A stretch of 64,000 bases of DNA from assembly GCF_002000985.1 (NCBI RefSeq), contig NZ_CP018822.1, positions 1,878,001-1,942,000 on the forward strand. The letters run 5' to 3'. This document shows positions 1 through 64,000 of the stretch, piece by piece. The DNA is from Streptococcus gallolyticus subsp. gallolyticus DSM 16831 (GTDB taxonomy: Bacteria > Bacillota > Bacilli > Lactobacillales > Streptococcaceae). A program made the translations under genes and the position numbers. The stretch's first letter is position 1; every line of letters begins with the position of its first letter. The notes under the pieces are model-generated. The model made no database searches, had not been told where the DNA came from, and saw nothing but the letters and a program-made list of their open reading frames with translations.

Positions 1-1515
1 ATATGTGCGAACACGAGGAGCATCTTGGAGATGATAAGGATTATTAAACGAAATCATAGCATAAGTTTCTTCGTCCACAAATCGAGGCATATCAAGAGCG
101 TGTTTTGGGCTCCAATTAATCCGAACCGTCGTCTGATTGGAAGCTGTGGGACAGTTAACCAAAATCAAACGCAACTTATCCTTTGATAATTGTGAAGTTC
201 CATGTAGGTCATCTTCAAGTGGATGATAATGGCTAACCTCAAACCCTTGGCTCTTAAAATAATTTTCAGCTAGTAGGCTAATTTTATAACCCTCAGCAAT
301 CTCATCTTCTCCGACAACGGTTATTTCAATTTGAGGAAATCTTTCACGATCAAACGGAATAAGATGTTGAATATCTTTGACCAAAGTAATTGATTTATCC
401 GCACACTCATTGCGCCAAGCAATCGACTCAATAGTTTCCTGTGGATAGGACATTGATTCTAATGTCATCTTTAAAGCCAAGATTCTGATGACTGCTTCAT
501 CCAAGCGTTCTCGAGAAAGTGTTCCGTCATGCAATGCTTCCAATAAATAGCCGTAATCTTCGTAAAAATCCGTTGAAAAACAGAACATATCACAGCCTGC
601 ATTAATAGAAGCCGTTAAGGCTGCCTTTCGTGGAAGTGACATACAGTAGCCACCCATAATAGTAGCATCTGTAATGATAAGCCCATTAAAACCAAGTTTT
701 CCTCGCAGAATACCTGATAACAGCTGCTTACTTTGACTTGCTGGTAACATATCTGCGATTTCTAGTTTGGCATTAATTTCTTTTTCTAAGGCTGGTTGAA
801 CAATATGTCCTACCATTACTGATAACAGCCCGACGTCAATAGCTTCGCTGTAAACACGACCGTAACTAGCATACCAATCTTCTGCCGACAAACTGTTGTA
901 GGTAGGGTGCAAATGTTGGTCACGATAATCAACACCGTCTCCTGGAAAATGTTTGCAAGCTGCAGCCATTCCATTTTGCTGCAATGTTTGGACATAGCAT
1001 TTCACATTGTCAACGACCGTTTGCACATCAGAACCATAAGTCCGAACATTAGTAATCGGATTTTGGGTATTGAAATCAATATCGCTAACTGGTGCAAAAT
1101 TCCAATTACAGCCTGCTGCTTTTCCTTCAACAGCACATACTTTTGCAAATTTTCTAGTGATTTCTAAATCATTAGTTGCGGCAACCTGTAAAGGATTGGC
1201 AAAATAAGTACCCTCTTCGTTTGCACCGTATCCGCCTTCTTCAAGATTTGCAGCTTTTAAAAGAGGAATTTGAGTGAGCTGGTCTAGCCGAGCCCATTTT
1301 TTCTGAAGGTCGTCTGCTGGCATAGGTCGAAAGAGAAAACCACTCACATGATAGTCAGAAACCAAACGATTCAACTCATCATCTGAATAAATAGAACCTA
1401 ACAAACAAAATAATTGACCAACCTTCTCTTCATCCGTTAAACGATTTGCCAGTTGAATAACCTCGGCACTCTGTTCTTCGGTCAAATAAAAGGGGTTTTG
1501 AGTTAAATTAATCAT
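1..1515 (-). CDS. GH3 family glycosidase (partial, C-terminus beyond left edge)
   Basis: The frame is open from ATG at 1515 to the first base of the window (505 codons), so the C-terminus is missing. It is a paralogue of the next gene upstream. Visible GH3 landmarks are KHFPGDG followed by a D-Q-H triplet, as in the Asp-His dyad loop of NagZ-type GH3 enzymes, and a nucleophile motif GLIITDAT whose Asp should be catalytic. There is no signal peptide, so it should act on imported oligosaccharides or glycosides. An AGGAAG ribosome site precedes the ATG, 17 bp after the stop of the neighbouring GH3 gene, which indicates co-transcription. NagZ-like beta-N-acetylhexosaminidase or beta-glucosidase activity are both possible. 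Confidence 0.85.
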   Translation of the reverse strand, partial: MINLTQNPFYLTEEQSAEVIQLANRLTDEEKVGQLFCLLGSIYSDDELNRLVSDYHVSGFLFRPMPADDLQKKWARLDQLTQIPLLKAANLEEGGYGANEEGTYFANPLQVAATNDLEITRKFAKVCAVEGKAAGCNWNFAPVSDIDFNTQNPITNVRTYGSDVQTVVDNVKCYVQTLQQNGMAAACKHFPGDGVDYRDQHLHPTYNSLSAEDWYASYGRVYSEAIDVGLLSVMVGHIVQPALEKEINAKLEIADMLPASQSKQLLSGILRGKLGFNGLIITDATIMGGYCMSLPRKAALTASINAGCDMFCFSTDFYEDYGYLLEALHDGTLSRERLDEAVIRILALKMTLESMSYPQETIESIAWRNECADKSITLVKDIQHLIPFDRERFPQIEITVVGEDEIAEGYKISLLAENYFKSQGFEVSHYHPLEDDLHGTSQLSKDKLRLILVNCPTASNQTTVRINWSPKHALDMPRFVDEETYAMISFNNPYHLQDAPRVRTY

Positions 1516-1531
1516 AAGTTATCTTCCTGAA

Positions 1532-3208
1532 TTAGTATCGTAAATAATCTTTTCCACAGAAAGGATCGACAGGACTAATCCCTTTAAAATCGCTCTGACC
1601 TAAAACTTTTTTCAATGTTTCTTCAACAACAATGTCTGTTAAACAATAAGCATTGATATAAGTCTTTATATTTGGTAGGTCATACAATTCAAAAGGATTA
1701 CCAAAACTAATATGTACGGTTGGAATATCCGCAGAAAAACGTGGAAGGTTGCCTGCTTGATGCCAGTTAATCCGAAGAGATAATTTATCTTTTCGAGCTG
1801 ACTCCTGATGAGAAATATAAAGGAACAAGTCATATTTTTTCTGCCAATTACGTACACTATTATCCTTAGGAATAGAATCATTAGGATTTGAAACCGTGAC
1901 TGTAAACCCTGCTTCTTCTAGCTGCTTCTTAACAAGAGTTTCGACATGTTCACGTTCCCATGGATCTGAAATAACGGTTAACAAAATTTTTTGATGCTCT
2001 TTTGTGTTTAGGGGGAGGAGATTTTGCCCATTTTTCACTAATGTCACAGCATCACTTGCACAACGTCTTGCCAAATCACGGTGTTCCACACAGCCCAAAA
2101 CATCCAAAGCGGCTTCGTCTGGCACTAATGTTCCTTCCTTTTGCTTATCATGCAAGCCTAAACTTGCCTTGACAGCAAGATTTCTAGTCACAGCTTCGTT
2201 CAAGCGTTCCATAGTCAAACGACCATCTTGGAGTGCTGCTTTTAGATAATCTAAATCCTCATCCATATCAAAGCTATACAGAATTAAGTCAATTCCTGCC
2301 ATTAACATCTGTGGTACCGCTTGATAGCGTGGAAGATAATTGCTTGCGCCAGCAATACAAGTGTTATCACTGACAATAAGTCCATTAAACCCAAGTTTCT
2401 CCCTAAGAAGATTGGTCAATAATGCTTTAGAATATGTCGCTGGCATCACTTGCCCACTCATATCATCAGCATAATATTTTTGATAGCTTGGAAGAGCGAT
2501 ATGTCCTGGCATGATACTCATTGTGCCTTGGTCAATCAAACCTTGAAACACCTTACCAAAAACATTGTCCCATTCGGCAATAGACATCTCATTGATTTCA
2601 CAGTTGTAATGTTGGTCATGGTCATCTGCACCTTCCCCTGGAAAATGCTTAACCGCTGTTACCAGACCATTATCCATTTGCCCTTGCATATTGGCAGAAG
2701 CATATTTCAAAACTTGGTCGGCATCGGCTCCATAAGTATTTGTTGATGTAATGGCTGAACGCCAGTCAATAGTCATATCCACAACTGGACCAAATGACAT
2801 ATGACATCCTAAAGCACTAGCTTCTCTAGCTAATACACGACCATTTTGATAAGCAAAGTCCGTATTGCCAGTAGCAATGGTTTCCATTTGCTTAGAAAAA
2901 TATGTCCCTTCCTTAGCTAGACCGATACCACCTTCTTCTAAATTACCGCAAAATAGCACAGGAATTTTTGACGATTTTTGAATGTAGCGCAAGGTTTCTT
3001 GTACCACTTTTGCTTCATTTTGGCGAAAAAGAATCCCACCAACATGCTTACCAAGGATTTTCTCATCCAGATAATCTTTATCGGGTTGTGCCAGCTGAAT
3101 AAAAACTTGCCCTAATTTTTCATCTAAAGACATATTGTTCAATGTTGTTTCAACCCACTGAACAGCACGCTCATCCAGATAAAATGGTTTTGCTTTTAAA
3201 TCGACCAT
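1532..3208 (-). CDS. GH3 family glycosidase
   Basis: This 558-residue cytoplasmic protein has the GH3 TIM-barrel signatures KHFPGEGADDHDQH (Lys-His plus a D-Q-H dyad loop typical of NagZ-like members) and GLIVSDNT (nucleophile Asp), followed by a GH3 C-terminal-like domain. No signal peptide is seen. It lies between a small unknown gene and its own paralogue, in a cluster with a ChbG-type deacetylase, a sugar symporter and a PTS permease. This fits intracellular hydrolysis of imported glycosides or N-acetylhexosamine-containing oligosaccharides. The exact sugar specificity cannot be read from the sequence. Confidence 0.88.
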   Translation of the reverse strand: MVDLKAKPFYLDERAVQWVETTLNNMSLDEKLGQVFIQLAQPDKDYLDEKILGKHVGGILFRQNEAKVVQETLRYIQKSSKIPVLFCGNLEEGGIGLAKEGTYFSKQMETIATGNTDFAYQNGRVLAREASALGCHMSFGPVVDMTIDWRSAITSTNTYGADADQVLKYASANMQGQMDNGLVTAVKHFPGEGADDHDQHYNCEINEMSIAEWDNVFGKVFQGLIDQGTMSIMPGHIALPSYQKYYADDMSGQVMPATYSKALLTNLLREKLGFNGLIVSDNTCIAGASNYLPRYQAVPQMLMAGIDLILYSFDMDEDLDYLKAALQDGRLTMERLNEAVTRNLAVKASLGLHDKQKEGTLVPDEAALDVLGCVEHRDLARRCASDAVTLVKNGQNLLPLNTKEHQKILLTVISDPWEREHVETLVKKQLEEAGFTVTVSNPNDSIPKDNSVRNWQKKYDLFLYISHQESARKDKLSLRINWHQAGNLPRFSADIPTVHISFGNPFELYDLPNIKTYINAYCLTDIVVEETLKKVLGQSDFKGISPVDPFCGKDYLRY

Positions 3209-3272
3209 TTCTTCTCACTTTCTAATACAAAATCATAAATGGTGTCCACCGAAAAATCATTTTTGTAAGGCA

Positions 3273-3620
3273 TCAATCGCGGTGAAGGCTATAAACTTCT
3301 ACTCCTTTAGATTCGAGTCTTTCTTTTAGATTTTTATAATGAAATTTTGTGTCTCCAAAAAGGACTTGTCCCCAACCTCGACAATCAATAACGACTTTAT
3401 AATCATTGTCAAGTAACCATTTTTCCCACTCGTCGTAGCTTCTCTTGTAATCTTGACCGGTTAACAACCACGCCTTTTTATCACCTAATTGTTCTAAATG
3501 GCTATCAACCCACTCAATAATTTTGTCCTTGTCATATGATTTTTCCGTTTTTCGGACATAGTCATAAAAATTTTGAACGAGTTGCACATTTGGATTTTCA
3601 CTAAAATAAATTTTTGGCAT
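3273..3620 (-). CDS. hypothetical protein in the glycosidase cluster
   Basis: A 115-residue soluble protein that I do not recognise. The start at 3620 (MPKIYFSENP) is chosen because GGAGAG lies 7 nt upstream; a longer frame from 3653 would place that ribosome site inside the coding region. The sequence is rich in charged and aromatic residues (several Trp), with a central stretch KVVIDCRGWGQVLFG and no membrane segment or signal peptide. Its position between an esterase and two GH3 genes, same strand, suggests a role in the same catabolic programme. Confidence 0.7.
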   Translation of the reverse strand: MPKIYFSENPNVQLVQNFYDYVRKTEKSYDKDKIIEWVDSHLEQLGDKKAWLLTGQDYKRSYDEWEKWLLDNDYKVVIDCRGWGQVLFGDTKFHYKNLKERLESKGVEVYSLHRD

Positions 3621-3702
3621 AATTTTTCTCTCCATACTGTATCTGTCTCTCAATTGAATGCTTCCTTTTTAAATGAATAAGGAAACAATGCTAATCAGCT
3701 TA

Positions 3703-5442
3703 TTAATAACGTTCGATGATTTCATTCGTTTCTAAATCACGTTCAAATCGTCTCAAGAAATCCCAAGCCAATCCTGCCATTTGTGGAGCTGGAGCATGAA
3801 TCATTCGTTCAATTGAAATCAAACGCATATGTTCTTTTCCTTCGTTATTTTTAATGTCCAAAATGTAGCATTCTTGTCCTAGGCGAGTTTGAACTGAGGT
3901 TCTATCCGCAGGAATTCCCATTAATTGCGTGATCTTGTCTTGGCTCACACGCGCTGCTTCTATTTCCTCAACACTTGGGATTGGACAACGGAAAGCTTTA
4001 AAACGACGTTGCAAGGCTTGGACAAAAAGACGATAACGTTCAGAATCTTGTTCTAACCAACCAACCTCATTTTCACAGTAGCCATTGATATTAACAATTG
4101 GCAAATCAAGTTTGGCTGATTGTTCAATCATTTCATCTGTTACTTTCAACACTTCATAGGAATAATCTGGAGCTGGCATGGTATGTGACATACCAGTTGG
4201 TGCAATAGCTGCCAACATTTCAGGATGTCTCCGAGCAAATTCACAAGCAAACTGAGCGTTATGTGAATGTCCTGTCAAATAAACACGCTGTGCATCTAGT
4301 GGATAATACGCACAAGCTTCTCTAATGATATCCGCATATAAATCATTATCATCTGCTGATTCAAGAGCGAAAAATAGCAATGCAACGTCACCATTAGCAG
4401 CAATGTCAAACCAGTCATAGAAGCTAGCAAAGGCTGAAATGGACAAGAAAGGATTAATAGCATTGACCTCTTGGAAAATAGCGACAACAGGGACTTTTTC
4501 TGCCTGCTCATCAAAAGCTGATTTTGGAACAAAGCTTAACCATTGTTCTCCCTCTGTTTGATGAGCCTGATAGATTAGCCCCATTTCTTCCCATTTTGCT
4601 AATAAAGCAGAATCATCTGGCGTCTTAAAATCTCTTTCTAAAACAACTGCTTCTGCAACACGACGTCCAGCTGGAGAATGAATATAATCATCTAAATTGA
4701 ACAAAGGATGATTAAATGCCCCACCATTGATGAAACGAACTAATGAACTATTCGTATTTGCCCAATGGTCGGTAATATCGAGCATTTTAATATCATCTAC
4801 CTCACAAACAGCCAAATCAGGATTAACTTCTTTGCCATAACGGTCCACGTAATGAAAATCTGGAATATCTACCAACTGTTTGCCTAGACGATAAACTGGG
4901 CTAACATCTAAGAAAATACTAGCAGGCTCTACGTGTAAAATCGCACACAGTTCTTGAAGAACAGGGATAAACATCGCATTTTTATCCACGCCATCTGGCA
5001 TAACATAAAGAACAATTCGATTGTCTCTAAGTGCCATATCGTTGTATTTTTGATAATAAGCAATAGCATTCATCAAATAATTAGGATTAGAATAGTCGCC
5101 TTCATGAAGAACCACTAAAATCTCGGCATTCTTATTTTGTTTCAGATAAACGCCCTCAGGTACCATTGCTGCCCAACAAACACCTGCCATTTCACCTGTA
5201 CGAAGATAGAGTCCTTGTTTTTGCCAATTATCTACGACGTCTTGATAGGTGTTACTATGCGTTTTTGAATTAAAAATGCCGTCCGTACGATGATTATAAA
5301 GACTAAGATTAGCATTTTCTCTTGCATATTTTCCATTATGCTCACTAATCCAAACACCTAGCGGCCAGACCATGCTATTACGATCTTTCCAATAATCCAT
5401 AGACATCATATCAATGTCAGGATAAGTATAATATCTATTCAT
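3703..5442 (-). CDS. alpha/beta hydrolase, PHB-depolymerase/feruloyl-esterase-like
   Basis: A protein of about 579 residues. The C-terminal half carries an alpha/beta-hydrolase nucleophile elbow VYLTGHSHN, a G-x-S-x-N variant of the usual G-x-S-x-G, followed by FARRHPEMLAAIAPTGMSH as in PHB-depolymerase-like esterases. The N-terminal third is also hydrolase-like but has no obvious nucleophile. There is no signal peptide. ATG 5442 is preferred over GTG 5448, though the ribosome site is weak. Next to GH3 enzymes and an aldo/keto reductase it may remove acyl or phenolic ester groups from imported glycosides; this is inferred from context. Confidence 0.72.
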   Translation of the reverse strand: MNRYYTYPDIDMMSMDYWKDRNSMVWPLGVWISEHNGKYARENANLSLYNHRTDGIFNSKTHSNTYQDVVDNWQKQGLYLRTGEMAGVCWAAMVPEGVYLKQNKNAEILVVLHEGDYSNPNYLMNAIAYYQKYNDMALRDNRIVLYVMPDGVDKNAMFIPVLQELCAILHVEPASIFLDVSPVYRLGKQLVDIPDFHYVDRYGKEVNPDLAVCEVDDIKMLDITDHWANTNSSLVRFINGGAFNHPLFNLDDYIHSPAGRRVAEAVVLERDFKTPDDSALLAKWEEMGLIYQAHQTEGEQWLSFVPKSAFDEQAEKVPVVAIFQEVNAINPFLSISAFASFYDWFDIAANGDVALLFFALESADDNDLYADIIREACAYYPLDAQRVYLTGHSHNAQFACEFARRHPEMLAAIAPTGMSHTMPAPDYSYEVLKVTDEMIEQSAKLDLPIVNINGYCENEVGWLEQDSERYRLFVQALQRRFKAFRCPIPSVEEIEAARVSQDKITQLMGIPADRTSVQTRLGQECYILDIKNNEGKEHMRLISIERMIHAPAPQMAGLAWDFLRRFERDLETNEIIERY

Positions 5443-5607
5443 TTTCACTACACTTTCTTTGCTATATTGTTTTTTCAGTCACATTGACCATTAACATATT
5501 GATAATTAGATTTTATTAAGATAATCTAAAAGAAAACTAACTATCCGTTTGATTTAAGAAGCTAAACCAACAACCATATAGCCAACTTTCAGTGAACTTC
5601 GCATTCA

Positions 5608-6561
5608 TTAGTCAACGTTAAATAATTGGTCAACTTCTTCTTCCGTTAAATGAACATCAGCAGCTGCCATTGTTTCATTAAGAATGTCAACATTTGTTGC
5701 ACTTGTCAATGCAACACCTGGTAATTTATTGTTCGTAATGTATCCAATAACTGGAACTGAAGCAGGAACGTGATGTTTTGCCATATACGCCTTAACATTT
5801 TCAAGACGTTTGATATTATTAGGTGTTTCAAAAAATTGGCGTGTTAGCTCTGGTAAAGCTTCCAAGCCACCTTTGGCAGCGATAGAGAAGAACCCTTGTG
5901 CTACGGAACTAAAGGCAAAAACAGCCACGTCATTTTTGACATACCAATCATAACTTTCATCATCCATAACTAAAGCGTTGAAAGCTTTCTTGTAATCATC
6001 TGTCTCAACACGCGCCAAGCTCCATTGAATTTGATTGGCAAAGAAACCATATAAACCAGCTTCCTTAGCATAGTTATTAGCCGCTTCAATACGTTCAATA
6101 CTCCAGTTTGAACAACCAACAGCACGAACTTTTCCAGTTTTAATAACTTCATTTACCGCATCAATGATTTCTGAAACAGGCTTTGTAACGTCATCATTAT
6201 GAATCCAAAAGAGGTCAATGTAATCTGTTTGAAGCTGTGACAAGCTCAATTCCAAATCTTCTAGCATATCTTTCAAAGTTAGACGGCTTGGTTCTCCCTC
6301 AAAAGTATGACAAGCTTTTGTCGAAATAATAACCTTATCACGATTGCCACGTTCAGCCATCCATTCACCAATGTATTTTTCACTTTTTCCTCGATTGTAA
6401 CCTGGTGCTGTATCCAAAACCGTTCCACCTTTTGCAAAGAAAGTATCAAAGAGTTGGAAAAACTCTTCTTTTGATAATTCCTTTAAAGCTGACCCAGTAC
6501 CAAAGGCAATACGAGAAATCTCAAAATTTTCTTTAACACCTTTTACAGTAATTGTATTCAT
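5608..6561 (-). CDS. aldo/keto reductase
   Basis: A 317-residue NAD(P)H-dependent oxidoreductase of the AKR superfamily. The catalytic tetrad is visible as D50 and Y55 (VLDTAPGYN), K82 (ISTKACH) and H121 (LFWIHNDD). The start at 6561 follows AGAGGAAAG; a longer frame reaching 6648 lacks support. AKRs of this type reduce sugar aldehydes or ketones. Its placement between a lipoprotein and an esterase gene in the catabolic cluster suggests modification of a sugar or phenolic intermediate. The substrate cannot be told. Confidence 0.9.
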   Translation of the reverse strand: MNTITVKGVKENFEISRIAFGTGSALKELSKEEFFQLFDTFFAKGGTVLDTAPGYNRGKSEKYIGEWMAERGNRDKVIISTKACHTFEGEPSRLTLKDMLEDLELSLSQLQTDYIDLFWIHNDDVTKPVSEIIDAVNEVIKTGKVRAVGCSNWSIERIEAANNYAKEAGLYGFFANQIQWSLARVETDDYKKAFNALVMDDESYDWYVKNDVAVFAFSSVAQGFFSIAAKGGLEALPELTRQFFETPNNIKRLENVKAYMAKHHVPASVPVIGYITNNKLPGVALTSATNVDILNETMAAADVHLTEEEVDQLFNVD

Positions 6562-6677
6562 TAACTTTCCTCTACTTTCTACGTCATAAAAACTTCTTGA
6601 CTTAATCGATTTTTGATGAGAATGTAGGGCAATATTGCCCCACCTCATCTACATTTTTAGTTATCGCTTTACAATGT

Positions 6678-7961
6678 TTATGATGATTTTGTTCCTTTTT
6701 GCATACTGCCGATAACTCCTAGTGGATTTTGAACAAAATCTTGTCCAACATCTTCTGTACCACCTAAAGCATTTGCCAAATTTAAAATTTCAGCATCATA
6801 GTCTAGATTGGTTGCTGAACTATCTTCCAAAAGTGCCTTGGCTCTTGTTAACTCTGTTTGATAAGTGTCCCAAATATCTTGTGTAACCCAATAAGTATCA
6901 CTAGAGACATCGCTACCGTCTGTACTCACGACAATTTCTGACGTTTGAGATTCAGCATAGTTAATCCCATATTCAAGTGCTCCTTTTGCTGCATCGCCAC
7001 GAGTAAAGCCAATGCTATAACCTGTACTGGTTTGCCACATGGTAACATCAGCATCATAGTCGTAAAGATTAAGACGACGTTGTCCTCGAATGAATTGGGT
7101 ATTTCTAGCATATTCAGGCACATGACTGCGGTCAATTAAACCATCAGAAAAATCTACTGCTTTATCTGAATCGGTTGCCAACCATTGCGGATTTTTAATG
7201 TCATCTGTTTCAACAAGTTTCCCTGTCACAGCTGTCGCCTTTTTCGCTGACAAACCTTTGTCTGCATCATCTGTTAAGATGACAATATCACCAATCGCAA
7301 TATCTGAATCAAATCGGTCACTAGCAACGTCAACCGTCGCTGTAACATCACCATCATCTGTTTCTGAAGTTGTTGTAATGGTCACTGTATCACTAGAACT
7401 GTCTGTATCCAATCCTGTTACAAGAGCGGTATTAATAACCGTAAATTCGATTAAACTGGCTGTGCTTTCACCTTCCTTAGCGTAGAGTTTTATCGCTTCA
7501 CCTTCACGGTAACCCAAATTAATCGTAAAATCATAAGCTGTCGTTGTTAAATCACGACCAGAACCTTGCCACATTTTCTGTGCATCCCAATACCAAGTCT
7601 CATAGCCAGCGCCGCCATCAAGCCACATCATTTTTTGACCATCAACGACTAATTCTTCCGTACTAGCTGTTCCATCGTCAGTTAGGTATGGGATTTGATA
7701 ACCATTGACATAGACATTTCCTGCACTAACAATCGCCATAATGGCTGCACTAGAATCATCTCCACTAAAATAATCGTTATAATCGGAATCCGTTAATCCC
7801 TTATCACGATTAGCAACTAATGTTTTTAGTAAAGTATATTTTGTGCCATTAATAGTTGTCGTTTTAGATTTGCTAGAACTACTATTTGTTGAACAAGCTG
7901 CTAAAGCGAAAATACTAACCAGCATAACTCCTAAAAAGACTACCAACTTCATTTTTTTCAT
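6678..7961 (-). CDS. lipoprotein with a FIVAR-like C-terminal module
   Basis: A 427-residue secreted lipoprotein. The N-terminus is a Sec signal with lipobox LAAC (Cys about residue 23), then a Ser/Lys-rich linker. The central part is rich in Asp, Ser and Thr, typical of extracellular beta-structured domains. Residues near 370-400 (YWVTQDIWDTYQTELTRAKA, then a D-x-x-xx-L-x-x-AL ending) resemble a FIVAR sugar-binding helical module. It sits 15 bp downstream of a GPH-type symporter gene, so it may capture substrate at the surface for that transporter. The ribosome site GAGGG lies 6 nt before the ATG. It is not a typical ABC binding protein. Confidence 0.7.
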   Translation of the reverse strand: MKKMKLVVFLGVMLVSIFALAACSTNSSSSKSKTTTINGTKYTLLKTLVANRDKGLTDSDYNDYFSGDDSSAAIMAIVSAGNVYVNGYQIPYLTDDGTASTEELVVDGQKMMWLDGGAGYETWYWDAQKMWQGSGRDLTTTAYDFTINLGYREGEAIKLYAKEGESTASLIEFTVINTALVTGLDTDSSSDTVTITTTSETDDGDVTATVDVASDRFDSDIAIGDIVILTDDADKGLSAKKATAVTGKLVETDDIKNPQWLATDSDKAVDFSDGLIDRSHVPEYARNTQFIRGQRRLNLYDYDADVTMWQTSTGYSIGFTRGDAAKGALEYGINYAESQTSEIVVSTDGSDVSSDTYWVTQDIWDTYQTELTRAKALLEDSSATNLDYDAEILNLANALGGTEDVGQDFVQNPLGVIGSMQKGTKSS

Positions 7962-7976
7962 ATCTAACCCTCAAAC

Positions 7977-9404
7977 TTATTTTTGAACGTTTTCTGTTTC
8001 AACTTTTCCTTGACGTTTATTCAAAGCTGCACGAACTGTTGGATAAAGTTTTTCTAGGTCTAGGAAGAAAACACATAGCAGACCTAAAAGTCCGATAATC
8101 CCTGGAATCAGCGAAATATTAAGACGAATTGCGAGTTTTGTCACCGCTTTTTGAACTTCAAGTGAAGCATCATATTGACCAATGACCAATACCCATGCAA
8201 TAGCAACGTTATTAAGAGTTTCACCAACTTTAACAAGATATTGAGTTAAAGAAGATGTAATCCCTGAAACTGGGTGACCAATTTCGTATTCAAGATAATC
8301 AAATAATTCAGGCATTAATGCAAAGTACATTGTGAATGCAATTGAGAAACCAAAACCAATGATGAAGTAAGAAACTAGAACAAGCGCAGGTTGAGCAAGA
8401 TAGAGCCCAAAGTAACCTAACTCTCCCATGATAATGCCAACCATGATAAGGACACGTTTAGAATATTTTTTACCAAGCATTGGCGTTAAGAACATCCCAA
8501 TAAATTGAGCACCGCTAAGGCACATCATGGCTGTTCCTTGCATGACTGGATTGTCCATAACGTTTTTGAAGTAATACGCTCCACACATCAACGTCATCAT
8601 AAACGCAAATGAAATAAATGCAGCCATTAAACCAAAGAGCCAGAAACGTCTGTTTTTAAGAATAAGAACAGAAGCTTTTAGCAAATTGTGCTTTGGTTGT
8701 TCCTCTTCGTCATTATCTGCTGAAACATTATCAACATAAATTTCTTTCAAAAGCAAAAGACTAACAACGATACACACAACAACAAATACCGTAACAAGTT
8801 GCGCCACTTGCGCATAACCTTGTAATCCTTTACCAATAAAGAAAACAAGTAGAGATGCAAATACTGTTGTCCCAAAGAAATTGATAACATTACCAGCCAA
8901 TTGACGACATGTTGCAAGAACCGTACGTTCTTCAGGATCATCAGAGAGTGTTGGCAAAATCGTAAATTCAGGAATATTTAAAAACGTTAAACCAAGTGAG
9001 AAAACACAATAAGTAACATAAGCATACACCAGTTGTGAATTTGAAGCCCAGTCACTCGGAATATTAAAGACTGTGAGAAGACCTACTGTAACAAGAATAA
9101 CTCCAAGAAACGCCCAAGGACGGCTCTTACCAAAACGTGAATTTGTCCTATCTATCAAAAGCCCTGCCAAATAGTCTGTTACAGCATCAATAATCTTACA
9201 CACTAGGAAAAGTGTTCCAACAGCAGCTACCGATAAGCGAGCGGTGTCTGTCATATAAATCATCAAGTAAGTCTGAATCAACAAATTAGCAGTAAAACGA
9301 CCTGTTTCATATAGCCAATAACCAACACGCTGTCTCCATCTTAAAAGCTTACCGCCACCACTATTATTTGTAGATACTTCTACATTCGATGTTGTCGCAA
9401 CCAT
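7977..9404 (-). CDS. GPH-family MFS sugar:cation symporter
   Basis: A 475-residue membrane protein with about 12 hydrophobic segments, of the glycoside-pentoside-hexuronide:cation symporter type (MelB, XynP, YicJ relatives). Diagnostic features are the early conserved stretch YWLYETGRF, the DAVTDYLAGLLIDRTNSRFG loop and the RPWAF motif. AAGGAGTAAATATT precedes the ATG. It should import a glycoside or uronide for the GH3, esterase and reductase genes downstream. A 267-bp hairpin-rich gap separates it from the amidohydrolase gene, so expression may differ across the two parts of the operon. Confidence 0.88.
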   Translation of the reverse strand: MVATTSNVEVSTNNSGGGKLLRWRQRVGYWLYETGRFTANLLIQTYLMIYMTDTARLSVAAVGTLFLVCKIIDAVTDYLAGLLIDRTNSRFGKSRPWAFLGVILVTVGLLTVFNIPSDWASNSQLVYAYVTYCVFSLGLTFLNIPEFTILPTLSDDPEERTVLATCRQLAGNVINFFGTTVFASLLVFFIGKGLQGYAQVAQLVTVFVVVCIVVSLLLLKEIYVDNVSADNDEEEQPKHNLLKASVLILKNRRFWLFGLMAAFISFAFMMTLMCGAYYFKNVMDNPVMQGTAMMCLSGAQFIGMFLTPMLGKKYSKRVLIMVGIIMGELGYFGLYLAQPALVLVSYFIIGFGFSIAFTMYFALMPELFDYLEYEIGHPVSGITSSLTQYLVKVGETLNNVAIAWVLVIGQYDASLEVQKAVTKLAIRLNISLIPGIIGLLGLLCVFFLDLEKLYPTVRAALNKRQGKVETENVQK

Positions 9405-9671
9405 AATATTTACTCCTTGTTAAAAATACCAAGCCCCTTAAAAAGTAAGAAGAACTCCCAATTTCCCTTTGCTTATAGGGCATGTTAATTGGTTACTTGA
9501 TGAAAGCTAATCTCTTTCATCAATAGAGGATTATCGCTCATAAGGCGATTAATCATGAACAAAATTCTTCACATTTTTCAACTAACCTCACAAGCTTAGC
9601 TGAACTCAAACAGTCACATTACCTATCTTTGTGACTTTGTCTTGTGAATCTTTTGAGAAGTTCTGATTTTC
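9405..9671 (-). other. hairpin-rich intergenic spacer inside the operon
   Basis: No gene is seen here. There are two perfect inverted repeats: TTGATGAAAG / CTTTCATCAA (9497-9506 and 9514-9523) and AGTCACA / TGTGACT (9612-9618 and 9630-9636). A shorter ATCGC/GCGAT hairpin lies between them. None is followed by a good T-run, so RNA processing or stability signals are more likely than full termination. Confidence 0.6.
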
Positions 9672-10706
9672 TCACAATCTATACAATCGTTTGGCATTCT
9701 CAGTCAAAATCATATCTTTGTCGGAATCACTAATATCTAGCGCTCTAACAAAATCTGGACCTGCTGTTAACCACTCTTTACGGACAGGGTAAGACGACCC
9801 ATAAATAATATGATCGGCACCAAGAATTTTGACAGCTGCTTCTAGCTGATCTTTTCCCCAAGGCTGAGCATGTGACATTTCAAAAAAGAGATTTTTTTCC
9901 AGATGTCGAGCAATATCGCCATTATCTGTTTGAAATCGTTGAACGTCTTCTGCTTTTGTCGCCTTTTTAGGTAAAATCAAATTTTTAAAAGCAAAGAAAC
10001 CACCGCCCAACATTGAATGAACAAACTTAATGTTAGGAAACTTATCAAAAAAACCACTGAACAATTCACGCATAATTGCTGTGCCTTGGTCAACATTACG
10101 CCCATAAGAACGTCTGACATTGTTGTATTCATAAAGTTGATTAAACTCCACAGGTACAGGGTTATGATGAATGTAAACAGTCAAACCAAGTTCATTAATG
10201 TACTCAAAGAACTCAGCAAATTGTTCATCATCCAAATAATGATCACCGTAATGTGCCACCATTTGTAAACCAGTAAAGCCCAAAGTATTTAGACAACGGT
10301 CAATCTCATCTTTAACTGCTTGACTAGCCCGCGGTGGAACAACTCCTAGCCCACGCAGACGACCTCCTGAACGTTTCGCAAAGTCTGCCATACCATCATT
10401 AAATTTTTTACAAAGCTCTAAACTTAGCCATTCATGATAGCAAGGCAACTTGAGAATACCCACATCAATACCTGCTTGGTCCATATCTGCTAAGATATTT
10501 TCCAAAATATAGTCACCTTCAACATAATTCACATTGGCATAACCAAAGGGTTTTTCAATGACCACCTGCTTACGTCCATTAGGCAAAATCTCCATTTTAC
10601 CTTCCGTCTGGTAAAGACGAGGGACTTCAGCTAGAAATTGCTCTGCATAGGCATCATCATGAAAAATTTTTTCGTCAAACCAATAAATATTTGCATCAAT
10701 AACCAT
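9672..10706 (-). CDS. amidohydrolase-2 family protein with non-canonical metal site
   Basis: A 344-residue TIM-barrel protein of the amidohydrolase-2 family (relatives include gamma-resorcylate decarboxylase and 4-oxalomesaconate hydratase). Two usual metal-ligand motifs are altered. The N-terminal H-x-H region reads IDANIYWFDE, with no histidine pair, and the C-terminal GSDYP motif reads YGSSYP, replacing the catalytic Asp by Ser. Internal histidines (VYIHHNP, FVHSMLGG) remain. The start at 10706 follows AGAAAGG. It is the first gene after a strong cre-overlapped promoter. Action on an aromatic or sugar-derived acid is possible; the reaction is unknown. Confidence 0.8.
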   Translation of the reverse strand: MVIDANIYWFDEKIFHDDAYAEQFLAEVPRLYQTEGKMEILPNGRKQVVIEKPFGYANVNYVEGDYILENILADMDQAGIDVGILKLPCYHEWLSLELCKKFNDGMADFAKRSGGRLRGLGVVPPRASQAVKDEIDRCLNTLGFTGLQMVAHYGDHYLDDEQFAEFFEYINELGLTVYIHHNPVPVEFNQLYEYNNVRRSYGRNVDQGTAIMRELFSGFFDKFPNIKFVHSMLGGGFFAFKNLILPKKATKAEDVQRFQTDNGDIARHLEKNLFFEMSHAQPWGKDQLEAAVKILGADHIIYGSSYPVRKEWLTAGPDFVRALDISDSDKDMILTENAKRLYRL

Positions 10707-10876
10707 TTTATTTGCCTTTCTAAGCCACAAACGTTGCTAACTATTTCCTGAAAACTATTATTCATCTCTCTTATTTAAGATTAATCTTTTGAGGATAAGA
10801 CCAATAAATAGACTTGAATCGGAAATAAGAAATCCAAATTCACTTCACTTACTTTTTATCCCTCCTCGCAATAACT

Positions 10877-10905
10877 ATATTACCTAAAAAGTAAAGCGCT
10901 TACAA
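10877..10905 (-). promoter_or_regulatory. promoter with cre site for the amidohydrolase-to-GH3 operon
   Basis: Minus strand TTGTAA (10900-10905), 17-bp spacer, TAATAT (10877-10882). TGTAAGCGCTTTAC (10891-10904) is a near-consensus palindromic cre overlapping the -35 box. The 5' leader to the ATG at 10706 is about 165 nt, with no obvious riboswitch. Confidence 0.8.
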
Positions 10906-10943
10906 TTCTGTTTTGATAACCTTTTATTCTAAACAGGAATAAA

Positions 10944-10974
10944 TAAACCAACTGTCCAATAGACAGCTGGTTTA
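10944..10974 (-). terminator. terminator after the chbG-like gene
   Basis: Thirteen-base arms TAAACCAGCTGTC / GACAGTTGGTTTA with one G-T pair and a 5-base loop, followed on the minus strand by TTTATT. It ends the licT-PTS-deacetylase unit before the next promoter. Confidence 0.75.
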
Positions 10975-11020
10975 CAAGCACATGACATTGAAAAGCAGAT
11001 TATAGCCAACAAATACTGTT

Positions 11021-11770
11021 TTACAAATCTCGGTAATCAATGAGTTCAACATCTTGCTTTCTGAGCCATTGTTTGACATCAGGATTGATTAACATAGCAA
11101 CTTCTTGTGTTCGAGGAATGGTTAGGCTAGAGTGCGTTAGAATGTCATCATCAAGATAACCAGGGTGAAAAACAGCCAACTGTACCACATGGTCATCGGC
11201 TTTTGCTACCATGCGTTTTAGCATGTCAAAAGGCTCATAATGCGGCGCTATTGATTCCATATTGAATTGCACAAGAGAGTTCCCAATTGTCAATGGTGCG
11301 CCACCTGTTGAAAATCCTGAGTATTTCAAGCCGTGCTTTTCTGCGACAGTTTCTAATCCCTTAAAGAAATTGCTTGACGCTACCGCATGCCCTTCAAAAT
11401 AATCTGGCTGACGCCCAAATAAGACTAAAAATTTCTGGTACTGCGCTTCAATTTCCAAGACAACTTCCTCAAAAACGACAAAATCCTCTTTCGCCGCCCG
11501 AAATTGTTTAGAAGATTTGAAATTACCATTCTCATCCACCAAGCTCGGAATAAGCTCAGGATTTGTCAAAGGCTTCCCAGCACAAATGTTGGTATGCACC
11601 CCAAGAGCCAAAGGACAATCTTTGATTAAATCAACGCCATGCTGCGTAGCAGGCATATTGACCATAACACCAAGGCTTGAAATCAACCCTTCCTTGACCG
11701 ACTTTTCAATACCATAATTAACAGCCTCAGAATAACCTAAATCATCAGCACGCAAAAGAATTTTTTTCAT
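11021..11770 (-). CDS. ChbG/YdjC-family carbohydrate deacetylase
   Basis: A 249-residue YdjC-family hydrolase. The metal-binding pattern is visible: LRADDLGYS at the N-terminus (Asp pair), GVHTNI and EGHAVAS (histidines), and the late FHPGYLDDD. ChbG relatives deacetylate N-acetylglucosamine units of chitooligosaccharides. The ATG is 8 bp after the stop of the upstream PTS permease, so the two are co-transcribed and the imported phosphosugar is its likely substrate. A hairpin terminator lies just downstream at 10944-10974. Confidence 0.85.
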   Translation of the reverse strand: MKKILLRADDLGYSEAVNYGIEKSVKEGLISSLGVMVNMPATQHGVDLIKDCPLALGVHTNICAGKPLTNPELIPSLVDENGNFKSSKQFRAAKEDFVVFEEVVLEIEAQYQKFLVLFGRQPDYFEGHAVASSNFFKGLETVAEKHGLKYSGFSTGGAPLTIGNSLVQFNMESIAPHYEPFDMLKRMVAKADDHVVQLAVFHPGYLDDDILTHSSLTIPRTQEVAMLINPDVKQWLRKQDVELIDYRDL

Positions 11771-11778
11771 AAAATCAC

Positions 11779-13182
11779 CTAATTTCTTTGCAAAACACTT
11801 TCTGTTTTGTTAAAACCGAAAAGATACGTTAAAACAGCAGTTACAGCAAAAGCAATCGTTGCCGCAATACAGCCATTTATCATGTTCACTGTTCCACCAC
11901 CAACATAGCCAAGAACAGCTAGAAAATTCGTAGCTCCCATAACATAAGTTCCAACATGGGTTAACCCTGCGTAAAGTCCACCACAGAAGCCACCTGCTGC
12001 AAGGGCAAGAAAAGGACGTTTATAGCGAAGTCCAATACCGTAAAGAACTGGTTCGGTTACTCCACCTATAATCGCTGAAACAAAATAACCAAACGCCAAA
12101 GCCTTAGCATCTTTTTCACGAAAACGCAGAAATGCTCCAAAAGCCATGCCAAATGCTGCCCAAGTTGCATAACCACCTGCTGTCAAAACAAAACTATCAT
12201 AACCATTTTGCATCATAGCAGTAATCCCAAAAACAATCAAAACTTGGTGCATTCCTGACATAACAAGGAATTCCCACAAGGCTGCAACGACAGCAATCGC
12301 AAGAAAGCCACCAACATTACCAAAAGCAATCAAGCCATTCCCAATTAATTCACCACCAAGATTACCAATTGGAGCCAAAACAACAAAGGTAATAGGAACC
12401 ATAACAAAAATCGTTAGAAATGGCACGAAAATCGTTGATAAAACATCAGGAATTATTTTTTTGAAAAAATGTTCAACATAACTCATTACCCAAATAGAAA
12501 TAATAACAGGTAAAACCGTTTGCGAATAATCATGAGCAGTTGTTGTTAGAAAACCATAAATGGTAAATTTTTGACCGTCCAAAGCAACAAAGTCAGGCAC
12601 TAGCAACATCGCCCCTAACATTATCCCCATGACCTGACTCACACCAAGTTTTTTAGCAGCAGTAAAACCAAGAAAAATTGGCAAGAAGTAGAAAAAAGCA
12701 CTATACATAATATCACATAAAACATACATATCGCTCTTTTCAGAAACCAATCCAAGTAAATCTGGTCCAATAACGACTTGAATCGTTTTAAACATTGCCG
12801 CAGCAATCATAGCTGGGATTAAAGGTGTCATTGAGCCTGACATATAATTAAGGATTGCCATTCCCACACCTTTTAATGTTAATTTTTCTTTTGGTTTATC
12901 CAGATTCTCGTCAACTTGTTTTTCCAATGTGACCCCTGCTAATTTAGCAAACTCAGGGTAAACTTTTGCAACATTTTGCCCAATGACAACTTGGTACTGT
13001 CCACCAGACTCAACAACAGCAAGAACACCTGGGATACTGGTTACCTCGTCTTTTTTAGGAACGGAAGTATCCTTTAAATTCAAACGCAAACGTGTCATAC
13101 AATGTGTTGCACTCATCACATTTTCCTTACCACCAACCGCAGCAAGCACTTTTTCTGCGATAACTTTGTTATTATCGACCAT
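11779..13182 (-). CDS. PTS EIIBC component, glucose/beta-glucoside superfamily
   Basis: A 467-residue PTS permease. The EIIB domain (about residues 1-80) has the phosphorylated Cys28 in SATHCMTRLR; the EIIC domain follows with about ten membrane segments and the conserved GGVTEPVLYGIG loop. No EIIA domain is present, so phosphate must come from an EIIA elsewhere. It lies directly downstream of a LicT-type antiterminator gene and upstream of a ChbG-type deacetylase. Substrate is therefore likely a beta-glucoside or an N-acetylated disaccharide; specificity cannot be assigned. Confidence 0.9.
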   Translation of the reverse strand: MVDNNKVIAEKVLAAVGGKENVMSATHCMTRLRLNLKDTSVPKKDEVTSIPGVLAVVESGGQYQVVIGQNVAKVYPEFAKLAGVTLEKQVDENLDKPKEKLTLKGVGMAILNYMSGSMTPLIPAMIAAAMFKTIQVVIGPDLLGLVSEKSDMYVLCDIMYSAFFYFLPIFLGFTAAKKLGVSQVMGIMLGAMLLVPDFVALDGQKFTIYGFLTTTAHDYSQTVLPVIISIWVMSYVEHFFKKIIPDVLSTIFVPFLTIFVMVPITFVVLAPIGNLGGELIGNGLIAFGNVGGFLAIAVVAALWEFLVMSGMHQVLIVFGITAMMQNGYDSFVLTAGGYATWAAFGMAFGAFLRFREKDAKALAFGYFVSAIIGGVTEPVLYGIGLRYKRPFLALAAGGFCGGLYAGLTHVGTYVMGATNFLAVLGYVGGGTVNMINGCIAATIAFAVTAVLTYLFGFNKTESVLQRN

Positions 13183-13206
13183 AACTTTCTCCTTTGCGGA
13201 GCTTCA

Positions 13207-14046
13207 CTATTTTTCTCCGCTATTTTTTTCATACAACCTGTTGATGTGTATCATCAGGTAAAGTAACTCGTCATCAGATTGACTATATCCCATACTTTGA
13301 TGAATATAATCCATGATAACGACTGCAACTTGATAGATATGAGGTTGACTTTCTTTGAGACTTTGTAAAATAGTCTCATTCCCATTAATAAATGATTCAT
13401 TTTCACGTAGTCGTTTCAGATAATAACGAACATGTGCTTGAAACCTTTGGTAATTAAATTCTTCACGCTCAATACGAATTGCTAATTGGTTTTCAATCAT
13501 CTGTGTCATAATCTCAATCAATTCTTCGATAGCCTGACTTTCGTTGTCAATGTCAAATTCGGCTTGGCTATTGATAAAATGCATGGCAATACTGGTCACT
13601 TCACTGTGTGGGAGATTAACACCTAATGAAGTATTTATCAAAACCAAGGCATCTTCTGCTAATTTCGTTTCCTTAGGATAGAGCTGAGCAACATCCTGTG
13701 AAAAAAGAATTTTCATTTCCTTAAATTCTTTCAATCGACGAATAGCAAATTGGATGTGGTCTGCCAAGCTAAATATCAAAGTCGGATTGAGTTTTCCAGA
13801 CAACTCCTTCTGCGCATTTTGCACGATTTCCACACTAAGCAACATCAAATCTTCTGGAATTTCATCCAAAAGTAATTGAAAATGAGGATCTAATTTATAA
13901 AATGTCATATCAATTTTTGAAAGATCCCCTAGCTCATAAGGCGTCTTTGGAAAACCAATACCACGTCCAAAGGCGACCAACGATTTACCATTATTGTCAA
14001 GACATTCTGCCACATTATTATTGATTTTCTTCACAACTCTCATCAT
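13207..14046 (-). CDS. licT: BglG/LicT-family transcriptional antiterminator
   Basis: A 279-residue regulator with an N-terminal CAT RNA-binding domain (about residues 1-58, starting MMRVVKKINNNVAECL) and two PRD domains whose conserved histidines receive PTS phosphate. ATG 14046 or 14043 both fit the AAAGG ribosome site. The leader carries a matching RNA antiterminator overlapping an intrinsic terminator (14083-14155). In the absence of sugar the neighbouring PTS phosphorylates and inactivates such proteins; with sugar they bind the leader and allow read-through. It should control itself, the PTS permease and the deacetylase. Confidence 0.93.
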   Translation of the reverse strand: MMRVVKKINNNVAECLDNNGKSLVAFGRGIGFPKTPYELGDLSKIDMTFYKLDPHFQLLLDEIPEDLMLLSVEIVQNAQKELSGKLNPTLIFSLADHIQFAIRRLKEFKEMKILFSQDVAQLYPKETKLAEDALVLINTSLGVNLPHSEVTSIAMHFINSQAEFDIDNESQAIEELIEIMTQMIENQLAIRIEREEFNYQRFQAHVRYYLKRLRENESFINGNETILQSLKESQPHIYQVAVVIMDYIHQSMGYSQSDDELLYLMIHINRLYEKNSGEK

Positions 14047-14082
14047 ATCTACCTTTTTCTATTTATGCTATTTGTCCTGCAC

Positions 14083-14147
14083 AAAAAAACTCTTCGAAGA
14101 CATACCACACCCCTTTACTTGATGAACGGTAATGCCTCCCGAAGAGT
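14083..14147 (-). terminator. conditional terminator in licT leader
   Basis: On the minus strand ACTCTTCG (14140-14147) pairs with CGAAGAGT (14089-14096), followed by seven T residues. Its upstream arm lies within the antiterminator at 14128-14155, so the two structures are mutually exclusive. Confidence 0.88.
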
Positions 14148-14155
14148 AACAATCC
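14128..14155 (-). promoter_or_regulatory. RAT (ribonucleic antiterminator) for the LicT-type regulator
   Basis: The minus strand reads GGATTGTTACTC, TTCG, GGAGGCATTACC, matching the LicT/SacY/BglG RAT pattern (GGATTGTTACT...AGGC-AACC). It overlaps the upstream arm of the terminator, the expected architecture for antitermination. Confidence 0.9.
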
Positions 14156-14173
14156 TTGTTTAATTATAGTTTT

Positions 14174-14202
14174 ATTGTAGTTGATTTTGTAAGCGTTGTC
14201 AA
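14174..14202 (-). promoter_or_regulatory. licT promoter with overlapping cre site
   Basis: Minus strand TTGACA (14197-14202), 17-bp spacer, TACAAT (14174-14179). The -35 and spacer are covered by TTGACAACGCTTACAA (14187-14202), a full match to the CcpA cre consensus. Carbon catabolite repression is expected on top of antitermination. Confidence 0.88.
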
Positions 14203-14222
14203 GTGAGATTTTAAAAAAGTTC

Positions 14223-15110
14223 CTATCCAAGTGCTTCTAATGCTTGGCTTGCTTTTGTGACTAATTCGGTATTATTTTCCTCTGTCGCAGTATCTAAAGC
14301 AAGTTGATAGTAAGACTTAGCTTTTTCGATGTCTGCGGCTGTATAAATTCCCTCTTGATAAATAGCACCTAATTGATACGCAGCTGTAGCTTTATCGTGA
14401 GCCTCATTGTCTATCAAATCTTGATATAAACTGATAGCAGTTGTTACATCTTGTGTTGTTCCTTTACCTTCTAGTAAATAATCTGCTTGATAAAGCTGTC
14501 CCGTGCTATCTCCAAGGTCTGCCGCTTTTTTAAAATTCTCATAAGCTTTTTCGTCATTTTGTGTTACGCCTACACCGGCTTGATAAGCAAGCCCCAAATA
14601 GCGATAAGCTTTAAAATCATCCATTTTAGCAGCTTTCCTATAATATTTGATAGCTGTTTTTGCATTATACTCAATGTCACCAAAGTCCTCACCACCACCA
14701 GGGATAGATTCGTGCATATAAAGTAAACCAATATTAGTATAGCCCCGCGGTTGCCCATTTTCAGCAGCTTTTTCCCACCATTCAATAGCACTCTGAACAT
14801 TATCACCTTTGGCAGCTTGACTAATCTTATTTCCTTGATACATTTCACCCATATAGAGCATGGCATCGGCATTTCCTAGTTCTGCTGCTGCTTTTGCAAA
14901 CTTATATTCTAAATCATATTCATTAGTATCAGTCTGCTCGCTAGTATTTTTAAAATACAAGGCAGCTTTTGTTAAGTCTTCAGCAGTAATATTGGATTCC
15001 GTAACAGCTTTTCCTACAGAATCATCTGATATAGATACGGCTTTATAACCAATAACTACTAAAATTATAAAAATTATAGTGCCTAATAATAAATAGTATT
15101 TCTTTTTCAT
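14223..15110 (-). CDS. Sel1-repeat (TPR-like) protein, membrane-anchored
   Basis: A 295-residue protein with an N-terminal hydrophobic segment (about residues 4-25, after MKKKYY) lacking a lipobox, so probably a membrane anchor or uncleaved signal. The rest contains Sel1-like repeats, seen as recurring A-x-x-Y-x-x-A-A-x-x-G-x-x-x-A-x-x-x-L-G-x-x-Y units such as AIEWWEKAAENGQPRGYTNI and YENFKKAADLGDSTG. Sel1 proteins act as protein-protein adaptors. The stop lies just upstream of the licT promoter, and a terminator separates it from the PTS gene upstream. Its relation to the sugar genes is unclear. Confidence 0.8.
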   Translation of the reverse strand: MKKKYYLLLGTIIFIILVVIGYKAVSISDDSVGKAVTESNITAEDLTKAALYFKNTSEQTDTNEYDLEYKFAKAAAELGNADAMLYMGEMYQGNKISQAAKGDNVQSAIEWWEKAAENGQPRGYTNIGLLYMHESIPGGGEDFGDIEYNAKTAIKYYRKAAKMDDFKAYRYLGLAYQAGVGVTQNDEKAYENFKKAADLGDSTGQLYQADYLLEGKGTTQDVTTAISLYQDLIDNEAHDKATAAYQLGAIYQEGIYTAADIEKAKSYYQLALDTATEENNTELVTKASQALEALG

Positions 15111-15154
15111 TTTTATAGCTCCTTTTCTTCGATAGCATGATTATACATTCTCCC

Positions 15155-15193
15155 ACAAAACATCCCTTATAGTTAACAAACTACAAGGGTGTT
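15155..15193 (-). terminator. terminator after the PTS/tannase operon
   Basis: Minus strand ACACCCTTGTAGTTT / AACTATAAGGGATGT arms (15178-15192 and 15160-15174) followed by TTTTGT. Confidence 0.65.
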
Positions 15194-15200
15194 TTCTTAT

Positions 15201-16646
15201 TTATTGCAAAGCTTCTTCGGCACGTTTGTCGCTATACATGATAAATTCGACGATAAAGGTTAATACCATGGCGATAGCAAGGCAGATGAGGACTTTATAG
15301 AAATCACTCATATTGCCAGTGGCAGGGTCAATATAATTGGCTAAGCCAAAGAGACCTTGTCCACCCATGAGGTAAGCTTTCGCGCCTGAAATACCAAGTA
15401 AGACACCACCAATCGCACCACAAACAATGTTAATGGCATATTCTTTCTTCAATGGCAAGAGGATTGAGTACATCAATGGTTCACCAACGGCACAAATTTG
15501 TGAAATGGTTGCTGGTAAAGCGAGGTTTCGAACTTTTGTACTGCGTGCTTTAGCACAGATAGCAAGCCCTTGAGCCATACCGACAAATGGACCAACTGCT
15601 GTAACAACGGCAATGTAGTCAAATCCATTGACCGCAATATTAGAAATCGCGATAGCAAGAACCGCCCAATGAAGTCCGAACATAACCAGAACACCAAAAC
15701 CTCCACCGAGAATAGCGCCAGCAATGGCTCCACCAACATAAGGAATACTATACAAAGCAGAAACCAACCAAGCAAGGCTATTTGAAATAAGCGTAGCAAC
15801 TGGTCCGATAACTAGATAAGTCAAAATGACGGTTACAATCAATGTTACAAACGGTGCAACAATATTTTTCAGCACATCAGGCAATGCTTTGCGCAAACTT
15901 CTATCCAACTTCGCAGCAAATAAAACGGCTAAAATAATCGGAATAACACTTGACGTGTAGCCACTACCAGGCATGATGACAGGAATGCCAAATACAGTCG
16001 TGTAGTAACTCATTTCAAACGACGTTCCTTGGAACACCGTTCCTAAAACATCTGCTGTTGAGCTAAGGTTAACCATTGTTGGGTAAGTCAAAGCGGCACC
16101 AATAGCAGCACCGACAAATTCATTGACTTTGAATTTACGAGCAGCTGTAATTCCTAGTAAGATTGGGAAGTAATAGAAAAAGCCATCACCAAGTGCGTAC
16201 AAAATCATGTACAATCCACTATCGGTATCAATCCACCCCAATGATGAGAAGAAGGACATTAGCCCTTTGACAAGCCCTGCTGCTGCCAAAACCATTAAAA
16301 TTGGAGATAAAACACCAGAAATGGAATCCATAACTTTTGAGACAATGCCTGTCGATTCTTTAGCTACTGGCTCTTCTTTGTCGCCGCTAGCCAATTGGAG
16401 CTGGCTCATTGCCAAATCATAAAGAGGAACCACCAATTTTTCACCGACAACCACTTGGTATTGCCCGCCAGCTTGAACAACCGTCATGACTTCATCCAAA
16501 TCAGTTAACGCTTTTTCATTAGCTAAATGGTCATCTTTTAACACAAACCGTAACCGTGTAACACAATGCGTCAATGATATCACATTATCTTTACCACCGA
16601 CGTTTTCAATAATGCTTCTAACCAAATCTGCTTGATTTTTTGCCAT
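15201..16646 (-). CDS. PTS EIIBC component, glucose/beta-glucoside superfamily
   Basis: A 481-residue PTS permease: EIIB domain with Cys28 (SLTHCVTRLR), then an EIIC domain with multiple membrane segments and the ICAVGEPLMYSILL loop. No EIIA domain. The start at 16646 follows AAGGAAATTATT and lies 14 bp after the tannase-like stop; a longer frame reaching 16685 would overlap that gene and is not supported. Pairing with a tannase-like hydrolase suggests import and phosphorylation of a phenolic glucoside or galloyl-sugar breakdown product. That substrate is inference. Confidence 0.9.
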   Translation of the reverse strand: MAKNQADLVRSIIENVGGKDNVISLTHCVTRLRFVLKDDHLANEKALTDLDEVMTVVQAGGQYQVVVGEKLVVPLYDLAMSQLQLASGDKEEPVAKESTGIVSKVMDSISGVLSPILMVLAAAGLVKGLMSFFSSLGWIDTDSGLYMILYALGDGFFYYFPILLGITAARKFKVNEFVGAAIGAALTYPTMVNLSSTADVLGTVFQGTSFEMSYYTTVFGIPVIMPGSGYTSSVIPIILAVLFAAKLDRSLRKALPDVLKNIVAPFVTLIVTVILTYLVIGPVATLISNSLAWLVSALYSIPYVGGAIAGAILGGGFGVLVMFGLHWAVLAIAISNIAVNGFDYIAVVTAVGPFVGMAQGLAICAKARSTKVRNLALPATISQICAVGEPLMYSILLPLKKEYAINIVCGAIGGVLLGISGAKAYLMGGQGLFGLANYIDPATGNMSDFYKVLICLAIAMVLTFIVEFIMYSDKRAEEALQ

Positions 16647-16660
16647 AATAATTTCCTTTC

Positions 16661-18073
16661 TTAATGAACAATGGCATCCACCCATTGACTAAATTCTTCG
16701 TTATAATCGGCATCAGCATGCCCCATTCCCCAAATCAATTCATAATGAACATCAATACCACGCTTTTTCAAAGCTAACGCTAATAAGTAAGAAATCGCAA
16801 ATGAGGTATCCGCATCTTTTGCCCCTAAACAAATACGATAATGAGAAGCAAGCTGTTTTTCCTCCAAATCAGACTGCAAGAAAGTCATTGGATTTAAGAG
16901 TTTTCTGGCTAATATCAAATCTTCTTCTGCCAAATCAGCTTGAAATGCTTTCTGATAAGCACTCAATGCTGGCAATTTCTCAACATGCTTAGCTACGTTT
17001 TCAGAGAAGTGACGATGATTTTTATCACGACTTCCAAACACTTCTGTTTCAGGTGTTTGATAATCTAAGCTATCAAACGCAGGGCAATCTTTCTTACGTC
17101 CCATATAGTTTACAACATAAGCATCCAAGTCAAAGACAGTCGCTTGACCATTCTCAAAATGGCACCACAATCCTTGCGGGTCTAATTCACGAGCCAATTC
17201 TTCCTTTTCATCGTTTGTTTGAGCATGTTTGGCGAGAAATTTATTGAGTGATAAGCTAAGTTGATTGAGAATACCTTGATAAAAATCCCCACCACGACCA
17301 TCTGCCGTCAAGGATTCACCCAAGTGCAAGCTGTTCACATACTCAGGAAATTCAGCCGCTAAAGACTGACTTAATAACTGTTGACGTTTATTGATAATTT
17401 GAGGTCTAACACGTGAATTAAACGTATAAATTTTCTTTACTTGGAACATCCATTCATACGCCATATCAGCGTGTTCTAAATTTGTAATCGGACAAAAGCA
17501 TTGTGCGGCAAAGATATCATCACGTTGGTCAAGCTCAGCACCAATTTCTTCTAAAAAAGAAAGATATTCTGCTCGATTTCCTGTGCTACCTAGTAAGCTG
17601 CTCATCGCACCGCCAGCACTCGTTCCCACACTAATGATTTTTTCAATATCACCAGGAATGTCATTGTGATGTTTTCTAAGCCACCTAACAGCCGCTTTTA
17701 AATCCACCAAGCCTGCAGGAGCTTTTCCAATGCCATTTTGCGACTGACGACCTCTAGCTCCCACGCTGACAAGGACATAACCATCTTCCAAATAGCGCTG
17801 ATTACGCGGCGTTACCATTGCAGGTTGACATTCAGCATAGCCACCAATATCATTGTAAAAAATGATAGGAACCGTCTGGCTTGTGTAGGTTGTGCCATTT
17901 TTGTTTGTAACCACAGCGTCTCTATCAATTGTACCATCTGCAGTCATATAAACTGCTGGCACAAAGATATGTAAAGCCTCTAGTTCACTATCCTTCGGCT
18001 GAGCACAATAAACATTCTTCAAAGACATATAACAATTATTCGTTTCATCAAAAATCCATTGATTAATTGACAT
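16661..18073 (-). CDS. tannase-like alpha/beta hydrolase (subtype B tannase family)
   Basis: A 470-residue hydrolase without a signal peptide. It resembles the lactobacillar tannase family in the nucleophile elbow GTSAGGAMSS (Ser152), in DIFAAQCFCPITNLEHADMA, and in the C-terminal GMGHADADY (His452). With an Asp near residue 420 (GAKDAD) these fit the Ser/Asp/His spacing of L. plantarum tannase as I recall it. Such enzymes hydrolyse galloyl esters to gallic acid. Co-transcription with a PTS permease, and gallate decarboxylase genes about 1.2 kb away, support this. It could instead be a related feruloyl esterase. Confidence 0.75.
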   Translation of the reverse strand: MSINQWIFDETNNCYMSLKNVYCAQPKDSELEALHIFVPAVYMTADGTIDRDAVVTNKNGTTYTSQTVPIIFYNDIGGYAECQPAMVTPRNQRYLEDGYVLVSVGARGRQSQNGIGKAPAGLVDLKAAVRWLRKHHNDIPGDIEKIISVGTSAGGAMSSLLGSTGNRAEYLSFLEEIGAELDQRDDIFAAQCFCPITNLEHADMAYEWMFQVKKIYTFNSRVRPQIINKRQQLLSQSLAAEFPEYVNSLHLGESLTADGRGGDFYQGILNQLSLSLNKFLAKHAQTNDEKEELARELDPQGLWCHFENGQATVFDLDAYVVNYMGRKKDCPAFDSLDYQTPETEVFGSRDKNHRHFSENVAKHVEKLPALSAYQKAFQADLAEEDLILARKLLNPMTFLQSDLEEKQLASHYRICLGAKDADTSFAISYLLALALKKRGIDVHYELIWGMGHADADYNEEFSQWVDAIVH

Positions 18074-18136
18074 TTAATCCTCCTGATTACTTAAGATACA
18101 AAGGGCGTTAAAAGCTTGTTTCAAATACATATTTTT

Positions 18137-18152
18137 TTGGAAGCGCTTCTAT
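18137..18152 (-). promoter_or_regulatory. cre-like site at the tannase-PTS promoter
   Basis: TTGGAAGCGCTTCTAT has the palindromic AAGCGCTT core of CcpA sites with one mismatch to consensus. It lies just downstream of the minus-strand -10 box, a position suited to repression. Confidence 0.65.
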
Positions 18153-18158
18153 AAATAT

Positions 18159-18187
18159 AATATACAACATTATTTGTGTTTTGTAAA
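18159..18187 (-). promoter_or_regulatory. promoter of the tannase-PTS operon
   Basis: Minus strand TTTACA (18182-18187), 17-bp spacer, TATATT (18159-18164). Confidence 0.65.
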
Positions 18188-18217
18188 TATTTTATTTAAT
18201 ATTTTTTAAATTTTTTA

Positions 18218-18246
18218 TTTACATTATTTACGTCATCACCTATAAT
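18218..18246 (+). promoter_or_regulatory. promoter of the rpiR-type regulator
   Basis: TTTACA (18218-18223), 17-bp spacer, TATAAT (18241-18246). Divergent from the tannase-PTS promoter; an AT-rich segment between them is a plausible regulator-binding region. Confidence 0.75.
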
Positions 18247-18274
18247 AAATTTAAGAGAAGGGAACGAATGGTAT

Positions 18275-19015
18275 ATGAATCCACTAATTATCATGGAAAG
18301 TTTGAAAGAACAATTCTCACCAGCAGAATTAGCTATTTATGATTTAATCAAAAAACAACCGTCTTTAGTCACCCATGCTACGACGACTGATTTAGCCAAA
18401 AAAGCAGGTGTTTCTCAGCCAACGCTAACTCGTTTTGTCAAAAAACAACTTGGCTATAAACGTTATCAAGATTTTCGCTTTGACTTTATCAACTGGCTTT
18501 CATCAAACAACGCCACAAACACCGATGAGGACAATGAATATTTCACGCGCCTCACCAAATTACTCGAACTCACTAAGGCAACGTTGACCGATGAGGTTAT
18601 GACTGATTTAGCAAGCTTTTTATCACAAAGCGAGCATTTATTTGCCACTGGTGGTGCCAAAAGTTTTTTAAGTGCCAAATTATTTGAAACCTTGATGCGG
18701 AAAATGGGAGTTTATGTGTCATCTTATTCAACAGATTACCTTGATGATGCCGTTAACTATTTCAAAAAAGACGATTTATTGCTTATCTTTTCAGCAGGCG
18801 GCGATTCCACTTACATTCGCAAAATCACCAATTTGAAATGCAAAACACTTTTAGTAACAGCCAATCCAAATGCCAAATATCGCAAGCATTTTGATAAAGT
18901 CATCACACTCCCAACTCTTTCAGGAGACTGGGAATATGATTCCATTTCCCCAATTATGTTTGACATCTTCACAGAACTCCTTGTCACACATTATGCCAAA
19001 CAAATGAAAAACTAA
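18275..19015 (+). CDS. RpiR-family transcriptional regulator
   Basis: A 246-residue regulator with an N-terminal winged helix-turn-helix of the RpiR type (AKKAGVSQPTLTRFVKKQLG, about residues 45-65) and a C-terminal SIS sugar-phosphate-binding domain (LIFSAGGDSTYIRKI). It is divergent from the tannase-PTS operon and so probably senses the phosphorylated product of that PTS. The GAAGGGA ribosome site is about 11 nt from the ATG, a little long. An intrinsic terminator follows the gene. Confidence 0.9.
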   Translation: MNPLIIMESLKEQFSPAELAIYDLIKKQPSLVTHATTTDLAKKAGVSQPTLTRFVKKQLGYKRYQDFRFDFINWLSSNNATNTDEDNEYFTRLTKLLELTKATLTDEVMTDLASFLSQSEHLFATGGAKSFLSAKLFETLMRKMGVYVSSYSTDYLDDAVNYFKKDDLLLIFSAGGDSTYIRKITNLKCKTLLVTANPNAKYRKHFDKVITLPTLSGDWEYDSISPIMFDIFTELLVTHYAKQMKN

Positions 19016-19027
19016 CGCAACAACCAA

Positions 19028-19068
19028 AAGCCACCCGATTGTTGAAAACGGGTGGCTTATTTATTTTT
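19028..19068 (+). terminator. terminator after the rpiR-type gene
   Basis: AAGCCACCCG / CGGGTGGCTT arms (19028-19037 and 19049-19058) followed by ATTTATTTTTT. Confidence 0.9.
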
Positions 19069-19126
19069 TCACTGAAATGGATTAAAAGGAGTTTCGTTTT
19101 TTTGAGTTGTATTTGTCTAAACTAGT

Positions 19127-19534
19127 TTATTGTTTGGTGTTTTTTTGGTATTTTGGGTGACTGATTGGTGATTTTTCAATTTTTAACCATGTGCCAATCT
19201 TGCTAGCAAGTTCTTTGGTCATTTCAAAAGCGCCAGCAATTTGTTCTTTGCTAATACCGTCAACATGGACACCTGAGGTGATTACACAATTTTGCGGCAA
19301 CAGCTCTGCTATTTCTTCCAAAAGAACATCAGCCAAAACGTCATCTTTATGAAAACGCCCTGAATGGCTTGGAAAACGCACCACTTGCTTGTCCGCATTT
19401 TCTTTACAATAAGTGGTTACTGTGCCAATATGAGGATGGCTTCCGCCTGTCAATTGAATAAACAAGTCAGCGCCAATATAGTCAACCTGCGCTTGAATAG
19501 AATACCCATAGTCTGTCACTTCAAATGTTGCCAT
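19127..19534 (-). CDS. lpdD: gallate decarboxylase small subunit LpdD-like
   Basis: A 135-residue protein resembling the small LpdD/VdcD-type subunit that accompanies UbiD-like phenolic acid decarboxylases (prenyl-FMN chaperone-like family). Recognisable stretches are FIQLTGGSHPHIGTV and VITSGVHVDGISKEQI. The ATG follows the stop of lpdB with no intervening base, and its ribosome site (GGTGAT) lies inside lpdB, implying translational coupling. With LpdB and LpdC it should make the active gallate/protocatechuate decarboxylase. It ends in a Lys/Asn/Thr-rich tail. Confidence 0.85.
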   Translation of the reverse strand: MATFEVTDYGYSIQAQVDYIGADLFIQLTGGSHPHIGTVTTYCKENADKQVVRFPSHSGRFHKDDVLADVLLEEIAELLPQNCVITSGVHVDGISKEQIAGAFEMTKELASKIGTWLKIEKSPISHPKYQKNTKQ

Positions 19535-20104
19535 CTAATCACCATCCCAACGTCCAGCATAATCATTGCGAATGTGCAAAGCATCTAGTAATTTAGCAGT
19601 ATTGTGGTCGATAATATCTTGCAAAGTCTTAGGATGATTGTAAAAGGCTGGTACAGGCGGAATGATTTGTACACCCATCCGTGATAATTTTGTCAAATTT
19701 TCCAAATGAATCGTATTTAACGGTGTCTCACGTGGGACAATGATGAGTTTGCGTTGTTCTTTTAAAGCCACATCAGCTGCGCGACCAATAAGATTGTCTG
19801 AAAAACCGCAAGCGATACCTGCAACAGTTTTCATGGAAGCTGGAACAATCACCATACCGTCTGTCAAGAAAGACCCTGAAGCAATTTTGGCACCCAAATC
19901 CTTGTTAGAATAAAGCACATCACACAAACTGGCAAATTCATCATGTGACATATCGAGCTCCAGTTTTAAATTCTCATGTGCCCAGTCAGACATGACCACA
20001 TGCGTTTCAATGTCAGGATATTCTTTTAGTTTCTTTAATAAATTGATAGCATAGATTGTGCCTGAAGCGCCAGAAATAGCTACCACAATACGTTTTTTGC
20101 TCAT
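19535..20104 (-). CDS. lpdB: flavin prenyltransferase, UbiX/LpdB-like
   Basis: A 189-residue UbiX-family protein. The Rossmann-like N-terminus VVAISGASGTIYAINLL and the C-terminal PPVPAFYNHPKTLQDIIDH with its preceding IVPRETPLNT are diagnostic. It prenylates FMN to give the prenyl-FMN cofactor needed by the UbiD-type LpdC. The start at 20104 follows GTGAGGTGCTT; a frame from 20134 lacks a good ribosome site. lpdD follows with zero spacing, while lpdC lies about 530 bp upstream on the same strand. Confidence 0.93.
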   Translation of the reverse strand: MSKKRIVVAISGASGTIYAINLLKKLKEYPDIETHVVMSDWAHENLKLELDMSHDEFASLCDVLYSNKDLGAKIASGSFLTDGMVIVPASMKTVAGIACGFSDNLIGRAADVALKEQRKLIIVPRETPLNTIHLENLTKLSRMGVQIIPPVPAFYNHPKTLQDIIDHNTAKLLDALHIRNDYAGRWDGD

Positions 20105-20327
20105 AAGCACCTCACTTTTGTAATGAATACTCACTGAAAATCAACATTAGACTAAGTAGCACAAATGCAGATAGAACCGAAGGTCATCAAATCAAGTCAA
20201 CAATATCTAAGTCCGATTTTCAAAGCGTATAAGGACAATCGTTTTTTAACTTGCCACTTGCTTAGCTAGCGTACCAACGACTACCAACTTAAAAATTCTT
20301 AATTGAAGACGACCCTAGGCTATGCAG

Positions 20328-20352
20328 TGAAATCATCCAGTGGATGATTTCA
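20328..20352. repeat. dispersed hairpin repeat, TCC-AGT-GGA core
   Basis: Perfect 11-bp inverted repeat TGAAATCATCC / GGATGATTTCA with loop AGT. The downstream flank (CCCGAACCAAGAAAAGAAAG) resembles the flanks of the copies at 46078 and 62677. Confidence 0.6.
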
Positions 20353-20552
20353 GCCCGAACCAAGAAAAGAAAGAGTGAGGGGGTCGGAAATCTGTATCGT
20401 TAACTAGTTACTACCAGCCGTAAATGACTGAAAACCTTGTCACCTTAACAGTCAACCGCACCTTTCTAGTCGTTCTGGCAGGGTTAAGCAGAGGAAATCA
20501 TAGATTTCTGGCTTACCGCCATTTTTTCTTTGCTCTTTAAACGCCCTTTGTC

Positions 20553-20592
20553 TCTTAAAATAAGAGGTTGGAAGATTAGCTCCAGCCTCTTA
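20553..20592 (-). terminator. terminator after lpdC
   Basis: Minus strand TAAGAGGCTGGA / TCCAACCTCTTA arms (20581-20592 and 20561-20572), followed by TTTTAAGAG. Confidence 0.75.
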
Positions 20593-20661
20593 TTAATGAT
20601 TACTTGCCTTATCTTCTATCTCATTTTATCAACAGTTTTGTTATCTAAAATGAGTTAGCAA

Positions 20662-22137
20662 TTAATCTAAATATTTTTTCCAATCAGGAACTTCTTTAAA
20701 TTTAGCACGCTCAAATTGGTCTTTCATGTCAAATGGTACTGTACCGTCAAGGACAAGTTTAGATGACATTCCTCGTACACGGATGTGTTCTGGTGAATAT
20801 TCTGGACGTTCTGATGGGTCAAGTGGGTGGTTACGCATACCTTCCAACGACATAATATCTTTGTGGGCTTGGAAGCGTGTATTGATTGTCCACATGACAT
20901 CATTCATATCAAAGATATCCACATCTTCATCAACAAGGATAACTGTTTTGAGTTCTTTGAAAGATGAGAATGCTAGCAATGCAGCTTGACGTTGAATACC
21001 TTCATCTGCAGGATTTTCTTTGCGGATTTGCATGATTGTCATCAATTTACCGCCACCAGCTGGTGGATTGTAAACATTAAGCACTTTACCAGGGATAGCT
21101 TTGTCAACCAAGTTAAGGATAGAAGCTTCTGTTGGAATACCTGCCATTGACACGTGTTCTTCAGAAGGCCCAATTGTTGTTTGCATAATTGGATTATCTT
21201 TACGGTGAGTAACCGCTTTAACTTTGATAACATTTAAAGCTGGATTGGCTGGACCATTGTAACCTGGGAATTCAGGCATAGCATGACCTGTATGCGTATT
21301 AATATCTTCTTGAATTGTTTCATTTGGAAGGATTTCACCTTCAATGATAAATTCAGAACGTGCAATACCAACTTCATCAACAGCGATAGAATCAACCAAT
21401 TGAACAGGTTCGTTACGAAGCGCACCTGCAACCCAAAGTTCATTGTAACCAAGTGGTGTCGTTGGTGGTTCAAATGTCGCCCCAATCAAGATAGCAGGGT
21501 CAAGACCAATATTGATTGTAATTGGCATTGGTTTGTTAAGTTTTTGATATTCTGACAAGAAAGCACCAATGTGACGACCACCAGGCATGATATAAATACC
21601 AATAGTATCTTTATCTTCCAAAACCATACGGTGAATTGTAACGTCACTCATTGATTTATCTGGCGTTGAACCATAAACCAAACCAGTTGTGATGTAAGGT
21701 CCTGCATCGTATTCTGTATTTGTTGGCGCAGCAATGAGCTTACGAATATCAAAATCATCATCAGTTGCTAAGTGAACAACTTCTTGAGCAGGTGCTTGGT
21801 CCTTAGAAACTTTAACAGGTTTCACTGGATTTTCAACGGCTTTGTTCAAAAGATGTCCAAGGTCTTTGTAATCATGATGAAGAATATGACCAACACGTTT
21901 ACGGCTTGCCATTGTACCAATATTGACACGAACATTAGGGAATCCCTTAATGTTATTGAAGGTCATTGCTGGACCTTCTTGAGTTGGACGTTCTACGGTA
22001 CCGCCAGCTCCGATATAACGGTAAACGCCAGAAATTTCAGCGTTTGGATCGATTTCAACATCCGTTTCATGGTATTGTCCTGGAATTTCTTTAAGTTCTT
22101 CCAAGACTTTACGCAAATCATAAGGTTGTTCTGACAT
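20662..22137 (-). CDS. lpdC: gallate decarboxylase large subunit, UbiD family (LpdC-like)
   Basis: A 491-residue UbiD-family prenyl-FMN-dependent decarboxylase. Diagnostic stretches include GGTVERPTQEGPAMTFNNIK, VTIHRMVLEDKDTIGIYIMP and VILVDEDVDIFDMNDVMWTI. Length and sequence fit the bacterial gallate/protocatechuate decarboxylase group, which converts gallate to pyrogallol. AAGGAAGTAAATCTT precedes the ATG. A LysR regulator gene lies immediately upstream on the same strand, and lpdB/lpdD lie downstream beyond a terminator. The nearby tannase-like gene supports gallate as substrate. Confidence 0.93.
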   Translation of the reverse strand: MSEQPYDLRKVLEELKEIPGQYHETDVEIDPNAEISGVYRYIGAGGTVERPTQEGPAMTFNNIKGFPNVRVNIGTMASRKRVGHILHHDYKDLGHLLNKAVENPVKPVKVSKDQAPAQEVVHLATDDDFDIRKLIAAPTNTEYDAGPYITTGLVYGSTPDKSMSDVTIHRMVLEDKDTIGIYIMPGGRHIGAFLSEYQKLNKPMPITINIGLDPAILIGATFEPPTTPLGYNELWVAGALRNEPVQLVDSIAVDEVGIARSEFIIEGEILPNETIQEDINTHTGHAMPEFPGYNGPANPALNVIKVKAVTHRKDNPIMQTTIGPSEEHVSMAGIPTEASILNLVDKAIPGKVLNVYNPPAGGGKLMTIMQIRKENPADEGIQRQAALLAFSSFKELKTVILVDEDVDIFDMNDVMWTINTRFQAHKDIMSLEGMRNHPLDPSERPEYSPEHIRVRGMSSKLVLDGTVPFDMKDQFERAKFKEVPDWKKYLD

Positions 22138-22220
22138 AAGATTTACTTCCTTCTTAAAGATTTCATATTAAAAGTGTAAACCTTCAATCACCGATAAACA
22201 ATTCAAGTTAGGCGTTTTCC

Positions 22221-22237
22221 TATTCCTATTTGGAATA
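22221..22237. promoter_or_regulatory. candidate LysR operator upstream of lpdC
   Basis: TATTC-CTATTTG-GAATA, an inverted repeat with the T-N11-A pattern of LysR sites, 84 bp upstream of the lpdC start and overlapping the lysR stop codon. The same arms and the same 7-bp spacer occur at the lysR promoter (23133-23149). Confidence 0.6.
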
Positions 22238-23110
22238 TTTTTCTTGCATTCCTTTCCAGAATACATCCAAAGCTGGTGTTGTTTTCTTCTTACGACGGAT
22301 TAGATTCATTTCTGACACCATATCAACCTCCAACGGACGACAGATAATTGCTTTCGTTTTAAACGGTGCAACCAATTTTTCCATCATCACCGAAACACCC
22401 ATTTCTTTTTCAATAAAGTCAATGATGAGATTGATACGATTTCCTTGATAGCCCATTTTCGGTTCAAAACCATAGGTATGACAAAGTTCTCGTACTTTTT
22501 GGAGCAACTGCGTTTTATTGCCAAGTTGGAAGAATGTCTCATCTTTCAATTCAGCCAAATCAAGTTTTTCCTTGTTGGCTAAGGGATGATTTTCAGGCAA
22601 AACCAAGACAAAACGGTCATAATCTAAGGTTAGACTATCATAAATATCAGGAGCAGCTTTGGTAAAAGAACGCGTAAAGACCACATCGCAGATGCCATCA
22701 TCTAAACTATGCATCAGCTGGTCAGCCTCTTCTTCCTCGACAACAACCGTGTAATCAGGATACTGCTTTTGAAAAGCTGCAATATCTGAAATAATAGGAT
22801 AAGAAGACATACTCGGAATACCATGAATGGTTAGTTTATGTTTTTCTTGTTCAGACAAATCCTCTAATGTCTCTTGCATTTCTTGAAAAGTGCCCATAAT
22901 CTTTTGAACATAAACTCGCACAATCTCCCCTTCTTCTGTCAGAGAAATTTGACGATGTTTACGATTAAACAAAATCACACCCAACTCTTTTTCAAGCGCA
23001 ATGATTTGCTTTGAAATGCTTCCTTGCGTTGTATAAAGTTGTTCTGCTGTCTCGGTGTAATTCAACGTTTCACACAAGCTAAGAAAGACTTGAAATTTTT
23101 GGAAATTCAT
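22226..23110 (-). CDS. LysR-family regulator of gallate decarboxylase
   Basis: A 294-residue LysR-type regulator: N-terminal winged helix-turn-helix (about residues 1-60, with AEQLYTTQGSISKQIIALEK) and a C-terminal periplasmic-binding-like effector domain. It is transcribed toward lpdC and away from a DUF554 gene. Matching inverted repeats at its own promoter and just upstream of lpdC suggest autoregulation and control of lpdC. LysR regulators near tannase or gallate genes are known in lactobacilli, so gallate is a likely effector; that is inference. Confidence 0.88.
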   Translation of the reverse strand: MNFQKFQVFLSLCETLNYTETAEQLYTTQGSISKQIIALEKELGVILFNRKHRQISLTEEGEIVRVYVQKIMGTFQEMQETLEDLSEQEKHKLTIHGIPSMSSYPIISDIAAFQKQYPDYTVVVEEEEADQLMHSLDDGICDVVFTRSFTKAAPDIYDSLTLDYDRFVLVLPENHPLANKEKLDLAELKDETFFQLGNKTQLLQKVRELCHTYGFEPKMGYQGNRINLIIDFIEKEMGVSVMMEKLVAPFKTKAIICRPLEVDMVSEMNLIRRKKKTTPALDVFWKGMQEKYSK

Positions 23111-23128
23111 TTCCTGCTCCTATTCTTA

Positions 23129-23153
23129 ATACTATTCCATTTTAGAATAGTAT
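23129..23153. promoter_or_regulatory. LysR operator overlapping the lysR -10 region
   Basis: Perfect 9-bp arms ATACTATTC / GAATAGTAT with a 7-bp centre (CATTTTA) containing the T-N11-A pattern. On the minus strand TGATATACT, an extended -10, overlaps one arm, so binding would repress lysR. Confidence 0.7.
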
Positions 23154-23169
23154 ATCACAAAAATCTGAA

Positions 23170-23197
23170 TTGTTTTTTAAAAAGTTGGTGTTAAAAT
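23170..23197 (+). promoter_or_regulatory. promoter of the DUF554 gene
   Basis: TTGTTT (23170-23175), 16-bp spacer, TAAAAT (23192-23197); a leader of about 100 nt precedes the ATG. Confidence 0.55.
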
Positions 23198-23302
23198 GTA
23201 ACAGAAAAGAAAGAATTCACAATAATAGAACACGGTCTAGCAGTCAACACTAATGTTTTCAAACTGTTAATGACTTTGTTTCTTATGAAGGAGGAAAATT
23301 GT

Positions 23303-24031
23303 ATGCCTACTGGCGTCATCATTAATGCCCTATCAGTCGTTTTTGGAGGGCTACTAGGTGGTCTTGTTGGAAACAAATTATCAGAAGACTTCAAGACACA
23401 AATCAATATGATTTTTGGGGTCTGCTCAATGGGAATGGGGATTTCATCTATCGGATTGATGAAATACATGCCCGCTGTTATCTTTGCTATCGTTATCGGA
23501 ACAGGGATTGGACTTGCACTTCATCTCGGTGATTGGATTAACAAAGGCGGTGCCCTCATGCAACGTAGCATGGCAAAGATCGTGCCAAACGACCATTCAT
23601 CACTATCTCATGAAGATTACCTTGCTACCTTGTTAACTGTTATCGTACTTTTCTGCGCAAGCGGTACTGGTATTTATGGTAGTCTAGATGCAGGAATGAC
23701 TGGTGATTCAACAATCTTGATTTCAAAATCAATTTTGGACTTCTTTACAGCAGCTATTTTTGCTTGTAATCTAGGTTATGTGGTATCACTTGTTGCCATT
23801 CCACAATTTATCATTTTCTGCTGCCTCTTCTTCTTGTCAGCCTTCATCGTGCCACTTACAACACCTGATATGATTGCTGATTTCAAAGCCTGCGGTGGTT
23901 TTCTAATGCTTGCCACAGGTTTCCGTATGGTAAAACTGAAAATGTTCCCAATTGCCGATATGATACCAGCCATGATTCTCGTCATGCCACTTTCTTGGTT
24001 CTGGGTTAATGTTATTCTACCATTGCTATAA
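23303..24031 (+). CDS. DUF554 family membrane protein
   Basis: A 242-residue integral membrane protein of the DUF554 (YdfK-like) family, with about seven hydrophobic segments and glycine-rich stretches such as NALSVVFGGLLGGLVGNKL. The start at 23303 is set by AAGGAGG 8 nt upstream. The function of the family is unknown; transport has been suggested from its topology. Divergent placement from the LysR gene and sharing of its operator region raise the possibility that it moves gallate, pyrogallol or a related compound. Confidence 0.85.
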   Translation: MPTGVIINALSVVFGGLLGGLVGNKLSEDFKTQINMIFGVCSMGMGISSIGLMKYMPAVIFAIVIGTGIGLALHLGDWINKGGALMQRSMAKIVPNDHSSLSHEDYLATLLTVIVLFCASGTGIYGSLDAGMTGDSTILISKSILDFFTAAIFACNLGYVVSLVAIPQFIIFCCLFFLSAFIVPLTTPDMIADFKACGGFLMLATGFRMVKLKMFPIADMIPAMILVMPLSWFWVNVILPLL

Positions 24032-24071
24032 TAACTATCATTTTTAAACATTCAACATGTCACATACGTAG

Positions 24072-24114
24072 AGAGATAAAATTATTTTCGGCGAGATAAT
24101 TTTATCTCTTTTTT
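24072..24114 (+). terminator. terminator after the DUF554 gene
   Basis: Perfect arms AGAGATAAAATTAT / ATAATTTTATCTCT (24072-24085 and 24096-24109) followed by a T-run. The remaining bases to the marR promoter (24115-24323) are AT-rich with no gene seen. Confidence 0.88.
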
Positions 24115-24323
24115 ATGTTCAAAAATCACACCTGTTTAAGTTATTGAAATTTTTTTGCTATTTCATTTTTTTAACTTATCATAGAAAAAATGATTTGTAA
24201 GTTTTCTAAGTTTATTAGAATACTTTTAATAGAAAAAATAATCATCTCTCCCAATGCTTTGATACTATATCTTAGCCTCTGTTATATTAATTGTCCGACA
24301 TCGCTTTTGAAAAGCTACCTCAT

Positions 24324-24352
24324 TTGTATTCTTCATTTAAGTGTGTTATCAT
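24324..24352 (+). promoter_or_regulatory. promoter of the marR-type gene
   Basis: TTGTAT (24324-24329), 17-bp spacer, TATCAT (24347-24352). Confidence 0.65.
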
Positions 24353-24385
24353 ATTTTCTATAAAACTTATATTAAGGAGAATGTC

Positions 24386-24814
24386 ATGTCAAAAAATATT
24401 CAAGAATCACTTGACTCTTGCCTATTTTTTACTGTAAAAAAGCTGGATCGTGCCCTCAACAAATTGGCGGAGGAATCTTTCCAAAAAGTTGGAATGACTC
24501 CAACTTATGCCTTTATTCTTCTTATTCTTGCGGAAGAAGATGGCAGATTGCAAAAGGATATTGCACAAATACTTTATATCGCACCTTCTACCTTGACACG
24601 CCTTGTTGAGAAATTGGTCTATAAAGGTTATGTCACAACACAAACTGAAGGACGTACTCGAAAAGTTTATCTTACAGTCAATGGCAGAGAACTTTTACCA
24701 GATATCCGAGAAGCTTGGGACAATTTGCATGCCCGTTATAAAGCTATTCTTGGTGATGATTACGCTGATGACTTGGCTTCTATCATCAATATCAATTCAG
24801 AAAAATTGAGATAA
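24386..24814 (+). CDS. MarR-family transcriptional regulator
   Basis: A 142-residue winged-helix regulator of the MarR family, with the recognition region DIAQILYIAPSTLTRLVEKL and the beta-wing TEGRTRKVYLTVNGREL. ATG 24386 follows AAGGAGA; the longer frame from 24341 overlaps the promoter. It is followed by an SRPBCC-like gene and a nitroreductase gene, a grouping typical of responses to small aromatic or electrophilic compounds. It probably represses itself and the promoter at 24871. Confidence 0.9.
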   Translation: MSKNIQESLDSCLFFTVKKLDRALNKLAEESFQKVGMTPTYAFILLILAEEDGRLQKDIAQILYIAPSTLTRLVEKLVYKGYVTTQTEGRTRKVYLTVNGRELLPDIREAWDNLHARYKAILGDDYADDLASIININSEKLR

Positions 24815-24845
24815 TCGGAGAGCAAGAAACTCCGATTTTTATATT
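24813..24845 (+). terminator. terminator after the marR-type gene
   Basis: AATCGGAG / CTCCGATT arms (24813-24820 and 24830-24837) followed by TTTATATTTTTT. Confidence 0.85.
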
Positions 24846-24870
24846 TTTTAAAAATTTTGAGTTAAAATAG

Positions 24871-24899
24871 TTGTATGTACAAACAATCTATGTTATACT
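24871..24899 (+). promoter_or_regulatory. promoter with palindromic operator, SRPBCC-like gene
   Basis: TTGTAT (24871-24876), 17-bp spacer, TATACT (24894-24899). The -35 lies within the palindrome TTGTATGTACAA (24871-24882), a size and symmetry usual for MarR operators. Confidence 0.65.
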
Positions 24900-24931
24900 A
24901 TCTCCATTAACAAATGAAAGAGGTATATTTT

Positions 24932-25435
24932 ATGTTATCTATTAATTTTCCAGAAAAATTCACACCAGGTTTGACTGATAACTTTGTTTCAAACGAAGTT
25001 GTCTTTAAAGACCTTGACTTTGACAAAATCCTTGACGGTCTGCTTGACGCTGGTAAATGGGAAACTTATTACGAAAATTCATCAGACGTGCACATGTATA
25101 ACCAAGACTCTACTGTTCTTAAAAACGACACACGCTTCCGCTTTAAAACATTTGGTTTTGACGTTGAAGCTCAAGTTGAAGAATATGATTTAGATGCTGA
25201 AAATGGTGTTTTACGCTTAGCATGGCATGGTTGGAACGAAGCTGAAGGCGATGAATTTCTTGACGTTTACCATGCTTGGTTAGTTCAAAAATTGGACCGT
25301 AACCGTGTTCGTATCTTGACACAAGAATCTCAAATCGGTACACCTGCTAAAGAGTTAGCAAAATCTGTTCCTAATACAATGATGCTTGGTCACCAAGCTT
25401 GGTTAGACGGACTTGTTGCCTTTGCTAAAGACTAG
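24932..25435 (+). CDS. SRPBCC-like hypothetical protein
   Basis: A 167-residue soluble protein. Its layout suggests the SRPBCC (polyketide cyclase/START-like) ligand-binding fold: an early FDKILDGLLDAGKWETYYEN, a central run of beta-strand-like segments and a long C-terminal helix MMLGHQAWLDGLVAFAKD. This is a fold-level impression rather than a firm family match. ATG 24932 is chosen because AAAGAGG lies 8 nt upstream; ATG 24914 would include that site. It lies between a MarR regulator and a nitroreductase and may bind a small hydrophobic compound. Confidence 0.75.
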   Translation: MLSINFPEKFTPGLTDNFVSNEVVFKDLDFDKILDGLLDAGKWETYYENSSDVHMYNQDSTVLKNDTRFRFKTFGFDVEAQVEEYDLDAENGVLRLAWHGWNEAEGDEFLDVYHAWLVQKLDRNRVRILTQESQIGTPAKELAKSVPNTMMLGHQAWLDGLVAFAKD

Positions 25436-25483
25436 AAAAAATAGCTTCTAAGTGTTATCATAGAAAGAAAACTGGAGAAAGCT

Positions 25484-26161
25484 ATGTCAAAAGAAGATAT
25501 CAAAAAACAAATTCGTACTGCCTTTGACCACCGTGTTGCTGTCCGCGTTTACAACGACCAAGAAATTTCCCATGATGATATGGATTTTATCCTTGATACA
25601 GCTTGGTTGAGCCCTTCTTCTATTGGTTTGGAAGCTTGGCGCTTCGTTGTTCTTGACCGCAAACAAATTGAAAAACTTCGTGATGAACTCAAAGCCGTTG
25701 CTTGGGGGGCTCAATACCAATTAGATACAGCAAGCCATTTTGTTCTTCTCATTGCTGAAAAAAATGCACGCTATGATTCTGAATCGGTCAAAAATAGCCT
25801 TATTCGACGTGGTCTCGGTGAAGGTGATGCTCTTAACAGCCGTTTAGCAACCTACGAATCTTTCCAAAAAAATGATATGAAAATGGCTGATAATCCACGC
25901 GCTTTGTTTGACTGGACTGCCAAACAAACTTATATCGCACTTGGAAATATGATGACCACAGCTAGCATGCTTGGCATTGACTCTTGCCCAATCGAAGGGT
26001 TCAATTACGAAAAAGTCAATAGCATTTTAGCTAATGCAGGCATCATTAATCCTGACAACGAAGGTATCGCAAGTATGGTATCATTTGGTTATCGCCTACG
26101 CGACCCTAAACACCCACGCTCACGTAAACCTCGTGAAGAAGTCATTACATGGCTCGATTAA
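25484..26161 (+). CDS. nitroreductase-family NAD(P)H oxidoreductase
   Basis: A 225-residue FMN-dependent nitroreductase-family protein. Typical features are the N-terminal HRVAVRVYNDQEIS, the WLSPSSIGLEAWRFVVL FMN-contacting region, TYIALGNMMTTASMLGIDSC, and the terminal FGYRLRDPKHPRSRKP. CTGGAGAAAG precedes the ATG. Members reduce quinones, nitroaromatics or act in redox stress. Position in the MarR group and near gallate genes fits handling of quinones from oxidised polyphenols; that link is inference. Confidence 0.9.
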   Translation: MSKEDIKKQIRTAFDHRVAVRVYNDQEISHDDMDFILDTAWLSPSSIGLEAWRFVVLDRKQIEKLRDELKAVAWGAQYQLDTASHFVLLIAEKNARYDSESVKNSLIRRGLGEGDALNSRLATYESFQKNDMKMADNPRALFDWTAKQTYIALGNMMTTASMLGIDSCPIEGFNYEKVNSILANAGIINPDNEGIASMVSFGYRLRDPKHPRSRKPREEVITWLD

Positions 26162-26265
26162 AAATATAGAAACCCACTCCCTTATCCTCGATGAAAAGAT
26201 ATTAGTCAACTACTACATATCCTTTTCAAAGAGAAAATTAACCTTTCATTAACACCGTATAACCA

Positions 26266-26308
26266 AAAACCAGTTCTGAATGTTGACGTTCAGGACTGGT
26301 TTTGTTTA
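26266..26308. terminator. terminator between convergent nitroreductase and GH1 genes
   Basis: AAAACCAGTTCTGAA / TTCAGGACTGGTTTT arms with one mismatch (26266-26280 and 26289-26303), then TGTTTATAAA; A-rich on the other side, so possibly bidirectional. Confidence 0.8.
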
Positions 26309-26360
26309 TAAAATCAATGACAAGAGAAGATTACACTCATTATTGATTGAATTTTTCTTT

Positions 26361-29704
<3,344 letters not shown>

Positions 29705-29740
29705 AGCTAACCTCTTTTTGTAATTTTTGTCATTTTGTTT

Positions 29741-29754
29741 TGTAAAATTTTACA
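29741..29754. promoter_or_regulatory. palindrome in bglP leader, candidate operator
   Basis: TGTAAAATTTTACA is a perfect 14-bp palindrome just downstream of the bglP -10 box, suited to repression by the divergent RpiR protein. Confidence 0.5.
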
Positions 29755-29759
29755 CCCTC

Positions 29760-29788
29760 ATTGTAGTTCTTTTTGAAAACGATGTCAA
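29760..29788 (-). promoter_or_regulatory. bglP promoter with cre site
   Basis: Minus strand TTGACA (29783-29788), 17-bp spacer, TACAAT (29760-29765). TTGAAAACGATGTCAA (29773-29788) fits the cre consensus and covers the -35 box. Confidence 0.85.
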
Positions 29789-29813
29789 TATTTTTTGATA
29801 TTTTTTATAATTA

Positions 29814-29845
29814 TTTTTGACATTTTTGTCAAAAACGCTTAAAAT
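29814..29845 (+). promoter_or_regulatory. rpiR-type promoter with inverted repeat
   Basis: TTGACA (29817-29822), 17-bp spacer, TAAAAT (29840-29845). The -35 is embedded in TTTTTGAC / GTCAAAAA (29814-29821 and 29828-29835), a likely autoregulatory operator. Confidence 0.75.
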
Positions 29846-29870
29846 ACTTGATTAGAAAGGTATTTTGATT

Positions 29871-30620
29871 ATGAACATTTTACAAAAAATGCAACTCCAC
29901 GAACAAGAATACTCAAAATCTGAAGCAAAAGTTTATCACTTTCTCAAGGAGAATTTTGAGAAATTAGAAACGTTGACAATTACTAGAATTGCAACAAATT
30001 CACATACTTCTACATCTGCCGTCCTACGATTTTGCCAAATTTTGGGCTATAAAGGATTTAAAGATTTTCGCTACGATGCTATCAATTATATTCATCAAAA
30101 GCCAAAAGAAGAAAACGAAGATATTCTTGACCAAATTGCGGATAATTATAGCGTTATTCTAAATCAAATGAAACATTTAGAACGTCAAGCAATTGACGAA
30201 CTTGTTGATTGTATTTTAAAAAGACAGCATCTGCATATTCTTGGTATTTTTCTATCATCACTCCCTGCAAGGTACTTACATTTTGGTTTACAAGATTTAG
30301 GTATCGCTAGTCAATTAGCAAGTGATTTAAACAGCGGAAATCATCTTTCCAATATTATTGATGAAGAAGATACACTTATTATGTTTTCTATTTCAGGGTC
30401 GTCAGCCAATTTCAATAACACATTAAGTGCTATCTCAAAAAATATGCCACAGAACTCCTATCTAATTACATTAAATGAGCACGCTGCTGCCGCGAAATAC
30501 TTTAACCATGTCATTACTCTTCCTGGAAATTCCATTTCAAAACAATCTATTGTAGATACGCAGGCTATCACTATGATTTTTGTTGAGATTTTGCTCAATA
30601 TGGCTCATCGAAAATTATAA
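29871..30620 (+). CDS. RpiR-family regulator of the beta-glucoside operon
   Basis: A 249-residue regulator with an RpiR-type helix-turn-helix (ITRIATNSHTSTSAVLRFCQ) and a C-terminal SIS domain (LIMFSISGSSANFNNTL). ATG 29871 is used; an in-frame TTG at 29865 is closer to AAAGG and is an alternative. It is divergent from bglP-bglA with about 165 bp of shared control region, so it should regulate that operon in response to a sugar phosphate. Confidence 0.9.
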   Translation: MNILQKMQLHEQEYSKSEAKVYHFLKENFEKLETLTITRIATNSHTSTSAVLRFCQILGYKGFKDFRYDAINYIHQKPKEENEDILDQIADNYSVILNQMKHLERQAIDELVDCILKRQHLHILGIFLSSLPARYLHFGLQDLGIASQLASDLNSGNHLSNIIDEEDTLIMFSISGSSANFNNTLSAISKNMPQNSYLITLNEHAAAAKYFNHVITLPGNSISKQSIVDTQAITMIFVEILLNMAHRKL

Positions 30621-30652
30621 AGAGGTTGGAACCTATTGTTCCAACCTCTTTT
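30619..30652. terminator. terminator between convergent rpiR-type gene and smpB
   Basis: AAAGAGGTTGGAAC / GTTCCAACCTCTTT perfect arms (30619-30632 and 30638-30651) with a 5-base loop; A and T tracts on both sides allow bidirectional use. Confidence 0.9.
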
Positions 30653-30694
30653 AACGATTATCACAGACTAAAAGTCTCTGTAAGTATTTCCTAT

Positions 30695-31162
30695 TTACCT
30701 TGCATTGAAATTTTTCATTTGGCGTTTGATGTCGCGGTCTTGTTCACGGCGTTTGATGGTCTCACGTTTATCATAATCATGTTTCCCTTTTGCCACACCA
30801 AGCAAAACTTTAGCGAAGCCATTTTTCAAATAAACTTTAAGTGGTACAAGGGTCATCCCTGTTCCTTTTAGGTCATTTGATAATTTTTCGATTTCGCGTT
30901 TTTTTAGCAATAATTTACGAGTGCGCTCAGGGTCTTGATTCCAAATATTTCCTTGTTCAAAAGGTGAAATATGGACATTAATCAGCCAAGCTTCACCATT
31001 TTTGATTTGGGCATAGCCATCTTTGAGCTGAATACGTGCAGCACGAACGCTCTTGATTTCTGTTCCTGTCAGAACAATCCCTGCTTCAATTGTATCAACG
31101 ATGTTATAGTCATGACGCGCTTTTTTATTTTGTGCAACGACATTTCCGTCACCTTTTGGCAT
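30695..31162 (-). CDS. smpB: SsrA-binding protein SmpB
   Basis: A 155-residue tmRNA-binding protein. Conserved stretches are [37 protein letters not shown] and the basic C-terminal tail [19 protein letters not shown]. It brings tmRNA to stalled ribosomes for trans-translation. It lies directly downstream of rnr, the usual streptococcal arrangement, linking ribosome rescue to RNA decay. The tmRNA gene itself is not in this window. Confidence 0.97.
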
Positions 31163-31208
31163 ATTAGATACCTCTCTTGAAAATTAGTGATTATCTTAAT
31201 TAGCAGTT

Positions 31209-33542
31209 TTATTTTTTAGCTTTACGTGATTTTTTCTTAGCAACTTCTTTGTAGAAAGGTTTCTTGCCTGACTTTTTAGAAGTTGAAGCGGAAGATTTAC
31301 GATTTCGTGGTTTGCTTGATTTTGAACCTTTGTGTTTATCCGCTTTTGGACGACGTTTTTCTTTACCAGAACGGTCTTTGCGTGATTTTTTAACTTTCTC
31401 TACCACATCATACTCACTTGGAATGTATTCAAAGTCAATATCGCCAGTTTCTTTATCAGCACGTGTTAATTTGATTTTAATCGGTTGACCAACACGGAAA
31501 ACTTTTCCTGATTTTTCACCTTGAAGGGTCAATGTACGTTCGTTGTAATTGTAAAATTCTGGCAGAGTTGTGATGTGAACAAGTCCTTCGATTGTATTTG
31601 GCAATTCGATGAACATCCCAAATTTCACGACACTAGCAACCACACCGTCAAATTCCTGACCAACGTATTCTTCCATGTATTCGGCTTTTTTCATGGCTTC
31701 AACAACACGTTCAGCATCAATAGCACGACGTTCAAGGGTTGAAGATGACGTTGCCAATTCTGGAATCACATTTCTAAAGTGTTCGATTTTCTCATCAGTG
31801 AGTTGTGTGTATTCGCGAATCATGCGGTGAACAAGCAAATCAGGATAACGACGAATTGGACTTGTGAAGTGAGTATAGTACTCCGCAGCCAAACCATAGT
31901 GTCCGTGATTATGCTCAGAATAACGTGCTTGTTGCATTGAACGAAGAAGCATCATGTTTAACACTTCTGCGCCTGGTTTACCTTCCACTTTTGCCATGAA
32001 ATCTTGCAAAGCTTGTTGAGTGATTTTATTAGCTGTACCATGGATTTGAACGCCAAAAATGCTAGCATAATCAAGGAATTTTTGTAATTTTTCAGCTTTT
32101 GGTTCTTCATGGATACGGTAAATAAATGGCAATTTACGTTTTGCAAAATGCTCTGCAACTGTTTCATTAGCTGCCAACATGAAAGATTCAATCATGCGTT
32201 CAGCAATACCACGTTGACGAAGCACAATATCAACTGGCATTCCTTTATCATTAACAATAATCTTGGCTTCGCTCGTATCAAAGTTAAGAGCACCGCGGCG
32301 CACGCGCATGGTTTCAAGAATATTGTGAAGAGCAGTCATATGATGAATAGAGTCAACGATTGGTTGGTATTGCTCAATCAATTCTTCATCACCAGCAATA
32401 ATGTCATTGACATCGCTGTAAGTCATACGGAAAGTTGTCTTAATGACTGATTGACAAATTTGGTGATTAACAACGTGACCATTGCGGTCAATTTCCATTA
32501 AACATGATTGTGTCAAACGGTCAACATTAGGATTTAACGAACAAATACCATTTGACAAACGTTCAGGCAGCATTGGAACTACACGGTCAGTCACATAAAC
32601 TGATGTCCCACGAGTAACGGCTTCACGATTAAGCGCAGAGCCTTCTGTAACATAGTATGAAACGTCCGCAATATGAACACCGAGCTCAAAATTACCATTG
32701 TTGAGCAATTTAATATGGACAGCGTCATCCAAGTCTTTGGCATCCGCACCATCAATGGTAAAGGTGATTTCATTACGCAAATCAACACGCCCAATCATGT
32801 CTTTTTCAGACGGCGCATCTGGAACCGCATTGGCTTCAGCCATAACATCTTCTGGGAATTCTGATTTGATGTCCATTGATTCAAGGACTTCAAGCACATC
32901 AATACCAACATCACCTTGGTGTCCAACGATGTCACGCACATGACCAACAAAATAATCATGACCACGTGTTGGGTATTTATCAATGTCAACCTTGATAATC
33001 TCAGTGCCGTCAAGCAAAACAGGCTCTTTCTTGATATAAATCTTTTGTTGAATTTTTTGATTTTTAGATTTAATGTAACCAGCGTATTTTGGTTTTTCGT
33101 CATCAAGAATAAATTTCCCAACAACCGTTTTTAAGCTACGCTCAACAATGCCGACAATGCGAACCTCAGCTGCTGTACCTTTCAAGCGATTAGCTGGCTT
33201 TTTAACAACCGCTTCAACCGTATCTCCGTCAACCGCATGACCAACATCATTACGTCCGACAAACATGTCATCTTCATTTTCGTCAACCGCTAAAAAACCA
33301 AAACCAGCTTTGTTAGCACGAAAAACACCCGTAACGGTGATTTCTTTTTTCTTCTCTATTTTTTTACGAAGAGCAAGGTTCCCATGGTCATCAAAACGCA
33401 GTTTTCCTTGACTTTCCAATTTTGAAATCTCTTTGATAAGCTTTGGAAATTTTTCAGCGCCAGCCATGTCTAGCCCAGCAGCCAATTCATTAATATTGAC
33501 TTTTCCATGCTCCTCTAAATAAGCAATAATTTTTTCGTTCAT
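31209..33542 (-). CDS. rnr: ribonuclease R
   Basis: A 777-residue RNB-family 3'-5' exoribonuclease: N-terminal winged-helix and cold-shock-like domains, RNB catalytic domain (about residues 240-570, with TIDGADAKDLDDAVH and HFTSPIRRYPDL), an S1 domain (GQEFDGVVASVVKFGMFIEL) and a Lys/Ser/Arg-rich tail. It degrades structured RNA. No clear Shine-Dalgarno site is seen before the ATG at 33542. It is co-oriented with secG upstream and smpB downstream. Confidence 0.97.
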   Translation of the reverse strand: MNEKIIAYLEEHGKVNINELAAGLDMAGAEKFPKLIKEISKLESQGKLRFDDHGNLALRKKIEKKKEITVTGVFRANKAGFGFLAVDENEDDMFVGRNDVGHAVDGDTVEAVVKKPANRLKGTAAEVRIVGIVERSLKTVVGKFILDDEKPKYAGYIKSKNQKIQQKIYIKKEPVLLDGTEIIKVDIDKYPTRGHDYFVGHVRDIVGHQGDVGIDVLEVLESMDIKSEFPEDVMAEANAVPDAPSEKDMIGRVDLRNEITFTIDGADAKDLDDAVHIKLLNNGNFELGVHIADVSYYVTEGSALNREAVTRGTSVYVTDRVVPMLPERLSNGICSLNPNVDRLTQSCLMEIDRNGHVVNHQICQSVIKTTFRMTYSDVNDIIAGDEELIEQYQPIVDSIHHMTALHNILETMRVRRGALNFDTSEAKIIVNDKGMPVDIVLRQRGIAERMIESFMLAANETVAEHFAKRKLPFIYRIHEEPKAEKLQKFLDYASIFGVQIHGTANKITQQALQDFMAKVEGKPGAEVLNMMLLRSMQQARYSEHNHGHYGLAAEYYTHFTSPIRRYPDLLVHRMIREYTQLTDEKIEHFRNVIPELATSSSTLERRAIDAERVVEAMKKAEYMEEYVGQEFDGVVASVVKFGMFIELPNTIEGLVHITTLPEFYNYNERTLTLQGEKSGKVFRVGQPIKIKLTRADKETGDIDFEYIPSEYDVVEKVKKSRKDRSGKEKRRPKADKHKGSKSSKPRNRKSSASTSKKSGKKPFYKEVAKKKSRKAKK

Positions 33543-33767
33543 AATTTGTGATTGTAAGTATTCCTAGTAAAAATCAGGCATAAAATGCCTAGCTAGGCTT
33601 AACTCAATAATTTTCCTCTCGTATTCTACTTTATTCTAACAGGTCGTAAACAAGACTTTTACGACTTCATAATAAAAAATGAGCTGAGTGACCAGCCCAT
33701 GAATTTTCGTACAAAATTCAAGATGCGCAGCCAACGTAAGCCACTATTTAGCCTCGTTAGTTGCTAT

Positions 33768-34004
33768 CTATTTACTTGATAAAATCGCTAGCGCCAAAGC
33801 AATTGCTAGCCAAAAGAAAACTAGAACTGCTGTAAAACGTTGCATAAACGCTTCGAAGCCACGCGCTTTAGTACGTTCAAACAAAGCTTCTGAACCGCTG
33901 TTATCAAATACATTGCTACTTGGATTTTTTTGTGGTTGCAAGAAAATAGCAATCACAATAATAACAGATAATACCAGCAAAGTTGTCAGTAGTATATTGT
34001 ACAT
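33768..34004 (-). CDS. secG: preprotein translocase subunit SecG
   Basis: A 78-residue protein with two membrane segments: MYNILLTTLLVLSVIIVIAI at the N-terminus and VLVFFWLAIALALAIL at the C-terminus, separated by an Asn/Ser-rich loop, as usual for SecG. ATG 34004 matches other streptococcal SecG N-termini as I recall them, better than GTG 34013. It is the accessory subunit of the SecYEG channel. It lies between rpmG and rnr in conserved order. Confidence 0.95.
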   Translation of the reverse strand: MYNILLTTLLVLSVIIVIAIFLQPQKNPSSNVFDNSGSEALFERTKARGFEAFMQRFTAVLVFFWLAIALALAILSSK

Positions 34005-34131
34005 CTTTTTCACTAAGAACGCGTCAGAAAGTTATTTTCAAATCAATTGAATTGGTCATGATTTGACACTTTCAGTCTGAGTTCTATTCCTTTCCTACAC
34101 TATGGTCTTGATTATTCTAACATAAAAATCC

Positions 34132-34278
34132 CTAAGATTCAATATGTAAGGTCACTTTTCGCTCTTTCGGACAATATTTTAAGACCTGAATACGCTCTGG
34201 ATGAGTTGTTTTATTTTTACTTGTCAAATAATTCTTACTGCCACAACTGCTGCATTTTAAATTAATCTTTATTCTCAC
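34132..34278 (-). CDS. rpmG: 50S ribosomal protein L33
   Basis: A 48-residue L33 read from a GTG start at 34278: [20 protein letters not shown], then a basic stretch and [16 protein letters not shown]. The first zinc pair C-x-x-C is intact. The second reads C-P-K-E rather than C-x-x-C, as I recall for this streptococcal paralogue. The GTG overlaps the TGA stop of the upstream pmrA-like gene by 4 bases, and AAGGAAA sits upstream, so translation is coupled. The gene is easily missed because of its size and start codon. Confidence 0.92.
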
Positions 34279-35450
34279 ACGATTTCCTTAACTTTTAAGT
34301 ATTTTCTAAAATTAATAAGGCTCCAGACAAAGTTTACAAAGACAATAAGACTAGTCACGTAGAAAACCGAACGATATCCCAAACCAGTTGCGATTGCTGA
34401 CCCAATAAAAGGTCCAATAACTTGTCCCATATTCATAAACATTTGATTATAGCTAAAAATACGTGAAATTCCCTCGCGTGGTGTGATTTTAGTCAACAAT
34501 GAATTGATACTCGGCATCAACGCACCTGTACCAAAACCATACAAGAAGCGGACAATACCTAATTGCAATGAATTCTGAGCAAGGGCGCAAAGCACATACA
34601 TACTAAAGCTATAAAATAGAGCAATCAAAAGTAATCTATGATTACCTATTCTATCACCAATTTTCCCAAGAGTCGAGCTTGAGAGCATACTTGAAAATCC
34701 TAGTGCTGATACAATCAAACCAGAGATAAACATCAAGTTCTCTGTTTGACCAAGATGACGAATATACAAGGTCAAAATTGGGGCAATAGATTGTGCTGAT
34801 ACTTGGATAATCATGCTAGTCACAAAAAGACCAATTAAAATTTGCTTATCCTTAATTGAGGAGAATAGCTCACGTGTTGATAGAGCTTCTGCCTTAGTAA
34901 CTGGTTGAAAATCTTCTTTAACAAGAAAAACGGTCATCAGATTACAAATCAATAAAATAAAGCCGACCAAAAGAAAAACTTGACGAATGCCCAAGATTTC
35001 AGCAAGAACACCACCCAATAACGGTCCTACCAAACTACCACCGATAACACCAGTTGCTAGTGTTCCAAGCGCATAACCTGAACGATTTTTGGGAGCTTGA
35101 CTGGCGATCAAGGCTGTTGAATTAGGGACATAGCCAGAAAACAAACCGTTCAAAATACGCAAAACTAATAACCAAAAGACGTTAGGAACAAAGGCTAAAC
35201 CACCCATGGTAAAAGTCATCACCAAACTCGCTCTTACCATCATTGGTTTACGACCATAACGGTCTGCCAAACGTCCCCATACTGGAGCAATAAGAGCCGA
35301 AGTTAAAGCTGATAGTGACACCGCTAGACCAGCATACCATTCTACCTTATTTTTAGGTGCTCCAAGTTGTTCAACATATAAAGCCATAAAAGGCATGACA
35401 AGTGAAAAGCTTGCCCCAGTAAAAAAGTTACCAAGCCAAGCTACCCGCAA
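34275..35450 (-). CDS. pmrA: MFS multidrug efflux transporter, PmrA-like
   Basis: An MFS exporter of at least 391 residues with about 12 membrane segments and the [13 protein letters not shown] motif between segments 2 and 3. Sequence and position (coaE upstream, rpmG-secG downstream) match the streptococcal fluoroquinolone/multidrug pump PmrA. The TTG at 35450 is the first usual start, but it has no ribosome site. The frame continues upstream as SEINWKQN, which resembles the N-terminus of homologues. An AGAGGG site there implies a non-AUG start (ATT about 35480) after an in-frame stop at 35487. Confidence 0.88.
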
Positions 35451-35600
35451 GTTCTGTTTCCAATTAATTTCACTGTTAATGATTATTCACCCTCTTTTCT
35501 AAAAAACGTCAATTGATATTATAGCACAATATTAGTCAAATGAGAAAGAAAGTTGCCTATACAAGTATTGTTTTTTAATCACTAAAAATAAAGCTAAAAA

Positions 35601-36194
35601 TCAGTCCGATAATGTGTGTAACAATCGGTCAACCTGCTCTTTTAGCGCTTGTAGATTACCACGATTGTCTAGTAATTTATCAGCGTAAGCTTTTTTAGCT
35701 TCTGTTGACATCTGACTCGCAATGCGCTTTTGTGCTTCAGAACGCGTGTAATGATTTCGCATCACTAAACGGTCTAACTGCGTCTTTTCATCAACATAAA
35801 CTAACCAGACCTCATCAAACCAATCCATATAATCAAGTTCAATCAACAGCGGAATATCCATGAAAAAAACTTCCTCTGTCTGGGCTAATTGATTCCGACG
35901 ATTAGCTAATTCTTGACGAATAATCTCATTTTGCAGCCTTGATGATTTTGCCATCATCTCTTTATTTCCAAAAATAACTTTTCCTAATTTTTGACGGTCA
36001 AGCTCTCCGTTTTCTTGCAGGATGTTATTTCCAAGCCATTCAACTAAAGTTTGATACAGCTTGCCACCTTTTTCTTGCAATTCATGCACAACCTGGTCTG
36101 CATCAATAACCTGATAGCCCTGTTTTCGAATTTCAGCCACAACTGTTGATTTTCCCGAAGCAATTCCGCCCGTGATTCCAATAATTTTTGTCAT
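35601..36194 (-). CDS. coaE: dephospho-CoA kinase
   Basis: A 197-residue P-loop kinase with [14 protein letters not shown] (Walker A) and the conserved [10 protein letters not shown], catalysing the last step of coenzyme A synthesis. ATG 36194 overlaps the mutM stop by four bases (ATGA), so it is normally translated by coupling. No independent ribosome site is visible, which may matter now that mutM is truncated. Longer frames from 36215 or 36206 lie inside mutM. Confidence 0.95.
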
Positions 36195-36808
36195 CGTTTT
36201 TGACATGCAGGACAAAGGTGTGTCCCACGACCTCCTACTTTGATTTTTTCAATCGGCGTTGCACAACGTGGGCAAGGTTCGCCCGTCTTACCGTAAACTT
36301 GCAAAAACTGCTGCATATTGCCATCCTCACCAAAGGCATTATGATACGTTCTGATTGTTGTTCCACCTTTAGCAATTCCTAACTGTAAAATCCGAATAAT
36401 CTCGTCATGCAACAAAGCTATTTCCGAATCTGTCAAACTTAAACTGACACGCTCTGGGTGAATTTTCGCTGCCCAAAGCGCCTCATCAACGTAAATATTT
36501 CCAAGCCCCACAACCAAGGTTTGGTCTAAAAGATAAGGCTTGATAATCTTCTTGGAAGCCTTCAATTTTCTAGTAAACTCTGATAAGTCAAATGTTTCCT
36601 TTGTCGGTTCAGGACCGAGCTTTTTCTTTTGAAAATAAGCTTCTATCTGATTTGGATACAACAATTCCATTGTCCCAAACTTACGAACATCTTGATAAAC
36701 CAACGTTGAACCATCATCAAGTTGAAAAAGAACATGAAAATGTTTGTTATCAGGCACCTGTTCTGGAAAAAGCAAATACTTACCTTCCATTCGCATCATC
36801 TTTTTCAC
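36191..36808 (-). pseudogene. mutM: mutM (formamidopyrimidine-DNA glycosylase), 5'-truncated
   Basis: The frame retains MutM from [20 protein letters not shown] to the zinc finger [19 protein letters not shown], about 200 residues. Full MutM has about 273. Missing are the roughly 70 N-terminal residues that carry the catalytic Pro-Glu (MPELPEVE) and first beta-sandwich strands. The 238 bp up to era contain no such sequence in any frame. The open frame starts at a GTG with poor context. Without Pro2/Glu3 the protein cannot act as a glycosylase. The 3' end may persist because coaE translation depends on it. Confidence 0.85.
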
Positions 36809-37045
36809 TAGCTTTTCCGCTCGGGTTCAATTGAGAACCTCTCGCCTTTCCTTTCTAAACATCATTTCAAGAATAGAGGGACAGCCTTTAATCCGTGTTC
36901 GAAGTAACACGAACAAATCCCTCTCCTTTCTAAAATTCATTTAATTCTTGATTGAGCATTTCTACGCTTATTATAAAACAGAGTGCTGCTTTTAAGCAAA
37001 CACTCTGCTTTAGTGTTATTTTTGACAAAGCTACCTAGGCTACGC
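36809..37045 (-). other. scar region between era and truncated mutM
   Basis: No functional gene is seen where the mutM 5' end should be. On the minus strand two similar purine-rich blocks, TTTAGAAAGGAGAGG (about 36919-36933) and TTTAGAAAGGAAAGG, look like duplicated ribosome-site segments about 75 bp apart. A 29-codon frame (TTG start, ends TGA) lies between them and is in the same frame as the mutM remnant. Confidence 0.5.
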
Positions 37046-37942
37046 TTAATATTCTTTCTCGTTGTAACCAAAGTCAGCAAGGTCAAGTTTTTTATCACGC
37101 CAATTTTTCTTAACTTTAACCCATGTTTCAAGGTAAACTTTGTCACCAAGCATGATTTCAATATCACGACGTGCCATTTTACCGATTTTCTTGAGCATTG
37201 CCCCTTGCTTACCGATAATAATCCCTTTTTGGCTATCACGTTCAACCATAATTGTCGCACGGATATGCACTTTATCCGTTTCAGGGTCACGTTTCATAGA
37301 TTCAACGATAACCGCAACAGAATGTGGCACTTCTTGTTCAGTCAATTTCAAGATTTTTTCACGAATCATTTCTGACACCAAGAAACGTTCTGGGTGGTCA
37401 GTAATTTGGTCCTCAGGGAAATATTGGAACCCTTCCTCCAAATTATCTTTCAAAATGTTCATCAATGTTTCAACATTGTTCCCTTGAAGAGCTGAAATTG
37501 GCACAATTTCTTTGAAATCCATTTGACTACGGAAATCATCAATTTGTTCCAAAAGTTGGTCTGGGTGCACTTTGTCAATCTTATTAATGACTAAGATGAC
37601 AGGAATTTTAGCAGCCTTCAAGCGCTCGATAATCATATCATCACCCTTACCACGCTTTTCATCAGCAGGCACCATAAAAAGGACTGTTTCAACTTCACGA
37701 AGAGTGCTGTAAGCAGATTCCACCATGAAATCACCAAGTGCATTTTTGGGCTTATGAATCCCAGGTGTGTCAATAAAGACAATCTGTTCCGTATCCGTCG
37801 TGTAAATTCCCATAATTTTATTACGAGTTGTTTGAGCTTTATCACTCATGATAGCAATTTTTTGCCCCATAACATGATTTAAAAATGTTGATTTTCCAAC
37901 ATTTGGGCGACCTAAAATCGCTACAAAACCTGATTTAAACAT
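37046..37942 (-). CDS. era: GTPase Era
   Basis: A 298-residue Era GTPase: G1 [10 protein letters not shown]3 DTPG, G4 NKID, and a C-terminal KH domain ([20 protein letters not shown]). It binds 16S rRNA for 30S maturation and is essential in most bacteria. The gene follows dgkA and ybeY as in other streptococci. The best ribosome site (AAAGGAG) is 27 nt from the ATG, with a small GGGCGTT/AACGTCC hairpin between them. Confidence 0.97.
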
Positions 37943-38000
37943 AAGATATAAAGGACGTTAAACGCCCTACTCCTTTCAATTCTCTCTAACTAAGTTTTGG

Positions 38001-38408
38001 CTATTCACCAAAAATCAAGGCAATAATTTTCGGTACAAAAATAATCAATCCTGTTAAAACAGCATAGCCTGAAATGACTAAAACCGCACCTGCTGCCATA
38101 TCCTTAGCATTTTTAGCCAACATTGAAAAATGGTAATTGCTAGCAAGGTCGACCACATTTTCAATCGCCGAATTAATGATTTCAAACGTGATGACTAAAA
38201 AGATTGCCAGTAGCAAAAAGAGCCACTCAATCGCCGAAATTCGAAAAACAGCGCCAGCTATGCTCGCCAAAATAGCTGAAACCATATGCTTGCGCATGTT
38301 TCTTTCTTCTTTGAAGGCTGTAATAATACCTGTAATGGCAAATTCCATACTCGCTACTAACGTGCGATTTTTCCACTTTTTAGGTGAATTATTGTCTCTT
38401 GAGTCCAT
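38001..38408 (-). CDS. dgkA: undecaprenol/diacylglycerol kinase
   Basis: A 135-residue integral membrane kinase with three membrane segments and the conserved [20 protein letters not shown] motif including the catalytic Glu. It phosphorylates undecaprenol in Gram-positives, feeding cell-wall lipid carrier recycling; the S. mutans homologue is linked to acid tolerance. Its start overlaps the 3' end of ybeY by 20 bp, so translation is coupled. Confidence 0.95.
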
Positions 38409-38886
38409 AGGCAGTTAAAATCTCTTCCTGTAAAGTAAACATTTCTTTTTCTTCTTCAGGGGTGTAATGATCATAACCATTGATATGTAAAAAGCCATGT
38501 ACTGCAAGGAAGCCCATTTCACGTTCAAATGAATGTCCATATTCTTCTGCTTGTTCACGCGCTTTATCAACCGAAATGAATAATTCACCGATGTAAGCGT
38601 CAAATTCATCTAGCATTTCAGCCAGTTCAGGATTTTCTTCTAAGTCTTCTTCTGAAAATGACAGACTTGATTCTGGTTTGTATTCTAAGCTGATAACATC
38701 TGTTGGACGGTCTGTGTCACGGTATTCCAAGTTCAACTCATGACTACGTTCATTTGTCACAAAAGTCACGGCCATTTCTTTATTGTCTTTACCTGTCTTT
38801 TCAGCTGCAAATTGTAATAAATCAAGGGTTTGTTTTTTTATTGCTTCTGAAACTTGACCAGTTTCATCTATCATTTCAACGTACAT
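38389..38886 (-). CDS. ybeY: endoribonuclease YbeY
   Basis: A 165-residue metalloprotein with the zinc motif [11 protein letters not shown] near residues 132-142. It acts in 16S rRNA 3'-end maturation and ribosome quality control. It is first in the ybeY-dgkA-era unit; dgkA begins inside its 3' end. No long leader or riboswitch is seen upstream. Confidence 0.96.
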
Positions 38887-39050
38887 ATAAATCTTCTTTC
38901 AAACTAATTATATCAAGGCTATTATACCATAATAAAATAAAGCCCGCTACTGTACGCTTTACAACACTCATCCCCGCTATCTCAAGAATTTAGCAGGTCA
39001 ACTTTTGTCATTTTTTATTTTTTAACTGACAGCAAGATTGATTTTCTCAT

Positions 39051-39083
39051 AAAAAAGAAGTAGCTCGGGGTAAAGCTACTTCT
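39051..39083 (-). terminator. terminator after the amylase gene
   Basis: Minus strand AGAAGTAGCT / AGCTACTTCT arms (39074-39083 and 39056-39065) followed by TTTTTTATG. Confidence 0.88.
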
Positions 39084-39128
39084 TCAAGGAGGAGTGTTAA
39101 GGACTAGTTCTCATCAGAAGTCCTATCA

Positions 39129-41459
<2,331 letters not shown>

Positions 41460-41534
41460 TCACAATCTGCTCAATTGAGGAAAGTAGAATGGTTGTTAAA
41501 ATTGTTTTATAGGCAAGTCCTCCTAAATTTTTAT

Positions 41535-41548
41535 TGCAATCGGTTGCA
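41535..41548. promoter_or_regulatory. amylase operator (CcpA or MalR type)
   Basis: TGCAATCGGTTGCA is a near-perfect palindrome fitting cre (TGNAANCGNWNNCA) and also MalR-type LacI-family sites. It covers the expected transcription start of the amylase promoter. Confidence 0.75.
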
Positions 41549-41560
41549 TATTTCTTTTTT

Positions 41561-41588
41561 ATTATATCACAAAAAATCCCCAACGCAA
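41561..41588 (-). promoter_or_regulatory. amylase promoter
   Basis: Minus strand TTGCGT (41583-41588), 16-bp spacer, TATAAT (41561-41566) with an extended TGA element. The predicted leader is about 190 nt. Confidence 0.8.
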
Positions 41589-41675
41589 CAAAAAAACTAA
41601 AAAATTTAGACAATTTAATCTATTTTTTGCCCACTATCAAAAAATTGGTCTCAAAAAAACACATTATGAAATCAA

Positions 41676-41700
41676 AAAACTGAGACAGCGTCCCAGTTTT
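41676..41700 (-). terminator. terminator after the GNAT gene
   Basis: AAAACTGAGAC / GTCCCAGTTTT arms with a 3-base loop, overlapping the GNAT stop codon; a T-run follows on the minus strand. Confidence 0.8.
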
Positions 41701-42253
41701 ACTTTTGTATTTCTTGCCACTTTGTTTTTGTTATGACAAAATGTTGGCTTGTGATGCTTTGACCGTTTAATATCTTATCATTTGGTATGTGTTCGAGCTC
41801 TGTCATGCCAAGTTTTTCGAGAACATGCGCTGAGGCTGGGTTATTGAGAGCGCAATAGCCATGCACTTCTTCTAATCCTAATTTTTCAAAGCACAGCGCT
41901 ATGAGCTTCTGACTAGCTTCGGTCGCTAGCCCCTGATTCCAATACCTTTTATTGATAATATAGCCTAGCTCTACCATTTTTTCATCTGAAAAATTCATCA
42001 AATCAATAGTACCTATGAAAGCATTTGTCCCTTTTAGGACAATACCGTAACGACCCAAAGGCGTTTTAAGGTAAATGTTTTTAATAGCAGCCTTTGTTTC
42101 TTCAAGCGTTTTATTGGCTGGAAAATTCCAGCGCGTATTTTCCTCGTCTGAAACGTAAGCAAACATCGCCTCCGCATCTGCCAACGTCACAGGGCGCAAG
42201 ATTAAGCGCTCTGTTTCAAGGATTTGATATTGGCGCAATCTCTCTGTTATCAC
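41699..42253 (-). CDS. GNAT-family N-acetyltransferase (RimJ/RimL type)
   Basis: A 184-residue GNAT protein with the acetyl-CoA-binding region NKRYWNQGLATEASQKLIAL and an early TERLILRPVTLADAEAMFAY as in RimJ/RimL-like enzymes. Substrate unknown; relatives acetylate ribosomal protein N-termini or small amines. Its start overlaps the stop of the preceding 76-residue gene by four bases. Confidence 0.88.
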   Translation of the reverse strand: MITERLRQYQILETERLILRPVTLADAEAMFAYVSDEENTRWNFPANKTLEETKAAIKNIYLKTPLGRYGIVLKGTNAFIGTIDLMNFSDEKMVELGYIINKRYWNQGLATEASQKLIALCFEKLGLEEVHGYCALNNPASAHVLEKLGMTELEHIPNDKILNGQSITSQHFVITKTKWQEIQK

Positions 42254-42480
42254 TTTTTGATTTTCTCCATTTCATGCGCTATAATTTTTTGAACACTATT
42301 AGCTAAATAATTGGCGTTTTCTCCCATTTTTGAGAGCATTTCAGCTTCATCAGCAATTTCTTGAGACGACACAGCGACTTTTTTCACAGCTTCTAGTGTC
42401 ATCTCGAGATCATTAGCTTGTTGTGATAGATAATTAGCCAGTTTACGCAACTCTTCTGCTGACAATTCACGAGAGCTCAT
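42250..42480 (-). CDS. hypothetical coiled-coil protein
   Basis: A 76-residue, mostly helical, charged protein (MSSRELSAEELRKLANYLSQ, later EEIKK-like tail EKIKK). Heptad-like spacing of Leu/Ala suggests a coiled coil; no membrane segment. It has a good ribosome site and is translationally coupled to the GNAT gene by a 4-bp overlap. I do not recognise the family. Confidence 0.72.
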   Translation of the reverse strand: MSSRELSAEELRKLANYLSQQANDLEMTLEAVKKVAVSSQEIADEAEMLSKMGENANYLANSVQKIIAHEMEKIKK

Positions 42481-42641
42481 GACTACCTCCCGTAATCCTG
42501 CTATCTGCAGATGATGTTAACTTTATTGTTATATCAGTTAAAAATACCATTTTTACATTCCTCAAAATTTTAAACTAACCTCAATTATAGCACGATTTTA
42601 TGGCTATCTTTCATTTTCGCATATCTGAAAATTATTTTTAT

Positions 42642-42668
42642 AAAAAAAGCCAGATTTTAATCTAGCTT
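42642..42668 (-). terminator. terminator after phoH
   Basis: Minus strand AAGCTAGAT / ATCTGGCTT arms followed by a seven-residue T-run. Confidence 0.85.
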
Positions 42669-42670
42669 TT

Positions 42671-43741
42671 CTAATCATTATTTGCTTCTTTATCACTAGC
42701 TGGTTGACCAATGGTTTCATAGCTTGCAAAACCCGATTCAGCCACAGCTTCTTCTGACGCTTTTGGAGAATGGCTGCGCTGTTTTGGTGCAGCTTTTTCA
42801 TAAGCATTGATGATTTCAGCAACAACTGGATGACGAACAACGTCATTAGCTGAAAAATGAACAAAATCAATCTGTTTAATGTGTTGTAATTTTTCAGTTG
42901 CATCAATCAGCCCAGATTTAACTTTTTTAGGCAAGTCAATCTGGCTAGTGTCACCGTTAACAATCATTTTCGAATTGAAACCAAGGCGTGTCAAGAACAT
43001 CTTCATTTGCATAATTGTCGTATTTTGTGCTTCATCAAGAATCACAAAAGCATCATCAAGTGTTCGTCCACGCATATAAGCCAGCGGAGCAATTTCAATA
43101 ATATCACGTTCCATTAAACGTGTTGTTTGCTCTTTTCCTAAAATTTGATAAAGGGCATCATAAACTGGACGAAGATAAGGGTCAACTTTTTCTTTCAAAT
43201 CCCCTGGTAAAAAGCCAAGACTTTCACCAGCTTCAACAGCTGGACGCGTTAAAATAATACGTTTGACCTGTCCACGTTTGAGAGCAGTCACCGCTAAAGT
43301 TACTGCCAAGAAAGTTTTCCCAGTTCCTGCTGGTCCAATCCCAAAAACCACATCATGTGATTTGACACTATCCACGTAAACTTTTTGTCCCAAAGTTTTA
43401 ACACGGATAGGCTTTCCAGAATTATCTTTAATAATCTCTTCTTCGTAAAGTGCAACAAATTTATCAATTGAACCGTTTTGTGCCATGGAAAGAGCTGTCA
43501 CAACGTCTGATGTATTAACCAGCATACCACGCGAAACCAAAACCAAAAGCGCTTGGATAGTCACACGCGCAAGCTCAACACTTTCTTCATCGTCTCCCAA
43601 AATTTGCACACGCTCAGTTCGTGCATGGATAATAACGCCAAGATTATCTTCAATCAGCTTCAAATGACGTTCATTTGACCCAAACAACGCCAATACGTCA
43701 TCAGGATGATTTAATGTTATCTCAACAGAATACTCTTGCAA
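42671..43741 (-). CDS. phoH: PhoH-family ATPase
   Basis: A 356-residue protein: N-terminal KH-like region (SVEITLNHPDDVLALFGSNE), then the PhoH P-loop ATPase domain with Walker A GPAGTGKT and Walker B FVILDEAQN. The role in streptococci is poorly defined; relatives act in RNA metabolism. A TTG start at 43741 is supported by AGAGGG seven bases upstream. The C-terminal 40 residues are low-complexity and lack obvious function. Confidence 0.94.
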   Translation of the reverse strand: MQEYSVEITLNHPDDVLALFGSNERHLKLIEDNLGVIIHARTERVQILGDDEESVELARVTIQALLVLVSRGMLVNTSDVVTALSMAQNGSIDKFVALYEEEIIKDNSGKPIRVKTLGQKVYVDSVKSHDVVFGIGPAGTGKTFLAVTLAVTALKRGQVKRIILTRPAVEAGESLGFLPGDLKEKVDPYLRPVYDALYQILGKEQTTRLMERDIIEIAPLAYMRGRTLDDAFVILDEAQNTTIMQMKMFLTRLGFNSKMIVNGDTSQIDLPKKVKSGLIDATEKLQHIKQIDFVHFSANDVVRHPVVAEIINAYEKAAPKQRSHSPKASEEAVAESGFASYETIGQPASDKEANND

Positions 43742-43796
43742 ATAGAGTCCCTCTTTCTTTTGTGTTTGATAAGCCTATTATAGCTTATTTAACGTA

Positions 43797-43819
43797 AAAA
43801 ATCACGACTTGCGTGATTT
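43797..43819 (-). terminator. terminator after the MFS gene
   Basis: Minus strand AAATCACG / CGTGATTT arms with a 5-base loop followed by TTTA. Confidence 0.8.
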
Positions 43820-43830
43820 CTTAACTATCT

Positions 43831-45000
43831 TTATTTCAAATCATTGCGCTTCAAAATTAAAAGCGGAGCTAAAAGCATTAATACAATACCTAAAAGTAGA
43901 AATGTTAGTGAAAAACCCAACCAGTCAATCAAAAAGCCAGTCATCGGAAAAATGACTATCATAAACAGACTGAAAAACATGGCAGTAACACTAAGCATTG
44001 TGGCTCTCACATCGCTTGGAATCATCACTTGAAGGTCATTATTAAAGATTGGTAAAAAGAAAGCATAAAGCCCATCTGCTACCAAATAAATAATCATATA
44101 AATCAGAGGTAATTTCGTGATTGCTAAAACGTAAAGCATTCCCGTTAACCCAACTAAGATAGGAAGAAGAGCGACTGCTTTAAACCGTTGACCAATCTTA
44201 CTTGCCAACCAAACAGCCCCAATATTGATAACACTAGAGATAAGCATCAGCAAACTAATCTGCCATGACGGCAAAATCTCTAATTCATTTTGATAGTAAA
44301 AATAAAACATACACATCATGACACAAAAAACTTGACTAGTGATGAGCCAATAAAATAAGTGTCGATTCACTTTAAATTCCCGAACAACCGTTTTTAAAAT
44401 ACGCAATAAACTTGCAGGCTCTTCTCGTTCTTTCTTAAACGCTGGCTCTTTCATCATAGCAATCAAAATAATGACTATCAAAGAGAAGAAAATTTGGATA
44501 ACATACGTCATATCCAATAAACCATGAACAAAGAAACCTGCAACAACAGCGCCTAACGTTCTTGTTGCTTCAGCAACAGCAGACAAAAAACTCGAAAATT
44601 TGAGAAACTTGTTCTCTAACCCTGCTTCTTTAGCCGATTCAAATAACATGGCAGTGCTTGTGCCAGAATCAAAATTGTATGCCCATGCGTTCAGCACCAT
44701 TCCAAATGCATAAATCCAAAAATTACCTTGCCCAAATAGCATAAATAGACACGATAATATTGACATCAAGCGTCCCAAATAAAGATTTGTGCGGTAAGTA
44801 AAACGGTCAGCTAGAACACCTGAAGGCACTTCAGACAAGAGACTGGTCAGATGAAAAAGACTTTCTAAAATCCCAATTTGACCAAAACTCATGCCATGTT
44901 GACTAAGAAAGAGAAGCCAGAAGCTTGTGATTCCGAAAAAACCGAAAAATTCACTTGCTCCAACTAAAGCAATATTATGACGATACGATTTTTTAAACAT
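43831..45000 (-). CDS. MFS transporter
   Basis: A 389-residue membrane protein with about 12 hydrophobic segments. The MFS motif A region reads EVPSGVLADRFTYRTNLYLG, as in the DHA-like or tetracycline-efflux-like group. Substrate cannot be deduced. It stands alone between a terminator and a roughly 320-bp spacer. The ribosome site is AAGGAAATTT before the ATG. Confidence 0.88.
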   Translation of the reverse strand: MFKKSYRHNIALVGASEFFGFFGITSFWLLFLSQHGMSFGQIGILESLFHLTSLLSEVPSGVLADRFTYRTNLYLGRLMSILSCLFMLFGQGNFWIYAFGMVLNAWAYNFDSGTSTAMLFESAKEAGLENKFLKFSSFLSAVAEATRTLGAVVAGFFVHGLLDMTYVIQIFFSLIVIILIAMMKEPAFKKEREEPASLLRILKTVVREFKVNRHLFYWLITSQVFCVMMCMFYFYYQNELEILPSWQISLLMLISSVINIGAVWLASKIGQRFKAVALLPILVGLTGMLYVLAITKLPLIYMIIYLVADGLYAFFLPIFNNDLQVMIPSDVRATMLSVTAMFFSLFMIVIFPMTGFLIDWLGFSLTFLLLGIVLMLLAPLLILKRNDLK

Positions 45001-45319
45001 AGTAAATTTCCTTAAAATATGTCAGACTCTCCATAGAGTCATAGATTATTAACAAAATAAGATTTTAAAATTTGATTTCTTTTAAACAGACCTATAAGTC
45101 AGTTAAAAGCCTATCAAATGCCAGTTATTGAGTTAAATCATTTGACCTACGTGCATATAGCCCACTCTCCCTTGAAATTTCTATGTTTTTGTATCGTAAT
45201 TGCTATCCATTATAGCACAAAAAGTTTGAAAATAAAGCCGATTCACGCAAATTCACAGAGAATAAATTTCTTACGATATTGTACCAGCTTTGTTAAACAA
45301 AAAAGAGGTGATTCACCTC
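45001..45319. other. gene-free spacer upstream of the MFS gene
   Basis: No gene is seen. On the minus strand TGCTATAAT (extended -10, TATAAT at 45209-45214) would give a leader of about 200 nt before the MFS ATG. The leader has a short ACTCTCCATAGAGT hairpin near 45028 but no recognisable riboswitch. The terminator of yozE lies at the right end. Confidence 0.5.
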
Positions 45320-45321
45320 TT
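45297..45321 (-). terminator. terminator after yozE
   Basis: Minus strand AAGAGGTGA / TCACCTCTT arms followed by TTTTG; overlaps the yozE stop. Confidence 0.8.
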
Positions 45322-45535
45322 AATGCGCTAAGTATTCTTCCCAAATTTTGTCGAATTCGCTAAGATTAAAGGCAAAATCTGCTTCATCTTCCAAATAACG
45401 ACTAATGGTTTCAAAATTGTCAGTATGTTTCGGAAAAGTTGTATCATCAAAAACTAAATCCGCTAAAATGGCTACTGGCTCATGACTTTTAGGATTACGT
45501 TGCGTCATTAACCAAGTATAAAATGATTTTCTCAT
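45320..45535 (-). CDS. YozE family (UPF0346) protein
   Basis: A 71-residue YozE-like SAM-fold protein ([20 protein letters not shown] ... [11 protein letters not shown]). ATG 45535 overlaps the msrA TGA by four bases, so translation is coupled. Function unknown; the pairing with msrA and cvfB is common in streptococci. Confidence 0.92.
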
Positions 45536-46041
45536 TGCCAATTCTCCTTTAAAAATTGATGTCTAATAGCACTACTTTCGGCATAGTGCTCAGGATTTTT
45601 CTTGTAAAAACCTTGATGGTAATCTTCTGCCAAATAAAATGGTTGAACTGGCTCAATTGCTGTTACGATTGGCTCTTTAAAACGACCTGAAGCTTGCAAA
45701 GCTACCTTTGACTGCTCTGCTATTTGACGCTGACGCTCATCACTATAAAAAATAACAGGGCGGTAATTATCACCACGGTCTTCAAACTGACCGAGAGCAT
45801 CCGTTGGGTCCGTCTGTGCCCAATAAATCTCAACTAAATCCGCATAAGAAATCTTTTCCTCATCAAAAATGATTTCTACCGCTTCTGTATGACCAGTCTC
45901 ATGCGCCTTAACCTGCTCATAAGTAGGATTTGCAACATGTCCCCCAGTATAACCCGAACGAACAGATAGAATCCCCTCTTGCTCTTCAAAAGGTTGTACC
46001 ATGCACCAAAAACAACCACCCGCAAAAATCGCACGTTCCAT
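45532..46041 (-). CDS. msrA: peptide methionine sulfoxide reductase MsrA
   Basis: A 169-residue MsrA with the catalytic motif GGCFWCM near the N-terminus and the conserved HAVQ-like core represented by [13 protein letters not shown]. It reduces methionine-S-sulfoxide in proteins. GGAGGTCATAGG precedes the ATG. No fused MsrB domain is present. An extended -10 element (TGCTATAAT, 46070-46075) sits 30 bp upstream, next to a hairpin repeat. Confidence 0.95.
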
Positions 46042-46077
46042 CCTATGACCTCCAAAATATGGTGAATATATTATAGC

Positions 46078-46105
46078 AAAAAAAATGTCCAGTGGACATT
46101 TTTTT
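46078..46105. repeat. dispersed hairpin repeat acting as cvfB terminator/msrA upstream element
   Basis: AAAAAAATGTCC-AGT-GGACATTTTTTT, a perfect hairpin with loop AGT and A/T tracts, so it can terminate the cvfB transcript. Its core and the flank CGAGCCTTGGAACCGAAAAG match copies at 20328 and 62677; a second degenerate flank copy lies near 46150. Confidence 0.65.
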
Positions 46106-46278
46106 CACGAGCCTTGGAACCGAAAAGCGAGTTAGCCAGCGGATACTTTTTTCTCGAGCCTGAAAACTAAATAGCAAGTTTATTTAATTCCCAACCTTAA
46201 GCTTTTTTGGACAAGGCTTTTTATTGCTCAAAAAATACTATTCATCACTTTCTAAAACATCAGCATTCTTTTTCAAAG

Positions 46279-47145
46279 CTATTTTTCTTCGTCAATTAAT
46301 TCTGTTCCGAATTGGTCTTGTTTGACTTTTCGTGCTTTCATCAAGCCGCCAAGCGCTTTTTTAAACTGACCTTTTGAGATGCCAAACGTTGCTTTAATAT
46401 CAGCTGGCGATGATTTGTCATTCAAGGTCATAAAACCACCATTTGATTGTAAATACGTCAAAATCATTTGGGAATCATTTTCCAACATTTCAAACGAACG
46501 TGGTTTCAATGACAAATTAAGCGTACGGTCAACTTCGCGAAAACCAATGACACGTGCCGTTACTTCTTCACCAAGACGTGGCTCAGCATAACGTTCACTT
46601 GGATGAATAAAGCCAAGCATGTTATTATCTGGGAGATAAACAAATGTTCCAGATAGTTTCAAACGATAGACAATGGCGCGCAATTTTTCATTTTGCATAT
46701 TATTGTAAGCAGGTCCAGCCATTTTTTGGAAAACTTCTGGCTGCGCTGGAATTGCCCAGATACGGTCTTTTTTATCCACGTCCAGATGAACATAGAGTTT
46801 ATCACCTTTTTTAGGCCACAATTCCTTCATATCTGGCAACACATCAAGTGAAACAACAAACTGCTTATCCGCAAGTCCAGTGTCCAAAAAGACACCCAAA
46901 TCACGACGTACTTCTGTCACGACACCCCAACCATAAGTCGTACGTGTTGTGGCAACGTCAGCTGTTGTCAAACGAGCTTTTTGGTGCACATCAGTATAAG
47001 CAAACCCTTTGACCATATCGCCAATCTTATGCTCACCTTCTGCCTTATCTAGCATAAAAGTCACGCCATCTTTTTGCACAAAATACGCTTTCGCATTCTC
47101 ATCAATCACAAGACCTGTGATAATAGTGGCAAGTAAATTATTCAT
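46279..47145 (-). CDS. cvfB: CvfB-family S1 RNA-binding protein
   Basis: A 288-residue protein with tandem S1-like domains and a C-terminal winged helix (SNGGFMTLNDKSSPADIKAT), the layout of CvfB/YitL proteins that affect virulence-factor expression in staphylococci. The AAAGGAAAG ribosome site precedes the ATG. It follows frr in the same orientation, separated by a terminator. Confidence 0.93.
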   Translation of the reverse strand: MNNLLATIITGLVIDENAKAYFVQKDGVTFMLDKAEGEHKIGDMVKGFAYTDVHQKARLTTADVATTRTTYGWGVVTEVRRDLGVFLDTGLADKQFVVSLDVLPDMKELWPKKGDKLYVHLDVDKKDRIWAIPAQPEVFQKMAGPAYNNMQNEKLRAIVYRLKLSGTFVYLPDNNMLGFIHPSERYAEPRLGEEVTARVIGFREVDRTLNLSLKPRSFEMLENDSQMILTYLQSNGGFMTLNDKSSPADIKATFGISKGQFKKALGGLMKARKVKQDQFGTELIDEEK

Positions 47146-47161
47146 GTATTCTTTCCTTTAT

Positions 47162-47186
47162 AAAAGGAGGTGGAAAGTCCACCCCC
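47162..47186 (-). terminator. terminator after frr
   Basis: Minus strand GGTGGA / TCCACC core arms with CTT loop (extendable with one mismatch), followed by TCCTTTTA. Confidence 0.65.
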
Positions 47187-47201
47187 ATACCTTCTTTTTG
47201 A

Positions 47202-47759
47202 TTAGACTTCAAGCAATTCTTTTTCTTTGTTAGCTGTCATAGCATCGATGTGTTTAACAGCTTCGTCAGTTGCTTTTTGAATGTCTTTTTCAAGAACTTT
47301 CAATTCGTCTTCAGTGATTTCTTTAGCTTTTTCTTGTTTTTTAGCTTCGTCCATAGCATCACGACGGATATTACGGATAGCAACTTTAGCATTTTCACCG
47401 ACTTTTTTCACTTCTTTAGCGAGTTCTTTACGAGTTTCTTCAGTAAGTGCAGGAATAACCAAACGAATCACTGAACCATCGTTAGCAGGGTTAATACCAA
47501 GGTCTGAAGCATTGATAGCATGTTCAATATCTTTCAAAGATGATTTATCAAATGGTGAAATCAAAAGAACACGTGCTTCTGGAACTGTGATAGAAGCCAA
47601 TTGATTAAGTGGTGTCATGGCACCGTAGTATTCTACTTGGATACGGTCCAAAAGAGATGCGTTAGCACGACCAGCACGGATAGCTGCAAATTCGCGTGCC
47701 AATGAACTGTGTGATTGTTCAAAGCGTTCTTTAGCTTTTTCGATAATAGCATTAGCCAT
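47202..47759 (-). CDS. frr: ribosome recycling factor
   Basis: A 185-residue RRF with the usual N-terminal [20 protein letters not shown] and C-terminal long helix. With EF-G it splits post-termination ribosomes. It follows pyrH by 53 bp, the conserved bacterial arrangement. Confidence 0.97.
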
Positions 47760-47812
47760 AGATTTTATTAATCCTCATTTCTTATTTTTTGGAAAATAGC
47801 AGAGCTGATAAA

Positions 47813-48550
47813 TTATTTTTTGTGGTGTTCAGCTTTATTTGAAACAGTTGTACCAATGGCTTCACCAAAGACAACACGTTTAATATTACCAGCTTCATTC
47901 ATGTTAAAGACAACAAGGTCAATATCGTTGTCCATTGAAAGGGTAGAAGCTGTTGCGTCCATAATTTTAAGTCCACGTTGAATGACTTCGCCATGTGTCA
48001 ATTCATCGAATTTCACGGCATTAGCATCTTTCTTAGGATCGGCATTATAGACACCATCAACACCATTTTTCGCCATTAAAATAGCTTCTGCTTCAATTTC
48101 AGCAGCACGAAGGGCAGCTGTTGTATCTGTTGAAAAGTATGGTGAACCAATACCAGCACCAAAAATGACAATGCGACCTTTTTCAAGATGACGAAGTGCA
48201 CGACCACGAATATAAGGTTCTGCTACATTTTGCATTGGAATAGCTGTTTGAACACGAGTATCAACTCCATATTGTTGCAAACTATCAGCCATTACAAGGG
48301 CATTCATCACTGTACCTAACATACCAGTGTAATCGGCTTGTACGCGGTCCATACCAGCTGCGGCAGCTGGTTCTCCACGCCAAAGATTTCCCCCACCAAT
48401 AACCAAAGCAATTTCAACACCTGAACTATGTACTTCAGCAATTTCTTTCGCGATAGTTTGAACGGTTGTAAGATCAATTCCCACACCTTTTTCACCAGCT
48501 AACGCTTCACCAGATAATTTAATTAAAATACGTTTATACTTAGGTTCCAC
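47813..48550 (-). CDS. pyrH: uridylate kinase
   Basis: A 245-residue UMP kinase of the amino-acid-kinase fold: [18 protein letters not shown] at the N-terminus, [10 protein letters not shown] for phosphate binding, and [20 protein letters not shown] near the C-terminus. It phosphorylates UMP to UDP. Upstream of frr and after the rplKA terminator. Confidence 0.97.
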
Positions 48551-48713
48551 TACAAGTTACTCCTTCTTTTATCTTTACTATTTTATCATAATTTACCTGT
48601 TTTACCTAGCAAAATTCTCTGAATTTTGAAAGATTCAAGGTTTCAAAATCATGATGTTACAATGACAAAATGCTCCCTTTTTTGCTTTCTACGTCATTCA
48701 CACAGTCCATAAA

Positions 48714-48740
48714 AAAATCCGTTTCAGTGAAACGGATTTT
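48714..48740 (-). terminator. terminator after rplA
   Basis: AAAATCCGTTTC-AGT-GAAACGGATTTT, a perfect 12-bp stem with T-run; its loop is also AGT but it lacks the TCC/GGA clamp of the repeat family. Confidence 0.88.
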
Positions 48741-48756
48741 CTGTTGTATCATCACA

Positions 48757-49446
48757 TTAGAATGAACTTGGATCTACTTTGATACCTACACCTTGTGTAG
48801 TTGTGATAGACAAGTTAGTCATGTATGTACCTTTAGCAGTAGCTGGTTTAGCTTTAACGATAACTTCGTGGATAGCTTTGAAGTTTTCAACCAATTTATC
48901 TGCATCAAATGATACTTTACCGATGATAGCTTGTACGTTACCTGCTTTATCAGCACGGTAAGTGATTTTACCACCTTTAGATTCTTCAACTGCTTTAGCA
49001 ACGTCCATAGTTACTGTACCAGTTTTAGGGTTTGGCATAAGGTTACGAGGTCCAAGGACACGTCCAAGACGTCCAACGATAGCCATCATGTCTGGTGTAG
49101 CGATAACTACGTCAAAGTCAAGCCAACCGTCGTTGATTTTAGCAACAAGGTCATCTTCACCAACGAAGTCTGCACCAGCAGCTTTAGCTTCTTCAGCTTT
49201 AGCACCACGTGCAAATACAAGAACACGTTGTGTTTTACCAGTACCGTTTGGCAATACCATTGCACCACGGATTTGTTGGTCTGCTTTACGAACGTCAATG
49301 TTAAGTTTGTATGCAACTTCTACAGATGCATCAAATTTTGCGAAATTAGTTTCTTTTGCAAGAGCTACAGCTTCTTCTACGCTGTAAGCTTTTGTGCTGT
49401 CGATTTTTTCAAGTGCAGCACGCATTTGTTTGCTTTTTTTAGCCAT
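48757..49446 (-). CDS. rplA: 50S ribosomal protein L1
   Basis: A 229-residue L1 with the family signature region [20 protein letters not shown] and [17 protein letters not shown]. Binds 23S rRNA at the L1 stalk and usually represses its own operon by binding the mRNA. Second gene of rplK-rplA; a strong ribosome site AAGGAGAATTTTAA precedes the ATG. Antisense frames across it are codon-bias artefacts. Confidence 0.98.
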
Positions 49447-49600
49447 TTAAAATTCTCCTTGTAATGTGGTCATATCGATTTGATTTAAAATCTCCCACGT
49501 CACTCATCAAATTACGATGAAGTCTTGCGGGTCTAACGTGAATTAATCTCAACGGTACAGTGTGGTTACCTCAATTAATCACAGATTGGGTTGCTATTGA

Positions 49601-50026
49601 TTAGTCAACAACAGTGAATCCCATAGAACGAGCAGTACCTTCAATCATACGCATTGCAGATTCAATATTTGCAGCGTTTAAGTCTGGCATTTTAGTTTCA
49701 GCAATTTCTTGTACTTGTGCACGAGTAACTGTTGCAACTTTAGTTGTGTTAGGTGTTCCTGAACCTTTTTCAACACCTGCAGCTTTTTTCAAAAGAACAG
49801 CAGCTGGTGGAGTTTTAGTTACGAAATCAAATGATTTATCTTCATATACTGAGATAACAACTGGGATAATCATGCCAGCTTGATCAGCTGTACGAGCATT
49901 AAATTCTTTAGTGAATCCCATGATGTTAATACCTGCTTGACCAAGAGCTGGACCAACTGGTGGAGCTGGTGTAGCTTTACCAGCAGGAATTTGAAGTTTA
50001 ACAACTTTTTCGACTTTTTTAGCCAT
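49601..50026 (-). CDS. rplK: 50S ribosomal protein L11
   Basis: A 141-residue L11 with [20 protein letters not shown] and [19 protein letters not shown]. Part of the GTPase-associated centre. AGGAGGATTTTATAA precedes the ATG. A leader of about 75 nt separates it from the promoter; an L1-binding element could lie there or in the 150-bp rplK-rplA gap. Confidence 0.98.
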
Positions 50027-50106
50027 TTATAAAATCCTCCTGTTGTGGTTTTGGCGGTAATTAAGATTTTTACCTCCCACAGATATGCTCAATAGCATAC
50101 CTTACC

Positions 50107-50134
50107 ATTATACATTAATTTTAGGAAAAAGCAA
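50107..50134 (-). promoter_or_regulatory. rplK-rplA promoter
   Basis: Minus strand TTGCTT (50129-50134), 16-bp spacer, TATAAT (50107-50112). The rest of the spacer up to 50340 shows no gene. Confidence 0.75.
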
Positions 50135-50340
50135 GGAATTTATTGCATTTATTTTCTTAAAAATCCTTGATTTGACAACTTTTATTAACTGTTATCAAAT
50201 TTAAGCACTTTCAAGCTATTTTTTTCATCAGGCACTATTGATTTTCCTAATAATCTATTTCCATTCCACGTTAAATTATTGACGTCCATTTTTACTGACA
50301 AAGAAAGTCAAACTAAATTTTAGGAAAAGCCCTCTAATCA

Positions 50341-50369
50341 TTTACATCTTTTAGGTTTCAGTATAAAAT
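50341..50369 (+). promoter_or_regulatory. promoter of the DUF3397 gene, predicted leaderless
   Basis: TTTACA (50341-50346), 17-bp spacer, TAAAAT (50364-50369). The expected start of transcription, about 7 bases downstream, coincides with the ATG at 50377. Confidence 0.7.
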
Positions 50370-50376
50370 ATAAAGT

Positions 50377-50730
50377 ATGATGATGTACAAATTATTTTCT
50401 TTCTCGTTTGTGTTTTTGACACCAATTTTTGCTTATATTTTAGTGACATTTTTCAAATTAAAACGTTTTGGCATTCTATTTACCGACATTGCTTTTCCGA
50501 TTTTTGCTTTTGAAATCGGATTGGTGGGAAATAAATTTTTAGGGAGTAGTATTTTCTTTTATTATTTGATTTGTCTGTCACTACTCGCTATTATTTTAAC
50601 GGTAACTTTTCTTAGGAGAGATCATTCTTTTTCTTACCGCCGTTTTGGGAAATTTTTCTGGCGCTCTGGTTTTATTTTGACTTTTCTCTTTTACATTATG
50701 ATACTGATTTTAATTTTTACGATTACATAA
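50377..50730 (+). CDS. DUF3397 family membrane protein
   Basis: A 117-residue integral membrane protein with about four hydrophobic segments, matching the DUF3397 layout (short, TM-TM-TM-basic loop-TM). Three successive ATG codons open the frame and no ribosome site precedes them; the promoter geometry suggests a leaderless mRNA. Function unknown. It converges with ftsK, sharing a bidirectional terminator. Confidence 0.78.
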   Translation: MMMYKLFSFSFVFLTPIFAYILVTFFKLKRFGILFTDIAFPIFAFEIGLVGNKFLGSSIFFYYLICLSLLAIILTVTFLRRDHSFSYRRFGKFFWRSGFILTFLFYIMILILIFTIT

Positions 50731-50761
50731 AAAACGCTAGCCAATTGAGCTAACGTTTTTT
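50729..50761. terminator. bidirectional terminator between DUF3397 gene and ftsK
   Basis: AAAAAACGCTAGC / GCTAACGTTTTTT arms with one mismatch and A/T tracts on both sides. Confidence 0.8.
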
Positions 50762-50762
50762 A

Positions 50763-53174
50763 TTATGCTTCTGGATTTGGGTTAGTCATCAGAACTTTAC
50801 GTGGTTTTGTTCCTTCGGCTGGTCCGATGACACCTGCTGCTTCCAATTCATCCATTAAACGGGTGGCACGATTAAATCCAACAGACAAACGACGTTGGAG
50901 CATTGAGGCACTTGCTTTTTGTGTTTCAAGTACCAAAGCTTTGGCATCTTCAAAGAGTGGGTCACCTTCTTGGGCGCCACCACCACCAGATTTCAAATCT
51001 GATTCAGAAACCTCACCTGGGTCAAAGTTATCATCATAATCTGCGTCAGCTTGGTCTTTAACGAAGCCAACAATGCGTTCCACATCATCATCAGAAATGA
51101 AAGAGCCTTGCAATCGAACTGGGTGATTTTCATCAATTGGTTTGAAAAGCATGTCACCACGACCGAGAAGTTTTTCAGCACCATTTTCATCCAAAATGGT
51201 ACGGCTATCTGTCCCTGATGATACGGCAAAGGCAACACGTGACGGCACATTAGCCTTAATCAAACCACTAATGACGTCAACAGACGGACGTTGTGTGGCA
51301 AGAATCATGTGAATACCCGCAGCACGCGCTTTTTGTCCTAGACGAATAATCGCATCTTCCACTTCTTTGCTGGCAACCATCATCAAGTCAGCCAACTCAT
51401 CAACAATAACTACAATCAATGGTAAAGGAATTTGTTTTTGCTCAGATTGCGCATTAAATTCTTCAACTTTAGCATTGTAGCCTGCGATATTTCGCACCCC
51501 AAAATGACTAAAGAGTTCATAACGATTTTCCATTTCATCAACCACTTTTTGAAGTGCTCTTGCAGCCTTACGTGGATTGGTTACCACAGGAATTAGCAAA
51601 TGCGGAATATCATTATAAACTGACAATTCAACCATTTTAGGATCAATCATCATGAATTTGACTTGGTCTGGGCGAGCTTTCATCAAGATGCTTGCAATAA
51701 TCCCATTAACGGCAACTGATTTACCAGAACCTGTTGAACCAGCGACAAGCAAGTGTGGCATACGAGCAAGGTCAAAAGTCCGTGCTGTCCCGTTAACAGC
51801 CTTACCAAGTGGCACTTCCAACAATTTATTAGGGTCTGTATTTGCTTGTTCCCAAAGTTCACGGAAGGTTACCGTTGCAATTTCTGAGTTAGGAACTTCG
51901 ATACCGACCAACGATTTTCCTGGAATTGGTGCCTCGATACGAACATCTTTAGCGGCAAGTGCAAGTGCCAAATCATCAGCCAAATTTGAAATGCGGTTAA
52001 CACGCACCCCAACTGCTGGTTTGACTTCGTATTTCGTAACAGACGGTCCAATCTCCGCACGTTCAACTTTGACATCAATCCCAAAGCTATTAAATGTATC
52101 TTCTAAGACTTTGATATTTCTGCGAACGAGATTTTTTTCCTTAGACTGATTTTTAGGTTTATCTGGTGCAAATAAGTCAATCGTTGGTAGTTTATAAAGA
52201 AGATTTGCTTTCGCCGTAAAATCAACTTCTAACGGTTCGCCGTCATCTTCTTCATCAAGCATAGCTTGCGCAGCTTCTTGCGACGGTGCCGAATCCATTG
52301 TCGAATAATCTTCAAGTGGCGGTTCTTCTAAGCCGTCCAAAGTGTGGTCATATGCCAAAATTTCAGGTTCAGTAGGTAAGTCATTTTCTGGAAGATTATC
52401 AAATAGCGAAGTCTCATTGTCAGTAGGATTCTCTAAAATTTCTCCTGTTTCTTGGTCAACAGTCATTTGAGCCAAGCGTTCTTCTTCCTCTTTCTGAGCT
52501 TTTTCCTGACGTTTTTGTTCAGCAAGTGCTTTTTTCTCTTCTCGTTTTAAAAAACGTTTTTGCTTTCTAATTTCGTTTTTAGCAGCCCATTCTTGGGATT
52601 TTTCTTTAAAGAATTCTACGATATCGTAAACTTCCCACGGACTCATCAAAAAGAGCCCCAAGATGATAAACAACGCCCCGATCAGAAATGTGCCAACATT
52701 TGAAAAAAGAAAGGCTACGGGTTTATAAAGAACAGCACCAAGCATTCCTCCACCGACAAACTTGCTTACTTTAAAATTGATAATGTCACCATAAAGCAAG
52801 CGAGCTGTTGTTGAAAAGACTTCCTTGTCACGATAAGCTGTCAATGAAAATAGGTAAGCATGCCATTCAAGCAACAACCCAATCATTGTCACCACAAAAC
52901 CACCGACAAGCCCTGTCTGTTTATGAAACCATTTAAATCCAATTAAATAGATAAGTACCGCAAACATTAGGAAGTAAGCCAAACTTCCCACCACGAATCT
53001 GACGATATTGTAAACTGTTATGCCAAAAATTCCTAGACGAGCAATCGCAAAGAAAAAAATAACAGCTGTCACAATTGCCAAAATAAAACGTTGCAGTGCT
53101 TTCTGTCTTTTTATTTCTGCTTTTGTTGGTCGCCGTGATTTACGACCTTTTTTTCTACTTTTTGATTTTGCCAT
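50763..53174 (-). CDS. ftsK: DNA translocase FtsK
   Basis: An 803-residue FtsK/SpoIIIE ATPase: a basic N-terminus, about four or five membrane segments (residues about 28-180), an acidic and Gln-rich linker, then the motor domain with Walker [15 protein letters not shown], Walker B-like VIVDELADL, and a C-terminal gamma winged helix ([20 protein letters not shown]) that reads KOPS-type polarity sequences. It segregates chromosome termini at division. A promoter-like TGCTATAAT ends six bases before the ATG, predicting a leaderless transcript. Confidence 0.96.
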
Positions 53175-53180
53175 AACCTT

Positions 53181-53189
53181 ATTATAGCA
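53181..53189 (-). promoter_or_regulatory. extended -10 promoter element of ftsK
   Basis: Minus strand TGCTATAAT followed by AAGGTT and the ATG. No good -35 is visible, as is common with TGn elements. Confidence 0.55.
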
Positions 53190-53264
53190 TTTTTTAAGCT
53201 TTTAGGTTATTTCGATAAAAATATGATAAAATGGAATAACTAATATCACTTCTATTACTATAAA

Positions 53265-53328
53265 CTTGTGGATAAGTTGATTTCAAATGATGATTATGCA
53301 CACGTGTTATCACCAGAATATCCACAAG
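53265..53328. promoter_or_regulatory. pair of inverted DnaA-box-like sites
   Basis: CTTGTGGATA (53265-53274) and TATCCACAAG (53319-53328) form a perfect 10-bp inverted repeat. The first contains TGTGGATAA (53267-53275), an exact reverse DnaA box; the second contains ATATCCACA (53318-53326), one mismatch from TTATCCACA. Confidence 0.5.
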
Positions 53329-53361
53329 CTGTTGATGATTTTGAGCTGTTTAGGAGGCAAC

Positions 53362-54198
53362 ATGAAAAAATTTTGGTCTTTTGGATTAATGGTATTATGC
53401 CTAGCTAGTTTATCTGGTTGTGAAAGCATTACACGCGCTATTCGGGGTGATGATTATGTCGATGCAAAAATAGCGGCTAGTTCTTCAGAAGCTGCTGCTT
53501 CTGCTTCAGCAAGCGCCAGCGCATCCTCATCAAAAGCTTACCAAAAAGAATTAAAGAAAGCTTTGAGTGCTGACCAATCTGCCTTTCCTCAATTATCAAC
53601 AGACGTCGCAGATGACGAAGCAGAAGTTATTATGCACACTTCTATGGGAGATATTACCTTAAAACTCTTTCCAAAATACGCACCTTTGGCGGTCGAGAAT
53701 TTCCTCACACACGCCAAGGACGGTTATTATGATGGTCTGCTATTTCACCGTGTAATTTCAGATTTCATGATTCAATCAGGTGACCCTAACGGAGATGGCA
53801 CAGGTGGTCAATCTATCTGGAATGGTAAAGACAAGAGTATCGACTCAGGGAATGGATTTGTCAATGAAATTTCACCCTACCTCTATAATATTCGTGGCGC
53901 TCTTGCCATGGCAAATGCTGGTGCTGATACCAACGGTAGCCAATTTTTCATCAACCAAAATTCAGATGACCAATCAAGCCAACTCTCATCAGATAATTAT
54001 CCTCAATCGATTATTGATGCTTATGCTAACGGCGGTAACCCAAGCTTAGATAAAAACTATACTGTCTTTGGACAAGTTATTGATGGCATGGATGTAGTTG
54101 ATAAAATCGCTGTGGTTGACACTGATGACAATGATAAACCAACGACTGACGTTACCATCGCAAGCATTGAGGTCGTGAAAGACTACGATTTTGATTAA
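53362..54198 (+). CDS. cyclophilin-type peptidyl-prolyl isomerase lipoprotein
   Basis: A 278-residue surface lipoprotein: signal peptide with lipobox LSGC (Cys about residue 20), an Ala/Ser-rich linker and a cyclophilin domain (LLFHRVISDFMIQSGDPNGD; GALAMANAGADTNGSQFFI). It should fold secreted proteins at the membrane outer face, as the SlrA-type lipoproteins of streptococci do. ATG 53362 follows AGGAGGCAAC; the frame extends upstream to 53287 but without support. Confidence 0.93.
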   Translation: MKKFWSFGLMVLCLASLSGCESITRAIRGDDYVDAKIAASSSEAAASASASASASSSKAYQKELKKALSADQSAFPQLSTDVADDEAEVIMHTSMGDITLKLFPKYAPLAVENFLTHAKDGYYDGLLFHRVISDFMIQSGDPNGDGTGGQSIWNGKDKSIDSGNGFVNEISPYLYNIRGALAMANAGADTNGSQFFINQNSDDQSSQLSSDNYPQSIIDAYANGGNPSLDKNYTVFGQVIDGMDVVDKIAVVDTDDNDKPTTDVTIASIEVVKDYDFD

Positions 54199-54219
54199 TG
54201 AATTGATCCTCAAATAATT

Positions 54220-54255
54220 AAAAAATCAAGCTAGGATAGCCTGCCTTGGTTTTTT
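54220..54255 (+). terminator. terminator after the cyclophilin gene
   Basis: AAAAATCAAG / CTTGGTTTTT outer arms with an AGG/CCT inner pair, followed by a T-run. Confidence 0.7.
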
Positions 54256-54321
54256 GCTTGCCTTTTTATTAAAATCATTCCGCTAAAACGCCAAATCTCC
54301 CAAGAAAAACAGATTTTTTGC

Positions 54322-54327
54322 TATAAT
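54322..54327 (+). promoter_or_regulatory. -10 element of the sloR-like gene
   Basis: TGCTATAAT, an extended -10, 24 bp before the ATG; the leader is short with a weak AAAGCGAG ribosome site. Confidence 0.55.
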
Positions 54328-54350
54328 ATAAGAACAGAAAGCGAGACGAT

Positions 54351-55001
54351 ATGACGCCAAATAAAGAAGATTACTTAAAATGTATTCATGAACTTGGAGA
54401 AACCAGAACTAAAATCACGAACAAACGCATTGCTGAATTAATGAAAGTATCTGCGCCAGCTGTTTCTGAAATGGTCAAAAAAATGATTGCCGAGGACCTC
54501 ATTGTCAAAGATAAAGAGCTTGGCTACTACCTGACCAAAAAAGGATTGCTTTTGGTTTCAGAACTTTACCGAAAACACCGTTTGATAGAAGTTTTTCTAG
54601 CCAACCATCTTCATTACAATGCTGATGAAATTCACCAAGAAGCTGAAGTTTTAGAACACACGGTTTCTACCATTTTTATCGATCGTTTGGAAGAAAATCT
54701 TAATTTTCCCGCATTTTGTCCGCACGGTGGAACAATTCCAAAAAAGGGTGACTTTTTAGTAGAAATTCATCATCAAACGCTCAGTCAAATTGAAACATTG
54801 GGTACTTACAAAATCAGTCGCACGCACGACGAAGCTCATTTACTAAACTACCTTGAAGAACATGAGTTGGCTATCAATGATTTTGTCGAGTTGGTAAAAG
54901 TCGATGACTATGCCAAAACGCACACACTCGCCTACCACTCACGACAACTGGTTATCCCAGAAAGAATTGCCGAACAAATTTATGTTGAAAAAGTTGACTA
55001 A
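54351..55001 (+). CDS. sloR: DtxR/MntR-family metalloregulator, SloR-like
   Basis: A 216-residue metal-dependent repressor: N-terminal helix-turn-helix (residues about 1-60, RIAELMKVSAPAVSEMVKKM), a dimerisation and metal-binding domain (about 61-140, with HRLIEVFL and EAEVLEHTVS) and a C-terminal FeoA/SH3-like domain. Streptococcal members (SloR, ScaR, MtsR) repress manganese/iron uptake. No transporter operon is adjacent, so it acts in trans. It converges with mtnN. Confidence 0.92.
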   Translation: MTPNKEDYLKCIHELGETRTKITNKRIAELMKVSAPAVSEMVKKMIAEDLIVKDKELGYYLTKKGLLLVSELYRKHRLIEVFLANHLHYNADEIHQEAEVLEHTVSTIFIDRLEENLNFPAFCPHGGTIPKKGDFLVEIHHQTLSQIETLGTYKISRTHDEAHLLNYLEEHELAINDFVELVKVDDYAKTHTLAYHSRQLVIPERIAEQIYVEKVD

Positions 55002-55009
55002 GTGATGAA

Positions 55010-55044
55010 AAAATATCCTGAGATGAATTATCTCAGGATATTTT
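55010..55044. terminator. bidirectional terminator between sloR-like gene and mtnN
   Basis: AAAATATCCTGAGAT / ATCTCAGGATATTTT perfect 15-bp arms with a 5-base loop, abutting the mtnN stop. Confidence 0.92.
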
Positions 55045-55045
55045 A

Positions 55046-55738
55046 TTATGCTAATTTTTCTAAAAATGCCATTAAAATTTTGGCAGATTGTTTACCAGCT
55101 TCGATGATAAATTCATCAAATGTAATATTGGCATCATGGGCTGCTGTGTCAGACATGGCACGAACAACGATAAATGGTTTGTTCAAACTGTGGGCAGCTT
55201 GCGCAATCGCAGCACCTTCCATTTCAACAGCTTGAACTTTTGGAAATGCTGCTTTAATGGCATCAATTTTATCTTGCCCAGCGATAAAAGAATCTCCAGT
55301 TGCAATCAAACCAATTTTACTAGCAACGTTAGCTTCATTTAAAACTTGTTCAAAAGTGTCAATAAAGCCTTTGTCTGATTCAAAATAAAGTGGTTGACCT
55401 GCCATTTGACCATAGTCATAGCCAAATGCTGTTACATCAACGTCATGGTAAACTAATTTATCGGCAACGACAACATCACCAATATTTAAACCCGTAGCAA
55501 CAGCACCAGCTGACCCTGTGTTAATAAGAGCATCAACACCAAAATGATCGGCAAGAACAGCTACAGACATCGCTGACATCACCTTTCCAACACCTGATTG
55601 GACAAGAACAACATCATGATTTCCAAGTTTACCTTCATAATAAGTATTCCCTAGAACTTGATGTTCAATTTTGTTTTCCAAATGTTCCACAAGAAGCTTT
55701 AATTCCTGCTCCATTGCTGCAATAATTCCAATTTTCAT
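55046..55738 (-). CDS. mtnN: 5'-methylthioadenosine/S-adenosylhomocysteine nucleosidase
   Basis: A 230-residue nucleosidase (Pfs) with MKIGIIAAMEQELKLL at the N-terminus, the NTGSAGAVATGLNIGDVVV phosphorylase-fold motif and catalytic Glu/Asp in VEMEGAAIAQ and RAMSDTA. It recycles SAH and MTA, feeding the methyl cycle and AI-2 synthesis. An in-frame GTG at 55741 precedes the ATG. Last gene of glmU-nudix-macP-mtnN. Confidence 0.97.
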   Translation of the reverse strand: MKIGIIAAMEQELKLLVEHLENKIEHQVLGNTYYEGKLGNHDVVLVQSGVGKVMSAMSVAVLADHFGVDALINTGSAGAVATGLNIGDVVVADKLVYHDVDVTAFGYDYGQMAGQPLYFESDKGFIDTFEQVLNEANVASKIGLIATGDSFIAGQDKIDAIKAAFPKVQAVEMEGAAIAQAAHSLNKPFIVVRAMSDTAAHDANITFDEFIIEAGKQSAKILMAFLEKLA

Positions 55739-55821
55739 CACAAAAATACAAGAGTTTTCAACTAAGATGATTCTCCAAGTTAGTTTTCTAACTCTTGCTT
55801 ACTCCTTCTTAACTTTTTTAA

Positions 55822-56151
55822 TTAGAGATTAAACACCGCGAAAAAGAGTGCAATCAATAAAACAATAACCACAAACATGATTAGATTAAGTTTTCGTTGA
55901 AACTTGCTACGTTTAGCATTTTCAATGCGACGACTTTTATAAACGTATTGGTCTTTTTTCTTACGATCTTTCCATTTATCCAGAAATCCTTGGGTTTCTT
56001 CTTCCTCTTTTTCATATGGCACAATGGTGTCATAAAGGTCTGTACGGATAACTTTTGTCTCCTCGTCATCTTCTAGATACTGGTCATCATAAAAAATTTC
56101 ACCACGGTTAGCACGTTCGATTATCTCGTCTGTTAAAAGTGGTTTTCCCAT
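55822..56151 (-). CDS. macP: cell-division/PBP-activating protein MacP
   Basis: A 109-residue protein beginning MGKPLLTDEIIERANRGE, with a charged middle and a single C-terminal membrane segment (about residues 86-107). Sequence start, topology and location between the Nudix gene and mtnN match pneumococcal MacP, a midcell protein required for PBP2a function and phosphorylated by StkP. The stop of the Nudix gene is only a few bases upstream. Confidence 0.88.
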   Translation of the reverse strand: MGKPLLTDEIIERANRGEIFYDDQYLEDDEETKVIRTDLYDTIVPYEKEEEETQGFLDKWKDRKKKDQYVYKSRRIENAKRSKFQRKLNLIMFVVIVLLIALFFAVFNL

Positions 56152-56156
56152 TTTGT

Positions 56157-56705
56157 CTATCCTCCAAAATGCAGAGCATAATATTGAAGGGCTATGATTG
56201 TTTTAGCATCTTCAATAGCTCCAGATTTCACCAAATCCATACATTCTTGATAGGTTAATTCAAGAATTTCTAAGACTTCGTCATCATCTTGCGGACGTGG
56301 ATTTGGCACTTTTTGCAAATGAGTTGCTTGATATAGCTTAATTTTTTCATTGCAAAAACCAATAGCAGTATAAAACTCATGAATTTGTTTTAAATCGCCA
56401 GAGTATCCTGTTTCCTCTTCTAATTCACGCGCAGCGGCATCTTGTTCAGAGCCGTTTTCACCAATTTCGAGTTTGCCTGCTGGAATTTCGTAAGAAATTT
56501 TTTCGATTGCCTTGCGATATTGCTTAACCAGAATAATTTTATTCTCATCAGTCACCGCTAAAACAGCAACAGCTCCTCGGTGAAAAATGAGTTCTCGTTT
56601 AGCTTGACCTAAATCATTTGGTAATTCGACATCGTCAACAACAACTTTAAAAATGTGCCCATCAAAAATCTCTGTTCGTTTGAGCGTTTTTTCTTCAAAA
56701 TCCAT
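56157..56705 (-). CDS. nudF: Nudix hydrolase, ADP-ribose pyrophosphatase
   Basis: A 182-residue Nudix protein; the box spans roughly residues 76-98 with the conserved GE-x6-AARELEEETGY pattern. NudF-type enzymes hydrolyse ADP-ribose to AMP and ribose 5-phosphate. ATG 56705 is used; ATG 56714 in the same frame is also possible. Lies between glmU and macP, the usual streptococcal order. Confidence 0.93.
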   Translation of the reverse strand: MDFEEKTLKRTEIFDGHIFKVVVDDVELPNDLGQAKRELIFHRGAVAVLAVTDENKIILVKQYRKAIEKISYEIPAGKLEIGENGSEQDAAARELEEETGYSGDLKQIHEFYTAIGFCNEKIKLYQATHLQKVPNPRPQDDDEVLEILELTYQECMDLVKSGAIEDAKTIIALQYYALHFGG

Positions 56706-56910
56706 ACTAAGCATTCTCCCTAAAAATATTTCCAAATTAAATTTTACTACAAAATAGCAAGAAATGCCATTCTTACACGGTTAATTGCCATAATGTCTCT
56801 AAAAAATCATAAAAAAGAGATCAAATCAAGTTAATGCTGTCCCCTGAATATAAGCAAAAATTGCCCATGTTTAGAGTACAGCTTAATGATTTAAACCTCC
56901 TAAAATATGC

Positions 56911-58338
<1,428 letters not shown>

Positions 58339-58436
58339 TTACATTCCTTTATTTTTCTCACACAAGCTACTCCATTATATCACATTTACTTATTTTGAGC
58401 TTAATTTTATGGCAATCAAGGTGCACATTCTAACCA

Positions 58437-59399
58437 TTACAAGCTGTTAACGGCTGCATCCAAGACTTCCATAACGGCACGGCTATGCTCAAGCGCCAGT
58501 TTTGTAGCCGTCATGTCCTCTTGCTCGATAATGGCTTGGAAAGCAACAAATTCATCGTGCATACGGTGATTTAGGGTATTTTCATTAATCATTGTCATGC
58601 TTTGATTATTCAAGCTTAAAGCTAATTCTGGCAAGGTATTCGTAGCGCCAATAATAGCAATTGAGCCTTTATTGCCTTGAATCGTTGATTTAATCTCTGC
58701 TGCACAATCTTTGGCACCAATACAAGCAGCTTTAAAGTGACCATAATCCATGATTAGGATACCTGAGGTATCCACACCACGTTCCATATTTGCCAAATAC
58801 TGTACTTTTTCAGGTTTACCAAATAAGCCAATTACCAAATGAATGTTGTAAATATTAAGGTCACGCAGTGCTCCGCCACCTTTTTCTGGGTCAAAGGCAG
58901 GCGCAATCTCGCCACGTTTGAAGGCGTCGTAACGTGAAGAATACTGTGAATAATTACATTCAACGATTTTGATATCACCAAGCTTAGCCAGATTGCCTTT
59001 AATAGCTGCAAAATTGCCAAGGTACTGATTGGTAATAGCTTCTAACAAAATACGATTGTTCTGCTCTGCTATTTTTGCCAAGTCTTCAAATTCTGCTAAA
59101 GTCAATGTAAATGGCTTTTCACAAATGACGTGTTTCCCAGCAAGAAGTGCTTTTTTAGCATAATCATAGTGCAAGTGGTTTGGAAGTGCCACATAAACGG
59201 TGTCAACGTCTGGATTTGCCAAAATGCTATCATAATCGCTACTTGCTTGAGAAATGCCGTAAATTTCAGCGAGTTTTTGTGCTTTTTCAAGACTTCGTGG
59301 TGTTGATAAAATAGCACTTAACTCAATGCCATTGATTTCTTTTAAAACCGGTAACACTTCGTCAACAATTTTTCCTGTTCCTAAAATGGCTAATTTCAT
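58437..59399 (-). CDS. Gfo/Idh/MocA-family oxidoreductase
   Basis: A 320-residue NAD(P)-dependent oxidoreductase with N-terminal Rossmann motif AILGTGKIVDEV and the family signature CEKPFTLTLAEFEDL (catalytic Lys in EKP). Members act on sugars or inositol derivatives. It stands alone with a good ribosome site (AGGAGGAAATTC); the neighbour downstream is glmU and upstream an ASCH gene. Substrate unknown. Confidence 0.92.
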   Translation of the reverse strand: MKLAILGTGKIVDEVLPVLKEINGIELSAILSTPRSLEKAQKLAEIYGISQASSDYDSILANPDVDTVYVALPNHLHYDYAKKALLAGKHVICEKPFTLTLAEFEDLAKIAEQNNRILLEAITNQYLGNFAAIKGNLAKLGDIKIVECNYSQYSSRYDAFKRGEIAPAFDPEKGGGALRDLNIYNIHLVIGLFGKPEKVQYLANMERGVDTSGILIMDYGHFKAACIGAKDCAAEIKSTIQGNKGSIAIIGATNTLPELALSLNNQSMTMINENTLNHRMHDEFVAFQAIIEQEDMTATKLALEHSRAVMEVLDAAVNSL

Positions 59400-59422
59400 G
59401 AATTTCCTCCTATCGTATCTTG

Positions 59423-59866
59423 CTAAACTGTGGGATAAACCACTTCAAATTCTTCTAAAACGATTAAGCTTTCTGGTGTGAATGTCAACCCACATTCTTT
59501 AAAATAGGGTTTGAAAAATGCTTCGTGAACATCTCGCCAGTAAGCAAGCGATTTGTCACCCTCACCTTCTTTGAAAGCATGCTTCTCCGAGACTTCCTTA
59601 AAAGGTACAACAGAGACTTTTTTAATCTGAATAATGCAAACTGCTTGGTCTTTGCTATCTAAAATCACATCATAAGACCCAACTTCAGGTAGCGGGTCAT
59701 TATCAACAGCATATAAGTCATAAGCTGATGCCGTCGCCGTTTTTGTGCCCTCAAGGACTAGCTTCGCTAACAAATCAGCTTCTAGCCCAAATTGCCAAGC
59801 GTCAATGTCATCTCCGATTAAAGGATTGATTTTCTTATACTTGTTCCAAAGTTCTTGTGCGTTCAT
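59423..59866 (-). CDS. ASCH domain protein
   Basis: A 147-residue ASCH-fold protein: W-x-F-G (DAWQFGLEADLLAKLVLEGT), KTATASAYDLY, and LAYWRDVHEAFFKPYFKECG match the bacterial ASCH group related to PUA domains, suspected of RNA or modified-nucleoside binding. AGGAGATAACC precedes the ATG. Function unproven. Confidence 0.88.
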   Translation of the reverse strand: MNAQELWNKYKKINPLIGDDIDAWQFGLEADLLAKLVLEGTKTATASAYDLYAVDNDPLPEVGSYDVILDSKDQAVCIIQIKKVSVVPFKEVSEKHAFKEGEGDKSLAYWRDVHEAFFKPYFKECGLTFTPESLIVLEEFEVVYPTV

Positions 59867-60064
59867 GGTTATCTCCTATTCTTTTCTGTCTTACTTCTTC
59901 CTACAATCCGTTTGACAGAATTTCCCACTATGGTTTTCTCCTCTTCATTTTGAAGCCTCCCTTTCATTGTTCTACCTTTGAAGCAATGCCGAATTGTTTA
60001 TCTACCCGTTGCTAAAATCTCGTTTCTAAATATGCTATTTACTACGCTTGCAAATAACCGATAA

Positions 60065-60763
60065 CTACTTCAAACTCCAGCCGCCGTCGATTTTGATGAT
60101 TTCGCCTTGCATGGAGCTTGCTTTGCCTGATGCTAAAAATTCTGTCAAATCAGCGATTTCTTCGGGATTACTCCAACGTCCGATTGGTGTTTCTTGGGCT
60201 ACCCAGTCAGCTAATCCTCCAGGTTCAAAATCGCTAGCTGTCATGGCTGTCTTAACCGCACCTGGTGCGATACCAAAAATTTGAATCTTATCCTTAGCAT
60301 AGTCAAGTGCCAGCTGGCGCGTGAAGCCTGCAAGAGCGTGTTTACTAGCGGTGTAAGCTGCTCCGCCACCACCTGCGATAAATGACGCAATTGAGCACAT
60401 GTTGATGATGATACCAGATTTTCGTTCCACCATTTTGGCTAAATAGTGGCGTGTAATTTTGACTGTCGCAAAGAAATTGGTCTGAAAAACACGTTCCAAT
60501 TCGTCGTCTGATACTTCAAGCAAAGGCTTGTAAGCGTCGAGAATTCCAGCGGTGTTACACAAAATATCCACGTCCTGAACAGAATCGTACAGCGCAGCTA
60601 AATCCGTCGTCAAGTCCAACTGCAAGAAATGAAAGTTGTCATCTTGAATCTGAGGCGCTTGCGATTTGTCAACGCCATATACCGCGCAGCCATTTTTCAA
60701 AAAAAGTCGTGCTTGTGCGAGTCCAATGCCAGAACTAACGCCTGTGATGAGAACTTTAGTCAT
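60065..60763 (-). CDS. SDR-family oxidoreductase
   Basis: A 232-residue short-chain dehydrogenase: cofactor motif TGVSSGIGLAQ, catalytic Tyr-x-x-x-Lys in YTASKHALAG with Ser in MCSIASF, and C-terminal GEIIKIDGGWSLK as in FabG-like enzymes. ATG 60763 lies inside the 3' end of the DUF2829 gene (8-bp overlap), so the pair is coupled. Substrate unknown. Confidence 0.92.
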   Translation of the reverse strand: MTKVLITGVSSGIGLAQARLFLKNGCAVYGVDKSQAPQIQDDNFHFLQLDLTTDLAALYDSVQDVDILCNTAGILDAYKPLLEVSDDELERVFQTNFFATVKITRHYLAKMVERKSGIIINMCSIASFIAGGGGAAYTASKHALAGFTRQLALDYAKDKIQIFGIAPGAVKTAMTASDFEPGGLADWVAQETPIGRWSNPEEIADLTEFLASGKASSMQGEIIKIDGGWSLK

Positions 60764-60992
60764 GGACTTCAACCCAATCAGTTGCTAGAACGTCACATGG
60801 GGTCGGCGACCACATGGAAAAGCCTTCACCGTCACCTGAAACGTTGATGAGAAAATACGGTGTCACTGGTAATACCACGCCATTTTGCTCAAGCGTGTCA
60901 AATAGCTGAACGTAATTTTCAGCGCCACCCCAGCCTGTGCGGACATATTTTTTCTTAGCCTTTAAACCAGGCAAAATTTCTTCAAAAGTCAT
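60756..60992 (-). CDS. DUF2829 (Tad2-like) small protein
   Basis: A 78-residue protein with the DUF2829 pattern: MTFEEILPGLKAKKKYVRTG, a W-x-G turn, PYFLI and a terminal WSPTPCDVLATDWVEV. This family includes Tad2, a phage protein that sequesters the Thoeris signal. Here it is chromosomal, with a good ribosome site (AAGGAGAAAG), and coupled to an SDR gene. No phage genes surround it, so anti-defence function is uncertain; it may bind a nucleotide-like ligand. Confidence 0.82.
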   Translation of the reverse strand: MTFEEILPGLKAKKKYVRTGWGGAENYVQLFDTLEQNGVVLPVTPYFLINVSGDGEGFSMWSPTPCDVLATDWVEVHD

Positions 60993-61025
60993 TTCTTTCT
61001 CCTTGATTTTACTAAGTCTAGTATA

Positions 61026-61051
61026 TCAAAAAACGAGCTCGTAAGCTCGTT
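61026..61051 (-). terminator. terminator after the PadR-operon membrane protein
   Basis: Minus strand AACGAGCT / AGCTCGTT arms with TACG tetraloop, followed by TTTTG. Confidence 0.85.
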
Positions 61052-61064
61052 GCAATTGATAAAA

Positions 61065-61889
61065 TCATTTAAAAATTAGTAATCGAGACATGATTAGAAA
61101 TACCAGTAAACTAAGGCAAATAACGATGATTGGAGCAAATTGTAGCACGTTATGTTGAATGCCTGCTGTGTTAATGACTAGCGCTAAAATGCCTGCCAAA
61201 AAGTAGCCAACGATTACTGGTATAAATACTCGAAATAGTTTTCTTCTGGTCACCAAAAACAAGCCACCAATCACCAAAATGCTAGCTATCACGATACTCA
61301 CAAGCGTTGAGAAGGTATAAATTGGTCCGACAAATACCATTCTGAATCGGTCAAACAGGTAAACAAGGGCAATAATAAGCGCTGCTATGACTACAATCGT
61401 AAGATAGCTACCCAACTTATCTTTACGCAATGTCAGCCCATAAATGCTTTGCTTGTAAAAAGTCAAAAAGACAGCCATAACAACAAATCCAAAAACAACA
61501 CTACTTAGGTATTCAAAAACGTTAATCGTTACTAAACCATCTGAAGAAAAATCACTCAAAAAGTGACAATAGCAAATCACCCCAATGAAAATAGTAAACA
61601 AGCTTATTTGTGATATTCTCGTATCGACTTTCGCCTCACGAATGACATTATCTACCATTTTCTTGGGATTGTCTCCAAAATATTCCACTGCTGTCAGACC
61701 ATCTTGCTCAGCATCTTTTAAATCAAGAGCCATTTGCAAAATCACTTTTCTCAGTGAAATTTCATCATAAAATATGCCTGAAAAAATCATGTAATCTTCA
61801 ACTTTTTCAAAATACTCTCGATTTGACTGAGATAAGCTATCCAAAACTTTCTTAGTTTCCGTGTAATACGACTTAATAATCTCTTCCAT
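61065..61889 (-). CDS. membrane protein of the PadR operon (DUF1129-like)
   Basis: A 274-residue protein: a soluble helical N-terminus (about 100 residues, MEEIIKSYYTETKKVLDSLS) and about six membrane segments. This shape is common to proteins encoded with PadR regulators in Firmicutes. ATG 61889 overlaps the 3' end of padR by 17 bp, so translation is coupled; the frame reaching 61943 lies inside padR. Probably a membrane-stress or export-related partner; function not known. Confidence 0.8.
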   Translation of the reverse strand: MEEIIKSYYTETKKVLDSLSQSNREYFEKVEDYMIFSGIFYDEISLRKVILQMALDLKDAEQDGLTAVEYFGDNPKKMVDNVIREAKVDTRISQISLFTIFIGVICYCHFLSDFSSDGLVTINVFEYLSSVVFGFVVMAVFLTFYKQSIYGLTLRKDKLGSYLTIVVIAALIIALVYLFDRFRMVFVGPIYTFSTLVSIVIASILVIGGLFLVTRRKLFRVFIPVIVGYFLAGILALVINTAGIQHNVLQFAPIIVICLSLLVFLIMSRLLIFK

Positions 61890-62211
61890 CTTTCTTTTTC
61901 GCCTCCAATTGTGACACTTTGTGAACCAAATCGTGCCATTCATCCCAAAAATCTGCTAAATACGCTTCTCCTTTTACCGTTATTTGAAAATATTTTCGTG
62001 GTGGACCGTCTGGAGAAGGTTTCATACATGACGTAATCATTTCCTTCTTCTCCAATTTTTGCAAAAGTGGATAGACCGTTCCTGCAACAATATTGGTAAA
62101 ACCAGCCGCTTTCAATCGCTGAACCAATTCATAGCCATAAATATCCTCTTTGGCAATGATTTGAAGAACACAACCGTCTAACACCCCTTTTAGCAACTGT
62201 GTTTCGCGCAT
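61873..62211 (-). CDS. PadR-family transcriptional regulator
   Basis: A 112-residue PadR regulator: LLKGVLDGCVLQIIAKEDIY, YPLLQKLEKKEMI and PRKYFQITVKGEAYL cover the winged helix, and a C-terminal helix gives dimerisation. GAGGGAGGTTGGT precedes the ATG. It should repress its own promoter through the inverted repeats at 62239-62310 and is co-transcribed with the membrane protein downstream. Confidence 0.92.
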   Translation of the reverse strand: MRETQLLKGVLDGCVLQIIAKEDIYGYELVQRLKAAGFTNIVAGTVYPLLQKLEKKEMITSCMKPSPDGPPRKYFQITVKGEAYLADFWDEWHDLVHKVSQLEAKKKDGRDY

Positions 62212-62238
62212 ACCAACCTCCCTCTTTTTTAGACTAGT

Positions 62239-62310
62239 ATGTATTACAAACTAGTTAATTTACTATCATTGTAATACATTTTCACTATTATGTAAAGCAA
62301 AATAGTGAAA
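62239..62310. promoter_or_regulatory. padR promoter with nested inverted repeats
   Basis: Minus strand TTTACA (62291-62296), 17-bp spacer, TACAAT (62268-62273). Perfect repeats ATGTATTACAA / TTGTAATACAT (62239-62249, 62269-62279) span the -10 and start site; TTTCACTATT / AATAGTGAAA (62280-62289, 62301-62310) enclose the -35. The ATGT...ACAT arms fit PadR operators. Confidence 0.78.
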
Positions 62311-62311
62311 A

Positions 62312-62340
62312 TAAAAAAATCAACCCAAGATAGGTTGATT
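62312..62340 (-). terminator. intrinsic terminator upstream of padR
   Basis: Minus strand AATCAACC / GGTTGATT arms followed by TTTTTATTTT. It ends transcription coming from the FemX-type gene or the small ORF at 62397. Confidence 0.9.
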
Positions 62341-62366
62341 CTAGATGTTGACAAAGCTACTTTTTA

Positions 62367-62400
62367 CTAGAAATAAGTTACAAAAAATTATTATTTCTAG
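62367..62400. repeat. inverted repeat at the end of the small ORF
   Basis: Perfect 10-bp arms CTAGAAATAA / TTATTTCTAG with a 14-base centre; one arm contains the stop codon of the 31-residue frame. Confidence 0.55.
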
Positions 62401-62492
62401 TTAATTTCAGAATTATTTGTGAGTAAAGCGAACACAAAAGCAACACTTCCTACCGTGGTGAAAATGGCTAAAATATTAATAAAATCAGCCAT
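62397..62492 (-). CDS. candidate 31-residue membrane peptide
   Basis: ATG 62492 opens MADFINILAIFTTVGSVAFV followed by a short polar tail ending EIN. A single hydrophobic helix with charged ends, the size and shape of type I toxin-like or small regulatory membrane peptides. The ribosome site is weak (ACGG). The stop falls in a 10-bp inverted repeat and a strong terminator follows 60 bp later. No known family is recognised; it may be chance. Confidence 0.35.
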   Translation of the reverse strand: MADFINILAIFTTVGSVAFVFALLTNNSEIN

Positions 62493-62802
62493 CCGTAAGT
62501 TTTGAGGGAGTGTACAGAATCCCAATATTCATAGTTCGTTGTACCACCCCCGCACAGTTGACTAGGTTGGTCGCAATTTTGCGAAGCAAAATGAGAACTG
62601 CCAGTCAACCACTGCGACTCTTAGGAATTCCTTGGATTCCTTCAACAGTCCACTGGACTATTGAACTTGCCGACGGCTCAAACCATCCAGTGGATGGTTT
62701 GAGGTCTGAGCCTAGAAATAAAAAAGCGAGGAACTTAAAGAAAGTATCAGAAAAAACTTTTTCTCCAGTCTAAACCAATCTAATATAGATTGATTTCATA
62801 GG
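62493..62802. other. repeat-containing spacer downstream of the FemX-type gene
   Basis: No credible gene. It holds two members of the AGT/ACT-loop hairpin family (62641-62665 and 62677-62703) and GC-richer segments near 62545-62600. A plus-strand frame at 62510-62773 runs through these hairpins and looks non-coding. Confidence 0.6.
62641..62703. repeat. two adjacent hairpin repeats with TCC-ACT/AGT-GGA cores
   Basis: First: TTCAACAGTCC-ACT-GGACTATTGAA (one mismatch). Second: CTCAAACCATCC-AGT-GGATGGTTTGAG, a perfect 12-bp stem. The flank after the second (CTGAGCCTAGAAATAAAAAA) matches those at 20353 and 46106. Confidence 0.65.
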
Positions 62803-64000
62803 TTATCGTCCTAAGATTTTCTTTAAAAGCGTGATTACTTTGTGTAGCATTGGACGTGGATAATAACGGAATGTTCCCATTTTGCGGACAATATAGCCAT
62901 TAAAGTTTTGTTTGAAACGAAGAACACCATCACTACCGTCAAAAATCCCTTGAATACCAAGGAAAGTGTAAAAATGAATGCCACGATTTAATGCTTCTGT
63001 CATCACGTGTTCTTGAAGGGCGACAGGTGCATAGAATTTGTTAAATTCCGTATAAGAGCCACTAAAGAGATAAACAGCTTCTTGCGGTGTGTAAATAAAG
63101 AGACTACCTGCCAAAACCACATCTTCTGAACCATGTTTTTCAATTAACTCTTTGGCTTCGTTGATACGAACATCAAAGGTTGCAATTTGTTTATCTAACT
63201 GTGCCTTTTGTTTATTGACCTTAGCTGAGTTAACACCGTCAGCAATTTTTTGATTTAAAACAGCTAGTTCAGAAGCAATCGTTTCATGGCTAGCCTGAAG
63301 ATTTTTAAGATAATCTTGGAAATTAATCGTTGCAATCATAAATTCGCATTTATCACCAAAACTATCGTAAAAAGCTTCATAATAATCTAACGGTTTATCA
63401 ATGTATTCGCGACGTTCTGAAGTTGATGCTGTAATTTCTTTAAAAATGTGGAGTTCATCACGCTCTAGACGACGCACTTTAATACCAAAAGAATTTGTTT
63501 TGTTAGCTAGCGGACGTCCTTTTTTGCTAAATGACTTGCGAAGCGTTTCAGGTGTCAATCCTGTCAAATCTTTGACATAATGCCAATCTGGCTCGCCACC
63601 AGGATAACCAGTTTGCAGACCATCAAAGTGATAGCCAAGTTCTGTCAGATACGTAATCAGTTCAGGCTTTTCGTCGTCATTTGGCTCACCGTGACTATCA
63701 AATGTTTGATAAGTATCGTAAGGCTTGACAATCAGTTCAAGCGCCCCATTTTCCTTGGCATAAGCTTGTAATTCTCTGTAAAATTCAGTCAGATAAGCCG
63801 TATCTGTCGAAGCAGGACCCGAATTGATTTCCATGTGAAGTCCGCCTGTCATCGGCATGCTGTACAAAACACCCGCCACTTGGATAGCTCCATCTACTTC
63901 CAAACCTAGAAAAGTAATGTCAAACCCACGTTTTTCAAGCAAATCCGCCATTTCAACAGATTGCATAAACGAACGTTCTTTAAATGTGGCACTCACTTGT
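62803..64000 (-). CDS. FemX/MurN-type peptidoglycan bridge aminoacyltransferase (5' end beyond window)
   Basis: The frame stays open to the right edge (…QVSATFKERSFMQSVEMADL); GTG 63996 is the first start inside the window but homologues begin about 15-20 residues earlier, so the N-terminus is probably cut. GNAT-like FemABX folds are seen, with the two-helix coiled-coil arm (about residues 225-290) and the C-terminal FLGIQGIFDGSDGVLRFKQN. It adds amino acids from aminoacyl-tRNA to lipid II to build cross-bridges. Confidence 0.9.
   Translation of the reverse strand, partial: QVSATFKERSFMQSVEMADLLEKRGFDITFLGLEVDGAIQVAGVLYSMPMTGGLHMEINSGPASTDTAYLTEFYRELQAYAKENGALELIVKPYDTYQTFDSHGEPNDDEKPELITYLTELGYHFDGLQTGYPGGEPDWHYVKDLTGLTPETLRKSFSKKGRPLANKTNSFGIKVRRLERDELHIFKEITASTSERREYIDKPLDYYEAFYDSFGDKCEFMIATINFQDYLKNLQASHETIASELAVLNQKIADGVNSAKVNKQKAQLDKQIATFDVRINEAKELIEKHGSEDVVLAGSLFIYTPQEAVYLFSGSYTEFNKFYAPVALQEHVMTEALNRGIHFYTFLGIQGIFDGSDGVLRFKQNFNGYIVRKMGTFRYYPRPMLHKVITLLKKILGR

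Follow-up and report, generated by a model that had tools for sequence, protein, structure and literature searches.

A cytoplasmic tannase gene of Streptococcus gallolyticus is paired with a sugar PTS gene, suggesting intracellular use of galloylated sugars

The closest described system is that of Streptococcus gallolyticus UCN34, whose tanB-sgdCBD cluster (GALLO_1609, GALLO_1611-1613) has already been described and partly characterised (PMC4218992). Its tannase TanBSg shows an activity of 577 U/mg on methyl gallate, a compound that induces tanB 6-fold and sgdC 507-fold in this strain; TanA activity, decarboxylation of gallate, and induction of tanA, tanB and sgdCBD are also reported (PMC4218992). 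These data answer, for UCN34, what the sequence-only reading had proposed about galloyl-ester activity and about induction of tanB and sgdC. TanBSg is reported to be effective only on esters of short aliphatic alcohols; no published result was found for sugar or sugar-phosphate esters. The enzymes, their clustering and the absent signal peptide are not new, and the novelty at first seen in the location of tanB near gallate decarboxylase genes falls away. The UCN34 paper makes no mention of PTS or RpiR genes, and it is the PTS gene directly downstream of tanB that holds up as the unmentioned part of the locus. A tannase-PTS pairing is likewise not described in the accessible parts of PMC3102119, PMC7583611 and PMC9801417. 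No report of a tannase paired with an RpiR regulator was found in a literature search outside of which lay subscription papers and preprints, so that absence is no proof, and transport results for a tannase-linked PTS were not found in the literature either.

The window analysed here is a 64,000-nucleotide stretch of the genome of S. gallolyticus subsp. gallolyticus DSM 16831. It resembles UCN34 in having the same genes in the same order, in the single gene number between tanB and sgdD, and in the distant position of tanA on the chromosome (about 874 kb from tanB in DSM 16831 versus 691-750 kb in published strains). An ORF check found every gene that the sequence-only reading had placed within these 9 kb, and Pfam and NCBIfam matches support the families (PTS EIIB and EIIC, BD-FAE-type hydrolase, RpiR HTH, PAC_bac for SgdD, Flavoprotein for SgdB, UbiD for SgdC, LysR and DUF554); the starts of EIIBC and SgdB needed refinement. 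The minus strand carries a LysR regulator gene (22226..23110), sgdC (lpdC; 20662..22137), a 527-bp gap, sgdB (lpdB; 19535..20104) and sgdD (lpdD; 19127..19534). These are followed by rpiR on the plus strand (18275..19015, PF01418) and then, again on the minus strand and divergent from rpiR, by tanB (16661..18073) and the EIIBC gene (15201..16646). A DUF554 membrane protein gene (23270..24031, plus strand, PF04474) diverges from the LysR gene. An Rfam search of 14000-26500 and 19900-20900 gave no match. A 17-bp repeat at 18098 and 20535 occurs at four places in the genome with up to two mismatches, only these two being exact.

The UbiD, UbiX and LpdD genes grouped in the window make up a gallate decarboxylase (LpdBCD/SgdBCD) set. 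SgdC is assigned as a UbiD-type gallate decarboxylase from its UbiD Pfam domains and the published gene order, and SgdD from PF21758 and its position, which is that of the published sgdD. SgdB, whose most probable start codon is the ATG at 20104, matches the UbiX-type flavin prenyltransferase model NF004685 (PRK06029) at 254.7 versus a cut-off of 188. The narrower NCBIfam models were not reached (VdcC, 393.8 versus 650; VdcB, 263.3 versus 290). The LysR protein is a candidate gallate sensor for sgdCBD; among the compared loci, which are given below by their L numbers, LysR and DUF554 genes also lie near sgdC at L164, L165 and L169.

The tannase-like hydrolase of the sequence-only reading is a TanB tannase. 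It passes the NCBIfam model for subtype B tannases (NF041556, 363.4 bits versus a cut-off of 300) and scores 210 bits against tannase 6yq4, and its AlphaFold model (mean pLDDT 94.8) has tannases for all of its top 14 PDB matches, with TMq 0.78-0.82. Alignment shows that it keeps catalytic S152, D420 and H452 and the galloyl contacts K328, E342 and D422, the roles of these residues being taken from PMC4218992 and their positions transferred by alignment. At the place of D420 in this Ser-Asp-His triad, TanA of the same genome has Gln. Galloyl-ester activity, published for TanBSg, is predicted for the DSM 16831 copy. The protein has 470 residues, within the 470-570 expected of subtype B, and by crude hydropathy it has no signal peptide (maximum 1.52 versus 2.37 for TanA). 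That lack was earlier taken as unusual and as implying import. The lack itself stands, but it is usual for TanB and does not discriminate PTS-linked from other TanBs: a strongly hydrophobic N-terminal stretch occurs in 0 of 19 PTS-linked TanBs versus 4 of 50 others. Some subtype B tannases do carry signal peptides, according to the part of PMC8958541 available to us.

The tannase-linked PTS protein (481 residues) has EIIB and EIIC domains above gathering score (PF00367, 56.9 bits; PF02378, 101.7 bits). Its gene most likely starts at 16646, behind a AAAGGAAA stretch and 14 nt past the tanB stop; the start at 16685 given earlier is less likely. Its best NCBIfam match is the beta-glucoside PTS model TIGR01995, at 425.5 bits, which is below the IIABC cut-off of 614.7; the match reaches no further than position 455 of the 618 in the model, and a IIA domain was not found in the protein. 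Assignment as a plain beta-glucoside IIABC was rejected on this score and because the protein belongs to a clade of its own. The EIIBC tree also took in 38 sampled rows of undefined gene context, one of them named Konateibacter massiliensis. In this tree the 12 linked EIIBCs used all fall into one clade of 58 rows, and each of the 46 unlinked EIIBCs lies outside it; L221, L230, L234, L240, L241 and L267 were left out of the unlinked set as wrong reading frames that are not EIICs. The linked EIIBCs had been collected via TanB, and a reverse search of 842 genomes with a model built from those same EIIBCs, limited to the best few candidates per genome, found no additional EIIBC scoring like them. 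By PF02378 the genome has 18 EIIC loci, two adjacent pieces being treated as one.

Is the tannase co-transcribed with the PTS, as had been proposed? A shared tanB-EIIBC transcript is likely from the gene anatomy and the pairing recurs in evolution, but it does not extend to sgdCBD. A single transcript of tanB, PTS and sgdCBD was ruled out in the window; the plus-strand rpiR sits between, making tanB-PTS and sgdCBD separate transcription units. The 6-fold response of tanB to methyl gallate against 507-fold for sgdC fits two operons answering to different signals. Ahead of tanB on the minus strand, pattern matching gives a promoter-like site, TTTACA-17-TATATT (18159..18187, 10 of 12 matches), and a cre-like site for CcpA, TTGGAAGCGCTTCTAT (18137..18152, one mismatch to the consensus used), near the expected transcription start. 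The cre-like site is present in L020 (one mismatch) and L019 (two) and was not found at the corresponding place in L021. A candidate operator resembling TGTATA-N7-TATACA (18148..18166, minus strand) is imperfect in the window, where 19 of 1000 two-base shuffles are as good. It is perfect at L024 and L141 (2 of 1000 each), fair at L154 and L129 (32 and 35 of 1000) and, by the same shuffles, no better than chance at L021, L128, L134 and L150. After the EIIBC gene the same strand has a terminator-like hairpin (15164..15189), a pattern match of which the region holds 5 versus 6.9 in shuffles. RpiR proteins 34-65% identical occur at eight other PTS-tannase loci (L021, L024, L128, L129, L134, L141, L150 and L154), and those of Enterococcus raffinosus, L034 and L133 are just 20-25% identical. 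The RpiR family usually senses sugar phosphates.

A PTS membrane component adjoins TanB on the same strand in the window and in other genomes, and the adjacency in the window is above the background of the compared loci. PTS genes make up 16 of the 94 same-strand immediate neighbours of TanB versus 11 of 663 other locus genes (Fisher p 4e-9), and 10 of 74 versus 9 of 516 (p 2e-5) after thinning to <70% TanB identity. The pairing is seen in Streptococcus, E. raffinosus, another Lactobacillales genome, Lachnospiraceae and Olsenella-type actinobacteria. Both gene orders occur, the PTS-linked TanBs fall in two separate TanB clades, and, given the starred branches of the TanB tree, the EIIBC label must have been gained or lost at least four times. 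At five Lachnospiraceae loci a non-homologous mannose-class PTS replaces EIIBC. L141 reads EIIBC-tanB-EIIA-sgdC-sgdB-sgdD with rpiR divergent. The E. raffinosus case, outside both alignments, is annotated as RpiR, PTS EIIC and subtype B tannase; its EIIC ranks first among 855 plasmid records (52.2%, runner-up 44.4%), and its TanB is also top-ranked in the TanB search. Most of the TanB genes examined are without a PTS neighbour (PTS within 400 bp at 18 of 71 loci), and other transporters found beside TanB are a CitMHS permease (L025, L155, L156) and an MFS_2 sugar symporter (L147). For TanBs encoded on plasmids in Priestia, Acidovorax, Agrobacterium and Acinetobacter, the incomplete gene table shows no annotated PTS within 4 kb. 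TanB also occurs in the unannotated Fusobacterium record H2.

The likely co-transcription and the evolutionary recurrence favour the earlier suggestion that import and phosphorylation precede hydrolysis, the genes and their linkage being shown and the substrate and its phosphorylation inferred. In our view tanB and EIIBC probably form a two-gene operon for the intracellular use of galloylated sugars. The secreted lipoprotein TanA would leave small galloyl-sugars with a free 6-OH outside, the simplest cargo being 1-O-galloyl-beta-glucose (beta-glucogallin) or a comparable hexose with one or two galloyl groups. EIIBC, with an EIIA from elsewhere in the cell, would import and phosphorylate it. 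Cytoplasmic TanB would then split the ester to gallate and a sugar phosphate for glycolysis, and SgdC, using prFMN from SgdB, would decarboxylate the gallate to pyrogallol. RpiR, and CcpA at the cre-like site, may control tanB-PTS, and LysR may control sgdCBD. Counting against this reading are the many TanBs that lack a PTS neighbour, the reported restriction of TanBSg to short alkyl esters, and one linked TanB (L026) that has Arg in place of the catalytic Ser. A search of alignment columns for a phosphate-binding basic residue specific to PTS-linked TanBs also found none, and among polar or basic columns it gave one weak Ser/Thr column only.

It is unlikely that the PTS instead takes up glucose itself, or some other simple sugar, after TanA has released it outside the cell, with TanB acting on gallate esters that get in unaided and the two genes paired merely through joint usefulness on tannin. 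Such a division of labour would suit the reported restriction of TanBSg to short alkyl esters and the induction of tanB by methyl gallate, an impossible sugar-PTS substrate. Yet the genome already has 17 other EIIC loci, the best curated match of EIIBC is of beta-glucoside type, the EIIBC clade tracks TanB across genera, and three PTS-TanB genomes (G1068, G1072, G1078) gave no TanA-type match at E 1e-40. Less probable still is that the pair serves another aromatic acyl-sugar, such as protocatechuoyl- or vanilloyl-glucose, by an otherwise identical mechanism. Bacterial tannases do cleave protocatechuate esters as well, and no decarboxylase genes are seen at the mannose-class loci L022, L023 and L027, where the sequence starts at or near tanB; against this, the three galloyl-hydroxyl contacts are conserved in 19 of 19 aligned PTS-linked TanBs, and sgdC and sgdB lie close to the pair at the window, L021, L024, L128 and L141. 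Accidental adjacency would have PTS genes simply being common (18 EIIC loci here) and the module spreading as one transferred piece; transfer is suggested by tanB genes 97% identical in S. moroccensis and S. orisratti. This reading is already disfavoured and most improbable in view of the enrichment that persists after thinning, the two gene orders, the two TanB clades and the non-homologous PTSs.

The import-phosphorylation-cleavage route thus preferred suggests how pieces of plant tannin enter the cell, which is a concrete and testable answer. If true, it would make gallotannin breakdown a sugar source besides detoxification, account for the existence of cytoplasmic tannases alongside secreted ones, and extend the range of PTS pathways by an esterase-coupled type. 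Evenly balanced, in our judgement, is the wider proposal of a dedicated acyl-sugar PTS class, in which galloyl-glucose would be phosphorylated on entry and then split by an esterase and not by a phospho-glycosidase. Tannin use would then be a sugar-PTS process with more than one origin, drawing on PTSs of the glucose superfamily and of the mannose class in Bacillota and Actinomycetota of the gut.

Lactiplantibacillus plantarum, with its tanB, lpdC and lpdBD genes, is alike in combining a TanB tannase with a UbiD-type gallate decarboxylase, and its TanB is intracellular according to the part of PMC9794748 available. Two locus numbers from its tanB (lp_2956) lies lp_2954, which gallic acid induces about 3-fold; in the accessible part of PMC4600210 a fold server suggests that it is an orphan EIIC and the authors link it to GlcNAc use. 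L. plantarum differs in that the accessible literature on these genes shows no EIIBC-TanB pair. In beta-glucoside PTSs of the Bgl/Asc type, an aromatic sugar conjugate enters through a glucose-superfamily EII, which phosphorylates it, and is then split by a cytoplasmic phospho-beta-glucosidase. The route proposed for tanB-EIIBC is alike, but the tannase-linked EIIBC forms its own clade and its partner hydrolase is an esterase, the tannase, in place of a glycosidase.

The gene families named by the sequence-only reading agree with Pfam and NCBIfam matches. On the minus strand of the window lie genes for a LysR regulator (22226-23110), the gallate decarboxylase genes sgdC (20662-22137), sgdB and sgdD (19127-19534; sgdB lies between the other two), the subtype B tannase gene tanB (16661-18073) and a gene for a sugar-PTS membrane component, EIIBC (ending at 15201); the regulator gene rpiR (18275-19015, plus strand) sits between sgdD and tanB, divergent from the latter. 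The EIIBC gene most likely starts, judging from the sequence, at 16646, 14 nt after the tanB stop, with the stretch AAAGGAAA. No IIA domain was found in this EIIBC using Pfam. Pattern matches alone place a promoter-like site before tanB (18187-18159, minus strand) and a hairpin with a T-rich tail after the EIIBC gene (15189-15164), terminator-like sites being no commoner in the region than in shuffled sequence. A cre-like site (18152-18137) and an imperfect operator-like palindrome (18166-18148) overlap the region where transcription is expected to start. The 17-bp motif ACAAAGGGCGTTWAAAG occurs exactly in just two places in the genome (2.49 Mb, a single contig), in opposite orientation: the tanB leader (18098-18114, plus) and the sgdC-sgdB gap (20535-20551, minus). 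The leader of a streptococcal locus, L020, shows further, related copies.

The 470-residue TanB scores above the curated NCBIfam cut-off for subtype B tannases. Its nearest solved relatives by sequence are tannases, as are the first 14 PDB matches of its AlphaFold model (mean pLDDT 94.8), and alignment shows that the nucleophile S152, acid D420 and histidine H452 are present, together with the galloyl-contact residues K328, E342 and D422. The same genome has a TanA-type (secreted lipoprotein tannase) gene, a 605-aa frame at 1.02 Mb, whose product has Gln at the acid position, matching published TanA. The lack of a signal peptide in TanB had been taken as distinctive, but strongly hydrophobic, signal-peptide-like N-terminal stretches (0/19 PTS-linked TanBs vs 4/50 others) do not separate the two groups.

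Is the pairing of tanB with a PTS gene found elsewhere? A homologue search with the window TanB gave a close tannase set (P0001-P0050, 44-97% identity), and a scan of genome contigs with the alignment of this set gave 24 loci. TanB was also searched for in 395 Lactobacillales, 397 genomes in the family of a Lachnospiraceae locus (G197) and 140 in the family of an actinobacterial locus (G203); 17, 35 and 115 genomes, respectively, had a match, many of the 115 being TanA-type only, and 54 regions were taken from these matches. Leaving out the window, 18 of 71 TanB-type ORFs have a same-strand PTS gene at most 400 bp away. The order RpiR, tanB, EIIBC is common to S. moroccensis, S. orisratti and Streptococcus sp. 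UBA6071 (L019-L021), and in L021 is followed by sgdC, sgdB, sgdD and a TanA-like gene. The reverse order, with EIIBC before tanB, is that of Olsenella-type genomes, some of the Lachnospiraceae and another Lactobacillales genome (L163, where the EIIBC piece has no EIIB domain). In L141 a single gene run comprises EIIBC, tanB, EIIA (PF00358), sgdC, sgdB and sgdD, with RpiR divergent. In five Lachnospiraceae loci (L022, L023, L024, L026, L027) tanB is followed by a mannose-class PTS, with IIB, IIC and IID at every one of them and IIA at four (L026 runs into the contig end); Pfam identities were checked on L024. An Enterococcus raffinosus CX012922 record, in neither alignment, has RpiR, PTS EIIC and subtype B tannase annotated adjacently. 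Its EIIC is the top match to the window EIIBC among 855 matching plasmid records (52.2%; second 44.4%); pairwise, the EIIBCs are 52% identical and the tannases 38%. The divergent RpiRs vary more: at eight loci they share 34-65% identity with that of the window, at three, including E. raffinosus, just 20-25%.

Of 94 genes immediately next to tanB on the same strand, 16 are PTS genes, vs 11 of 663 other genes in the loci (Fisher p 4e-9); when TanBs are thinned to <70% identity, the counts are 10/74 vs 9/516 (p 2e-5). Such a neighbour is found in 15/67 loci and 9/50 representatives. The TanB tree divides the PTS-linked rows between two separate clades (supports 95 and 99); given its starred branches, the EIIBC label must have been gained or lost at least four times.

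The transporters were analyzed with a search model built from twelve tannase-linked EIIBCs, scoring just the best candidates per genome. It gave three matches at 832-846 bits (next, 541) in the 397 G197-family genomes, six at 817-859 (next, 597) in the 140 G203-family genomes and, in 305 Lactobacillales, the window's own alone at 800 (next, 473), scores that are inflated because all ten of these top EIIBCs also served to build the model. Scored separately, S. moroccensis (G026), which is not among the twelve, reached 791 bits, and the linked EIIBC from G527 reached 741. The EIIBC of L033, split around an OrfB/TnpB-type gene, scored lower (439 for one piece). Among the best candidates scored in these 397 + 140 + 305 genomes, no EIIBC was equally close to the linked set without having a tannase, and at 52 loci with lower-scoring matches neither TanA nor TanB was found in the ~1.5-kb flanks (0/52). 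A FastTree phylogeny of 126 EIIBC rows has a 58-row clade (support 99) containing all 12 linked rows, 8 rows on contigs equal in size to TanB-bearing contigs (two of these are identical to linked proteins) and 38 of unassigned context; none of the 46 unlinked rows falls inside it (six of the 52 so labelled were wrong frames). Since it was TanB that led to the linked rows, the 38 are the real test of linkage. Contigs of exactly equal size appear in the TanB and EIIBC match lists 6 times vs 0.24 expected (jittered sizes; at most 3 in 2000 trials).

Other results do not fit a simple story. The majority of TanB genes examined have no PTS neighbour. A CitMHS permease adjoins TanB in L025 (9956-12857), L155 (6998-9743) and L156 (6986-9893), and an MFS_2 sugar symporter in L147 (5603-8428), which suggests that the substrate or product of the tannase may travel by other routes. 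No annotated PTS lies within 4 kb of the plasmid TanBs of Priestia, Acinetobacter, Acidovorax and Agrobacterium. On the plasmid of the gammaproteobacterium Acinetobacter sp. ESL0695 (L276, 2758-5317), an RpiR-family gene adjoins TanB with no annotated PTS. L137 has just an EIIBC fragment, 2.1 kb from TanB, and in the L026 TanB the catalytic Ser is replaced by Arg. The PTS-linked TanBs showed no signature of phosphate binding.

The most likely overall route is TanA to PTS to TanB to SgdCBD, of which we infer the substrate and the phosphorylation step. Extracellular TanA would strip polygalloyl glucose; the PTS would take up and phosphorylate a hexose bearing one or two galloyl groups and a free 6-OH; TanB would cleave this into sugar phosphate and gallate, the latter being converted by SgdCBD to pyrogallol. 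The curated EII family nearest to the window EIIBC is TIGR01995 (NCBIfam), and beta-glucogallin resembles the aryl beta-glucosides that this family carries. Both the cre-like site and RpiR, whose family usually senses sugar phosphates, are in keeping with a sugar operon. A passage of PMC9794748 states that in L. plantarum TanA alone hydrolyses gallotannins, molecules too large to enter the cell. The TanA step cannot be general, since some PTS-TanB genomes have no TanA-type gene at E 1e-40.

The region has been described in S. gallolyticus UCN34 (tanB, GALLO_1609; sgdC, sgdB and sgdD, GALLO_1613, 1612 and 1611), where methyl gallate induces sgdC 507-fold, sgdB 90-fold, sgdD 54-fold, tanA 14-fold and tanB 6-fold (PMC4218992). 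The weak tanB vs very strong sgdC response fits two separate signals. The sgdC-sgdB gap (20135-20661) is 527 bp vs ~40 bp in L021, and has no ORF of at least 80 aa or Rfam match; it may be the cause of sgdC induction far above that of sgdB and sgdD.

The LysR gene and a divergent DUF554 membrane-protein gene (22226-24031) have counterparts in other Lactobacillales (L164, L165, L169), again close to tannase and sgdCBD genes; as this pairing recurs, DUF554 may be a transporter tied to the pathway. On either side of the region lies another PTS operon: a YdjC-like protein, EIIBC and BglG-type (CAT_RBD, PRD) antiterminator (11021-14046) and, from reading translations, a GH1-like glycosidase and EIIBCA-like gene with a divergent RpiR-like gene (26361-30620).

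With methyl gallate as substrate, TanBSg shows an activity of 577 U/mg, and it is effective only against esters whose alcohol is short and aliphatic (PMC4218992); a passage of PMC3102119 places the SGGB_1624 tannase in the cytoplasm and SGGB_0917 outside the cell. The Results and discussion of PMC4218992 do not mention PTS, phosphotransferase, RpiR, 1608, 1610 or transport; the tannase and decarboxylase part is thus already known and the PTS partnership alone may be new. The tannin pathway is known; the PTS-coupled tannase module is apparently undescribed, no account of it having been found in the one open full-text library searched. According to passages of PMC4600210, the nearest published case is L. 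plantarum lp_2954, two locus numbers from tanB and ~3-fold up with gallic acid; it is a proposed orphan EIIC, but is tied to GlcNAc use.
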